Shown piece after piece: positions 1-64,000 of a stretch of DNA of 64,000 nucleotides. Position 1 is the stretch's first letter, and every line of letters begins with the position of its first letter. The position numbers were made by a program, and so were the translations under genes. The notes beneath the pieces were generated by a model. The model saw only the letters and a list, made by a program, of their open reading frames with translations. It ran no database searches and was not told the origin of the DNA. Source of the DNA: Fragilariopsis cylindrus CCMP1102 (Eukaryota > Bacillariophyta > Bacillariophyceae > Bacillariales > Bacillariaceae); assembly GCA_900095095.1 (NCBI GenBank), contig FMBT01000299.1, forward strand, positions 1 to 64,000. The letters run 5' to 3'.

Positions 1-251
1 TTTGTGCCCTACTGGCATTTTATTCGTGTTACCTCCATCATGCCATAACCAATCTATTAATAAAGTCGTTGAGCCACACAGACTTGTTACCTCCATCGAA
101 ATTTCAACGACGTCGAAGTAATGGTAGCGGAAATCGACGAAGAGGAAGAAGAGGTCGCAAACTACCGGTCAATGAGGATGAAGATATGGACGAAGAAGAA
201 AATTTGGAAGTCAAATTAGCAGATGATGAGAACCCCAGATCACATGAGTGA
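1..251 (+). CDS. 3' end of an unrecognised gene, cut by the window edge
   Basis: A frame stays open from the first bases of the window to a stop at 249-251. The last ~50 codons are strongly biased: a basic patch with repeated R-R-R and R-G-R-R-G-R runs, followed by a very acidic stretch (E-D-E-D-M-D-E-E-E). This looks like a disordered nuclear or RNA-binding tail. No domain is visible and the true exon start cannot be fixed, because AG acceptors lie at several places before position 90. It could be the terminal exon of a larger gene to the left, or a chance open frame. Confidence 0.4.
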   Translation, partial: CALLAFYSCYLHHAITNLLIKSLSHTDLLPPSKFQRRRSNGSGNRRRGRRGRKLPVNEDEDMDEEENLEVKLADDENPRSHE

Positions 252-1010
252 TTAATTATTTCTACTATGGTTCAACTTAGGTCAAGAAGAAATGAAAGTC
301 AGATAGTACGCTTTCTATATTTTGATATTCTTTGCTAAAGAGTTGCATTCCATATATTCCTGTCTCTAAACTCTCCAAAAATCAAAATTATATATTTGTT
401 GTATTGTATGTTTACACAAACATCGCATATTATTTGAAACAAAACAAACAATTGATTCCATTCCATTCCTACCAAGTATTCCTACATTTTTACCCATGTA
501 TTATTAATAATTCATATTCATACTTAGCACAATTATTTGTCTGTACAAATATTACCTATCTACTACACTAAGTCCATCCCTTAATAACTGCAGCTAGAGT
601 CCTGTAATAATGTTTCCATTCTCATAGCATTCTTAGGAAATAATTTTGTGTTAACTTTCAACTTCGCGCCAAAATGTTCACGCGATTGTACAGTACACAG
701 TGATGAATTACCGTAGAGCTTATTACGTGTGCGCGTACGAGATCGCAATCGATATCGCCGTTGCTTGTTTCTTTCAAAAACGACAGGCAAGACGACAAGA
801 CGACGATCGAAGTATCAACCTATTACCTATTGCAACTATTAATGTTTCGAAGTTCTCGACATTCAACATTGGACTCGGCGCACTCCTTTCCTTTGCTTTC
901 ATGCTACTATAAGTATATAACTGCAACCGCAATTGCAACCTATTTTGGACCACATTGTAACGAAAACAAAACAAGTCAAAATTAGACAACCAAAAAAACC
1001 ATCAACAACG
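252..1010. other. Intergenic stretch, no gene seen
   Basis: AT-rich DNA between the partial gene and the start of the next gene. The short open frames here are low-complexity Phe/Tyr/Leu strings without family resemblance. It presumably contains the 3' end of the left gene and the promoter of the gene starting at 1011. Confidence 0.5.
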
Positions 1011-3724
1011 ATGGATTTCAGAAATAACCATCGTCGTCGTAGTCATCATGATAAAGAAGATCATTATAATTTTCCAGGTGATGGAGATGAGTGTAGTGGT
1101 GGTGGTGGTGATGACGACGACGATGACGATGACGATGCCGTCATTGTGTACAAAGAAGCTACGACAGCCACATGGGCCCACTCACAAATGTCCATGGCAA
1201 GTACTCGTTCGAAACAACGACGCCAAAAACAAAAACAGCAGCAACAAGAAGAAGAAGAAGTAGAAAATAATGATCAAAAACATCATGGGAATAATAAACA
1301 GGTATCAACAACAATCATATCTCGGAAAAGATCAGGACGCCGAAATCGTGGTCGAGGACGACAGCATTTGTTTAACAACGACTATGAGGAGCCAGCAGTA
1401 GAAGAAGACGACCGCAATATCAACAGCGACGAAGATGATGAGGAGGATGATAACGTTGACGCATTTGCATCGTTACGGCCTATGATGGTACAATTAAGTC
1501 AAGAACAAAAAATGGGGCTTCATCAGCAACAGCAGCAGCAGCAACAAAAAAGCGACGACAACTATAACGATAACGACAACGATGGGCACAGCGAAACAGA
1601 AACGGTACAACATGGAGAAGATAATAATCACACGGCGGAGATCTCATTGAGAAGAGGCTCCTCGCGTCATATTGGTAGTGGGGGTAGTGGTGGTGGCGTT
1701 AGTGGTGAGGATGGCATTTATGGTCTTAATTTGAATATTCAAGCGAAAGTTTCTAAAATTAATACCAAGAAGACGTTGCTGCCATCGCTTGAAAAAGAAA
1801 ATACGAACGAACTACGTGCAGTTGGTGAAGAAGATTCAGATACTATAAAATCAACTCCAATACTAAACAATAACAGCAACAGCAACAGAACCAGAGATAA
1901 GAAATTATCGTCACCAGTCGATATTGACGGTAATGATCTATCTACAAAAAAGCTAAGAGCACTGTCGCCAATCGAGATCAATAATGTAGTACGTTCACCG
2001 CCAGACTTCGATATTTGGGACTCTAATGATTATGATGATGATAATGACGACGACAATAGTACGGAATCAATAACCCCTTATCGTCTACGGGGTAGTAAAG
2101 ACCATGATCATAGCAGCTCTCTACTTAGTACTAGCAGAAATAACACATACACAAGTAAGACTAAGAGCATAAGTATGAATCAAAACAAAAAGCGTTCAGC
2201 ATCTTCCGACCACCGGACCAATGATACTATCAAAGAGAAGCGTCGACGAAAACAGGACCTACGTAGTAATACATCTGACCAAACAGGATGGACTGATATT
2301 GATACAGCATGCGGATCAAAAAAAAGACGTCTCCGTCAAGATACGAAAGTTTCCTCGTCTGCAACTACTGTAACAACAACAACTGCTCCTGCATCTCGCA
2401 CTCATAGAATAAAGCGTATAGATAAATCTGGAAGGGACCAACATTGTTCTTCTACTCTTACTTCTCAGAAAAGGATGAAACTGCTAAAGCCGAGTCGACC
2501 CAAAGCACCAACTGATGTTGAAAATGTTCGGAAATCTATCGTGGGAGTACGGTACGTAAAAACAATTCCAACAATTTAGTACTATTGTCCAATACTGTAC
2601 AATAAAAAAAGAAAGCGCACTGCCAAAAAATCTCTTAATCTTACCTTTGATTTCGTTTCTAATCTACAATCTATTTATTATCAAGACCAACACATTGGTC
2701 TCGGAATCCAAGGGAAGATCAAAGCAAAAGAATGATTTCTAAGGGAAAAAAATCTTTACATCAGCTAGCGAAGCCATCGGCATTGACAGCAGCTACGAGG
2801 ACACCTTTCAAGTTGACAAAGACGATTGGAAAGAAAAAGAAGAAGAATGCGGTTTCTAATAGCCATCCTAACAACGCACCGTCCTCGAAGAATGAGCTGG
2901 ATGTAACAACAGCGAAAATCTCCACAGATAATAATACAACAAGATCACCTGATGGTGGAATGAAAAAATCATCTTTCAGCTTCGCTCCGTCATTTGTTCC
3001 GACCAAAAGCATCGCGTCTATCGCAGCTTCATTATTTGATGATACAGTTGGTGACGACTCTGGAGATGAATGTCGACTCGTCACTTCGAACAGGCTTGCG
3101 CTTACCGGTACGAACACTAATAACATTCTTTCCCCGAAACGACGACGAGCTAAGGTTGTAACTGGAGAGTGGGGTAGAAGATTGATCGCCCTCCACAATT
3201 CACGTGCCAATGATTCGGTAAGACTTCAGAATCAAGCATTCGCTCGTCGAAGAATGTTTGACGTGAATGATCCTCGGAAACGTGCCAAGACGTTTACAGA
3301 TGCTACTTTGTTGGGCTCATACAATGGTCCATGGATTAATCGCCCCGAGGACATGAAAATTACAATACTAGGATATGTCCATCGTCATATCCAGAAAGGC
3401 AATAACAGCTACACCAAGGGAAATTATCAACTACACGATAAACGTCATCATCATCAACAACAACAACAACAGGAAGCCGATAGTATTGTTTCTCAAGATT
3501 ATTTTGCGTGGTTTACCTTCACACTTGCAACAGCTCGTTGTATCAATCTAGAACGAGCGTGTAAGTTGAGAATTTATAATGCTGTCATTCTACCCTGTCG
3601 CATACCCATGACATTAGATCTACCACCAAAGTCGTTTGGTTGCAAGAATATCATTCGATGTGAAAAGATTGTCATTTGCACGCATTTATGTGAACGCACC
3701 GACGGTACTCCTTCGTCATCTTGA
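1011..3724 (+). CDS. Large disordered, charge-rich protein, probably nuclear, with a structured C-terminal domain (unrecognised)
   Basis: Two open frames join across one likely intron: exon 1 is 1011-2551, the donor is CG|GTACGT, the acceptor is AAG at 2683-2685, and exon 2 is 2686-3724. The splice is in frame (phase 2) and gives about 859 codons. The first ATG, at 1011, is chosen over an upstream TTG. Residues 1-500 are low complexity: Asp runs, Gly runs, Gln runs and many R/K clusters resembling nuclear localisation signals. The C-terminal ~230 residues are more ordered, from about 3160 (G-E-W-G-R-R-L) through an F-A-W-F-T-F-T-L segment to a Cys-containing end (G-C-K-N-I-I-R-C-E-K-I-V-I-C-T-H-L-C-E), perhaps a small metal-binding or OB-like fold. 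I recognise no family. If the splice is wrong, these are two adjacent genes. Confidence 0.6.
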
Positions 3725-3877
3725 AGAAAATCATGATGATAAATTCATTCAAGGCTTGCATTTTCAGTTTGGTACTATCACAGTAGCAAAAGTCTCAATA
3801 GTAAAGATTACTTTTTAGTACGATGGGTTCCTTGAAAAATAGGAAATAAATGTATGTTCTAAATTTTTATTTTATCT

Positions 3878-5022
3878 TCAATTCCTAGTCGAAAATGGAA
3901 ACTGCTGTGATATATCAATCTTCAATTTAGGGTCGACATTGTCACTAAGACGACCACCACCACTATTATTGATTTCTGCTGAATCTGCCGATTTCATTTC
4001 TGACGGTGGTCCCAGAGAAGCGGAACCTGGCCCAAATTGATCAAATTTTGATTCAACAAAAAATAATGCCATTTTTCGATTTTGCAAGACAGGGATCTTT
4101 AAATAGCGTAATTCCTTCCGTATCATTTCCCCTCGATCTATATTCCGGGTGGATGTAGCTCGAGATAATATACTACTGTTTGCTACGCCTATTACCGATG
4201 GTACAGAAGCGATTCGAAATTGCACTGTGGCATCATTCTGTGTAAAATAAAATTCAGCTATAGACTTTTCACCAGATTTGCCATCTATTATTGATACTCG
4301 TAGGTATCTATCCTCCTGGAGTAGAATTTGACAATTATCACCACGCCGTTCACAAACATGTTCAATGGTAGGACGTAACAATTTCATTTGATCGGAATAT
4401 TCTAATGAATTATTGATTGGTGAATCAGAATAATCCCACGGTTCGGAGAAGGTTCCAGGTGTGTCATCTTGAGACGATGTACAACCAGCCCCTGGACTGA
4501 ATAGGTTGCTATGGGGACAATCTGATAATGCACAATGCCGTTATTTTCAAAAATGAATAAATTTACGATGTACAGAACAATAATTAAAGATAAGAGATTG
4601 TGTTGTAAGAGATATGCTATCATCCGGTCTCTTCGTTTATTTGTGAAGAAAAATGAATATGCTATGTATTTATATTACTCACCTGCTAGTAGACCATCCC
4701 ATACTCCAATACAGTTTAAATCGTCGCAGTTGGGATCCTTTCCAACCGTTTCGGCTGCTGATACTGTATCTGTCGAAATTGATAACGCAAGTATGGAGGA
4801 AGTAGCGGTAAAACTTTTTAACAAGAAACTTTTACGACTTTCGGATACTTCCTGTGGTATCAACGACGAATCATCCACAACAATCGAAGATGAGCCTGGT
4901 ACTATTGGAGACGTCCATGATTCTGTATAATAAATTCGAGAAGATATTACCACTGCATGTAATAACAGTACAACAAAATAATAATTTTGTATTGTTCCAT
5001 TATTAGTCGATTGGCGTCGCAT
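3878..5022 (-). CDS. DUF1499 family protein, plastid/thylakoid-targeted
   Basis: Two exons, 5022-4683 and 4521-3878, joined by donor G|GTGAGT and acceptor CAG; they are in frame and give 327 aa. The N-terminus has a hydrophobic signal-like segment (residues 15-28). A second segment follows near residue 63, starting S-R-K-S-F and running into S-I-L-A-L-S...V-S-A-A, which resembles a thylakoid transfer signal. The mature part has the DUF1499 pattern: a C-T-S-S-Q motif after the splice, E-P-W-D-Y, a Y-L-R-V strand, A-E-F-Y-F, then R-I-A-S-V-P-S-V-I-G-V-A-N and R-K-E-L-R-Y-L. Family members occur in cyanobacteria and plastids and their biochemical role is not settled. The gene is divergent from the DUF1415 gene at 5564, which is also predicted plastid. 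Confidence 0.8.
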
Positions 5023-5563
5023 ATTTTTTCAATCCATGTACGCTGCTTGTTAAGCTACTGTAATCTATGGGCCGATAGAAATGGCTTTTTAAGCATAAAT
5101 GCCGATTAACTTGCCTTGTAGATTTCTAATCCAGCGATTTGTACCTTTACTCCATCATCGTTGCTGAGTTGTCGTTTTGAAAAAGACACAAAATTCTACA
5201 CACACTTACTTGTAAATTTACAGATTTTTTAAAAGATAATCCGCCCCAATATAATGCGTCATCGTATCGTATGCACGACTGAAAGATGCCAAACACGCAC
5301 CCATCACCACCGATCTTCGACGATCTTTTTCATTCCTTTTTTTCATTTTCATTTATTTGAAATGTCACGATGATGATGTTAAGCTTAGCACTTTTTGTTC
5401 AACTTCGCAACTATTAACTTTCGAAAACTATACCCACGTCCGAGTCATTAAAAAGAAAAACTCCCCCCTTCCAACCTGTCATATACGATTATACTCTCTC
5501 CATTCTAATCTAATCAAATCAGATATCGACATCGGTATAATTTAAAAACTCGCCGTCTTCATT
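5023..5563. promoter_or_regulatory. Shared divergent promoter region
   Basis: 541 bp separate the start codons of two genes that point away from each other, both predicted to make plastid proteins of unknown function. The stretch is AT-rich with T-runs near 5340. No defined element can be assigned by eye. Confidence 0.45.
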
Positions 5564-7039
5564 ATGCACTATTTACCTTTTTGTTGTGCTTTTTTCTACC
5601 TATTCCAGTTAGTGGAAGTCGCCGAAGCATTTTCTCTATTTAACTTTGGTCGTACCGGTATCAATAGTGTGGTTTACGGATTGTCTAGTAGTGTATCTGG
5701 TGATAATAATAATGATATACAAGTCAAAAATACAGTGGATGATGAGTTCGACAAAGAACGGAAGGCGGAATTATTTCAGTTTTTACTCAGAGATTTGGAA
5801 GTAGAAGGAGTTCCATTATTAGGATGTGATGTTGTGGATCAACGGACTTTTCAAGCTGCAACGTGGTCAATAACGGGACAATTAAGTGAAAATGATGTTG
5901 AAAGTAAAGCCTGCATGATATTTGAAGACATACCTATTGATGATTTGAAAACGTTTGTGGATAGTATTTCGGTGATCAAGACCCAGCAACGTCTCATGGA
6001 TCATCTACAAGAAATTCAACGTTTATCTTTTAGTCTTGTTGGAAAAGGAATTGGGCCTGCTATGATCGTTGAGACACAAAATAGAACAAGAACTGAAAAA
6101 TCAACCTATAACTACAGAAAAGAAAATTCACTTATGCCAAAAGAAGTTCAATGGACCGCTGCGATGAAATCGTTTGTTGAAAGGACAAATTTGGATGGTT
6201 GCGACGATCCGATTGCCTATCGATTTGTAGGTTCATCTGATGTTTGTGATATTTTTTCCGCTTACTGGAATTGTATTTGTGAACTCATGGTGGTCGATGA
6301 AACCGAAATTAGATCGATCGTGTTATCCTTCCCACCAACAACTGTTGACGATGAGCATTCTATGAAGGAAACACATGACCGATTTGCAGCGATAGCCGAG
6401 TTCATCAATATTATGCACTCCAACTACAAGAGCGAAGATACATTCGAGCTAGTTCATCTACATCCTACCTACGACCGCGATGCGATTCATCAACAGGATG
6501 AACAAGTTAATGGTCATTTACCACCAACTGGTTGGCTCCGATCGATGATGGGTCAAAGTGGATACAATGAAGCCGCATACACTCTATCTGACGAACAATT
6601 GACGTTACAAAATTATCAACGTCGGTCACCTCTCCCAGCTGTTATAATTAAGCGTACTTCGGTAAGAAATTCTCTGATGAAAGTCCATGTTTTTTCTTTT
6701 TTGCCAAATGTATCTACAGTATAGAAGTCGGGTCTTTCCTTTTTCTCGTTGATAGTCACATTACTTCTCTACCTTTGATAAAGTAGTATTAACGTTCGCT
6801 TGTTCTTTTGCTTATCTTTCCTACATTCTTTGCATGCTTCTAACCACCAAAAAAATTAATAGCCTGATAGTGATGCAACAGGAGAGCTAGAGAATGGAAG
6901 CACAGAAATAGATATTGGCGGGAAAAAAGAAATTGTTAAGGGACTTCAGATTTACTCTGAAAATGCAATCAATCTAGCTAAGGAAGGGGAGGACAAATTG
7001 AAGGAGGCTTTGATGGAAGAAATGAAACTAATTAGATAA
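5564..7039 (+). CDS. DUF1415 family protein, predicted plastid
   Basis: Two exons: 5564-6661 (donor TCG|GTAAGA) and 6863-7039 (acceptor AATAG), phase 0, giving 424 aa. The N-terminus is a signal peptide ending V-A-E-A-F-S, the A-F motif expected for import into a complex plastid. The DUF1415 signature is visible in the second half: F-P-P-T-T near residue 260, a V-H-L-H-P-T-Y-D motif near 305, and N-Y-Q-R-R-S-P-L-P-A-V-I-I-K-R at the end of exon 1. The family is known from bacteria and algae without an established function. The last exon adds a charged helical tail. It shares a promoter region with the DUF1499 gene. Confidence 0.78.
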
Positions 7040-7325
7040 AACAATACGTCGTGTTCTCAAATACGTGCCTCTTGTAGCAGCAGCAGCTGTTTTAAGGATA
7101 TTATTAATGATTACTTTCTTCACTAGACGCGAAGAATGGTTTCTACCGTACACACACGAAAGGCTTAAAGGAATATCAAGTCATAATATCAGATCCCGTA
7201 CTAATCGAAACCATGGAAAGAAAACTCTTAGGACGGTTCGTTCTGTTTTAAATAAGTAGGGTCAATTATTCTGTATGTTAAACAAATTTTTATGTAGATT
7301 TTAAAAAAGTTTCAAAGATACTATT

Positions 7326-9311
7326 TCAAGCATATGCTAATTGTATTGGTGAGGCTTTAGCTCGTATCGACATGACTGGATCACAAGAAATAATTGGATG
7401 GTTCGTTATTATGTCACAGCACGGATATAACGATGATAGCGTAACAAGTTTAGGAGCTTGGCGTATTGTCTTCCCTACATTAGCGCCTTCCTGCTGAACA
7501 AAGTCTCTCCAGTAAGAATCGTCATAATCATCTTCTTCGTCGTTATCAAATCCAAAGGTTTCTTTCGAAAGTCGTGTCCAGTCTAATGGATTTTTCTCTT
7601 CAACTGAAAATGGTCCTGCACGCATTTCTTTCATCCGCCGATTTAAAGCTAGCTTGTTGCACCATTTCTGCAGTGACAATGTATCCTTTGTTCCTTTGCT
7701 CTGAACCCAGTCGAGTTCAACAAACAACCCACTAAAGAGATCGATTTTCACAAAAACGCCAAGAGAGCTTGACTTTCTTTTTCTCGTAAACACTATCACA
7801 AACTCGGCAATTCTACCAATATGGTTTACAGAAATTATGCTGTAGCAAAAATCTGGATGAGTTTCCGACATCCCTTTTCGTCTGGATAGGATTTCAGCAA
7901 GGAAGACATCAATATGCAGAAAGCTTTCGTTAATAATACCGACCTGCGCTTGTGAAGGCTTATCAGGTGCACTTGGATCGTGAATTATTGATTCCCCTGT
8001 CACCCCATGGCAGTGTTTTTCTATCCAGGAAGTATTTTGTTGCGAGAGAATGTTGACACCATTAGTTGAGTCCTTATTACAAGCAACAAAATGAGAGTCC
8101 GTCAAGACCTTCTCTAATACTGAAGATACGAGGAAGCATTCTTCACTAGCCCAGGTCAGTCGAAAACCATCTCCTTCGTCGTTAAATAGAAGGTATCCAG
8201 GGGCACGAAAATAAGTGTTATATAAGTTTCTAGTCGTCCCATGGCTAAGGTCGTCTTTGTTAGGGATACACTCGACGCACCATAAGAATTTCCTTCGGCT
8301 ATCGTTTGAAAACAATGTTACGTTGCTAAATTCGAAGATTCTACCAACATTATCTTTCGAAGTATCGTCATCGAGATACGTTTTACATGATAATTGTCTC
8401 CGAGGCAGGGTGAAGAAAACCATCGACGCAGTTTCGTCTGCATCTGAATTGTCCTTATTCTCCTGTGGTGCATTTGTCTGTAAAGCACTACTAGTCGCTG
8501 ATGAATGCAGCAGAGCTACTCCTACTTTCCAATCTTTAGATATTAACAGTTCCACTGGTGTAGTAGATGGCGAAAAATCTCTTTGTAAATTCAGAATGGC
8601 ATCCTCTGAGATGGAATCTTCGGTACGCTGATTTTGCTCGCCCATTCCATAATGTAAGGGTGTTGTTTGTAATAACGGTGCTTTGAACGTATTACTTCTA
8701 CTAAGATAACTTCTATTGATACCACTATTCTTCCGTGCAACCAGCTGTTGCAACTGCCTCTTTCTACTGGAAGCACTGCATATGCCATAAAATCGTAATG
8801 CCAAGCCTGTATGACTGTCATTATTTGTGGTTCCCAAACTTAGCACATAGTTACCTCTACGTTCCAAAGCTAGAACAGCATCTGATGGTGGTGACCCTAG
8901 TTGGGTGAATGGTATCTTTTGATTGTTAGTAGCAAATGATCGCCATTGTCGTCGTGCAATATACTTCTTCACCGGTTTCTTCGTAAAATTAAAAAGCATC
9001 TCGGACTGCCATCTTGTTTGATTACCCCGCCATCTCCCTCTCCTTCGTTCTTCTAACAGCAGTGGAAGACTTCGAAAGTGAGCCTTGCCGTCTCGTAGAT
9101 CGTCTCCATCTTTGTCAATAAATGCAAACAAAGCATCGTCGTCGTCGTGGAAATCTTTAGTAAAATAAGATTTCCCTTTCGTGATACCGTTAGAGACTCC
9201 GTCATTTCTTTCTCTTTGCTGCTGCTGTGGTCGGTTCCTTTTTCGCCTTCGACGTTGGTTGGATATCGTAGCACATATTGCGTCTTTGTCCTGTTTTATA
9301 GAATAAGTCAT
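7326..9311 (-). CDS. Unrecognised 661-aa protein
   Basis: A single uninterrupted frame with an ATG at 9311. The N-terminal ~120 residues are basic and Gln-rich (R-R-R-R-K-R, Q-Q-Q-Q). From about residue 140 the sequence becomes globular: a segment S-D-A-V-L-A-L-E-R-R-G-N-Y-V-L-S-L is followed by L-A-L-R-F-Y-G-I, which has the rhythm of a beta-propeller blade or of DCAF-type substrate receptors, and later strands such as I-S-V-N-H-I-G-R-I-A-E-F-V-I-V-F-T alternate in the same way. There is no signal peptide or membrane segment. The propeller idea is only an impression; no family is assigned. Confidence 0.7.
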   Translation of the reverse strand: MTYSIKQDKDAICATISNQRRRRKRNRPQQQQRERNDGVSNGITKGKSYFTKDFHDDDDALFAFIDKDGDDLRDGKAHFRSLPLLLEERRRGRWRGNQTRWQSEMLFNFTKKPVKKYIARRQWRSFATNNQKIPFTQLGSPPSDAVLALERRGNYVLSLGTTNNDSHTGLALRFYGICSASSRKRQLQQLVARKNSGINRSYLSRSNTFKAPLLQTTPLHYGMGEQNQRTEDSISEDAILNLQRDFSPSTTPVELLISKDWKVGVALLHSSATSSALQTNAPQENKDNSDADETASMVFFTLPRRQLSCKTYLDDDTSKDNVGRIFEFSNVTLFSNDSRRKFLWCVECIPNKDDLSHGTTRNLYNTYFRAPGYLLFNDEGDGFRLTWASEECFLVSSVLEKVLTDSHFVACNKDSTNGVNILSQQNTSWIEKHCHGVTGESIIHDPSAPDKPSQAQVGIINESFLHIDVFLAEILSRRKGMSETHPDFCYSIISVNHIGRIAEFVIVFTRKRKSSSLGVFVKIDLFSGLFVELDWVQSKGTKDTLSLQKWCNKLALNRRMKEMRAGPFSVEEKNPLDWTRLSKETFGFDNDEEDDYDDSYWRDFVQQEGANVGKTIRQAPKLVTLSSLYPCCDIITNHPIISCDPVMSIRAKASPIQLAYA

Positions 9312-10380
9312 ACTCTTTTGTTTGTATTAAATTTCGCTCAATACATATTTTGAACATCACCATCTTGAACTCTAAAAAAAGTTTAACTAAAAATCTGAGA
9401 AAAAAAATTCCGACAATGACAACTTTTCTATTTGCTTGGGGGAAAGTCAAGCATTGAATCAGTGGGGATTGATGAGATCCCCCAAATTAGCAGTGAAAAC
9501 AATTCTAGTTAGTAAAACACTGACCTGACAGTGGAGGGAAAGAACGAAGTGAATTTCTTTACAGTAGGCTCTTGGGTAGTAGCTCACTGGAGCGCCTTGA
9601 GAAAACCAAAGATGATCTTGATCCAACCGGTGCGCTGAACTGCAATGCTTGTGTGGGTAATAACAAACACAAACCAAGGAATAAATCTCCTGAAGAGAAT
9701 GTATCTATTTCTGCTGCCCTTGGTATGGTTGATACGTCATGATTGGTCATGATGACCTTTGCTGTGGGTATAATTTCTGTATTGCTGACAACATTGATGT
9801 AGCTAATCAACGCTCCTGCGTTTCATAAAGAAGACCACCATATTCATTCATTTAAATTACAGTTAGGTTTGGTTCCAGGTTCGCTCACAAAAATACTAGA
9901 TAAGCTGTGGTTTTGGTCTGATAAATAACTGAATGATAGTACAGTATAGCAATGTAATTATTTCACTAAAGTAAACAATAAAGGATTTCGAATTCTCTTA
10001 TTATCATAAACTGAATTACAATATCAATTCCATGTAAAGCACAAATTTCGGCAGATGTCAATGTCATGGCCACACGATCATCACCTCTCGCTTTTTTTTG
10101 GAAAATGGTGCCGACACATACGGTATGAATATTTCGAATAGAAGTAAATGTTGAATTTAGATTAAATCCTTGTTTACAATCTAAAATCAATCAGTCTACA
10201 ATATATTCGATGATTTAGTAGAACACTGCAATTTGAAATTGAAGGCCTCCTACACACTCCCCGTGATTTTCATTTCTCCCTTGCTTTGTTTCAAAACGAT
10301 TGATTCTGCACAGAAATTTCGTGTATCAATCATCTATTTTAGATCTACTTTGCGTTTCTATTTTTCTCTTTCTCTATTTG
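9312..10380. other. Intergenic stretch, no supported gene
   Basis: About 1.07 kb upstream of the 661-aa gene and downstream (3') of the small coiled-coil gene. Several 70-85 codon open frames exist on the minus strand around 9460-9810, but they overlap each other, lack family resemblance and have no splice context that extends them. No tRNA-like fold noticed. Confidence 0.45.
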
Positions 10381-10866
10381 TCATCGCTTCCGTTTTCGCG
10401 TCTTCGTTTTATCGCCCCTTGCACTACCTATCCGTGGTTGCGTTCGGACATATGTTTCGAGTGATTCCATCTCCTCAGCTTTGCCTTGAAGTTTAGCTTC
10501 TACGTGCGAGAGTAACCGATGAAATTCTCGACGGGTACGTAAAAATAATGCAACACAATCCTCCAACTCACGTTTCGTCTTTTCCTTTTCGTCGTTACTG
10601 ACTACGGTGGTGGGTGGGGTTGCTGCTGTACTAGTATTAGTTGCCGCATTTTTTGCGGTGGCAGCCTTTTCTGCCTTGCTCAGACAAGAAGCCACAGTCG
10701 TTCCGAGACCTCTCCATGCCTTTTGAAGACGATCTTCGTTGGGCACCCATTTCGGGGCGGCGGTATTGTTGACGTTATTAGGATTCGTATGCGATCGCGA
10801 TGGATGTTTAGATTGCGGTGGTGACAGCAATGGATTTTGCATTTTTTGTTCTATCGGTGAGGACAT
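10381..10866 (-). CDS. Small coiled-coil protein, possibly Mediator-subunit-like
   Basis: One exon, 161 aa, ATG at 10866. After a Pro/Ser/Asn-rich leader, two amphipathic helices are visible: residues ~44-72 (R-L-Q-K-A-W-R-G-L-G-T-T-V-A-S-C-L-S-K-A) and ~94-130 (ending R-E-F-H-R-L-L-S-H-V-E-A-K-L). They are joined by a Thr/Ala-rich linker, and the tail is very basic (K-T-K-T-R-K-R-K-R). The helix pair with A-S-C-L...A and V-E-A-K-L resembles Mediator subunit 11, but the match is weak and made by eye. Otherwise a hypothetical nuclear protein. Confidence 0.55.
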   Translation of the reverse strand: MSSPIEQKMQNPLLSPPQSKHPSRSHTNPNNVNNTAAPKWVPNEDRLQKAWRGLGTTVASCLSKAEKAATAKNAATNTSTAATPPTTVVSNDEKEKTKRELEDCVALFLRTRREFHRLLSHVEAKLQGKAEEMESLETYVRTQPRIGSARGDKTKTRKRKR

Positions 10867-11621
10867 GATTCCTCAATAGTTATAAGTTGAATATAAGACG
10901 ATATTTCGCAGCAACAGCAATTTGCTTCTTTCTTTATATGAATGCAAATGAATCCTGAGAGGGGGATGATACTGGGCCTGTCGGCATTAATATCCTTGCA
11001 TGTGTTGAGTGTCTGTCAAAGTCAAAAAGACGAATCGAAAATCGAATCAATCGAAACATGATCTAAAATGGCGCGCACAATAAATTTACGGCGTTGTTTT
11101 GCGCGGTACTGACACTATGTTCTAATGTTCAATTTTTGTTAGCAGGTATTATGTTCGTTGAACATACCTAACTGCTTAAAGTACTTCTTGTATGCAGTCT
11201 ACTCGTTCATCTTGATAATATTATCTAAGGAAGACTTCAGGACTATCTATGCAACGCTACTGTCCTTACTATCGATTCATTTAAGTTCTAGTTTCCTACT
11301 ACGTTAACTTCAATAACGAAAGACAAAAAGAGATCAATTTTATAAGCCAAGAGGCCGATCTTAATTCTTTATTTATATTATTAAAATAAGATCTTATTAA
11401 TATATATGCAACTTTTCATTTACATTCAAGTTGAAAAGTAGAGATTATTATAAATTCATAATTCTGTCACCGAAAGTTTGGCTTAGCCTTAAGCCCGATC
11501 GATGACAACATTAGGACAGAAAATTGGTACAATTGATGATATATTTTCAAATGGAGAGTGTGATGGAAGGGACTAGCTAGTACAGGGTAATCGAATTGTT
11601 TCAGGGAAGAACGAATCGAAT
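10867..11621. other. Intergenic stretch, no gene seen
   Basis: AT-rich, with A/T tracts around 11370-11460. It holds the promoter of the small coiled-coil gene and the 3' flank of the exon at 11622. Nothing else was recognised. Confidence 0.45.
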
Positions 11622-11951
11622 CTAAAGCCACTGCACAGCGTCAAGAAGGAATTCTCCAAATTCGTCTTCATTTTCTTCATCTGTCAATAGTACGGGTAGC
11701 TTGTCTTCTTCCTTTACAGGAAAGAGTGACGAGTCAATAGGATCCAGAGTATTTGTTGCAGTAGCAGGTTTGGGGACGAGTGTCATCCGTTTCTTCTTGT
11801 TGACGATGGTGTTGTTGTTGATACTACTATTGCACTTGTCAGGTGCAACTTCTCCAGAAAGGCATGTTTCTGGAGAAGGTAGTAGCGCGGAAATAGAATC
11901 TTCAGACTTAGGGAGGAAAGGTAGAGCAGGAGCAACAGGAGTGATCTTCAC
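11622..11951 (-). CDS. Acidic C-terminal exon, probably alternative 3' exon of the bZIP gene or a separate small gene
   Basis: The open frame ends with an acidic segment closing in E-F-L-L-D-A-V-Q-W-L, like a transcriptional activation tail. The frame is open about seven codons upstream of the first GTG, and possible acceptors (CCAG|CAGTG, GCAG|TGAAG) sit at its 5' edge, so it behaves as an exon. The bZIP gene lies immediately upstream on the same strand, and a weak phase-1 donor (GAAA|GTTATG) in its last exon would join in frame. The main bZIP frame, however, has its own stop at 12392. Transcript data would be needed to decide. Confidence 0.4.
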   Translation of the reverse strand: MKITPVAPALPFLPKSEDSISALLPSPETCLSGEVAPDKCNSSINNNTIVNKKKRMTLVPKPATATNTLDPIDSSLFPVKEEDKLPVLLTDEENEDEFGEFLLDAVQWL

Positions 11952-12391
11952 TGCTGGAATGTTTGATCTTAGTGGTCAATTTTTTCAATTAAAAAAAATG
12001 ATTGCGAAATTGTGCAATCTTGACCGATTTGGATATTCATTTGAAAAAAGTCAACCATCTTTACCAGTAGCAACTAAATTGAAACGACTCAACGACCAGG
12101 CCTTTAATAACAAACACACACATGCCGATCTTAGGATCGGTGTGGGGGGTGGAAGCTATTTAATACCTTATAAGAGAAGGAAGAAATGCTATTCCATTAG
12201 GACAGACACGACAATCTTTTCGTTCGAAAAGATTTTGATGGAAGTCATGTGCTGTAAATGTGATGTGTTTGTTTTAAGGCCTTGGGGACGTGAGTAGCAA
12301 CAACTTGTTATGCCGGGGGTAATGTTGGTCGACTTTCTCTTAAACGATATCCAAAAAAGTAATTGTATATATAGAGTTCATGGTGAATGAT
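11952..12391. other. Gap between bZIP stop and the acidic exon
   Basis: 440 bp that is either 3' UTR plus spacer or an intron of the bZIP gene. A 198-codon frame on the plus strand overlaps it and the acidic exon. That frame has a spurious hydrophobic Leu/Val run made by antisense low-complexity sequence and is not accepted as a gene. Confidence 0.4.
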
Positions 12392-13284
12392 TCAGGACGA
12401 TGCATGTCGAGAGATCATATTATCTGTAAACTCGTGCTCATAACTTTCGATTCCCATAAGTACTTGATCCACAACCGCGTCAACAACAGTCTTGGCATCA
12501 GAAGAAGCAATCGGAGATGCTTCCGGAGATTCATCCTCTTCAGAAAAGGATGATGAGTGTCCCGGGGAAGTCGGAGGGGACACAAACTTGGAGGACTGAT
12601 TTGCATCAGTATCATTATCTATAACTTCAAATTCCAAAGATTGTTCTGGAATATCTTGATGTCGTTCTTCCTTGGGGGGTCTAGGAAGAGGTTCTGGGAC
12701 AAGTGTTCGGCTGTCAATACCAGATTCCTCTTCAAGTTTCTTGATTCGTTCCATGATGTTTTCCACTTTGTTTTTCCATTCATCAACTTCAACTTCAAGA
12801 TCACCGATTCGATCACGTTGTCTCTGACGTGATAAAGCGGCACTTTCTCTGTTTCTCTTGCGGCGTTGCTCTCTTCGCCAAACAGCCGCCTCTTCTTTGG
12901 TCATGGGTACGTCAGGATCGTACTTCATTTGAGGTTTCTTCTTGGTGGAGGAGGAGGAGGACAGTTTCTTCTTGATACTAGAAATAGTATTGACGGTAGT
13001 CTTGATATAGTAGTAGCGGACTTGTCCGGTTCAGCAGTCATAACCGGTTCAGAGCAATCAGATACTCTACGTGCCTTTCTTGAATTTAAATGCTCCTCCT
13101 CGTCTGCAAAGGAAGTAGTAAAAGATGATGTAAGCTCGGAATTAGGTGCAGCAGCTGGAGTTGAAATCTCAAGAGCCTGGCGTTGGGATGACAAGATTTC
13201 ACGGCGTCTCTTCCTAGCAGCCGAAGCATCAGGAATGTCCATCATGGAGGTAGAAGGAATAACAACAACTGCAGCCATCATCAT
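12392..13284 (-). CDS. bZIP transcription factor
   Basis: The basic region and zipper are clear: E-A-A-V-W-R-R-E-Q-R-R-K-R-N-R-E-S-A-A-L-S-R-Q-R contains the N-x7-R signature, and is followed by heptads (I-G-D-L, V-D-E-W, V-E-N-I, I-K-K-L). The Pro/Ser-rich C-terminal part is typical of a regulatory domain. The 5' part (13284 to about 13060) is in another frame, so a short intron is needed; donor AGA|GTATCT near 13063 and acceptor CAAG near 12999 would join in phase 0 with a 65-nt intron. That choice is tentative. Diatom bZIPs often act in light, stress or cAMP responses, but nothing here specifies a target. Confidence 0.8.
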
Positions 13285-13311
13285 CGTTTACTGTTGAATT
13301 TGAGTGCGTAA

Positions 13312-13338
13312 AGGAGGAGGAGGAGGAGGAGGAGGAGA
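13312..13338. repeat. (AGG)n microsatellite
   Basis: About nine AGG units just upstream of the bZIP start codon, in what should be its 5' leader or promoter. Confidence 0.8.
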
Positions 13339-13925
13339 GTACAATGTAAACGAATGTTTTAGATCGGATTGTATTTTATTTATTTTTTATGTCCAATATG
13401 GAATGTATTCTTTATTGATGATTCATTCAGTGGCTTGTGATTAAGACGGCACTTTTACCGTTTGTTTCTTGCAAGCTGTGTTCCAACCTGTTCAAGCGCT
13501 TCAACTGAATCTGATGTCTTATCGAAGAAGATCTAACTTCCTTTGAAAAAAATTGATGGTGGATGATGCGTGTTCTGTACGTTCTTCTTGTTCTTCCTCA
13601 TGTTGCTTTGTTAAATTTTCGATTGGCGGAGGAAGGAATTTAAATTCGGAGAATATTTTTTAGCGTAGAGGAAATAAATCATAGATTTAAAATATTACAT
13701 GCAATTTGTATTTTCAAGCGTCTCCTCGGGGAATTTTGGTGTGTCGCACCTTATTAAATGAAATCGATATGCATACTACTTACAATCGATTGCGTCAGCC
13801 TAGATTTCTTGATTGGCTAAAAAAGTAGCAGGATACCTAATTCAACTTCAATGATATTTTTGACTGTCCGTACTTCGTTTCCTGAACCACTCATTTTCAG
13901 AAATCTCAGCGTCTGTACGCCCAGG

Positions 13926-13971
13926 GGTAAAAAAATGTTCGCCTCCTGGGTTAGGCGAACATTTTTTAACC
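13926..13971. repeat. Long near-perfect hairpin
   Basis: Two 19-nt arms (13926-13944 and 13953-13971) pair with a single mismatch around an 8-nt loop. The arms centre on ATGTTCGCCT and AGGCGAACAT with A/T runs outside. It lies in a non-coding stretch upstream of the bZIP gene. It could be a small inverted-repeat element, a structured RNA or a terminator-like fold. Confidence 0.6.
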
Positions 13972-16041
13972 AGGTGGTTTTTTTATTTGAAAATGGATTC
14001 TTATCCGCTTATTCTTCAGTAGACACACACATACACATACACATAGATCTATATTCTTCACAGTATGATGAGATATATATTGCTAACTAACTTTCTGTGG
14101 GTAGCATGGTAGTACCAGGAGCCTCTGTACACTCATCTCCCCCTACTAGCACATGTGTACGTGCCATGTTATGTTTAAGAAGAACAAGTTGAAGTGAATA
14201 TTTTCAAATAAGATAAAGTTTCCACATCCTCCACAAAAGGTTAGAAGCGGGAATACAATGCAGACAGTTTGGGACATGGAGAAGCCAATGACCAGGCCTG
14301 GGAAAATTTGTCCCACAGATAGACCAGGCCCTCTCTTTGCCCCACCGGTATCGTAAATAGGGTCAGAAAATAGCGGTGGATGGTGGGGTGGTGGACAATG
14401 GCAATTGGCTCAAAGGGTGGAAAGACCAACGTGCAATATTGTGGGTTTTTGTTCTTTCTTTATTTGTATTTACTTCAAACAAGACTGTTTCTTGCATTCT
14501 TTTTCCAAAAATCACACCCTACCTACCTACTACATGGTATTATACAACCTAACCCACATGTACTGTAACTTCTGACTCAGTAGGAAGATATCTGATAGAT
14601 ATACCAATGATTTCTAGGCTTTGCTTCTATGATTTTGGTTTAAATCAGAGCATTATGATTTAAAAGAACATTCATTCCAGATAGATCTGTTCATTCAGGT
14701 GATGGGAATGAAAATAAATACATCTATTATTCATTCTGTGATTTGTAGAAGTGGATTTTAACATCAGTCAATTTCTCGCAACTCTCTTCCTGCAATTTTC
14801 TACACATAACCATCCAAATGCTTTGTCAGGTTGAGATGGTACTCCCTATATGTATCCCAAGTAAAAAAAAATTAAAATCCAAGTCCCTGATAATGAATAT
14901 TGTTTCCTCACAGGAAGAAGTTTGCAGTCTGGTGATAAAGTATCATAATGTGATCATTACCTACTTACTATTATCCACAAGAGAAAGTCTCCTTGATCAT
15001 TCTCATCAGGGTCAACAACTGTATGGTCAATAATCATCTAGTAGTCCCTCTCACTGCTGAGTCCACAGTCAGATGATTTTTCACAGTCATGGGCCATTTG
15101 AGGCAAATGAAGGATGAAGTAAAGCATCAGGGCTCAACTCTTGTGTGAAGAAGATTGTTTGAATGTGACATTCTACTAAGATTTGATGATGAGCACCAAC
15201 ACTAGAATAAAGAATTAGTATTTGATGTTGTTGTACTTCACAGTCAGCTCTCCATGGTACTGCTAGATGAATTTGATGACTATCAGCAGCTCACAGAGCT
15301 TGACCAACTCAAGCTCCAAACTCATTGAAAAAACGCTGCTCACAAATATGCCCACAACTGGAGAATCCAGTAGCGAGAGCATATGCAATTTAAATTTAAT
15401 CCAATTCACATCACTAGTCAATGTCTCTTGTACTAGTGCTATACAATACCTTATTATCATCTTACACCATGAGTACACCATGAGACCTATATTAGCTATT
15501 ATTTAGTGACCAATTTGTTCTGATTGGGGCTCATCTTCATTCAATTATATTGCTTAGGAGCAACATGATTAAAAATGAAAACAGCCAAGACTTTATGCTA
15601 GTTAGCAAAATTGTTGAATTGTTTTTGGAAGACAAAAATAATGTATGGGAGATAAGAAACAATAATGTACAGGCAACTCAGGGACATCTTTACAGAAATG
15701 CTATCAGTAACAATATCAGCAAATTATGCCCAAGTGGATAAACCAGCAACATTAATATAGAGTATGAAAGATGTGAAAAAACCCTCAAAAGCCTCCCACT
15801 TTTGTAACAGTGGCTGACATTTAGAACACATATTTGGAGAAAAAACGTGGTAAAAGGGCGGGGGATTGCAACCTATTTTAGGCATACAAGTATATAATAA
15901 TTACTCAATCAACTCATCAATGCGACTGGTAGCATTCTCTGCCACCCCTACGCGTCATCATTATCGGGTTTGCATATGCTTAGTACTTTTGGTAACGGTA
16001 GAATTTTAAAGTTCGAGTTTCTTACAATTATTACTATTTGA
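13972..16041. other. Long gene-poor stretch with a CpG-depleted core
   Basis: About 2 kb without an acceptable gene. From about 14,450 to 15,840 CG dinucleotides almost vanish (roughly a handful in 1.4 kb), while flanking genes are full of them. A 63-codon frame at 15550-15741 has no recognisable family. The composition suggests an old, once-methylated repeat that has decayed beyond recognition. Confidence 0.5.
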
Positions 16042-18640
16042 CTACATCAACTCTTTGTGGGTAAATTTCTTCTCGCCAGTAGAATACTCGCAAGCAAGAT
16101 TTATATCATTCGATCGCAGTTGCCATTTAGTGGTCAGAAGGCCTTCCACTCCCACGGGGCCACGCGCATGGATACGGCCTGTAGATATACCAACTTCGGC
16201 TCCTAAGCCAAACCGATATCCATCGGCAAATCTTGTAGATGCATTCTTAAACACACACGCAGCATCCACTCGACAAAGAAATTCCTCTCCAACCTCGCTA
16301 TCTGGACTGCATACGATTGACTCTGTATGGCCACTTCCGTGTGAGTGAATCCAATCGATAGCCTCATCAACATTTTCAACGACTTCAACCAAGCATGTCA
16401 AGTCTCCGTACTCACGCTTGAGCTCCTTGGCAGCGGTGTCACATAGACCAATTTTCATTGCTTTGGGACCTCCCAAGCATTTGACTCCAGCAGCTCGAAG
16501 TGACATGAGAGTCTGAGCAGCAACTCCGTTACTAATCGTATCCTTATGCACCAATAACGATTCCATTGCATTGCACGCCGAGGGATAGTCGGTCTTGGAA
16601 TCCACAGCTATTTTGGTTGCCGCGGAAGCAGAAGCGCTCTTATCTATATATACGTGACAAACACCATCAGCATGACCCAAAACTGGGATTTTAGTATTAG
16701 CCTTGATATAGCTGACGAGAGCATTGGATCCTCGAGGGATCACAAGATCAATCACATCATCAAGTGCAAGCATATCAGAGACCTGCAAATATTTAAATAA
16801 GGTATGAGTAAGTATCAATTCAAGCTTTATTACATACACATATAGCGGAATTTTCGTGCGGTGGTCTCACACAAATAAACAATGAAAAAGAAAAAAGACA
16901 TACCTGACCACGACTCGTAATGAGTGCAATAATATCTTTCTTGATAGCTCCCTTACTCCCGACTTCAATAGCATCACCAAGAACCTTGTATATGGCTGCA
17001 TTCGAATTAGCGGCCTCCTTACCCCCTTTTAGTAGAAGACCATTACCGCTAGCTATGGACAGTGCAGCAATTTGTGGCATGGAATCTGGACGCGACTCGA
17101 AAATGATCATCAAAACACCAATCGGTACAGTGATGAGAGAAAGTTCCATCCCATCCGCAAGTTCTCTTTTGGATTTTTCAACACCAAGAGGATCTGGTAA
17201 GTCAGCAATTTGACGAAGACCTTCCGATAATGTCTCAAATTTTTCATCACTAAGCTTAAGTCTCTTTTTTAGCACCATGGCTACACCATCTCGTTCGGCT
17301 GCTTCCAAATCAATCGCGTTAGCTGTAAGTAACTCATCTTTCCGATCGATCAGTGCATCTGCCATAGCTCGCAAAATATCTTGACGGACTTCATGGGGCA
17401 AAGCTTGTAGTTTCCGCGCTTCATTTCTAGCTGCCACGGCCTTTTCTCGAGCTTCGTCTGATATATCGTCAGTCGGGTCATTTGCTGCACCTAAGTCCAA
17501 TATTGCCTGCTTCTCTAGTAGACTATCCGGAGTACAAAATAGAGTACCCTTCGAACCAAATTTATCGTCTGGCCCTAAAATACCTCGAATAGCGTTTAAA
17601 TCGTTACCTGAAGTCACTATGCACGCAGTGCAGTTGGATCCAGGTGACACTGCACTTAGCGCTGCATCAATCTTAGAAGCCATACCACCACGCCCTGTAG
17701 TGTAAATATTAAAAAACCAGTGATGTGATGTTATAATGTTGGTGGGTCTTGTGCGAGTACCGTGATCGAAATTATTTTAAAATTCACAAGCAAAAACCAA
17801 TGTCACTGAACCTACCTTGTGCACTTATAGCTCCTATAGCAACATCAGAAGATTTTTGTATATATAGTTCTAACATTTTCGCACCGGATTCAGATGGACA
17901 ACGATCAAAGACTCCATCCACATCGGTCAACATAACCAAGACATCTGCATTAAAGTTTCGTGCGCAAAGAGCAGCTAAGGAGTCATTGTCAGAGAATACA
18001 TCATCTGCAGTGTATCCAAGATTCGCCGAAACTGCATCATTTTCATTAATGATTGGAACGATACCATGACTTAGTAATCTCTCTACCGTGTACTTCAGAT
18101 TTTCCAAGCGACCTTGATCTACAAAGTCACCTTGGGTAACTAAAATCTGCGAAGCAGCGACATCACACTGCGTGAAGAGACTCGAATACAAATTCATCAA
18201 ATCGAATTGACCTGCGGCAGCACAAGCCGAATCATAAAACTTTTTCTTTTCTGCCGGTGTATGAGAACGAGTGGTAGCATCGAGGAGTGATACAAAACTT
18301 CGAGATTGACTGGCCGTGAATTGATTATTAGTGGCTGACGAATTATTCATATTATTTCCTTGGCTGTGCATCGTATCCTTGAATGACATGAGCATCCTAC
18401 TCTGTTTTTGAAGAAGTCGCTTTCCCATTCCAACAGCACCTGAGCTCACAAAGATGACTCTGCACCTCTGGCGTTCAACTCGGAAATTTGCTCTACAATC
18501 GCTCCCAAGCGTGTCAAAGAAGGACGTCCATTTTCATTTGCAACCACTGACGTACCTGCTTTGACACATATACGTCGGGCATTTCGAAGAATATTACGAG
18601 CAGATAACTCGTTCAATTCCATTGTCTCAGAAGAACTCAT
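16042..18640 (-). CDS. P5CS: Delta-1-pyrroline-5-carboxylate synthetase (glutamate 5-kinase + gamma-glutamyl phosphate reductase)
   Basis: Bifunctional enzyme for the first two steps of proline synthesis from glutamate. Exons are 18640-17816, 17694-16904 and 16782-16042, with consensus GT-AG introns. The kinase half shows V-S-S-G-A-V-G, L-T-D-V-D-G-V-F and G-R-G-G-M-A-S-K across intron 1. The reductase half shows L-K-G-G-K-E-A, V-I-P-R-G-S, a Cys-centred D-T-A-A-K-E-L stretch and the closing R-G-P-V-G-V-E-G-L. Total coding length is 2357 nt, one short of a multiple of three. The frame slips near 18,458-18,462, where G-A-E should run directly into V-I-F-V-S-S-G; one G missing from GAGGTC would explain it. 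The rest is intact, so an assembly error is more likely than a dead gene. About 785 aa if whole, the usual length. Confidence 0.93.
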
Positions 18641-19532
18641 TTTAAATGTACTTGTACTGTACTTGTGGTGGCGATATGGGGAACGACCAACGTCTGCCAG
18701 GGAATGACCGTACTACATGCACCGACAACTTTAGTAGTCTCAAATACAGATAATAATATAATTGACGGTAGCGAGTATTGCTTCTCTATGATTGGGCTTC
18801 TTTCTCTATCTATTTCCTTTGCCGATCGAGAATTAAAAAAAAAAAGTTCCAAATTCCAGAATTCCAGTCGTCGTCGAGATCTTTGAAGTTGAAAGTATCA
18901 GTACAGTACTGCCTTACCTACCTTACGCCACAATTTGTTAAGGGGAAGATTGAAAGTGTGATGTGAAGTGTGTCAACGCAACGAATTCAATAGCTTTCGT
19001 CTCCATCGAATCCCCCGAACTGAGCCCCTGATTGTGTAAATCAAAAATCAGCAAAAAAACAGAACAAGATGATCATTATTATGAGAGTAACTGTTACAGT
19101 AGCTAGGAATAAGGTTGGCAAACATGATAAAGAGAAATGGCAACATCGATCTGATTATTGCAATATTATGGTGGTACTGCAAAATATATATAGTAAGTTT
19201 TACTAGAAATTGCTACAAGTAGAGCATCTATTGATTATCAACACATAGCTACAGTATTATATTGTTCTGATAATGCATCTTGTAATTCTTGATTATCAGC
19301 CCATCATTAATTTTGTTTCTGTTCATAGTTAATCTCTATTTTATGATCTTGAAATTGCCTTAATTTTACCTGATACATATTTCGAAAAATGGAGCCTGGT
19401 TTTGATGACATCATCAATATCACCAGGATAAGATAATCTATTTTTCAAACTATTTCTCTCCTAAGGATCGATTTGAAGAACTTTTAACTTAATTGGATGT
19501 TGTGTCTAGTTTGTGCACCGCAAGTGACTTAA
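18641..19532. other. Intergenic stretch between P5CS and RPC4
   Basis: Holds the P5CS promoter side (18,641-19,000) and the 3' flank of RPC4. From about 19,070 to 19,490 CpG is scarce compared with nearby genes, as in the 14.5-15.8 kb stretch. No gene was recognised. Confidence 0.45.
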
Positions 19533-20978
19533 TTAACTAGACATAATGCTGGCTAGATCAGGTGATATCACAATTGACTTATTTATATCACCAAGAGAGA
19601 TGTAGTTTCCTTCTTCAACATTGAGAGCAACAGCTTGCTGGTGAAAGGTACATGTTAGGCCTTCGTTCACTTCCATACTTATCTGGAACAGAACATAGAG
19701 AAATTATAACGCAATTGATGGAAAATAAGAATCCGATGATTTTCCATTTTTTGTTTTCGAAACCAACAAAAAACGTTCGTTCTAAAATAGGATATAACTT
19801 ACCTTTTTAGCATCTGGGCTGTCAAGTACAAGAACCGTCTTACCACTTTTATAGACAACGATCTTTCCAATCCTACCTGGTGCGATCGTATCAAGTCCAT
19901 TATCAAAATTACTTGTCGTTACAGGTGGTACAACAACCTCTGATATATTATTCAATATGTTGGTATCGGAGGAAGACGGTGTTTCGGGTGTTTCGTTTAC
20001 CATATCGTCAACTTCACCTCCAGAAGCAATTGCATCACCATTCTCATTGAAGGCAGATTTCTTTTGCATCGGCGGAAGGCGGGTTGGGAGTTGTACCAAG
20101 AACCATGAATTCTTCTCATTAAGTATTTCTTTACTATTGTGTAGAGCGACAAAAGGTGACGGCGGTTGGTCTGATTCGGACTGGTGCATGTTGCTATTTT
20201 CATTGGAATAACTGCTAGATATAGCTTCAGGCTTGGCCGGATCTGGCATATCGTAATCACCTGCAGATCGAGTTCCCATTGAGAAAGGAAGTTCTAATGG
20301 TGTTATCATATTCACGTTGTCTCGAGATTTCTTTGTATTTCTCTCGTCGCTAGAATCCGAGTCATACATACAGCCTGCTGAAAGATTCATGGCCATAGAA
20401 CTTCCGACGGCATCATTTGAAACACCTTCCTCATTATCGTTATAATCATTCATCTCTCTATCTAAAATCTTGCCTTTTCCTGTCTCGCCAGAACCTCCTA
20501 TTGCTGTATCTAATTGACCAACAACTTCCTCAGTGCTCGCATCATTTACGTCTCTGTTGTCACCACCTTTACCATCAGCTCGATTTTTTAATAAATCTGC
20601 CTTATTTCGGCTTGCACCAGCCGAAACTGCTGTTCTACTTTTCGACGCTCCTTTCGCTGATCCTGCTTGTTTTTCTCCACCCGTAAAGAATACTTTTCCC
20701 TGAGGTGTTGGTCCTCTTCCTCCTCGACCACCTCTACCTCCCCTTCCGCGACCCCTCCCTCGTCCCCTCTCTCGTCCACCACCTTCGACGCCACTACTGC
20801 GACGAGCATTTCCGGCAACATTGGGATCAGAAAAAGTCACAGATGGTGCAGCTGAAGAAGAGGATGCGGTTGTCCCTGGAGCTGTAGCGCCATCTATAGA
20901 TGGCTTGGCTGTTTTCTTTTGTGGTTTCTTCGGCCGGAATTTCCCTCTTTGTGTTGGCGGTTGTTGTTTAGGTGGCAT
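19533..20978 (-). CDS. RPC4: RNA polymerase III subunit RPC4 (Rpc53-like)
   Basis: Two exons, 20978-19803 and 19682-19533, phase 0 (donor AAG|GTAAGT, acceptor CCAG), 441 aa. The N-terminal half is disordered with an RGG/RG box (residues ~68-88). The diagnostic part is the C-terminus: P-G-R-I-G-K-I-V-V-Y-K-S-G-K-T-V-L-V-L before the intron, then F-H-Q-Q-A-V-A-L-N...Y-I-S-L-G-D-I...V-I-S-P-D-L in the short last exon. These are the conserved RPC4 elements that pair with RPC5 on the Pol III core and help in termination and reinitiation. The last exon is only 50 codons and is easily missed. Confidence 0.82.
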
Positions 20979-21435
20979 ATTCGATTTGTCTCACACTATT
21001 TTTTCTGAAGAAGAAGAGTTAAATATCACCAAGGAGTTATGATATAGATCGATATCAATACTGCACTACTTGTCTATGAATCCTTCTAACCCTAGACCGA
21101 AAACGATGAATTAGGAATCGTAATGATCATGTCATTTTGAGATGAAATCCATCGTTCAATCGTCGAATCGAAATCGTCAATCATTGTACATCTACGAAGT
21201 AACGTTAATGAATGGTTTAAAAATTGAGTCCCGCAAGAATGAAGCACGTACGTGTCGTTATCAATTATAAATCGAATCTTCAATATCGAAAAGCAGTTCT
21301 CATTTTTTGTTGGCTTGACGTTATTAAACTTCAGTTCATTATTGTCCGACCACATAAATGTCAACGTCTACACCGATTGTCATCTCGTCTTAGCTCGGCA
21401 GATTAATTGGAAATTAGGAAAGTAGGTGTAGCAAG
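20979..21435. promoter_or_regulatory. Divergent promoter region of RPC4 and PGM
   Basis: 457 bp between two start codons facing away from each other. No specific motif assigned. Confidence 0.4.
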
Positions 21436-23895
21436 ATGAAGTTTTCATGCATTGCAGTTGCAGCTGTAACTATATCGTTGCTCCCGTCCTTTGCGTCGAC
21501 CGAAGCATTTGTGCCGAGGACGGTTTCAATTCTCACTCCACGAGAGAAGTATTATGCTCCAGTAAAAAATCTATATGGAGGAGGTCAACAGCAGCATTTG
21601 GCAGCATCATCATCCTCTGGAACTTTGGCTGAGATACCAACATCTCCTATTCCTGGGATGAAACCAGGGACGTCAGGACTAAGGAAAAAGGTAGAAATCT
21701 GGCAGGGAATTGACGATGAAATCAAAGAAAAATACTATGTCGAGAATTTCATTCAAAGTCTATTAGATACTGCAAAGGCAAATAACAAAGGAGAAATTCC
21801 AAAGACTCTCATTGTGGCAGGAGATGGACGATATTTCAATGATGAAGCTATACAAATAATTTGTAGAGTCTTGGCGGGTAATGGAGTCGAGAATATTTGG
21901 GTACCACGCTCGGGTATCATGTCGACTCCGGCTGTTTCGGCCGCAATTCGAACTAGAGAGGGAGGATCTGCAGATGGAGGAATCATCCTTACCGCCAGTC
22001 ACAATCCCGGTGGTCCTGGAGAAGACTTTGGGATCAAATACAATGAAAATTACGGCCAACCTGCTGGAGAAGAATTTACCGATGCAGTAAGTATAATTTG
22101 TCCTACTGTAGCTACACGCAGTAGTTACTAATGCGTAGGTAGATTGTGGTATTTTGCCTTCCCTCGGCTGTCTAGAGTATCTGAAGTCTTTATTCACTCA
22201 AATGCACTCACAATTTATACAAAATTTATACCACTAAATAGCTCTACGAACGAAGTTTGGAAATATCGAGTTTTAAAACTGTTCAGGGATCACCCGATAT
22301 CAATATCAATGCCCCAGCAGGTACAACCTTTTCCTTATCTCCAACTTCTGCAGTCACAATCATTGATCCATTTACAGAATACGTGAAAGTACTGAAAGAA
22401 AGTTTTAACTTTGATGAAATCTGTGAGTTTGCCAAACATCCAGATTTTTCGATTCTTTTCGATGGCATGCATGGAGCTGGAGGACCTTTCGCCCAACGTA
22501 TCCTTATTGAAGAGTTGGGATTTCCAAAGGTAAATTATAGTATCAATGTTGGCGTGTGTTTCTATCAAATTTCCTCCATTATCGATCATAATTTTTCTAA
22601 TACTGTACTTGTTATTTGAACTACATAATAATCGTCGGTAGTCATCTTTAATGAGGTGCGACCCTAGACCAGATTTCGGGGGATGCCATCCTGATCCGAA
22701 TCTTACCTATGCTGCAGAGCTGGTGAAGAAGATGGGATTGAAATCTGATGGAAGTGCAGATGAAAGTGCGGCGTCTACTGCTCCGACTCTTGGTGCTTCA
22801 AATGATGGAGACGGAGACCGGAATTTAATTGCTGGTGCTGGCTGCTTCGTCACTCCTTCAGATAGTCTCGCAATGATTTGTGATAACTGGAAAGCAATTC
22901 CACATTTTGAAAAGGCTGGCGGTTTGAAGGGGGTTGCAAGATCGATGCCATCGTCTGCTGCACTTGACATTGTTGCTGAGTCACTTGATATACCTTTATT
23001 CATTACTCCTACTGGTTGGAAATTTTTTGGTAACCTAATGGGTTCAAAAGAACAATTCGATAAACGAGATTATACACCCTTTCTATGTGGCGAAGAATCT
23101 TTTGGTACTGGTACAGATCACATACGAGAGAAAGATGGACTTTGGGCAATGTTAGCCTGGATTTCTATACTGATAGACGCAAACAAAGATACCGCAGAGG
23201 GACAGCCATTGATTCAGGTGAAGGATATTGTAATGAATCATTGGGTCAAATATGGTCGTCACTTTTATTGTCGATACGATTATGAAGGTAAAGTACTGTG
23301 TTATTTATTGAACAGGCGCTAGTGACAATTGGATTGATTCGTAACAACTCATTTTTTCTTTCTTTATTTTCAATCGTCAATTTCATTCTAATAATATGAA
23401 TGCAGCTGTTGAAACTGATGCAGCAAACAAGATGGTTGATCTCATCCGTGATAATTACATAAATGGAGATCTTTCAGCTCTAAATGAGGATCCTTCTGGA
23501 ATCAAATTGGTTGCGACGGAAGAATTTGCGTAAGTACATCCACGTTAGCAACGAGTGCAAAGAAATACTGCCAACGTCGAAGCTCAACATTCTTTTCCTT
23601 CTTCCCCCCTTGTTTTAGCTACACTGATCCTGTTGATGGTTCCGTCACAAGCAATCAAGGTCTAATTTTGTTCTTCAAATACGCTAATGGAGACGATGCC
23701 CGCGTCATTTTCCGATTAAGCGGAACTGGTTCGGCCGGGGCCACAATTCGAATGTATCTCGAAAAGTACGAAAAGGAGAAAGAAAGATACGGTGAAGCAG
23801 CTCCTTCGATACTAAAAAGCCTAGCCGACCGTGCAATTGCGCTTGTCCAGCTTCAAGAGTTGACTGGAAGAGAATCCCCCTCTGTTATCACGTAA
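21436..23895 (+). CDS. PGM: Phosphoglucomutase, predicted plastid isoform
   Basis: Interconverts glucose 1-phosphate and glucose 6-phosphate. Five exons, 21436-22086, 22242-22529, 22642-23287, 23406-23529 and 23619-23895, all with GT-AG borders and in frame, give 661 aa. The catalytic phosphoserine loop T-A-S-H-N-P-G-G has Ser at ~188. The metal loop is N-D-G-D-G-D-R-N, the sugar loop G-E-E-S-F-G-T-G, and the phosphate loop [13 protein letters not shown] is near the end. The N-terminus is a signal peptide closing in S-T-E-A-F-V-P, the plastid import motif of diatoms. It would therefore serve sugar-phosphate exchange in the plastid, while chrysolaminarin metabolism uses other isoforms outside it; that last part is inference. 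Confidence 0.95.
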
Positions 23896-24039
23896 TGTAA
23901 AAGTCTACAGTATTTTAAACTTTTCTATTAAAGATAAAATTAAATCATTATGCTACATGTACTACTATTAGGAGGAAACTTGCTCTATATGCGCTTGTCT
24001 GGTATAGAGTACGTCTATTACAAGGAGATATTGTGTTGA

Positions 24040-25686
24040 TTATACAATTCCAAGTATGCCAGGCTGAGGACTTACATCGCGCGCTTCGTCAATATGTTCC
24101 TCGAAATTAAACCTAGGTTCCTCGTACTCGTAATTTAACTTATATTCCTGATAGTCTAACCATTCCTGGTAATCTAACCATGTTGGCCGTCTTAAATCTT
24201 TGGCCAATAAGTGATGATTCCGACCCTTCGTTGCACCATCGTGTAGATTCAATTTCTTGGTAAACTCGTTAAATATAGGATTGTCAGATGCGACTATTTT
24301 ATAACCAGCTGTTTCATATAGATGAACCGCACCAACATTAGTTACGTCTACATGCAGATAAATTGTTTCGACGTCACGAATGTTCGCAACGTTATCAATA
24401 GCTTCTAGCATAAGCTTTGCAATCCCCTTTCTCCTATGTGTAGCATCGACCGCTACCTCAGTTATATACAAAATTGAGTCTTTAGGTCGAGTATAACCCA
24501 GTCCTGTTTCGGTAAATTCATGAAAACTTATCTCGGCTGTGCCTATAACGGGACCTTTTCCATCTTTCTTGTCTTCAGAATGTTTTGCAACGATACAATT
24601 AGCCCCTCTTTGCCTTCTCGTCGAAAGCAACTGACACGAACGGTCACAGAAAATTTTGAGAGATTCTGGAGTGAAATTTGAAAATACGGAAAGACGAAGA
24701 TTGGCAATATCAACATCATCCATATGTGACGCCATACGAACAATGGTATTATCAGAGGAACATTTTTTGTTTTTTGAAGGGGGGGATTTTTCGATCGACC
24801 TTGCCAGAATCGTACCAGCTTTCGGTATGTAATTGTAATTACAATACGCCGCCTCTGAATGAGTTGTTTCCCCAAATAGCCCCATCGATGTTGGTCCAGT
24901 GGATGGTTTCATCATGTCTTCAACTGTAGACTCAATCAGTGCCCTACAAGATTCTTCTAAAGATTTTCTTGGTAAATTATTATTATTATCATCATCGTCA
25001 TCGTCATAATCTACACCATTATTGTACGGTTTTAAATTTTCAAATGATTTCCTACCGCTTGATTTCTTATAGACATTTTTGGTTTCGAATCGAAGTTCGG
25101 ACCGAAGATCACGAAATAATCGATTCTTTGACCAACTGTCACCTATATTATTGATTACAGTTGTCATGTTACGATGCATCGAAGTACTAGTTGACTTGTT
25201 TCGGACCGGTCTACCTGTACCCAATTTCTCATTTCTTTTAAGTCTTTTTTCACTTCTTGGACTTTCTGTTACCTTAGTCGGGAATCGATGCGCATCACTA
25301 CCATCAAATGGTTGAATGCTGTATTTTTTTGTAGTCCCAGAGACGGCTGTATCAATATCAGTATCAATAGCAGCAGCAAGTTCAGCAAATTCTTTTTGTT
25401 TCAATTTTTTTATTTCTTGGTTGGAATATGGATTGTATTTTTCTCCAGTTTCGACTTTGTTGTTCTTGTTTGTTTCAATTTCTGTCAGTCGAAGCCGGAC
25501 GAAAGAAATCTCATCACGGTGATTATTTGTCGGAAATGCTACAGAAGAAGGAACAAAACATTGACTTTTCTCTACTAATAAAGTCAACGCGACGACCGCA
25601 AATGAGAATGAAAATATTGTCGATAGCCGATTCCAGTCTCGTAGACCTATTTTTCTCCGTGACGGTGTAGTTTGTACAGAATTCAT
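24040..25686 (-). CDS. GNAT-family N-acetyltransferase, predicted plastid
   Basis: One exon. I start at the ATG at 25686 (548 aa), because it places a hydrophobic signal segment (A-V-V-A-L-T-L-L-V) and the import motif S-Q-C-F-V-P at the N-terminus; an upstream start 43 codons earlier is less sensible. A long disordered Asn/Asp/Ser-rich region leads to the GNAT fold at about residues 310-500: V-G-T-A-E-like strand (V-I-G-T-A-E-I-S-F), I-T-E-V-A-V-D, the acetyl-CoA loop R-R-K-G-I-A-K, and L-H-V-D-V-T-N-V-G-A-V-H-L-Y-E-T-A-G-Y. The motif order is complete. The substrate is unknown; plastid GNATs are known to acetylate protein N-termini or lysines. Confidence 0.85.
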   Translation of the reverse strand: MNSVQTTPSRRKIGLRDWNRLSTIFSFSFAVVALTLLVEKSQCFVPSSVAFPTNNHRDEISFVRLRLTEIETNKNNKVETGEKYNPYSNQEIKKLKQKEFAELAAAIDTDIDTAVSGTTKKYSIQPFDGSDAHRFPTKVTESPRSEKRLKRNEKLGTGRPVRNKSTSTSMHRNMTTVINNIGDSWSKNRLFRDLRSELRFETKNVYKKSSGRKSFENLKPYNNGVDYDDDDDDNNNNLPRKSLEESCRALIESTVEDMMKPSTGPTSMGLFGETTHSEAAYCNYNYIPKAGTILARSIEKSPPSKNKKCSSDNTIVRMASHMDDVDIANLRLSVFSNFTPESLKIFCDRSCQLLSTRRQRGANCIVAKHSEDKKDGKGPVIGTAEISFHEFTETGLGYTRPKDSILYITEVAVDATHRRKGIAKLMLEAIDNVANIRDVETIYLHVDVTNVGAVHLYETAGYKIVASDNPIFNEFTKKLNLHDGATKGRNHHLLAKDLRRPTWLDYQEWLDYQEYKLNYEYEEPRFNFEEHIDEARDVSPQPGILGIV

Positions 25687-26295
25687 ATCGACAAGTATTA
25701 CTTTATTCTGTATAAGCTTAATGTAACGATTATACAGGTAGGGCGTATTGCTTATCGTTATACGGATTTTGGCGAGGCTAAGTAATATAATAGATCGAAT
25801 GAAGAATCGAATCAAGTTCGTTTCAAAAAAAAAATGTGTTATTCGATTTCTTTACTCAACAAAAGCAGATAAAACTGAAGGCGTTAACTCTCGCCTTCGC
25901 AACCCAATGTAGATGGCAAAGCAACATTCGAACGTAAATATGCTTTATTGTAAAGAATTTAGATGGAAGATCGAGACGGATGTGTGATGAGTGTGTTTTT
26001 CGTGTTTCCTCTTTCTTTATCATTATTATTTTGAGGAAGAGCGTGCATTATTTTATCAGACGACGACTGACGTGCTTTTGAGTGACACATAATGTAAAAG
26101 GGTATCTTTTTTAATTAGGGGTTTATGATGCCCCCAAATATCGATTCACACATCACTTTTCGTCCATCGTCAATAAATCGTCGATAAAAAATACCGGTAA
26201 TAACATATACACATGATTGATCATAACATTGGTTAATACATCTAACTTGTACACGACCTTTTTATCAAAAAAGAATAACAACAATTTGAAATACT
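25687..26295. promoter_or_regulatory. Divergent promoter region of the GNAT and aldo/keto reductase genes
   Basis: 609 bp, AT-rich, between two divergent start codons. No defined site assigned and no open frame worth calling. Confidence 0.4.
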
Positions 26296-27705
26296 ATGAG
26301 ATTAGGACTTGGAATGGCCGCACTTGGCAGACCGGGATATATCAATCTTGGTCGTGGGTCAGTTTTTGGAGGTTCCGATTCTCGATCTTTAGATATTATG
26401 CAAAATCAAGCTAATATTGTATTAGATTCTTTGTTCCAACAAAATGAAATACCATGGATCGATTGTGCTCGATCATATGGATTGAGTGAGAGATTTGTTG
26501 GTGAATATCTTAAGGAAAAAAATATCCAACCTGATGACGTGATTATTAGCAGCAAATGGGGATACAGTGAGTGTTGTGTCGAAGGGTGAAAGTTGGATAT
26601 ATATTAATTGGTTCCAATCTGAATACGACGTACTCTTCTTTTGAATACGATACTTCCTACTTGATATTATGCCTCATAATAAATAGTGACTTTTCCTTCT
26701 AAATAAATTCTCTACTCGTTTCTGATAGCTTATGTTGCTGATTGGAAAGTAAAACTGGAAGGTGGAAAACCACATGAAGTCAAAGATCATTCAGTAGAGG
26801 TAGGTCGGTATATCCGAATTCCGAATCTTAACGTGGATTGATTCAACTTTTTTTCTGTCGACGATATCTCTCATTCTAACGTTCATACTTCCCGATACTT
26901 AAATTCTATGTGACATATAACATTACCTCTGCTAGAACTTCTTAAAACAATTCGAAGAAACTATGAGTATCTTCGGGGATTATCTTAATCTGTATCAAAT
27001 ACATTCTGCAACATTTGAATCAGGTGTCTTAAATAACGACGAGGTTCATAAAGCTTTGCATCAATGTAGGAAGGACCATGGAATTTCTGTGGGCTTATCG
27101 GTATCGTCTCCTAAGCAAAATGAAGTCATTCAGAAAGCTATGAGTATTGAGGTTGATGGGATAAAACTCTTTGATTCAGTACAATGTACTTTCAATGTAC
27201 TTGAGCAACGACCAAAGTCAATCCTATTAAAAGCTCACGAGGCAGGTATAGATATTATCATCAAGGAGGGTATGGCGAACGGGAGAGTCCTGCAAAATCC
27301 AATCCTACTAGAATATTCAAAAACGCTTTCGTGTTCCTCTGATCAACTTGCTTTGGCATGTATTTTAGCACAACCGTTTCAACCTAGGGTACTTTCCGGA
27401 GGTAAGTAAATCACAAAAGCAACCGAATTTTTACCTTGATATTTTCCTTGACAATGAATTGAATTCAATCATTTTTACTTTGATAACACATCGACTTACA
27501 CGAATAATATCTGTCTGACCAATCCATCATTTATTTACGCTTCAATCTAGCCGTTACTCCAGAACAGCTAGAATCCAATTTAAAATCAGAGAAAATTGCA
27601 GAACAATTAATACAAGATCCTGATCTTCTCACAGAAATAATGGAAAAAACTTGTATGGATAGTGAAGAATACTGGTCAGAACGTTCTATGCTAGCTTGGA
27701 ATTAA
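26296..27705 (+). CDS. Aldo/keto reductase
   Basis: Four exons, 26296-26566, 26729-26799, 26936-27401 and 27551-27705, in frame, 320 aa. NAD(P)H-dependent oxidoreductase of the (beta/alpha)8 AKR type. The catalytic tetrad can be followed: D56 in W-I-D-C-A-R-S-Y, Y61, K87 in S-S-K-W-G-Y, and H137 in L-Y-Q-I-H-S. Later motifs (G-L-S-V-S-S-P-K, F-N-V-L-E-Q-R, G-I-D-I-I-I-K-E-G, Q-P-F-Q-P-R-V-L-S-G) fit the cofactor-binding half. No signal peptide is visible, so it is probably cytosolic. Substrate unknown. Confidence 0.88.
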
Positions 27706-27997
27706 TTACACGATATCACAAAACACGAATATATGACGGAACATAAAACATCACTTTTCCGATATAAATTATTACAAGGAACATGACTACTTTTTCCTTT
27801 CCTTTTCTTTTCTTTATTGGGTTTTATAATATATATTCAATATCGCATGAGGACTATCCACCTTCTTTCTTTTTCCATTTCAAGTCCGATATTTTATATC
27901 ATCACCCCACTCTATTCGAATAGTAAGAGCGTAATCTTTGAGAAGAAATTGGTAATGACGAAAGTCGCAGATATGTCATTTTTTCTTTTCTTTCTTC

Positions 27998-28448
27998 TCA
28001 ACTTCCACCGAGAACTAATTCAAAAAGAATTGTTATTCCATTCGCCATGATAACGACAGGTTTTAAATATTGTACAGCATGAAGTAATCCAACTATTTGA
28101 GCTTTTAATGGATTCGATGGTTGACCGACCACTTGTCCACCACCACCACCCATACTAGTTATATCATCTAATCCATGCTTAGCTAGAAATCGTTTTCGAT
28201 TTAGAATCAGAACAGAGTTTATTAGAAGGAGTCCAACCTTTTTTGATCCAGAAAATGAAGAAGCGAGAAAGGAAAAGATGAAAATGACACGAAGGAAGAA
28301 GAAAAGAAAAAGAATTAGTAAATAAATCCGTGGTTAAAGTAAGATTGCGGACGAAACACGAAGTTTCACTAATTTGAAGAAAAAAAAACCCCTGAACTGC
28401 ATGCACTGTCGTTCGTACCTTGAACAAATTCCATAATGAAAACCCCAT
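27998..28448 (-). CDS. YOS1: Yos1 / IER3IP1 family ER-Golgi transport protein
   Basis: A short split gene. Exon 1 is 28448-28419 (ten codons, starting M-G-F-S-L-W-N-L-F-K, donor AAG|GTACGA) and exon 2 is 28237-27998 (acceptor AAAG), phase 0, giving 89 aa. The pattern matches Yos1/IER3IP1 (80-90 aa) over its whole length: a hydrophobic N-terminal helix with L-L-L-I-N-S-V-L-I-L-N, then R-F-L near a Gly-rich turn (five Gly in a row), then K-A-Q-I-V-G-L-L-H-A-V and a C-terminal membrane helix V-V-I-M-A-N-G-I-T-I-L-F-E-L-V-L. Yeast Yos1 works with Yip1/Yif1 in COPII vesicle traffic. The exon structure makes the gene easy to overlook. Confidence 0.85.
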
Positions 28449-29033
28449 CTTTCCCCTTTGTGCTTAACACACTGTGTGCTGCGTATAATACAGTTGTTTT
28501 CTTATTCTTAATATATTTCACTTCTCGTCAATGACGCTCGAATTTTCATTGTGAATCAAGTAACTTATAATGAAGTCAATTTTGAATTTTTTTATGTCGG
28601 CGGACATATTGAATATCGGGGGATCAGAGAAAATATAAATTTTCGTTCAATTTTCTGTTAAATTCAGTCCCGCTTAAATTGTATCCATTGCTTTTCACGA
28701 TGACGCAAAAAAATGATGTTGTGTGTTATGGAAGAAACTGAAAACAAACTCACATAATTCTTTACGCTCGTCGTCTCGCTCGTCGTCTCCCATCATCGAA
28801 TCATCCGACCGAACGACTGTATAAAAGAAAACATATGAGAAATTACGAACTTAAATCCAGGACATACTTTCGAATTTTGGACAAGCAGGGGTGTAAATCA
28901 TATTGACTACGAACTCAAGCACGGTCGATTTTCTTCATTATCATCATTAATATACGGATATCATTAAGACGGTGTCTATCGTTGGAATTTACGTCTTCGA
29001 CGGTCTTACGGACAAAAAGTTATTAAAGGAAGA
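28449..29033. promoter_or_regulatory. Divergent promoter region of Yos1 and the carotenoid dioxygenase
   Basis: 585 bp with a TCGTC-rich patch near 28,770-28,790. Both flanking genes start from it. No site identified. Confidence 0.4.
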
Positions 29034-31265
29034 ATGAATTCATTTCTATTATACTGTTTAGCTTTCGCAGTTACCCTTAAATGTACACATGGATTTCAAT
29101 CTTCCTGTCCACTAAGTTCACGTCATGTATCACAATATGATTCTATGCCGAAACTTTCATCGATAACTACATCAGAAGAGACACAATCTTCTTCATCATC
29201 TTCCTCCTCGAATGAAGAAAAAGTTGATTTTAAAGCATACGGAAATGGATATAAGACTGTATTTGAGGAAATTACCGCTGCTGAATGTACAGCATCTTCT
29301 GGATCGATTCCATCTGATTTGAAAGGAAGTTACTTTCGATGTGGTCCTGCAATGTTTAGTGCTGGCTCTATAGCTCCACCAAAAACTTCTATGTAAGTTT
29401 TATCACAAAAAAAATTATCTCAAAGAGTGTCACAGATTTTTTTCCTTCTACAGATTCATTAGTTCTGTCAGATTTAAACTCATTTTGCGTTCCAAATCTA
29501 TCTCAATTATAGCATTCAACCAAGAGATGGAGCACCTATTCCGTAAGTATAGACACAATGATTTTTTCACCCCACTTCTAATGCGGTACTAGAATTTGCC
29601 ATATTATCTTATGGTCAGGTTGATTCATGTCATCTCACATAATTTCAAAAACTGTTAAAAATTTGTGGATGTGTGTGTGTGTGTTCATTTATGTTTAATT
29701 TCAACGTAGTGATGGACAAAATCCCGAACGAATGGTCCAACATCCCTTTGAGGCGGATGGAGGGGTCTTGGGGGTTACATTTCAGGGTAATGGGACAGTA
29801 ACGGCTCGATTTCGTTATGTTCGTACTATTGCATTTACTAATGAAAGGCGTAAAGGACAAAGACTATATAAAGCCATGGATTCGACACGGGAACTTGGTT
29901 ATGGTATTGCTGAGGGTATCGGGAACGAACTTCATACACCCTTATATCGTCATCATTTATTACCCGGGTTAAATAAGAAAAGAAAGAATACTTCTAATAC
30001 TCGTGTAATATACTGGGGGAAGAGGTTATTATCAATGTGGGAAGGAGGAGCGCCTTATAAATTAGATGGTTTAGCATTATCGACAGAAGGTAGATCTCAA
30101 CTTGGGGGTGTAATTCCAGAAAAAGATCCCTTCGGTTCTAAGATGGTAATAGATCCAGTGAAGGATCGTGCACTCATGTATAAAATTGTCCAGGGTGCAA
30201 AGTCTTCGGAATTGACTGTATACGAATTTAATAACAAGTTCCGCTTAGTCGAAGAAGGAGATAAGGATGATGAGGGCAAGTCGACGGTAGACTTACCAGG
30301 ACTCGCCATGATTTCTGATATGGCTGCCACTGCGAATTATGCCCTATTTGTAACGCCAAAAGTTTCGACAAGTATGCAGTTTATGTTTGCCAAAGAACCT
30401 GGGAAAGTTTTATCCACTGAAAGAGAACCTGCTATGCTTCATTTGGTCCCTCGTGTCGGCAGTAACAAAGATCCATTAAGTTTAGAAATTCCATTCGATG
30501 GTGTCGTCGATGCAAACCTACAATTTATCAACTCGTACGAGGATGGAAATAAAATTGTGCTTGATGCGATTCGTTCAGATGGTCTTAAAAAGTTGGGCTC
30601 AACGAAGTCTTCGGAATGGCCGTTCGTGTCCTCGCGAGAAGATTATGAAGAAAAGGCCTCTAATAGGTCTCTTTGGCGGTATGAAATTGATCTAAGTAGT
30701 GGTACTGTCTCCAAAAGGAAACTGAGTGATATACAGTGCTTTTTTGGAGGAGTGAAACCAAGCCAGTCTACACAAAAGCATGATCATATTTTATGGCCAT
30801 CGGAGGTTTAGGCGATGATACTGCCCACCACAAGGGATTGCTAAATTCGATTGTAACTCAGAGTCTATTGATTCATGGATGCCAGAAGCATACGAGTTTT
30901 GCGGCGAACCCATGTTTGCTCCAAAAGTGAATCCATCGTCGGAAGATGATGGGTATGTTTTGACTGTTTTGTTCAATGGTAAATCAGAGCAAAGTGAACT
31001 TGTCGTATTTGAATCATCCGATATTTCTCCAGGGCCTGTGTGTAGGATCCCTCTTGGCATTGGCGTCCCCCACGGACTTCATGGTTGCTTCACAGATTCA
31101 GAAGAAGCCGCATGGTCTTTTGAAGAAATTCAACGCAGAGCAAAGTTAGCGGACAAAATAGAAAGTCGGGGGAATCGTTGGAATGAAGTGAAGAGTGACT
31201 TCTCAGGGCTTGGACTTCGATTTGACGATATGGAAGAATACTTTGGAGATTCTTTTCTGTCATAG
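29034..31265 (+). CDS. Carotenoid cleavage dioxygenase, predicted plastid; two single-base frame slips
   Basis: Fe(II) enzyme that cleaves carotenoids to apocarotenoids. Exons 29034-29392, 29513-29542 (a 10-codon exon) and 29710-31265. The N-terminus is a signal peptide ending near T-H-G-F-Q, suiting plastid import. Family motifs: D-L-K-G-S-Y-F-R-C-G-P-A at the start, V-Q-H-P-F-E-A-D-G-G with the first iron His, E-F-C-G-E-P-M-F-A-P-K, and V-P-H-G-L-H-G-C-F near the end with the last iron His. Near 30,787 a T-run and near 30,822 a C-run each appear one base short. Between them the third frame reads M-A-I-G-G-L-G-D-D-T, as expected, so the protein is conserved on both sides of each slip. With both bases present it would be ~648 aa. 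Assembly error is the simplest reading; a recent pseudogene is possible. Confidence 0.85.
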
Positions 31266-31407
31266 GATTAGTATGAGTCATCATTACAGTATTACTCATT
31301 TTAATTTCTCCTCTCGTTAAAATTAAGTTAGCTTATGTTTCCAATTATTTATAAAACGCATTTCTTTAAAGATTGTGTGTGCTAAAATTTCATTTAAATT
31401 AGTAGAT

Positions 31408-32823
31408 TTATTCAGACGAGAGCTGCCGACGAATGAATTCATTCACTACGTCTGAATTCTTACAGTTTGAATCAAAAGCACGCAGAAGTTGTATTAGAGA
31501 ATGTAAATTATGTCCAAATATAATAATTTCAGCTAACATTTCTTTTGCGACAACCAAATGGTGAACGTATGCCTTGCTGAAACGATTGTCCTTGCATGCT
31601 AAGCAACCGCAGCCAATTACAAGAGGGCTTGGATCACGAGCATATATCTTGTTTGACATGTCCATACATCCATCAGCATTCAATATCTTCGCGGCGGTTG
31701 TTTTTGTTTCTGTAACTTTTTTTTGACGCTTATTGTCACTATCTAGTTGTGACGGATCTGATATTTCTATTATATCAAGTCCAAGAGCTAATTTATTTAA
31801 CGCCCATTTCTGAGGAAGATTCGTTCCAATAACATTAACGGTTCCCTCACTTGCTATATCTAGAATTTCTGATAAGGAAAATGTTGAAATTATTGCTTTC
31901 CATTGAACTGATTCAATATTCTTTTGAATCTTATTCAGCTGCATACCAGTACACCATCGACCAACGAAAGCAACACCGGATACGTGATCCATATTGTCCC
32001 TGTCAAGTTTCAAGAATGCAGACGAAGATGATGATGATAGTGGGGTCTCGATATCATCGGAAATAGTGTCGTGAGGGAGTAAAATAGGTTTCCATAAAAG
32101 TGAGTTGTTGATTTTGGTAGGTTCTGTAACAGTAGAAGAGTCTTTCGGTGCTTCTTTAACTAACAATTCGTTTTTTTGACATAAATGTTGAAACCATTGC
32201 TGGTTTCTAACTTCGGCCTGCTCTTTTCTTCTTCTGCTAAAGTTTTCGTTGTCTATATCATCAAACAACGATAATGTATGTTGTGCTTGTAATCCTTCGA
32301 GAGATGCAGTAGCATACAATTCAGGTGTAAGTTTTTGCCGCCCATGAGGCGTCCAAACATATACTGCTGCGTTTGAATTTTTTGAAGTATTGCCTGCTTT
32401 AGATTTGCTGTTGTTGCATTCATCATTCCGCAATTCAAAGGATGGAACGGTCATACGTGTAAATGGAAGGATCCATGGATCTGGTTTATTAGCTACAAAA
32501 GTGAACCCCTTAACTTTGTTTCTCTTGCTATTGTCTGATTTCTTCTTCTTCTTCTTGTTGTATTCGTTGTTTTTCCCTTTGTCGTCGTCATCATTAGATA
32601 CGATGTCGTCAAAAATTGGTGCCACACAACTATCTCGGACAGCGAGGCCGAGCCATAGATCGGTTGTTTCAGATGGAGGGAAATATTTCTCAAGTTGGGA
32701 TGGATTCAGAAAAGGGACGCAACCATCTTCGCAATGCAAAAGCAGTTGAATTCTACCTCTTCTCGTCGTCGTTTCTTCGAGGGATCGTTTCTTTGCGGAC
32801 GGGTCTGCCATCATGGTTGACAT
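31408..32823 (-). CDS. QTRT2: Queuine tRNA-ribosyltransferase accessory subunit 2 (QTRT2-like)
   Basis: One exon, 471 aa. The zinc site of the tRNA-guanine transglycosylase fold is present near the C-terminus: C405-x-C407-x2-C410 and H438 in F-G-H-N-L-H, with Y-V-H-H-L between. The N-terminal part has W-T-P-H-G-R-Q-K-L-T-P-E-L-Y, typical of the non-catalytic eukaryotic partner that joins QTRT1 to put queuine into the anticodon wobble position. Low-complexity inserts (Asp/Lys-rich ~77-100, Ser run ~265) lengthen loops. The catalytic Asp motifs of QTRT1 are not evident, which supports the accessory subunit. Confidence 0.8.
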   Translation of the reverse strand: MSTMMADPSAKKRSLEETTTRRGRIQLLLHCEDGCVPFLNPSQLEKYFPPSETTDLWLGLAVRDSCVAPIFDDIVSNDDDDKGKNNEYNKKKKKKSDNSKRNKVKGFTFVANKPDPWILPFTRMTVPSFELRNDECNNSKSKAGNTSKNSNAAVYVWTPHGRQKLTPELYATASLEGLQAQHTLSLFDDIDNENFSRRRKEQAEVRNQQWFQHLCQKNELLVKEAPKDSSTVTEPTKINNSLLWKPILLPHDTISDDIETPLSSSSSSAFLKLDRDNMDHVSGVAFVGRWCTGMQLNKIQKNIESVQWKAIISTFSLSEILDIASEGTVNVIGTNLPQKWALNKLALGLDIIEISDPSQLDSDNKRQKKVTETKTTAAKILNADGCMDMSNKIYARDPSPLVIGCGCLACKDNRFSKAYVHHLVVAKEMLAEIIIFGHNLHSLIQLLRAFDSNCKNSDVVNEFIRRQLSSE

Positions 32824-33199
32824 GTTGTTGAATGGTTGTGTGTTGTGTTGTGTTGTGTTGTTTTGTTTTGTAAACTACAGTACTACATCAAACATTATTA
32901 TGTGTAAACAATGAAAAAATGAAGATAGGATTTTTTCATTTTTCGTGTGGTCCTTGTTTTTACTGTAGTTGACTTTTTCAGAGTCCCGCCATCATCATCA
33001 ATCACGGACAAACGGTGAAAAGAGGCAGTGAACTCAATATCAATTTCATTATCAATATTCAATATTCTGAATATTTGAATAAAGTAATAGCAACAGAGAG
33101 GAGAGTCACAAGCCCACAGGCAACTTGAGTAAATACTCAATAATTCCAAATTACAGCGTAAATTCGCAGCACTACAGTCTACATAATTTGGCCGCAATC
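32824..33199. promoter_or_regulatory. Divergent promoter with a (GTGTT)n tract
   Basis: 376 bp between the QTRT2-like and FG-GAP genes. A GTGTT pentamer repeat runs from about 32,837 to 32,862, directly upstream of the QTRT2 start. Confidence 0.5.
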
Positions 33200-35512
33200 A
33201 TGTTGCGAAGTCGTGATATCTTCGCTCTAATATGTATACTAATGCTATCACGAATGGCTTGGAATGACGGAACGGATTTCATTTCTGCGACGGTCAATTT
33301 AGCATTCTTCTTTCCACGAGATAGAGTGATGGTTTTATCACCTATGGATCTCGACGGAGATGGAACAAAAGAGGCATTGGCGATGGCCAAAGCTGTTCCT
33401 AACAAGGAATCGTTTTTTTTACAAATAATGGATCTAAAACCGATGCATACTACTTTTCGGAAGACATATCTTGAGCCATTTAGACCGAAGGTTATCTTTA
33501 CTTCGCAAGAGATCAACGACGAGAATGCACATCCAATATATTTAACAACAGGACAACTACTAATTAAAAAGAATCGTCATTCGGTGGGTAAAGATGGTAC
33601 TACCAAACAAGAAAAGATTTCCATACCCAGTGACGTAGAAATCAATGACCGAAATCGACATTTCTTTTGCGGGATAGACTGGCACGATGCTTCTGAAAAA
33701 TGTGGCACTCCATGTCCGAATGGACAAGCTAATGAATGTCCAAATGATGAACGGTGCTTTGCCGATACATCATGTGATGCTTTAGGCGATTCGCGCAAAA
33801 CTCAAGAAGAAATTGAAATCCAATTTGAACTAACGCCGGGGGGTGGAATGCCATCTATAGTATCTCTGTGGTCTAATGGTTTAGTAATATTACACGTCTT
33901 GACCAATGACAAATCAGACAGCAAAAGTAAAAATTTAGAGCTACGGGAAATGTGGAGATATCGTATTTTCCCAAAGGAGAAAGCCGACGATCTAGAAGAT
34001 ATTTTGTGGGAAGAAATTAATATACTCTTTTTAGATGCATATTCCAGCATTGAGGCCAATACCGAGCATGGAATGATTGTTGTTAGTGGTTCTTATTATC
34101 CTGATGGAGATATGGATTCAGACCGGTCAGCCTTCGCAGTGGCATTAGACGCATACAAAGGAAAACCTGTATGGGAATCACACTCTGGTGCTGGTCTAGA
34201 TACTGATGAGAAACCATTGCCATTGCCATTAGCGAAACGAGGTCAAACATCGTTCGCCAGACGCAGATCGACAATTGCTGGTTTGATACAGGGGAGTCAA
34301 TCTACAGCATCTGCTTCTGCCTTACCCAATTGTATGTCACTACTGAAAAAGGCTGTAAAAAAGGAAGTCTTCCCGTATTCGTATCGGGGACCAAATGATG
34401 CAGGTTTGGCGGCTATTCATCTAAATCAGAAGAAACAGTCTAATGATAATGGCAAGCATCACTCTTCGAAAACTCACGAGGAACACCCTACCTCATCGAC
34501 CCATCGAACAAATAATAAAAAATGGCACCATCGATTTCACAAGCGAAAGAAACATCATCACAACAATAATGGACCCATACAAGGAAAACCAAATGCATTG
34601 GTAACTCAAACCCGTGGTGGACTCCAAATTCGATCCCTTAAAAACGGTAAAGCATTGTGTCATTTAGCATTATTGGAACAAAACTTATACTCGGATTTGA
34701 ACAACGATGGTACTTTAGATCAGGTACAAGTTGCGCTGCACTCAAAAACGCAACAACCCAGCGACAAATTTATCTGGAATTTAGTCGGTAGACTAAATCA
34801 AGAGCACCAGGAACTCAAGGAAAATGGTGCAGATAAAAAAACTCTACTGGAATCTAAGCCCCAACTGTGTCACGCCTTGGCTCTATCTGGAATTCCTGCC
34901 AAGGAAGAGATGTTCTCGGCTCCTGTTTGTGGAACAGTTAGTGAAAGGGCCGGAGCGAATCTCGTCGCTAGTCTAGACGCTGTTAGCCCGCTGGTCGTCG
35001 AATCCTTGGGCAGCAGAAGGAGAAATACTCAAGACATTATTGTAGCTTTGAATAATGGTATGGTCCATCGTTTACATGGATCTACTGGAAAACGATTGTG
35101 GGCTGTTCCTGGAAATCATCACGCGAATTTTCCAACATGGGAGGAAGGTAGTAACCACAAAGCTCTACTTACACGTATTCAATCGAATCAAGTTGCACTT
35201 CCCATCCGACCTCTTCTCCTAGCAGGAGAGAACAGTTTAGCTATCTTATCTGCAAGAACGGGGAGCGTTTTGGCATCAGCTGTGTTTCCACAAATATCAG
35301 AAATGACACCGATCTTAGCAGATGTAAGCGGTGATGGATCGACGGATGTTATTATATCAACAAAGGATGGTGTTTGGGGCTATCAAATCGTCGTTAATCG
35401 AGGTTCTCCAACGACGCTTCGAATTCTTGTTGGGATACTGCTTTTTTCGTTGATGCTGGCTACCATACGCAACAGATATGATCGCAGAGATAAGCGAAGT
35501 ACGGACGAGTAA
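33200..35512 (+). CDS. FG-GAP repeat membrane protein (DEX1/ITFG-like)
   Basis: One exon. The ATG at 33200 is preferred (770 aa) over an upstream TTG. An N-terminal hydrophobic segment (I-F-A-L-I-C-I-L-M-L) acts as signal. Calcium-type loops of FG-GAP/VCBS propeller repeats appear at the start (M-D-L-D-G-D-G-T-K-E), in the middle (D-L-N-N-D-G-T-L-D-Q) and near the end (D-V-S-G-D-G-S-T-D-V). A single membrane helix lies close to the C-terminus (I-L-V-G-I-L-L-F-S-L-M-L-A), followed by a short basic cytoplasmic tail. There is a Cys-rich patch near residue 160-195 and a His/Lys-rich insert near 440-460. Such proteins sit in the endomembrane or plasma membrane with a lumenal propeller. Confidence 0.75.
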   Translation: MLRSRDIFALICILMLSRMAWNDGTDFISATVNLAFFFPRDRVMVLSPMDLDGDGTKEALAMAKAVPNKESFFLQIMDLKPMHTTFRKTYLEPFRPKVIFTSQEINDENAHPIYLTTGQLLIKKNRHSVGKDGTTKQEKISIPSDVEINDRNRHFFCGIDWHDASEKCGTPCPNGQANECPNDERCFADTSCDALGDSRKTQEEIEIQFELTPGGGMPSIVSLWSNGLVILHVLTNDKSDSKSKNLELREMWRYRIFPKEKADDLEDILWEEINILFLDAYSSIEANTEHGMIVVSGSYYPDGDMDSDRSAFAVALDAYKGKPVWESHSGAGLDTDEKPLPLPLAKRGQTSFARRRSTIAGLIQGSQSTASASALPNCMSLLKKAVKKEVFPYSYRGPNDAGLAAIHLNQKKQSNDNGKHHSSKTHEEHPTSSTHRTNNKKWHHRFHKRKKHHHNNNGPIQGKPNALVTQTRGGLQIRSLKNGKALCHLALLEQNLYSDLNNDGTLDQVQVALHSKTQQPSDKFIWNLVGRLNQEHQELKENGADKKTLLESKPQLCHALALSGIPAKEEMFSAPVCGTVSERAGANLVASLDAVSPLVVESLGSRRRNTQDIIVALNNGMVHRLHGSTGKRLWAVPGNHHANFPTWEEGSNHKALLTRIQSNQVALPIRPLLLAGENSLAILSARTGSVLASAVFPQISEMTPILADVSGDGSTDVIISTKDGVWGYQIVVNRGSPTTLRILVGILLFSLMLATIRNRYDRRDKRSTDE

Positions 35513-35624
35513 AAGAGATAGATATCTTTGGAATTAGTTAGAGATCTTATTAACATGTGAAATATATGATATTCGTGAAGCTGCTTATTTTTATGATTGA
35601 TTGGTTCTTGGGATCTTAACTCTA

Positions 35625-37208
35625 CTACAAGAAGTTGTCGTGTAACCGTTGTTGTGTGTGTCTATTTTGTGCAACACGTGAAGAGAGCGAGTTGTTTCCT
35701 TCTAGTCCATGTGCGCCCTTTGTTATGTCGTTCAAAAATGATGCCCCTTTCCTAGTTGATGCCTCCTTTTCCTCATCAACATCATTCTTGCGATACGAAG
35801 CTTGATGGCCCATTCTATCCTCTCGCGTCTTTGCGTCTGTCTGCATCTGCCGCAGAGCTATTGCACGTTCTTCCTCTGTCAATCTTTTTCTAGATCCTTT
35901 ATGGTTGTTTTGACGTCTAGTTTGTTCTGTTTCATCCTTCTTCTTTCGAAGAAGTTCTTTGCTAGGACCTATATCTCGGCTATCGAACACTGGGGTAGGA
36001 GCTCCTTTCAAACCATACCCCTCGATTTTCTTCGGCGGTTCACGTTTGTCGTTTTGCTTCGAGGGGTATGTAGGCGCGTTCTTCCTCGAACCAGTCTTTT
36101 CGTCATTGTGATCTCGTCTGACATTTCGTGAACAGTTGCGATTATCCTTACTATCGTTGTTGTAAGACTTGCTTTTTTCATCGTCGTACTGTCGTCGATT
36201 TCTTCTATCACGATGATCCATTTTATCATGTTGTCTATCATGGTATCTATCGCCGCGGTATCTGTCACGACGACTATCGTAGCTGCCGTCGCTCCTGGAG
36301 TCATAATTTCGATCTCGATCACGATCTCGATCTCGATCTCGATCACGATCTCGACCACGATCTCGATCATGTCTTCGATTACGTTCATTGCTTCTACTTC
36401 TACTTCTGCTTCTGCTCCTACTTCTACTATAACTGCGAGATGGAGACCGTCTCCGATGTCGTCTACTGTGACTCCTATCAGATTCCTCGTAGTCCAAACT
36501 TCTTCTCGAAGACTTTTTCTTTTTCTTCTTCTCCTTTTTGTGACGTTTTCGTTCCTTCTTTAGTCGTTTTTTGTTGTATGCACTTTCGTCGTCGTCGTCT
36601 GAACTTTCCTTGTCTTCAACGTTACCGACAACACGTTGGTATAATTCTTTCACATGTTCATGTTTGTCTTTATTTTCCCGCTGCTTTTGACTGACCAAAA
36701 ACATTGGATCCTCATTCCTCATCCGAAAATTTTCATTTCTATAATGGACACTATTATGATCAGCATTTACTTGTGCTTCAGATCTATATTTTTGTAGTTC
36801 CGGCTGCTGTTGCTTTATTCCTGCTGCCGCCTCGGTAGTCTTGCTAAGAGCGTTGCAGATACCCTCCTTTTGGTTGCCATCGTGAAAGTCTCCTTGTACC
36901 GCACCATCTCCAACGAATTCTTTTCCTAGTAAAAATTCTTCTGCTTCCTTCTGAGCGTCTTCTTTAGCTAGCTCGTGATTTGTTCCCTCCTGATACATCC
37001 AGTCGATACCACGATCCTTTACAGTCGTCTTTCCTGCGATCCGATTGAGTTCCTCATTCTCTCGTTCTTGTTGGATTTCTTTAGCAAGTTCATTCGCCTT
37101 CGCCACTTCCTGTTCTTTCTGCTGCTCAGCAATCCATACCTTTTCTTGGTTTACTTTATTTTTGGTGTGCCAGCTTTTTTTACTTAAAAAAGCGAGTCCT
37201 TGAACCAT
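35625..37208 (-). CDS. CWC25: Pre-mRNA splicing factor CWC25
   Basis: One exon, 527 aa. The Cir_N module is at the very start (F-L-S-K-K-S-W-H-T, then K-V-W-I-A-E-Q-Q-K-E-Q-E), followed by R-G-I-D-W-M-Y-Q-E-G, both hallmarks of CWC25, which is required for the first transesterification step in the spliceosome. The middle and C-terminal parts are a long RS/RD-rich disordered region (alternating Arg-Ser and Arg-Asp dipeptides at ~255-310). The tail has K-G-A-S-F-L-N-D. The low-complexity region creates long antisense frames that are not genes. Confidence 0.88.
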   Translation of the reverse strand: MVQGLAFLSKKSWHTKNKVNQEKVWIAEQQKEQEVAKANELAKEIQQERENEELNRIAGKTTVKDRGIDWMYQEGTNHELAKEDAQKEAEEFLLGKEFVGDGAVQGDFHDGNQKEGICNALSKTTEAAAGIKQQQPELQKYRSEAQVNADHNSVHYRNENFRMRNEDPMFLVSQKQRENKDKHEHVKELYQRVVGNVEDKESSDDDDESAYNKKRLKKERKRHKKEKKKKKKSSRRSLDYEESDRSHSRRHRRRSPSRSYSRSRSRSRSRSRSNERNRRHDRDRGRDRDRDRDRDRDRDRNYDSRSDGSYDSRRDRYRGDRYHDRQHDKMDHRDRRNRRQYDDEKSKSYNNDSKDNRNCSRNVRRDHNDEKTGSRKNAPTYPSKQNDKREPPKKIEGYGLKGAPTPVFDSRDIGPSKELLRKKKDETEQTRRQNNHKGSRKRLTEEERAIALRQMQTDAKTREDRMGHQASYRKNDVDEEKEASTRKGASFLNDITKGAHGLEGNNSLSSRVAQNRHTQQRLHDNFL

Positions 37209-37533
37209 TTTAGGTTATCGTCGTGTACAAAAAGAAGACGAAATGGTGGCTCAAACTACAGAATTTATCCTTGAACTTGACAACCTAGCAAGGGAGTTTA
37301 TTCTAGGTATTGTTGTGGATGAGTAGAAGTAGACCGACAAGTTTAGAAGAGCCTCTCCTGCGTTTTATGAAAGTGATGTTAATAACGACGACGAGAGCAA
37401 GCTAACGTTGTTAGAGAGAATTTCTAAAATAAAAAATTAGATTTTATCGAAAAATCTCGAAAAAGGGGACAGATAAATAGAAAATGCATATTTCCCCAAA
37501 ATCACTTACAATGTACAATACAGTACAGTACTG
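37209..37533. other. Spacer between CWC25 and the tandem array
   Basis: 325 bp with the CWC25 promoter side. The last bases, 37527-37542, read AGTACTGTAGTAAGTT and form the left junction of the array. Confidence 0.6.
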
Positions 37534-37607
37534 TAGTAAGTTTTGGTTATCAAGTAGAAGCAAGTGTCGCGCGCGCCTAAGTAAATATTTGGCATGCGCC
37601 AAATATT
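37534..37607. other. Left attachment arm: TAGTA core, TCGCGCGCG and a 24-bp palindrome
   Basis: The core TAGTA is at 37534-37538. After exactly 28 bp comes TCGCGCGCG (37567-37575). Then a perfect palindrome (37584-37607) has 10-bp arms, AATATTTGGC and its complement, around ATGC; it contains GGCATGCGCC, which recurs as GGCACGCGCC near the right end. These are candidate recombinase binding sites. In copy 2 the palindrome arm and the 28-bp spacing are each disturbed by missing bases. Confidence 0.65.
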
Positions 37608-37693
37608 CTAAGTAAATAAAGCGGGTTAAAGTATTTCTATTAAATTAACTAGTTAAATCAACTAGCAATATTTCTGACTCGAACAACTGCAGA

Positions 37694-37807
37694 TATATAG
37701 CACAAAATCGCTATATAAATGCCCACGCCAACTCCGAACCACATGAAAAATACTGCATGGAGCACCTCTCCAGCGAGCGTACCCAGTAAATAGCACAAAA
37801 TTGCTAT
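37694..37807. repeat. Two related hairpins in the 3' flank of the recombinase gene
   Basis: 37694-37717: stem TATATAGC / GCTATATA with loop ACAAAATC. 37790-37807: shorter stem ATAGC / GCTAT with loop ACAAAATT. The loops differ by one base. Both are downstream of the stop codon on the transcribed strand, so they could be 3' UTR structures or 3' processing signals. Present in all three copies. Confidence 0.6.
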
Positions 37808-37983
37808 ATACGGTATGATGTCTCAATCCGATACACAAGGGTGATGGCAATGGGCTCATAACCTGTAGAGACGAAAAAAGTAAAATTCGTCGACTTGCAA
37901 TGAAAAATACAGTATTTACACACATTGATGGGCTTGAAAGATGAATGTGCTTGCATGTACAACATATATGAAAGAAGAACGTA

Positions 37984-40900
37984 TTATGAATGACGCCGAC
38001 GATAGTGTGTAGTAGAACGTGGTTGAGGTGGATTCTGTTCATACTGTAGTTGTTGATGATACGATCCGGAACCAGTTCTTGGTAGACGAGCATACTGTTG
38101 TGGAGGTTGTTGTGTAACCCGATTAGAATGAGATACTGAATATTCCATTTGATTGCCATGATCAGGTGAATAAGACATTCGAGCAACCCGTTCAGTTCTC
38201 TGTTCATAGATTGGTTCCTGTTGTGGAGGACGATAAGATCGACGAGCTTGTTCTTGTTGAGGAGCATCGTAAGGATCGTAGGGATCGTAATGAGAGTGCT
38301 GTTGTCGACGCGGAGGAGCAGGATGATACGACTGTTCTTCACGCTGTTGTTGTCGTAGAGATTGAATTTGGTCTTCAATAGCATCATGACCACGTGCAGG
38401 TGCACGATAATACTGTTGTGGTGGAGGAGACAGTTGTGGAGGATACGACTGTTCTCCACGCTGTCGTCGTCTCAGAGATTGAATTTGGTCTTCAATAGCA
38501 TCATGAGATCGTCTTGCACGATGATGGGGTGGAGAAGGTGCATGATAGGCATCACGTGCATGATATGGTTGCCGATGTGCTTCCTGTTGAAGTTGTAGAG
38601 GAGGCTGATATGGTTGCCTATGTGCTTCCTGTTGAAGTTGTAGAGGAGACTCGATACGCTGATGAAACACCTGTTTTTGTTGCTGTAGAAGAAGAATTTG
38701 GTCGTCAATAGACAATTTAGCATCAGGTGCAGACCGATGGGGTCGTTGGTGTACTAGCTGTTGTTTCGGTGGTGAAGACTTGATAATCGGAGCGAAAGCA
38801 CTAGCAGCAACAGCAGATTTCCGCTGTTCTGCTAGTTGAATGAGTTCTTCATAAGACATATCATCCGCAGATTTACTCCGTCCTTAAATAATAATTAACA
38901 TAAAAACATAAATATAGAAAAATGAGTTAGAAATAAGATATATATAGTGCATGACGATACAATCGGACCTCGTGCCTCAAGAGATGGCACTTCAGAATAC
39001 AGTATAGGATACATAGGGGGGTATGCAAGGTTACATAAGGAGACGTACCTCGATTGATAATAGGACCATTAAGAGAGTCAACCCGAGCAAAGCTTGTAGG
39101 TCGTGTAGTAGAATCAATGGTTCCATCGAAAGATGCAGGAGAATGAATGGTGTTGGTGTCGAACGGACATGGTTGTTGCAGTGGAATAGGAACAGACGAA
39201 CATCGTGGTTTATCCCCGGTGATTTGCGAGGCAGTAGTTCCTTGTACAGCCAAGCCTGCTCGAAGTTGATCTTCCATATTGGATTCGTGGTAGGTACCAG
39301 CGGACGTTTCGAGAGTAGAATGCCGAGTAGCACCCAACATGGTAGTAGGTCCACATCCTGAGTTACCAATCAAACTAATACCAGCCTTACGATTCCCTTG
39401 ACCAGTATTGGTTTTAGGATTGGTGTAGCCAAGGTCGGTAGCAAGACTAACACAAATAGGACTGTACTGATTTTCACCAATGACCATGGATGCATTTGGA
39501 TTCGCTCTCCAAGTACAGTCGTTCCCTATCAATGCTTTCCAATCCTAAATAAAGAAAGAATAAAAAATTAAAACAAAAAATTGGGAGTGAGATAATTGAA
39601 TTAAAAATTATAACATTCGATAATAACAACAGCATCTACAAGACCAACCAAGATACCCAACAAGAACAACGACAACATAAACAAAAATTTACTTACCTTG
39701 ATCTGTTTCGCGGATGCCTCTTTCCGAAAGATACGAGCTGGACCATGAATATGCTCATCCGGAGGAAGGAACTCATACAGTTGCCTTTTGATCATAGTAT
39801 ACGTATCAAACTTCTTGTTGGTCTTGAGGATAGGAAGGTGTTGCACATTCTTGAGATTATCAATTGCAGTATGATTAGAGATAGTGAGTGCTTTATTCTT
39901 CTGTCCAGAGTGATCAGATTTGAGACGACAGGCAGGAGTGCCTTTGAAATGACCTTCAGTGATAGTGAAGAACTCCCAGTTGTCGCGTACAATGTAGGCG
40001 GGTTCCTTAGCAGCCCGTAAGCAACAACAGACTTTGATTTCTTCAATAAGAACTCTGATATAGTTTGGGTAGTTGATGACATTCATCAACGCATCAAAGA
40101 CTTGAAACGGATGGAGTGGGTCTTCATGACAAGCGAGACGCTTCAATCGGAAGTTCACATCCCAAGTAGCCTCGTTGGGCTTGTGACCATACGTTGTATC
40201 GATTTCTTCGCAGACACCGAAGTTGCGCTTCCACCATGAACAGAATCCACCTTGATAGATATGAAAATAGATTTGCAAAATGAAGAAGCAACAATAACAT
40301 AATGTGAGATGAATCTATATATATAAGATAAAAGAACCGGCAGGCTGCTGAAAACAAACCCCATTCCATTGACAGGCGGGATGGTCGGATGGCTTGTTTC
40401 TAACAACCAGCCACTTATTCAGCTTGGTAACTGACCCTTAATAGCATGTTGCTTAGGGGGGCACAGGTGAAATAGAAACAAGTTGTTGTAGCAACGTCAT
40501 ACACACACATACGATACGACAAGACCACAACAACAACCACAACGACGACAATAATTAGAACATACCCTTTCCAAGAAAGTCTTTTGCAAGACTAAACATA
40601 ACTTGATTCGATTTGAATACGGCGAATAAGCATCTGAATGACTTGGCGACAGTGTTGGGTTGATATTGGGCTCTAACCAATGTACACTCATCAGTAAGAT
40701 CAACACCGACGAATGCTAGCTTGACAAATGATTTGGAGAACCATACCAAACAAGTATTCAAGATCTCGTAGTTGTCGCGAGTAATGACCCCTCTGCAGAA
40801 GATATATAACTGTCGTATCATAGTGTCAATGTGAGAGAGAGGATCCTTGACATACTTGGAGAGATGCTTGAGGGTCTCATTTGTCTGAAGAGAAGCAAAG

Positions 40901-42827
40901 AATCGAGCTTCAATCTGTAAATCGAATCGTAATAAAGTGGAGGAAGACGAAATTTTGTGAGACAAATGATATAAATAAAAAAGGATGACAAGTCAAAGCA
41001 TAACAACATGATATATTTACCTGAATCTTTGCTGTTTCATGCTTGTTTGTATTGGAAGTAAGACCCTTGATCATGTCGGTATCATCACCATAGATGTTAA
41101 CAGTCTTTTGCATCTTGCGAAGAAAATCACCGATTGGAATACTTCTATCGTCTGTAGCTCCATGAAATTCTTGTGCTTCTACAGGATCTAGAATAAACTG
41201 TGAAGGATCTTTGGATGGTGTTACAACAGCGACGGCTGTTGTAGTAGTAGTAGTAGTCGAAACGGACGCAGTAGTAGTAGTAGTAGGTGCGACGACTGTT
41301 GTTGTACCGGCTGTAGTCGAAACGGACGCAGTAGTAGTAGTAGGTGCGACGACTGTTGTTGTACCGGCTGTCGTTGTACCGGATGGACCCACAGTTGACA
41401 TAGATGCGCCGGTTGTGGTAGCAGCTGGAAAGGAGCCTGTTGTTGAATCGTGACCGGATGTGGTGGTAGTAGAAGCATCTGATGTGACGACAACAGATGA
41501 GGAGGTTGTGATTGGAATGGTGATTGGAGGGATGTAGGTGGTGGATGTATTCAAGACGGATGATGCAGTATCAATACCGGTAGCAGATCATGAATCCGAT
41601 GTAATATCCAAAGATTAATAATCGAAAATTGAAATAATAGATTGAAAATAAAGGAATGATAGAATCAAAATGTGAGCAAATAGAATTAGCAAAATCAAAA
41701 AAAATGATCGGTTTGCTCGGACACAGGATAATTAAGACAGTAACGCACCATTTGGGACGGATGTAGATAGTTGGCCTGGCAGTTGGACGGGCAGGACGTT
41801 TGTCGCAAGACTTGAGAGAGGCGCAACTGAAGATAGTGGTGCCGGTGCAATAGAAGCATTCGATGATTTGCGTGTTCTTTTCTTCATTTTGCTTGTATTA
41901 TTATTATTATTACTCTGATTAGTGCGAGAGGAATTGACCAACGGAGCAGGCTTCTTCTTCTTCGTATTCTTCTTCTTCGATGTAAGAGGTGGAGTAGGAG
42001 AAGCACAATGGCGTTGAGGCTTATTCCGAATGCGAGGAGGCAGTGTAGTCGCACCACGGAAGATATTGTTGAACGCATCTTCGTTGGTTAGAGGTAGAGC
42101 GTTGTCGTCATCTTGACAATCATCAGAATCGATATCATAGATATCAAATTCAGTATCAGAATCGATAGCAGAATCTTTCTTTTTAGATCGCGCCATGGTT
42201 GACGTATTTCTTTTATTAAAATAAATAGAATAATGAAGTAAAGAGTGTAGTTGATTAGATATTACAGAACCAAGGAATGAAAGAATGACAACATCGACAA
42301 CGACGACGACAAAGAAGACAACAAATAATTACCTTTTTCTGTCACGAATTGATTGAATGAAATCACAAGAATCTAGATCTTGATTGGTATCAGTTCCAGT
42401 ACAATCGCTGTCAATAAAGATTGAATGAATGAATGAAGAGGTGAGTGGGTGTTATGATGCGGATAATAGTATCGATTAGTATCGAATCACAATGACAATA
42501 CAGAATCGATATCAAATGGATAATAACTTACTCGTAACGAATAGATTGAGTTGATGAAGGAGTGACGCCGACGAATTCAACTGATGATGATGGAGATGGA
42601 GGAGGAGAGTTGGTGAGATCGCAATGAATAGGTTTACCATTGTGGAAAGAACAACCCTTATTTTTCCTAACTTGTTTTGTTTTTTTATCAGTAATAACAA
42701 TTTCGAAGTTGCCAGTCATAATAGAACCTTTCCAGCTAACGTCAGTGGTGCTAGCACTACTACAAGTACTACAAGTACAACAGCTAATGCATATAGAGCA
42801 GTCATCATCATCGTCGTCGACTTCCAT
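37984..42827 (-). CDS. Tyrosine recombinase-like protein of the element, copy 1
   Basis: Eight exons join in frame: 42827-42532, 42407-42333, 42209-41749, 41478-41021, 40914-40566, 40250-39697, 39544-39049 and 38882-37984. The sum is 3588 nt, or 1195 aa. Residues 10-22 hold six Cys behind an Asp run; residues 125-430 are basic and Thr/Val-rich, probably disordered. The recombinase part spans ~430-830: a helical N-domain (Q-Y-Q-P-N-T-V-A-K-S-F), then C-L-R625-A-A-K-E as box I, G-Q780-G-N-R783-K-A-G-I-S as box II, and R-H806-S-T-L-E-T-S-A-G-T-Y816. R783 to Y816 is 33 residues and H806 to Y816 is ten, as in this superfamily. Gln replaces the usual His of H-x-x-R. Residues ~897-1195 are Gln/Pro/Tyr-rich with internal repeats. 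Exon borders are predicted; the intron 3 acceptor at 41479-41480 is the first AG available. Confidence 0.7.
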
Positions 42828-43255
42828 GGTTCAATTTGCTAACGAATTGTAATATTTGTAACGTACCAGTTATTAGTAGTGTTTGCTTTTGGAGTGTGGA
42901 AAATATTATTTATGAGACCTACTACTAGTACTATCTAGTAAAAAAAAATCACTGCAAGAAACACTGCATAAAAGATTATTTTGAAAATAAGCCGTACTAT
43001 TACCGGTGAGAGAGGATGACAGGTCAAATATTGCAATCGTGTGATCTTATATAGGAAAACTCTCGTGTGAATGAATATTTGAAAATATGCTTAAGTATTG
43101 AGAACTGTCCACGGTTTGAAACACGAATTGAATTTTTGTTAAACCTGTCAATCAACGCCAGCGTCTAAGTACCAAGACATACGACATTCAATCTTCTAAA
43201 TAAACTTGTCGCACTGAACTAAGACATGAAATACTGACACGTGCTCAAGCGAGTA

Positions 43256-43554
43256 TACTTTTTTGGAAATACACACGCATTTACTAGTTAAAAGCTTATT
43301 TTTAGTCCTGATAGCTCAATTTTTTAGAAATACTTGCACGCGCTCCAAAATAAAATACTTTTTTTGGAAATACACACGCATTTACTAGTTAAAAGCTTAT
43401 TTTTAGTCCTGATAGCTCAATTTTTTAGAAATACTTGCACGTGCACCAAAAAAATACTTTTTTGGAAATACACACGCATTTACTAGTTAAAAGCTTATTT
43501 TTAGTTCTCCTCAATCCATTTTTTTAAGAAATACTTGCACGTGCACCAAAAAAA
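43256..43554. repeat. Three ~100-bp direct repeats near the 5' end of the element
   Basis: Units start at 43256, 43356 and 43455, with the first bases of a fourth at 43555. Each holds ACACACGCATTTACTAGTT, an AAGCTT site and a CTTGCACG-type motif; the last two units have TGCACGTGCA. The third unit is the most diverged (its TCCTGATAGCTC segment is changed). The same block lies at 49603-49901 in copy 2 and 55962-56260 in copy 3. TTAACTAGTTAA near the other end (about 37,641) echoes the ACTAGTTAA part. Candidate promoter or recombinase-binding iterons. Confidence 0.8.
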
Positions 43555-43769
43555 TACTTTTTCTTCACAAGATCACGCAAATATCTACTAGTCAACTGAG
43601 ATGCCGATTTGCGCTTACGACTTGTAACTTCTACTCGATCACCAAAACTAACACAAGTACCCCCCATACTCCCTAACTCCAACTCGATACAGCAATGGAA
43701 AGACTTGTGTCCATACTGGCTTTGACTTGGACTCGTTTGGCCAAGAATGCCTTCACTCTTCCTCGTCAA
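43524..43769 (-). CDS. Possible small protein upstream of the recombinase gene (81 aa)
   Basis: An open frame ends inside the third 100-bp repeat. It has a basic stretch S-R-K-R-K-S-A-S-Q-L-T-S and no known domain. The equivalent frames in copies 2 and 3 start four codons later, with a different beginning, because copy 1 lacks one A at a run near 43,746. Conservation is uninformative in such young copies. It could be a short leader frame or chance. Confidence 0.2.
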   Translation of the reverse strand: MTRKSEGILGQTSPSQSQYGHKSFHCCIELELGSMGGTCVSFGDRVEVTSRKRKSASQLTSRYLRDLVKKKYFFGARASIS

Positions 43770-43823
43770 AGTCCAGTATTACCACGCGTCTTTCCATTTC
43801 GGTATACTCGTTGTCGTATTTTC

Positions 43824-43898
43824 GGCACGCGCCACTCGTCTAACGACTCGTGTCATCGCGCGCGAAAAAAACGTGAGCATAGGGGAGTACTAATAGTA
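43824..43898. other. Right attachment arm and first internal junction
   Basis: GGCACGCGCC (43824-43833), then TCGCGCGCGA (43856-43865), then exactly 28 bp to the core TAGTA (43894-43898). With the preceding bases the core forms TACTA-A-TAGTA (43888-43898), a dyad around one A. The next unit begins at this core. The same layout is at 50242-50246, and the right arm ends the array at 56601-56605. Confidence 0.65.
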
Positions 43899-46800
43899 AG
43901 TTTGGTTATCAAGTAGAAGCAAGTGTCGCGCGCGCCTAAGTAATATTGGCATGCGCCAAATATTCTAAGTAAATAAAGCGGGTTAAAGTATTTCTATTAA
44001 ATTAACTAGTTAAATCAACTAGCAATATTTCTGACTCGAACAACTGCAGATATATAGCACAAAATCGCTATATAAATGCCACGCCAACTCCGAACCACAT
44101 GAAAATACTGCATGGAGCACCTCTCCAGCGAGCGTACCCAGTAAATAGCACAAAATTGCTATATACGGTATGATGTCTCAATCCGATACACAAGGGTGAT
44201 GGCAATGGGCTCATAACCTGTAGAGACGAAAAAAGTAAAATTTGTCGACTTGCAATGAAAAATACAGTATTTACACACATTGATGGGCTTGAAGATGAAT
44301 GTGCTTGCATGTACAACATATATGAAAGAAGAACGTATTATGAATGACGCCGACGATAGTGTGTAGTAGAACGTGGTTGAGGTGGATTCTGTTCATACTG
44401 TAGTTGTTGATGATACGATCCGGAACCAGTTCTTGGTAGACGAGCATACTGTTGTGGAGGTTGTTGTGTAACCCGATTAGAATGAGATACTGAATATTCC
44501 ATTTGATTGCCATGATCAGGTGAATAAGACATTCGAGCAACCCGTTCAGTTCTCTGTTCATAGATTGGTTCCTGTTGTGGAGGACGATAAGATCGACGAG
44601 CTTGTTCTTGTTGAGGAGCATCGTAAGGATCGTAGGGATCGTAATGAGAGTGCTGTTGTCGACGCGGAGGAGCAGGATGATACGACTGTTTCTTCACGCT
44701 GTTGTTGTCGTAGAGATTGAATTTGGTCTTCAATAGCATCATGACCACGTGCAGGTGCACGATAATACTGTTGTGGTGGAGGAGACAGTTGTGGAGGATA
44801 CGACTGTTCTCCACGCTGTCGTCGTCTCAGAGATTGAATTTGGTCTTCAATAGCATCATGAGATCGTCTTGCACGATGATGGGGTGGAGAAGGTGCATGA
44901 TAGCATCACGTGCATGATATGGTTGCCGATGTGCTTCCTGTTGAAGTTGTAGAGGAGGCTGATATGGTTGCCTATGTGCTTCCTGTTGAAGTTGTAGAGG
45001 AGACTCGATACGCTGATGAAACACCTGTTTTTGTTGCTGTAGAAGAAGAATTTGGTCGTCAATAGACAATTTAGCATCAGGTGCAGACCGATGGGGTCGT
45101 TGGTGTACTAGCTGTTGTTTCGGTGGTGAAGACTTGATAATCGGAGCGAAAGCACTAGCAGCAACAGCAGATTTCCGCTGTTCTGCTAGTTTGAATGAGT
45201 TCTTCATAAGACATATCATCCGCAGATTTACTCCGTCCTTAAATAATAATTAACATAAAAACATAAATATAGAAAATGAGTTAGAATAAGATATATATAG
45301 TGCATGACGATACAATCGGACCTCGTGCCTCAAGAGATGCACTTCAGAATACAGTATAGGATACATAGGGGGGTATGCAAGGTTACATAAGGAGACGTAC
45401 CTCGATTGATAATAGGACCATTAAGAGAGTCAACCCGAGCAAAGCTTGTAGGTCGTGTAGTAGAATCAATGGTTCCATCGAAAGATGCAGGAGAATGAAT
45501 GGTGTTGGTGTCGAACGGACATGGTTGTTGCAGTGGAATAGGAACAGACGAACATCGTGGTTTATCCCCGGTGATTTGCGAGGCCAGTAGTTCCTTGTAC
45601 AGCCAAGCCTGCTCGAAGTTGATCTTCCATATTGGATTCGTGGTAGTACCAGCGGACGTTTCGAGAGTAGAATGCCGAGTAGCACCCAACATGGTAGTAA
45701 GGTCCACATCCTGAGTTACCAATCAACTAATACCAGCCTTACAATTCCCTTGACCAGTATTGGTTTTAGGATTGGTGTAGCCAAGGTCGGTAGCAAGACT
45801 AACACAAATAGGACTGTACTGATTTTCACCAATGACCATGGATGCATTTGGATTCGCTCTCCAAGTACAGTCGTTCCCTATCAATGCTTTCCAATCCTAA
45901 ATAAAGAAAGAATAAAAAATTAAAACAAAAATTGGGAGTGAGATAATTGAATTAAAAATTATAACATTCGATAATAACAACAGCATCTACAAGACCAACC
46001 AAGATACCCAACAAGAACAACGACAACATAAACAAAAAATTTACTTACCTTGATCTGTTTCGCGGATGCCTCTTTCCGAAAGATACGAGCTGGACCCATG
46101 AATATGCTCATCCGGAGGAAGAACTCATACAGTTGCCTTTGATCATAGTATACGTATCAAACTTCTTGTTGGTCTTGAGGATAGGAAGGTGTTGCACATT
46201 CTTGAGATTATCAATTGCAGTATGATTAGAGATAGTGAGTGCTTATTTCTTCTGTCCAGAGTGATCAGATTTGAGACGACAGGCAGGAGTGCCTTTGAAA
46301 TGACCTTCAGTGATAGTGAAGAACTCCCAGTTGTCGCGTACAATGTAGGCGGGTTCCTTAGCAGCCCGTAAGCAACAACAGACTTTGATTTCTTCAATAA
46401 GAACTCTGATATAGTTTGGGTAGTTGATGACATTCATCAACGCATCAAAGACTTGAAACGGATGGAGTGGGTCTTCATGACAAGCGAGACGCTTCAATCG
46501 GAAGTTCACATCCCAAGTAGCCTCGTTGGGCTTGTGACCATACGTTGTATCGATTTCTTCGCAGACACCGAAGTTGCGCTTCCACCATGAACAGAATCCA
46601 CCTTGATAGATATGAAAATAGATTTGCAAAATGAAGAAGCAACAATAACATAATGTGAGATGAATCTATATATATAAGATAAAAGAACCGGCAGGCTGCT
46701 GAAAACAAACCCCATTCCATTGACAGGCGGGATGGTCGGATGGCTTGTTTCTAACAACCAGCCACTTATTCAGCTTGGTAACTGACCCTTAATAGCATGT

Positions 46801-49800
46801 TGCTTAGGGGGGCACAGGTGAAATAGAAACAAGTTGTTGTAGCAACGTCATACACACACATACGATACGACAAGACCACAACAACAACCACAACGACGAC
46901 AATAATTAGAACATACCCTTTCCAAGAAAGTCTTTTGCAAGACTAAACATAACTTGATTCGATTTGAATACGGCGAATAAGCATCTGAATGACTTGGCGA
47001 CAGTGTTGGGTTGATATTGGGCTCTAACCAATGTACACTCATCAGTAAGATCAACACCGACGAATGCTAGCTTGACAAATGATTTGGAGAACCATACCAA
47101 ACAAGTATTCAAGATCTCGTAGTTGTCGCGAGTAATGACCCCTCTGCAGAAGATATATAACTGTCGTATCATAGTGTCAATGTGAGAGAGAGGATCCTTG
47201 ACATACTTGGAGAGATGCTTGAGGGTCTCATTTGTCTGAAGAGAAGCAAAGAATCGAGCTTCAATCTGTAAATCGAATCGTAATAAAGTGGAGGAAGACG
47301 AAATTTTGTGAGACAAATGATATAAATAAAAAAGGATGACAAGTCAAAGCATAACAACATGATATATTTACCTGAATCTTTGCTGTTTCATGCTTGTTTG
47401 TATTGGAAGTAAGACCCTTGATCATGTCGGTATCATCACCATAGATGTTAACAGTCTTTTGCATCTTGCGAAGAAAATCACCGATTGGAATACTTCTATC
47501 GTCTGTAGCTCCATGAAATTCTTGTGCTTCTACAGGATCTAGAATAAACTGTGAAGGATCTTTGGATGGTGTTACAACAGCGACGGCTGTTGTAGTAGTA
47601 GTAGTAGTCGAAACGGACGCAGTAGTAGTAGTAGTAGGTGCGACGACTGTTGTTGTACCGGCTGTAGTCGAAACGGACGCAGTAGTAGTAGTAGGTGCGA
47701 CGACTGTTGTTGTACCGGCTGTCGTTGTACCGGATGGACCCACAGTTGACATAGATGCGCCGGTTGTGGTAGCAGCTGGAAAGGAGCCTGTTGTTGAATC
47801 GTGACCGGATGTGGTGGTAGTAGAAGCATCTGATGTGACGACAACAGATGAGGAGGTTGTGATTGGAATGGTGATTGGAGGGATGTAGGTGGTGGATGTA
47901 TTCAAGACGGATGATGCAGTATCAATACCGGTAGCAGATCATGAATCCGATGTAATATCCAAAGATTAATAATCGAAAATTGAAATAATAGATTGAAAAT
48001 AAAGGAATGATAGAATCAAAATGTGAGCAAATAGAATTAGCAAAATCAAAAAAATGATCGGTTTGCTCGGACACAGGATAATTAAGACAGTAACGCACCA
48101 TTTGGGACGGATGTAGATAGTTGGCCTGGCAGTTGGACGGGCAGGACGTTTGTCGCAAGACTTGAGAGAGGCGCAACTGAAGATAGTGGTGCCGGTGCAA
48201 TAGAAGCATTCGATGATTTGCGTGTTCTTTTCTTCATTTTGCTTGTATTATTATTATTATTACTCTGATTAGTGCGAGAGGAATTGACCAACGGAGCAGG
48301 CTTCTTCTTCTTCGTATTCTTCTTCTTCGATGTAAGAGGTGGAGTAGGAGAAGCACAATGGCGTTGAGGCTTATTCCGAATGCGAGGAGGCAGTGTAGTC
48401 GCACCACGGAAGATATTGTTGAACGCATCTTCGTTGGTTAGAGGTAGAGCGTTGTCGTCATCTTGACAATCATCAGAATCGATATCATAGATATCAAATT
48501 CAGTATCAGAATCGATAGCAGAATCTTTCTTTTTAGATCGCGCCATGGTTGACGTATTTCTTTTATTAAAATAAATAGAATAATGAAGTAAAGAGTGTAG
48601 TTGATTAGATATTACAGAACCAAGGAATGAAAGAATGACAACATCGACAACGACGACGACAAAGAAGACAACAAATAATTACCTTTTTCTGTCACGAATT
48701 GATTGAATGAAATCACAAGAATCTAGATCTTGATTGGTATCAGTTCCAGTACAATCGCTGTCAATAAAGATTGAATGAATGAATGAAGAGGTGAGTGGGT
48801 GTTATGATGCGGATAATAGTATCGATTAGTATCGAATCACAATGACAATACAGAATCGATATCAAATGGATAATAACTTACTCGTAACGAATAGATTGAG
48901 TTGATGAAGGAGTGACGCCGACGAATTCAACTGATGATGATGGAGATGGAGGAGGAGAGTTGGTGAGATCGCAATGATAGGTTTACCATTGTGGAAAGAA
49001 CAACCCTTATTTTTCCTAACTTGTTTTGTTTTTTTATCAGTAATAACAATTTCGAAGTTGCCAGTCATAATAGAACCTTTCCAGCTAACGTCAGTGGTGC
49101 TAGCACTACTACAAGTACTACAAGTACAACAGCTAATGCATATAGAGCAGTCATCATCATCGTCGTCGACTTCCATGGTTCAATTTGCTAACGAATTGTA
49201 ATATTTGTAACGTACCAGTTATTAGTAGTGTTTGCTTTTGGAGTGTGGAAAATATTATTTATGAGACCTACTACTAGTACTATCTAGTAAAAAAAATCAC
49301 TGCAAGAAACACTGCATAAAGATTATTTTGAAAATAAGCCGTACTATTACCGGTGAGAGAGGATGACAGGTCAAATATTGCAATCGTGTGATCTTATATA
49401 GGAAAACTCTCGTGTGAATGAATATTTGAAAATATGCTTAAGTATTGAGAACTGTCCACGGTTTGAAACACGAATTGAATTTTTGTTAAACCTGTCAATC
49501 AACGCCAGCGTCTAAGTACCAAGACATACGACATTCAATCTTCTAAATAAACTTGTCGCACTGAACTAAGACATGAAATACTGACACGTGCTCAAGCGAG
49601 TATACTTTTTTGGAAATACACACGCATTTACTAGTTAAAAGCTTATTTTTAGTCCTGATAGCTCAATTTTTTAGAAATACTTGCACGCGCTCCAAAATAA
49701 AATACTTTTTTTGGAAATACACACGCATTTACTAGTTAAAAGCTTATTTTTAGTCCTGATAGCTCAATTTTTTAGAAATACTTGCACGTGCACCAAAAAA

Positions 49801-50246
49801 ATACTTTTTTGGAAATACACACGCATTTACTAGTTAAAAGCTTATTTTTAGTTCTCCTCAATCCATTTTTTTAAGAAATACTTGCACGTGCACCAAAAAA
49901 ATACTTTTTCTTCACAAGATCACGCAAATATCTACTAGTCAACTGAGATGCCGATTTGCGCTTACGACTTGTAACTTCTACTCGATCACCAAAACTAACA
50001 CAAGTACCCCCCATACTCCCTAACTCCAACTCGATACAGCAATGGAAAGACTTGTGTCCATACTGGCTTTGACTTGGACTCGTTTGGCCAAGAAATGCCT
50101 TCACTCTTCCTCGTCAAAGTCCAGTATTACCACGCGTCTTTCCATTTCGGTATACTCGTTGTCGTATTTTCGGCACGCGCCACTCGTCTAACGACTCGTG
50201 TCATCGCGCGCGAAAAAAACGTGAGCATAGGGGAGTACTAATAGTA
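43894..50246 (-). mobile_element. Crypton-like element, copy 2
   Basis: 6348 bp unit between TAGTA cores at 43894-43898 and 50242-50246. It is identical in plan to copy 1. Many one-base losses and gains, mostly in short homopolymers, lie in its first 2.4 kb (43,900-46,260) and only a few beyond that. This uneven spread without matching substitutions looks like an unpolished stretch of long-read consensus rather than biological decay. Confidence 0.72.
44338..49176 (-). pseudogene. Recombinase gene of copy 2, frame disrupted
   Basis: Same eight-exon gene. The frame is lost at several single-base indels, mainly in the last three exons (those for the recombinase C-terminal half and the Gln-rich tail) and once in exon 1. 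The codon for catalytic Arg783 reads TGT (Cys) instead of CGT, through a G to A change at 45743. Middle exons (46,270-48,550) match copy 1 exactly as far as I can see. Whether the gene is truly broken depends on whether these indels are real. Confidence 0.55.
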
Positions 50247-53200
50247 AGTTTTGGTTATCAAGTAGAAGCAAGTGTCGCGCGCGCCTAAGTAAATATTTGG
50301 CATGCGCCAAATATTCTAAGTAAATAAAGCGGGTTAAAGTATTTCTATTAAATTAACTAGTTAAATCAACTAGCAATATTTCTGACTCGAACAACTGCAG
50401 ATATATAGCACAAAATCGCTATATAAATGCCCACGCCAACTCCGAACCACATGAAAAATACTGCATGGAGCACCTCTCCAGCGAGCGTACCCAGTAAATA
50501 GCACAAAATTGCTATATACGGTATGATGTCTCAATCCGATACACAAGGGTGATGGCAATGGGCTCATAACCTGTAGAGACGAAAAAAGTAAAATTCGTCG
50601 ACTTGCAATGAAAAATACAGTATTTACACACATTGATGGGCTTGAAAGATGAATGTGCTTGCATGTACAACATATATGAAAGAAGAACGTATTATGAATG
50701 ACGCCGACGATAGTGTGTAGTAGAACGTGGTTGAGGTGGATTCTGTTCATACTGTAGTTGTTGATGATACGATCCGGAACCAGTTCTTGGTAGACGAGCA
50801 TACTGTTGTGGAGGTTGTTGTGTAACCCGATTAGAATGAGATACTGAATATTCCATTTGATTGCCATGATCAGGTGAATAAGACATTCGAGCAACCCGTT
50901 CAGTTCTCTGTTCATAGATTGGTTCCTGTTGTGGAGGACGATAAGATCGACGAGCTTGTTCTTGTTGAGGAGCATCGTAAGGATCGTAGGGATCGTAATG
51001 AGAGTGCTGTTGTCGACGCGGAGGAGCAGGATGATACGACTGTTCTTCACGCTGTTGTTGTCGTAGAGATTGAATTTGGTCTTCAATAGCATCATGACCA
51101 CGTGCAGGTGCACGATAATACTGTTGTGGTGGAGGAGACAGTTGTGGAGGATACGACTGTTCTCCACGCTGTCGTCGTCTCAGAGATTGAATTTGGTCTT
51201 CAATAGCATCATGAGATCGTCTTGCACGATGATGGGGTGGAGAAGGTGCATGATAGGCATCACGTGCATGATATGGTTGCCGATGTGCTTCCTGTTGAAG
51301 TTGTAGAGGAGGCTGATATGGTTGCCTATGTGCTTCCTGTTGAAGTTGTAGAGGAGACTCGATACGCTGATGAAACACCTGTTTTTGTTGCTGTAGAAGA
51401 AGAATTTGGTCGTCAATAGACAATTTAGCATCAGGTGCAGACCGATGGGGTCGTTGGTGTACTAGCTGTTGTTTCGGTGGTGAAGACTTGATAATCGGAG
51501 CGAAAGCACTAGCAGCAACAGCAGATTTCCGCTGTTCTGCTAGTTGAATGAGTTCTTCATAAGACATATCATCCGCAGATTTACTCCGTCCTTAAATAAT
51601 AATTAACATAAAAACATAAATATAGAAAAATGAGTTAGAAATAAGATATATATAGTGCATGACGATACAATCGGACCTCGTGCCTCAAGAGATGGCACTT
51701 CAGAATACAGTATAGGATACATAGGGGGGTATGCAAGGTTACATAAGGAGACGTACCTCGATTGATAATAGGACCATTAAGAGAGTCAACCCGAGCAAAG
51801 CTTGTAGGTCGTGTAGTAGAATCAATGGTTCCATCGAAAGATGCAGGAGAATGAATGGTGTTGGTGTCGAACGGACATGGTTGTTGCAGTGGAATAGGAA
51901 CAGACGAACATCGTGGTTTATCCCCGGTGATTTGCGAGGCAGTAGTTCCTTGTACAGCCAAGCCTGCTCGAAGTTGATCTTCCATATTGGATTCGTGGTA
52001 GGTACCAGCGGACGTTTCGAGAGTAGAATGCCGAGTAGCACCCAACATGGTAGTAGGTCCACATCCTGAGTTACCAATCAAACTAATACCAGCCTTACAT
52101 TCCCTTGACCAGTATTGGTTTTAGGATTGGTGTAGCCAAGGTCGGTAGCAAGACTAACACAAATAGGACTGTACTGATTTTCACCAATGACCATGGATGC
52201 ATTTGGATTCGCTCTCCAAGTACAGTTGTTCCCTATCAATGCTTTCCAATCCTAAATAAAGAAAGAATAAAAAATTAAAACAAAAAATTGGGAGTGAGAT
52301 AATTGAATTAAAAATTATAACATTCGATAATAACAACAGCATCTACAAGACCAACCAAGATACCCAACAAGAACAACGACAACATAAACAAAAATTTACT
52401 TACCTTGATCTGTTTCGCGGATGCCTCTTTCCGAAAGATACGAGCTGGACCATGAATATGCTCATCCGGAGGAAGGAACTCATACAGTTGCCTTTTGATC
52501 ATAGTATACGTATCAAACTTCTTGTTGGTCTTGAGGATAGGAAGGTGTTGCACATTCTTGAGATTATCAATTGCAGTATGATTAGAGATAGTGAGTGCTT
52601 TATTCTTCTGTCCAGAGTGATCAGATTTGAGACGACAGGCAGGAGTGCCTTTGAAATGACCTTCAGTGATAGTGAAGAACTCCCAGTTGTCGCGTACAAT
52701 GTAGGCGGGTTCCTTAGCAGCCCGTAAGCAACAACAGACTTTGATTTCTTCAATAAGAACTCTGATATAGTTTGGGTAGTTGATGACATTCATCAATGCA
52801 TCAAAGACTTGAAACGGATGGAGTGGGTCTTCATGACAAGCGAGACGCTTCAATCGGAAGTTCACATCCCAAGTAGCCTCGTTGGGCTTGTGACCATACG
52901 TTGTATCGATTTCTTCGCAGACACCAAAGTTGCGCTTCCACCATGAACAGAATCCACCTTGATAGATATGAAAATAGATTTGCAAAATGAAGAAGCAACA
53001 ATAACATAATGTGAGATGAATCTATATATATAAGATAAAAGAACCGGCAGGCTGCTGAAAACAAACCCCATTCCATTGACAGGCGGGATGGTCGGATGGC
53101 TTGTTTCTAACAACCAGCCACTTATTCAGCTTGGTAACTGACCCTTAATAGCATGTTGCTTAGGGGGGCACAGGTGAAATAGAAACAAGTTGTTGTAGCA

Positions 53201-56200
53201 ACGTCATACACACACATACGATACGACAAGACCACAACAACAACCACAACGACGACAATAATTAGAACATACCCTTTCCAAGAAAGTCTTTTGCAAGACT
53301 AAACATAACTTGATTCGATTTGAATACGGCGAATAAGCATCTGAATGACTTGGCGACAGTGTTGGGTTGATATTGGGCTCTAACCAATGTACACTCATCA
53401 GTAAGATCAACACCGACGAATGCTAGCTTGACAAATGATTTGGAGAACCATACCAAACAAGTATTCAAGATCTCGTAGTTGTCGCGAGTAATGACCCCTC
53501 TGCAGAAGATATATAACTGTCGTATCATAGTGTCAATGTGAGAGAGAGGATCCTTGACATACTTGGAGAGATGCTTGAGGGTCTCATTTGTCTGAAGAGA
53601 AGCAAAGAATCGAGCTTCAATCTGTAAATCGAATCGTAATAAAGTGGAGGAAGACGAAATTTTGTGAGACAAATGATATAAATAAAAAAGGATGACAAGT
53701 CAAAGCATAACAACATGATATATTTACCTGAATCTTTGCTGTTTCATGCTTGTTTGTATTGGAAGTAAGACCCTTGATCATGTCGGTATCATCACCATAG
53801 ATGTTAACAGTCTTTTGCATCTTGCGAAGAAAATCACCGATTGGAATACTTCTATCGTCTGTAGCTCCATGAAATTCTTGTGCTTCTACAGGATCTAGAA
53901 TAAACTGTGAAGGATCTTTGGATGGTGTTACAACAGCGACGGCTGTTGTAGTAGTAGTAGTAGTCGAAACGGACGCAGTAGTAGTAGTAGTAGGTGCGAC
54001 GACTGTTGTTGTACCGGCTGTAGTCGAAACGGACGCAGTAGTAGTAGTAGGTGCGACGACTGTTGTTGTACCGGCTGTCGTTGTACCGGATGGACCCACA
54101 GTTGACATAGATGCGCCGGTTGTGGTAGCAGCTGGAAAGGAGCCTGTTGTTGAATCGTGACCGGATGTGGTGGTAGTAGAAGCATCTGATGTGACGACAA
54201 CAGATGAGGAGGTTGTGATTGGAATGGTGATTGGAGGGATGTAGGTGGTGGATGTATTCAAGACGGATGATGCAGTATCAATACCGGTAGCAGATCATGA
54301 ATCCGATGTAATATCCAAAGATTAATAATCGAAAATTGAAATAATAGATTGAAAATAAAGGAATGATAGAATCAAAATGTGAGCAAATAGAATTAGCAAA
54401 ATCAAAAAAAATGATCGGTTTGCTCGGACACAGGATAATTAAGACAGTAACGCACCATTTGGGACGGATGTAGATAGTTGGCCTGGCAGTTGGACGGGCA
54501 GGACGTTTGTCGCAAGACTTGAGAGAGGCGCAACTGAAGATAGTGGTGCCGGTGCAATAGAAGCATTCGATGATTTGCGTGTTCTTTTCTTCATTTTGCT
54601 TGTATTATTATTATTATTACTCTGATTAGTGCGAGAGGAATTGACCAACGGAGCAGGCTTCTTCTTCTTCGTATTCTTCTTCTTCGATGTAAGAGGTGGA
54701 GTAGGAGAAGCACAATGGCGTTGAGGCTTATTCCGAATGCGAGGAGGCAGTGTAGTCGCACCACGGAAGATATTGTTGAACGCATCTTCGTTGGTTAGAG
54801 GTAGAGCGTTGTCGTCATCTTGACAATCATCAGAATCGATATCATAGATATCAAATTCAGTATCAGAATCGATAGCAGAATCTTTCTTTTTAGATCGCGC
54901 CATGGTTGACGTATTTCTTTTATTAAAATAAATAGAATAATGAAGTAAAGAGTGTAGTTGATTAGATATTACAGAACCAAGGAATGAAAGAATGACAACA
55001 TCGACAACGACGACGACAAAGAAGACAACAAATAATTACCTTTTTCTGTCACGAATTGATTGAATGAAATCACAAGAATCTAGATCTTGATTGGTATCAG
55101 TTCCAGTACAATCGCTGTCAATAAAGATTGAATGAATGAATGAAGAGGTGAGTGGGTGTTATGATGCGGATAATAGTATCGATTAGTATCGAATCACAAT
55201 GACAATACAGAATCGATATCAAATGGATAATAACTTACTCGTAACGAATAGATTGAGTTGATGAAGGAGTGACGCCGACGAATTCAACTGATGATGATGG
55301 AGATGGAGGAGGAGAGTTGGTGAGATCGCAATGAATAGGTTTACCATTGTGGAAAGAACAACCCTTATTTTTCCTAACTTGTTTTGTTTTTTTATCAGTA
55401 ATAACAATTTCGAAGTTGCCAGTCATAATAGAACCTTTCCAGCTAACGTCAGTGGTGCTAGCACTACTACAAGTACTACAAGTACAACAGCTAATGCATA
55501 TAGAGCAGTCATCATCATCGTCGTCGACTTCCATGGTTCAATTTGCTAACGAATTGTAATATTTGTAACGTACCAGTTATTAGTAGTGTTTGCTTTTGGA
55601 GTGTGGAAAATATTATTTATGAGACCTACTACTAGTACTATCTAGTAAAAAAAAATCACTGCAAGAAACACTGCATAAAAGATTATTTTGAAAATAAGCC
55701 GTACTATTACCGGTGAGAGAGGATGACAGGTCAAATATTGCAATCGTGTGATCTTATATAGGAAAATCTCGTGTGAATGAATATTTGAAAATATGCTTAA
55801 GTATTGAGAACTGTCCACGGTTTGAAACACGAATTGAATTTTTGTTAAACCTGTCAATCAACGCCAGCGTCTAAGTACCAAGACATACGACATTCAATCT
55901 TCTAAATAAACTTGTCGCACTGAACTAAGACATGAAATACTGACACGTGCTCAAGCGAGTATACTTTTTTGGAAATACACACGCATTTACTAGTTAAAAG
56001 CTTATTTTTAGTCCTGATAGCTCAATTTTTTAGAAATACTTGCACGCGCTCCAAAATAAAATACTTTTTTTGGAAATACACACGCATTTACTAGTTAAAA
56101 GCTTATTTTTAGTCCTGATAGCTCAATTTTTTAGAAATACTTGCACGTGCACCAAAAAAATACTTTTTTGGAAATACACACGCATTTACTAGTTAAAAGC

Positions 56201-56605
56201 TTATTTTTAGTTCTCCTCAATCCATTTTTTTAAGAAATACTTGCACGTGCACCAAAAAAATACTTTTTCTTCACAAGATCACGCAAATATCTACTAGTCA
56301 ACTGAGATGCCGATTTGCGCTTACGACTTGTAACTTCTACTCGATCACCAAAACTAACACAAGTACCCCCCATACTCCCTAACTCCAACTCGATACAGCA
56401 ATGGAAAGACTTGTGTCCATACTGGCTTTGACTTGGACTCGTTTGGCCAAGAAATGCCTTCACTCTTCCTCGTCAAAGTCCAGTATTACCACGCGTCTTT
56501 CCATTTCGGTATACTCGTTGTCGTATTTTCGGCACGCGCCACTCGTCTAACGACTCGTGTCATCGCGCGCGAAAAAAACGTGAGCATAGGGGAGTACTAA
56601 TAGTA
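50242..56605 (-). mobile_element. Crypton-like element, copy 3
   Basis: 6359 bp unit between TAGTA at 50242-50246 and 56601-56605, which is also the right end of the array. Compared with copy 1 it has three CpG transitions (52227, 52797, 52926), one base missing at 52098/52099, one missing base near 55,768 and one extra A near 56,454. To the right the host sequence TTAATATG follows the core. Confidence 0.72.
50692..55534 (-). pseudogene. Recombinase gene of copy 3, one frame slip at the catalytic Arg codon
   Basis: Exons at 55534-55239, 55114-55040, 54916-54456, 54185-53728, 53621-53273, 52957-52404, 52251-51757 and 51590-50692. All are as in copy 1 except for a single missing base between 52098 and 52099, inside the Arg783 codon, which shifts exon 7. 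The 52227 change gives Asp740 to Asn; the other two substitutions are silent. If the missing base is an assembly error, this copy is as complete as copy 1. Confidence 0.55.
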
Positions 56606-56918
56606 TTAATATGAATTTAAACAGAGATGGCTTTAACGCTTATTTCTATAATTTTTCTTTCCGCCTATAATCCATGACATCATTCAACATACTGTAGTCA
56701 AAATACTGACATACTAAACTCAATCAAATTCAAATCGTCCTACAGAAACAAGATCGAAAAATAGTTGTAGAAGCATGTGCCAAAGGCATACGACATTATT
56801 AGAGTCTTTTCTAAATTTAAAAAAATTACTTGGAAATCTACCTCTCTCGATATTTAGCTTGATCTTCCTGGTAGTAACATTAGTCAATTTAAATATCCAC
56901 TAAAGTGAATATGTATGA
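56606..56918. other. Right flank of the array
   Basis: 313 bp of AT-rich host sequence between the array and the 3' end of the pentapeptide gene. No gene seen. Confidence 0.5.
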
Positions 56919-57792
56919 TTATTTGTTTGATATATTAGGTCCGCAACCTACAGAAAGGTATGTATCTGCACCTGTAATAGGATTCTCTCCCTTCAGAGTT
57001 GGATTCTTGCAAAGATTCTTCAAATCAAAGCTACCAATGGCAGCTTCAGTGAAATCCGCGTTTTCGACGTCTGCTCCGGCAAAACTAGTTCCTGTCAAAA
57101 CAGCATTTTGAAATACAGCTCCTCGTAAAGAGCTTCCGGCGAAGCTAGCTCGGTCTACGATGGCGTTTGAGAAATCAGCTTGTTCAAAATTGGATTCTGT
57201 TTTTTTAAGGCGAAGAGGGAAAAAAAATTAGACGAGAATTCATTTGCTTGCAATCAATTGATACGATATACATCGTATATTTTTATCTTTGTTTTATACA
57301 TTTATTTTACAGTATTCATATCATCGTACCATGTAAATAAGCTTTACTGAATTGAGCTTCTTGGAAATTTACTTTTGATACATCGGTTTTAGTCATGATG
57401 ACACCACTTAGATCAAATCCCTTAGCTGACGATCCACTCAAATTACATTGACGCAAGTCATATAACTTATCACGAGCCGCATTGGCCTGACCGATTGAAG
57501 AACTAGCCAATGTGCATCGATTTAGGTCCTTAACATCGATGGGAGGTAGTTTAAATTTTTCTGTCTGTCCATCGGCGAAAGCTGGTAACGGTGACAATAA
57601 AGACAAAGAAAACAACGATGCTAAGGCCAAGTTGGCAAATATGTTGTTCTCCGACGTATCATTGCTTGGTTCTCTATCATGATTTTTGATGCTGTTCATT
57701 GAGGCACATGACGTTTTCTGTCTTTGTACCGATACAAAGGCAGAAGTCGACGCCAATGTTGCCACGGAAAGAATTAATGCAAGAACTTTCAT
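56919..57792 (-). CDS. Thylakoid-lumen pentapeptide-repeat protein
   Basis: Two exons, 57792-57330 and 57196-56919 (donor G|GTACGA, acceptor ACAG, phase 1), 246 aa. It has a bipartite import signal: hydrophobic start ending S-T-S-A-F-V, then after a hydrophilic stretch a second hydrophobic segment closing in P-A-F-A-D, a lumenal cleavage site. The mature part has pentapeptide repeats of the A(D/N)LXX type: C-N-L-S-G, F-D-L-S-G, V-N-F-Q-E, A-Q-F-S-K, then in exon 2 S-N-F-E-Q, A-D-F-S-N, A-S-F-A-G, A-V-F-Q-N, T-S-F-A-G and A-D-F-T-E. These form a right-handed quadrilateral helix. Lumenal proteins of this kind are common in cyanobacteria and plastids and their role is unclear. Confidence 0.88.
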
Positions 57793-58236
57793 CTTTTTCG
57801 TTTTCCTTTTCCTTTTAATTTCTAGTTTCAGTCAAAGTTACGGTGGGACTAAATGTATAGTATGGAGATGTTTACTTGTCGTAGTGAATGTGAAAAGGAT
57901 TTTGTTATGATATTACAACACACGGTAACTTATCAACGAAACAACGATTTGACGATGATGCATGGTATGATGATGATGTGTTATTTAGATTTTTTCGTTA
58001 AATAAAAGAAATCAATCAAGTCGATGACGTTCACGTCGTTTTATTGTATGTTATTTATTTTGCGCGCGCGAAGTTATAAAATCTTGAATCGCCAATCTAC
58101 TAAAAGTTAGTAGTCCTACAAATTTCAGATATTGTTCGACGATGATGTGAGATACGATGTTGTGTTGCTTTTGTTGCGACAGTGACATTTTCATGCATTC
58201 AAGAATCTACCATTTTCTTCCTTCCGGTAATCTACT
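57793..58236. promoter_or_regulatory. Divergent promoter region
   Basis: 444 bp between the pentapeptide and cap-methyltransferase genes. It contains a GCGCGCGCG run near 58,061-58,069 within AT-rich DNA. No factor site assigned. Confidence 0.4.
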
Positions 58237-59664
58237 ATGAAACGCCAAAGAGACTCGTCTTCTTCGAAAGATACCGATATCGATATACGATGTCAAATGG
58301 ACAACATAAACAGTAACGACTGTTACGACGAAATCCTGCAGCGGAATAACAATAACGGAGACGACGACCTTCTTTCCATTCGAAACTCCTGGCTGAATGA
58401 AAGAAGTCCTATTATTCAAGGAGACTCAAACACAAATGTTTCATCTAATTCTTCAGCAAAATGTCCTCGATCGACGACGGCAAAGCTGCAGTTAAAGTCT
58501 CTCAGTCAACAACTGATACAGGTAAAGAGAAGAATGTGGCCTGCTGCAGAGGAATGCGCCGCAGCATGGGAAACAAAACCCGGCGAAGAGTTTTGGAACG
58601 CACGAGATATTAGCAATCCAATGGAATGCCTCGGCCAATACGGGGATAAGGGTTTAAACCAAATGTTCATCAATCGTTCTGCCATCAAACTTGCCAACAT
58701 AGATGCTGTCCTTGATTTTAAATTAACTAGACTAGCACACGAAGAAGAAAAGGGGCGCAACTTTTTGTTTGCAGATTTATGTGGAGCTCCTGGTGGATTC
58801 AGTGAATACCTAGTAAAAAGATTTCAATCGAATGAAATACGAGGATCGTGTAGAGGCTATGGGATGTCCCTTGTTGGAAAAAATGAACATGGAAAAGGAT
58901 GTACATGGTGTTTGGACGATATTTACGAGAACGACAATACAAGTACCTTTTCAATTAATTATCGTGTACTTTACGGTTATGACGGTACGGGAGATATATA
59001 CAATTGGGATAATGTTATTTCGTTGCAGAAAGAAATTGAACACGACTTACAGGAGGCTGGGATTCCATCGCGAAAAATGAATTTAGTCGTAGCTGATGGG
59101 GGTTTTGATGCGCAAAGGGATTCCGAATGTCAAGAAGAATTGGCACAAAAATTAATACTTCACGAATTTGCTACCGCACTTCAGTTGCTAGATGTTGATG
59201 GTACATTAGTTTTAAAACTATTTGGATGTCAAACAGAATCGATTCGAATGGCTATGAGATCTATGTTTGATCTTTTCAATTCTTTAGAAATGACCAAACC
59301 AATAAGTTCACGACCAGCTTCTTCAGAACGATACGTTATTTTAGAAGGCTTCAAAGGCCTACCAGCACAATGGGAAGGAGGACAAAATTGGATTAATAAT
59401 GTCTTGATCGGTAGATGTCTACAGAGAGATTTGTCCTTTTATACCAGTAGTGTCGATCATTACCTCGATCAGTTTGACAGTGACATGCTTGTATTAAATT
59501 TGAAAGCATGTTTTGCTATTCTGAGTCACCTAGAAAGAAAAAATGCTGCGAAAGAATTGTGTCAGTCCAAAAGAGAAGAAAAGAATTATTTTCCCTCCAT
59601 GGGCGGACGTAATAGGGATATTGATGTCAAATTGTATAGACATGCTTGGCAGTTGTTTATATAA
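58237..59664 (+). CDS. Cap-specific mRNA 2'-O-ribose methyltransferase (CMTR1-like, RrmJ/FtsJ fold)
   Basis: One exon, 475 aa. Transfers methyl from S-adenosylmethionine to the ribose 2'-OH of the first transcribed nucleotide(s). The K-D-K-E tetrad is visible: K151 in F-I-N-R-S-A-I-K-L, D287 in V-V-A-D-G-G-F-D, K327 in V-L-K-L-F-G and E364 in S-S-E-R-Y-V. The SAM-binding loop is F-A-D-L-C-G-A-P-G-G-F-S-E-Y at ~178-191. The N-terminal 80 residues are Ser/Asn/Asp-rich and disordered. It lacks the G-patch and WW domains of the human enzyme, so this is a catalytic-core-only form. Probably nuclear. Confidence 0.88.
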   Translation: MKRQRDSSSSKDTDIDIRCQMDNINSNDCYDEILQRNNNNGDDDLLSIRNSWLNERSPIIQGDSNTNVSSNSSAKCPRSTTAKLQLKSLSQQLIQVKRRMWPAAEECAAAWETKPGEEFWNARDISNPMECLGQYGDKGLNQMFINRSAIKLANIDAVLDFKLTRLAHEEEKGRNFLFADLCGAPGGFSEYLVKRFQSNEIRGSCRGYGMSLVGKNEHGKGCTWCLDDIYENDNTSTFSINYRVLYGYDGTGDIYNWDNVISLQKEIEHDLQEAGIPSRKMNLVVADGGFDAQRDSECQEELAQKLILHEFATALQLLDVDGTLVLKLFGCQTESIRMAMRSMFDLFNSLEMTKPISSRPASSERYVILEGFKGLPAQWEGGQNWINNVLIGRCLQRDLSFYTSSVDHYLDQFDSDMLVLNLKACFAILSHLERKNAAKELCQSKREEKNYFPSMGGRNRDIDVKLYRHAWQLFI

Positions 59665-60153
59665 ATAATTAAATATATAAGAACTTATCTACAGTATATT
59701 ATTTAGGTTTTCCTGCGCAAATAAGTAGTTTTGGTAGCGGTAGATTGGGACTATAATAAGGTATGCGATGCTATGCTATGCCATGCCTACTTCTACGCTA
59801 CGTATAGACTACTAATAATAGATATGATTTTGGTATTGCAATAGGATGTAAGTGGAGCTAGCTTAGTAGTCGTACACTGTGGGTGTATTTGAAGTTTAAT
59901 CGTGAATTGAATCAGTCCCGATTTCCTGGGACAAGGACTCATGAATCAAAGATACGCGCACGTCACCTTCAACTGCAGATGAAAAATACTACGGTATGTT
60001 CACGCGTTAAATCGCTCTACACATCAATGGTTCGTTGTTCATGATGTTCGGTTGGAGAAAGAACACCATCTTGTATTATTGTGCTTGTTAACAGATATTA
60101 TCGTTGTCTCTATTACCGATCAACTAATAAAATAAAATAAAAATATATTCACC
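59665..60153. other. Intergenic stretch upstream of the FCP gene
   Basis: 489 bp. It includes repeated ATGCTATGC-type words near 59,765-59,785 and the FCP promoter and A/T-rich leader (60,122-60,153). No gene seen. Confidence 0.45.
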
Positions 60154-60900
60154 ATGAAGTCCTTTACCGTAGCTGTTTCTACTTTGATGGCCAGTTCGGC
60201 CATGGGATTTTCTACTACTTCGAGTAGTGTAAAATCCACCGCGTTGAAGGCAGAGATGCCTGATCGTATGTGGGATAAGATGGTTGATAAAACAGAAAGA
60301 TCCGCGGCATTGCCTTTTTTGCCTCGCCCAGTCGCCCTCGATGGGACCATGGTCGGAGATGTTGGTTTCGATCCATTCTACTTATCATCTATTGAAAAGA
60401 ATTTCGCTGGTTTCATCCAACCCCCATCATGGGAAGAGACTCCTGGAATCCCAACCCTATACTGGATGCGCGAGGCAGAACTCAAGCATGGACGGGTTGC
60501 TATGATGGCTTGGTTTGGATGGGTTGCCACTGATGGTGGATTCGGTATGACCCTTCGATTCCCAGGAGATATTTATTCCGTTGATAGCATCCCCAATGCA
60601 TACAACGCCCATAATATTCTTGTCGATCAAGGTTCCATGGGCTTTTTATTGTTCTGTGTTGCCTTTGTTGAATTTTGTTCAAGTGCTGCACTTGTTCAGG
60701 TATCGAAGGGAGAACTTGAGCGTGAAGCCGGTGATTTCAGTCTCGACCCACTTCAATTCTTGAAGGGTAAAGATAAAGCCGAAACCGACCGCATGAAGAC
60801 CAGAGAATTATTGAATGGACGTCTTGGTATGCTTGCTTTCGGCGCCGTATGTACCCAAAGTGCACTAGGTGATGCCACACAAAACTTCCCATATTTCTAA
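60154..60900 (+). CDS. Fucoxanthin-chlorophyll a/c light-harvesting protein
   Basis: One exon, 248 aa, the usual length for this family. Antenna protein of the thylakoid membrane. A short signal peptide ends S-A-M-G-F-S. The LHC core follows: V-G-D-V-G-F-D-P-F, helix 1 with R-E-A-E-L-K-H-G-R-V-A-M-M-A (chlorophyll-binding Glu/His and Arg pair), a middle helix G-F-L-L-F-C-V-A-F-V-E-F, and helix 3 with K-T-R-E-L-L-N-G-R-L-G-M-L-A-F-G (Glu, Asn and Arg ligands). The L-D-P-L segment before helix 3 and the long L-R-F-P-G-D loop place it nearer the Lhcr/Lhcq-like groups than the main Lhcf, but subfamily is not certain. Confidence 0.92.
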   Translation: MKSFTVAVSTLMASSAMGFSTTSSSVKSTALKAEMPDRMWDKMVDKTERSAALPFLPRPVALDGTMVGDVGFDPFYLSSIEKNFAGFIQPPSWEETPGIPTLYWMREAELKHGRVAMMAWFGWVATDGGFGMTLRFPGDIYSVDSIPNAYNAHNILVDQGSMGFLLFCVAFVEFCSSAALVQVSKGELEREAGDFSLDPLQFLKGKDKAETDRMKTRELLNGRLGMLAFGAVCTQSALGDATQNFPYF

Positions 60901-62262
60901 AGGTCTATAGATTATTTATACACTGTATAACAGATCGCTGAATTACGTACTGTTTACCGTTTGAGTGTTTCGATAGGATAGGCCACATACAGGTCACGAC
61001 GAAAACATTCGCGTAAATTGATAAAAAACAGGCAGATACAGTAGATAATATTGTTGCCGGCTAACACAAAATGTATTATTCAAAATTCACTACTTCTTTC
61101 CTTGGATACTACTGTATATATTGTCCTTTTAAAATTTTATAGAACATTTACTGCATATTAGAAGTGATAGTTTTTCAAGAATAGACCTATTATACATTAT
61201 TCAGGCTGATTATACACAATACCACAAAGAAACAAATATATTATGTATTGCAGAAAAAATGTTTAGAGAGCCAAACACATCGTATCATTTATATGATGTT
61301 CTGATAAAATAGCAAACAGTACCAATCTAACTAGGTGGAATAAAAATGTACATATATATCATTCAATTTGTCACCTCCAACCCACATGGGGGGACTCACT
61401 TTTTCACTTCCCTAGTCTTATTTATTTCCTCTCATATCAAGATGATATAATAAATCTATCTAAGTAAGCACAGATGTCATCTTGATTTGATGTACTATTC
61501 TTTTTATTTGTAAATTCACTTATTATATTTTATACTACTTACATGGATTTTCATCCGCAACATGATATAATGTACATGTGATGTGTTGTGTTGATTGGCA
61601 GACTTGTTAGTCAGTCAAAACCGGGTCTAAGCTAAGCTAAGCTAAGCTAAGCATGACATATTATGTATGGCTCATTTATAGTGATGTAGTATATATCAAA
61701 TGACAGAGAAGTTGCTATGCACAAACAACAAATTGTGTTGTGTACACCACATCTAGTTTGTCAGAGGTGGTTTCTCTTTATATATTGTGCTTTTGATTGG
61801 AGTGCAGTGAAAGCATAGTGTACACCTTCTTATACAATATCCGTGTGCATTACCACCAATATAACTAACTCTATCTATGCATAAACATCTCTACACAATT
61901 ATCTTCATTTTTAATCATGCTACTGTAGTAGTACTGTAGTAAGTTAGCTGCTCTAGGCTGGCTAGCTACGGTAGCAGCTATAGTATGTGACTATTGTGTT
62001 GACGGACAAGGGACAGGCCTCTCATTGCTGCAGGCACTCGACTCTTGAAGTTGAGAATTGTTGGATCGCGAGGAAAACAACGGTAGAAAATGCATGCTTG
62101 ACTTTCTACGTGAGATTACTCGCACGTCACATCAGTCACTACTGTACGTAATGTACAGTTATCAACAACGACAACCCTTTATTTTACAGAGACAAGACAT
62201 CAACATTGATTGATCATATTCAACATTATCTAATATAAATACCCAAATAACCCTATCCCACC
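60901..62262. other. 1.36-kb intergenic stretch between two photosynthesis genes
   Basis: No gene. From about 61,080 to 61,860 it is low in CpG. It carries a five-unit CTAAG repeat (61627-61651) and, at 61930-61945, AGTACTGTAGTAAGTT, which matches the left junction of the transposon array base for base. The last 200 bp are the promoter of the PsbM-like gene. Confidence 0.5.
61627..61651. repeat. (CTAAG)5 tandem repeat
   Basis: Five perfect pentamer units in non-coding DNA. Confidence 0.9.
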
Positions 62263-62891
62263 ATGAAGACTTTTCAATTAATCATCTCATTTGCCCTGAT
62301 TGCTGCCTCCATGGCTTTCGCACCAAACCAATCCCCTCAATGTAAGTCGAGTCGTTGTCAGCGAACAAGAAAACGAAAAACCGATTAGAAACGAATCAAG
62401 GGAAAAACTCAGTTGTTCCGCTCCGATGACACGAAGATTTGTAGCGTTCCACAATTAATTGCATAAGTAATAGATATCGTTTTAATGTCGATACTCCTCC
62501 GATTATCTGTCATTATGAATACATAAAAGAAAATAAATAATCAAGCCGACAGATCTAACGCAGTTCTCCTTAATTTTTCATAATCTTTCTTCTAATCATC
62601 TTCTCCCTTGTTACTATCTTTTTTTGAAAATCTCTTATTTTAGTGGCCACTCTTGTCAAGGGAGCTGCTGCCTCAATCCCTGTTGCCGCTCTTGCTGCAC
62701 CAGCCTTCGCCATGGACTCCATTGTTGAAACACTTCCATCCATTGATGTTTCCCTTCAAGTTCAATTCGGTGCTTATTTGGCCATTCTTCTTGGAACATT
62801 CCTTCCTGTTTTATTCCTTGTTAACTTATACACCCAAACTGAAACACGTAAGGCTGGACGAGAAGATGCTGAAAATGGTGATGAATTCTAA
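62263..62891 (+). CDS. PSBM: Photosystem II subunit PsbM, nuclear-encoded precursor
   Basis: Two exons, 62263-62341 and 62644-62891 (donor T|GTAAGT, acceptor TTAG, phase 1), 108 aa. The presequence has a signal peptide ending S-M-A-F-A-P (complex-plastid motif), then a second Ala-rich segment ending A-P-A-F-A-M-D, a thylakoid-type cleavage site. The mature ~40 residues have one membrane helix, Q-F-G-A-Y-L-A-I-L-L-G-T-F-L-P-V-L-F-L, followed by L-Y-T-Q-T-E-T-R-K. This matches the PsbM plan of cyanobacteria (one helix ending in L-Y-x-Q-T-E). PsbM sits at the PSII dimer interface. It is plastid-encoded in plants. The assignment rests on this short match. Confidence 0.72.
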
Positions 62892-63305
62892 GCTAGGAAT
62901 AATCATGGGTCAACAGCAATCTGAACGGAAAACTATTTCTACTTATGAATACTAGATATATTTTTATATAAAAGCACTCCTTTTTTCCTGAGACAATTTC
63001 TCTCCTTCAACGTCAACATTGTTACGTTGGGATGTGCAGCAACCTTCAAAAGGAACAACTGACAGCAGACTAGTGGTCAATTGACAAACATAAACAGCAT
63101 TGGGTACATAATCTACTAGAGAATATTTTATGAAAAAAAAAGAAACTATGTTGTGCATCTTATCGATTATCTCGTTATTTAAATCAGTCATATCACGAGG
63201 TTCTTGAAACTACGGTTTTTCATAAAATGTAATCGTGTGTTCAATATAGATTAGACATAGACTAGACCTTGACAAGGAAAAAATGTTTCTAGTATAGGAC
63301 TATGC
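62892..63305. other. Convergent 3' flanks
   Basis: 414 bp between the ends of the PsbM-like gene and the GTPase gene, which converge. AT-rich; holds both 3' UTRs. Nothing else seen. Confidence 0.5.
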
Positions 63306-64000
63306 TTAATTTCTTCCCACTCCTTTTCGTTTTTTCCCAGTTTTTGACTTAGTTGTCTTCCGCACTGCTTTTGATCCTGTGTAACGAGCAGCAACCTCCC
63401 AAATATCAAAAGGCATTAGAGGTGGTCGAACTGCGATTCCTATTCCTTTGGGAACACTAATCTTTAGCTTAACCTTACCAGCACCAGTAACTGCAATCCA
63501 TCCAAGTCCGGTTAAACTTATGTCAGCAGCAGCCTCTTTCCATCCAGCACCGTCAAGTTCAATGGTATGAGTATCGAATTCTCCTATTTCTGCCATTCTC
63601 TCTGGACCAGGTTCTAACGGTGGTGTCAATATTGTACCAGTGTGTTTCCTAACAAACTCATCAGCGCGACTAGAATCGGTTGGATGGAGTTTGATGTCGT
63701 TAGCGACGAAGAATGTCAAGAGGAAAGGTTTGCTGTCACCAATAACTTCAATCTTTGCAAGTCCTCCAATCAAGACACATTTTCCAGACGCAACCCGAAA
63801 GGTGATTGGTTCTACTTTCCTGCAAAAATATCAAAATAATAAAGCGTGTGTGAGTATAATGAATATAATCAAGAAAGCCAATAAGGAAGAAACAAGTACT
63901 GTTATGCCATTCATTCAGCGCATTTTAGTTAGTTTCAGTAAGAAGAATACAACTTACTTTTTAGGGCAGACAACTCTGAGCTCCTCTGGAGTGAGGAGCT
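63306..64000 (-). CDS. YqeH/NOA1/BPG2-type circularly permuted GTPase, C-terminal part (runs off the window)
   Basis: Last two exons only: 64000-63958 (continues beyond the window) and 63819-63306 (acceptor GCAG), phase 2. The end of the upstream exon reads L-L-T-P-E-E-L-R-V-V-C-P-K-K, typical of the region after the GTPase domain. The last exon has V-L-I-G-G-L-A-K-I-E-V, L-H-P-T-D, H-T-G-T-I-L-T-P-P, D-I-S-L-T-G-L-G-W-I-A-V, V-P-K-G-I-G-I and R-P-P-L-M-P-F-D-I-W, all in the order seen in YqeH and plant BPG2/NOA1. Such GTPases help assemble the small or plastid ribosomal subunit. The Lys/Arg-rich tail is extra. The G motifs lie outside the window. Confidence 0.8.

Follow-up and report, generated by a model that had tools for sequence, protein, structure and literature searches.

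The window analysed here, 64 000 nucleotides of contig C306 of the diatom Fragilariopsis cylindrus CCMP1102, contains three head-to-tail units at 37534-56605, with the sequence TAGTA at 37534, 43894, 50242 and 56601. This arrangement, together with the dissimilarity between the two outer flanks of the array, had been described in the original prediction, and both were confirmed in the assembly sequence. The units are 6360, 6348 and 6359 bases long (units 1, 2 and 3, respectively) and carry a recombinase-like gene on the minus strand, the exons of which were modelled from GT..AG borders in the sequence, as well as upstream coding segments that may belong to one gene or to two (Table 1). No terminal inverted repeat was found in the unit. 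A 101-base sequence is repeated in tandem, in approximately three copies, close to the right end of unit 1 (43255-43562) and at the corresponding position in units 2 and 3, and repeated matches were likewise seen in this region of the related copies on C297, C90, C139 and C688. A palindromic stretch, ATATTTGGCATGCGCCAAATAT, was recognized by eye close to the unit's left end (37575-37620), and a similar one occurs in a second family of elements, family B.

Table 1. Positions in the window of the array units, their borders and their coding segments
Feature	Position	Strand	Remarks
Unit 1	37534..43893	- (gene strand)	Putative recombinase exons 1-3 intact
Unit 2	43894..50241	-	Exons 2 and 3 frame-shifted
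Unit 3, including terminal TAGTA	50242..56605	-	Exon 3 frame-shifted
Left border	37529..37538	+	Host target TACTGTAGTA (TAY-N4-GTA) kept
Start of element proper at left border	37536		First base of GTA
Unit 1/unit 2 joint	43888..43898	+	TACTAATAGTA (TAY-N5-GTA), then left end of unit 2
Unit 2/unit 3 joint	50236..50246	+	TACTAATAGTA, then left end of unit 3
Right end of array	56595..56605	+	TACTAATAGTA, then host TTAATATG
Exon 1 (unit 1)	40566..40914	-	Conserved in families B and C
Exon 2 (unit 1)	39697..40250	-	First catalytic Arg and Lys
Exon 3 (unit 1)	39049..39544	-	Q/HxxR, RH and Tyr
Exon 4 (unit 1)	37984..38882	-	C-terminal part, Gln/Pro-rich
Upstream coding segments	41021..42826 (about 42826-42531, 42210-41740, 41580-41021)	-	Conserved in other copies

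Comparison of the units revealed 3 substitutions and 3 indel positions between units 1 and 3, and 6 substitutions and 26 indel positions between units 1 and 2, where alignment shifts account for 4 of the 6 substitutions. Unit 2 has 25 indel positions that the other units do not share; by manual count, 23 of them fall in, or create, runs of at least two equal bases, which is the pattern of uncorrected long-read errors, and true divergence was rejected as their explanation on the basis of this run-length pattern. As the unit 2 indels bear this mark, the true divergence among the units is probably near 0.1 % or less. The frame-shifts in exons 2 and 3 of unit 2 are probably residual sequencing errors, and sequencing error may be the cause of the broken exons of units 2 and 3 in general.

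The genome searched for relatives was a 67.9-Mb assembly of 818 contigs, some of which look, from their sequence, like allelic pairs; the silicon-transporter family PF03842 gave 27 matches in this assembly and none above the cut-off in any of 14 control genomes, a result that points to a diatom genome. Four parts of the unit were used as DNA queries, and the resulting copy counts are lower bounds. Other copies, which the original prediction had proposed as a check, were indeed present, as single full-length relatives on C297 (285129-291491) and C90 (551714-558181) and as short derivatives with both ends on C139 and C688 (all family A). More diverged elements formed family B (C462, C464, C635, C254, C530 and others) and family C (C79, C61, C813 and C112).

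Over its whole length, each of the copies on C297 and C90 is only 87-89 % like the window unit, yet the two do not differ from each other in 1050 bases of exons 2 and 3, a finding that suggests a common source or gene conversion. A 1.9-kb upstream segment (window positions 41300-43200) is 76-80 % alike in C79, C813, C112, C61 and C303, whereas the recombinase exons of the same families are far more diverged or lie outside the match, as if the element families had exchanged modules. On C61 (approximately 20072-27916), a family C element is split by an insert of approximately 7.8 kb between 399-base direct repeats, which start with TGTTG, are 99.7 % alike and resemble retrotransposon long terminal repeats.

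Comparison of the copies defined the ends of the element as GTAAGTTTTG (left) and GTACTWATAGTA (right) in family A, GTAATTTT and GTTATTATAAGTA in family B, and GTAGTCCGACG and GTAATACATATAGTA in family C. The only sequence common to left and right ends is GTA, a short terminal direct repeat that is fixed rather than variable. A short core shared by both ends had been predicted and was found, but as GTA instead of TAGTA; the longer core was rejected, as the other four family A left ends share GTA only. The TA preceding GTA at the left border of the window can be read as host sequence, because it is lacking from the left ends of C297, C90, C139 and C688. Both internal joints of the array coincide exactly with the element ends.

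Insertion occurred next to a preferred host motif. The trinucleotide TAC or TAT, at positions -7 to -5 relative to GTA, was first noticed in eight of nine left flanks, and was then present in all six flanks with an intact GTA that were examined afterwards. These later left ends were C530, C575, C91, C278, C144, C79 and C61, with C91 and C144 read by eye and C144 set aside owing to the loss of its GTA. Altogether, 14 of the 15 left flanks that could be scored carried TAY-N4-GTA (C462 being the single exception, and the two internal array joints being excluded), compared to 47 of 1350 GTA sites on both strands of the host part of the window; the corresponding binomial value (6e-20) also covers the nine flanks from which the motif was spotted. 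A T at position -4 was seen in 11 of the 15, and the spacer ahead of GTA was variable and host-like in all 15. At the right ends, TAY-N5-GTA was found in 16 of 17, with a spacer that is the element's own in 16 of 17; C303 lacks the last bases. The right ends comprised the window, C297, C90, C139 and C688 from family A, along with C462, C464, C635, C254, C530, C303, C79, C61, C813, C112, C439 and C213, and they are not all independent, because C61, C813 and C112 are near-identical and C439 and C213 share the same flank.

Joined flanks of seven occupied loci were used to search for empty sites. A homologous unoccupied stretch was present elsewhere in the assembly for four loci (C139, 89 % identity; C90, 77 %; C462, 82 %; C635, 81 %), and none was found in the assembly for C297, C254 or the window locus, the flanks of which occur only once. 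One stretch was readable at the core: the C139 empty site, located on C313, reads TTTGTATGAAG with a single GTA, and the occupied borders read TTTTGTA (left) and TATAGTATGAAG (right). Thus, the predicted empty site with one core exists for C139 but not, within this assembly, for the window. The core could not be read for C90, C462 and C635 because the bases around the site differ, though the flanks match; the divergent bases in these stretches (C271:37440-37800, C434:14420-14620 and C254:8950-9170) could be excision scars or plain allelic divergence. The array unit is a mobile element, and plain segmental duplication was ruled out by the other copies, the exact ends and the empty site.

The gene carried by the element shares 54, 54 and 40 % identity with families B and C in exons 1, 2 and 3, respectively. 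Five residues (Arg195, Lys227, Arg353, His376 and Tyr386 in the numbering of the first row) were invariant in all four rows of the alignment, and at position 350 family A has Gln in place of the His of HxxR, which families B and C retain. Arg353 and His376 are 23 residues apart, and His376 and Tyr386 are 10 apart (9 in two rows). Both the order, GLRxxKE, K, H/QxxR, H and Y, and the spacing are close to those of the XerD catalytic residues. In searches of Pfam, PHROG and PDB with the exons and the four-sequence alignment, the matches listed were few and weak and included no recombinase family, the Pfam matches being below the Pfam cut-offs where stated. An hhalign comparison of the alignment with a profile of 81 XerD sequences gave best probabilities of 0.3 and 0.2, and 60 shuffled controls reached up to 1.58, above the real alignment. 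AlphaFold2 models of single exons, run without an alignment, were unusable (mean pLDDT 37.7 and 38.8), and none of 66 pattern matches in viral contigs was confirmed as a relative. As neither the databases nor the XerD profile gave support, it is from the residues that we infer a tyrosine recombinase; the original assignment to this class is therefore backed by the pattern R, K, H/Q-x-x-R, H, Y in three families, but not by profiles.

Furthermore, the gene is under purifying selection. Simple counts for exons 1-3 gave 29 differences from C297 that are silent and 2 that are replacements, and 21 silent and 2 replacement differences from C90 in exons 2 and 3 (C90 exon 1, which is split by a frame change, was left out), although the two counts are not independent, because these two copies do not differ in exons 2 and 3.

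Taken together, we consider that the array is probably a DNA transposon with a tyrosine recombinase and a Crypton-like way of life, present in three copies. The exact ends, the one-GTA empty site and the fixed target argue for the site-specific entry of a circle. The recombinase would excise the element in circular form, with the joined ends expected to read TAC-TAATA-GTA-AGTTTT, as the array joints do; the full circle joint predicted from the element ends, TACTAATAGTAAGTTTT, equals the array joint. This circle would recombine with a host TAY-N4-GTA; the sites and products are seen in the sequence, and a crossover in GTA is the proposed chemistry. The host motif is complete at the left end of the element, which supplies its own TAY-N5-GTA to the right end. 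Further circles could use the same site again, or the similar right end, generating head-to-tail copies with one core per joint. Stacking would be explained by insertion keeping the target whole and so re-usable. The self-targeting stack originally proposed thus fits the ends and the re-usable site, but has no locus-specific empty allele in the assembly.

The sequence does not distinguish between the stepwise entry of circles, the entry of a multimer and unequal exchange at a later time. One insertion, site-specific or otherwise, followed by growth through unequal homologous exchange or slippage appears unlikely to us: conversion or exchange is possible between units that are nearly identical, and two copies can yield a third by exchange, but the first doubling would require exchange at borders sharing TAGTA only, and the joints are exact element ends. 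A single integration of a circle already in dimeric or trimeric form, which would produce such joints and units with hardly any differences, is improbable, as no circle of any size was seen and the sequence does not separate this event from stepwise entry.

We attach as little weight to the copy number being an assembly artefact, for which the error-like single-base indels of unit 2 and the single occurrence of the flanks could be cited, as a few substitutions separate the units and both joints coincide exactly with the element ends. That the element is real but is moved by an enzyme other than a tyrosine recombinase is decidedly unlikely. The lack of support from profiles, PDB and hhalign speaks for this possibility; against it are the residues GLRxxKE, K, H/QxxR, H (23 residues on) and Y (a further 9-10 residues on) in the order of XerD, the absence of a terminal inverted repeat and a direct repeat that is fixed as GTA.

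Other stacks were sought through their joints. The family A joint, with one mismatch allowed, was found twice in C306 and once in C704, where TACT is missing. The family B joint gave no exact match and 12 one-mismatch matches, compared to 7 for the reversed control. The DNA searches with parts of the unit and the searches with the family A and B joints revealed one array only, although every left end keeps the target. This speaks against the favoured reading, as do the lack of support from databases, the XerD profile and structure models, the Gln in place of the His of HxxR, the failure to see an empty allele or a circle for the window locus, and the unreadable core at three of the four loci with an unoccupied stretch. 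Stacks may be short-lived, perhaps because the same recombinase could remove units.

A more far-reaching and doubtful proposal is that these elements form a lineage of their own among eukaryotic recombinase transposons, distinct from the known Cryptons, and insert with fixed polarity behind TAY-N4-GTA. The host-like left spacers and the element's own right spacers show no sign of the mixing that would be expected of a 5-8 base heteroduplex, and this would point to either a very short overlap or a one-strand exchange of the integron kind. If such a lineage exists, its target would survive each insertion and arrays could grow.

Kojima and Jurka (2011, PMC3212892) wrote that Crypton transposition had not been studied up to that time. 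A single diatom genome now offers three related families whose ends are clean, together with a clear target motif, an empty site and a gene under selection. The tandem joint predicts the circle sequence to the base, which makes the mechanism testable, and diatoms gain a candidate recombinase gene. The survival of the target after insertion would also provide a simple reason for the stacking of such elements. Among the titles and abstract openings covered, no description of tandem Crypton arrays, or of this element in diatoms, was found.

The element resembles CryptonS, the Cryptons of stramenopiles including the diatom Phaeodactylum (PMC3212892), in its stramenopile host, its tyrosine-recombinase-like gene, its lack of terminal inverted repeats and the short direct repeat at its ends, and CryptonS is likewise thought to move as a circle. 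It differs in having a three-base repeat, GTA, and a TAY-N4-GTA target, whereas CryptonS ends are described in that source as terminal repeats of 5-6 bp, mostly TATGG; such repeats were not found at the element ends. No C48 peptidase, a further point of comparison with CryptonS, was present in the 13 element segments scanned. Pfam gave no match to the GCR1_C domain of CryptonF in the segments scanned, none to the Crypton-derived DUF3504 at E up to 10 in any of the four alignment members, and none to the DIRS/Ngaro reverse transcriptase in the scanned segments, which cover part of the unit frames. The element is therefore Crypton-like by its end structure, and membership in the Cryptons proper is unproven because the CryptonS ends are not present.

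Bacterial islands such as SGI1 that use a tyrosine recombinase also integrate in tandem, head to tail, at an attachment site (PMC2297512). The array described here differs in being built from a eukaryotic DNA element with a short, common target in place of one special site. Integron cassettes form head-to-tail arrays of fixed polarity with a three-base crossover motif at each joint. The diatom array shares this fixed polarity and the repetition of a three-base motif at its joints, but each element carries its own gene.
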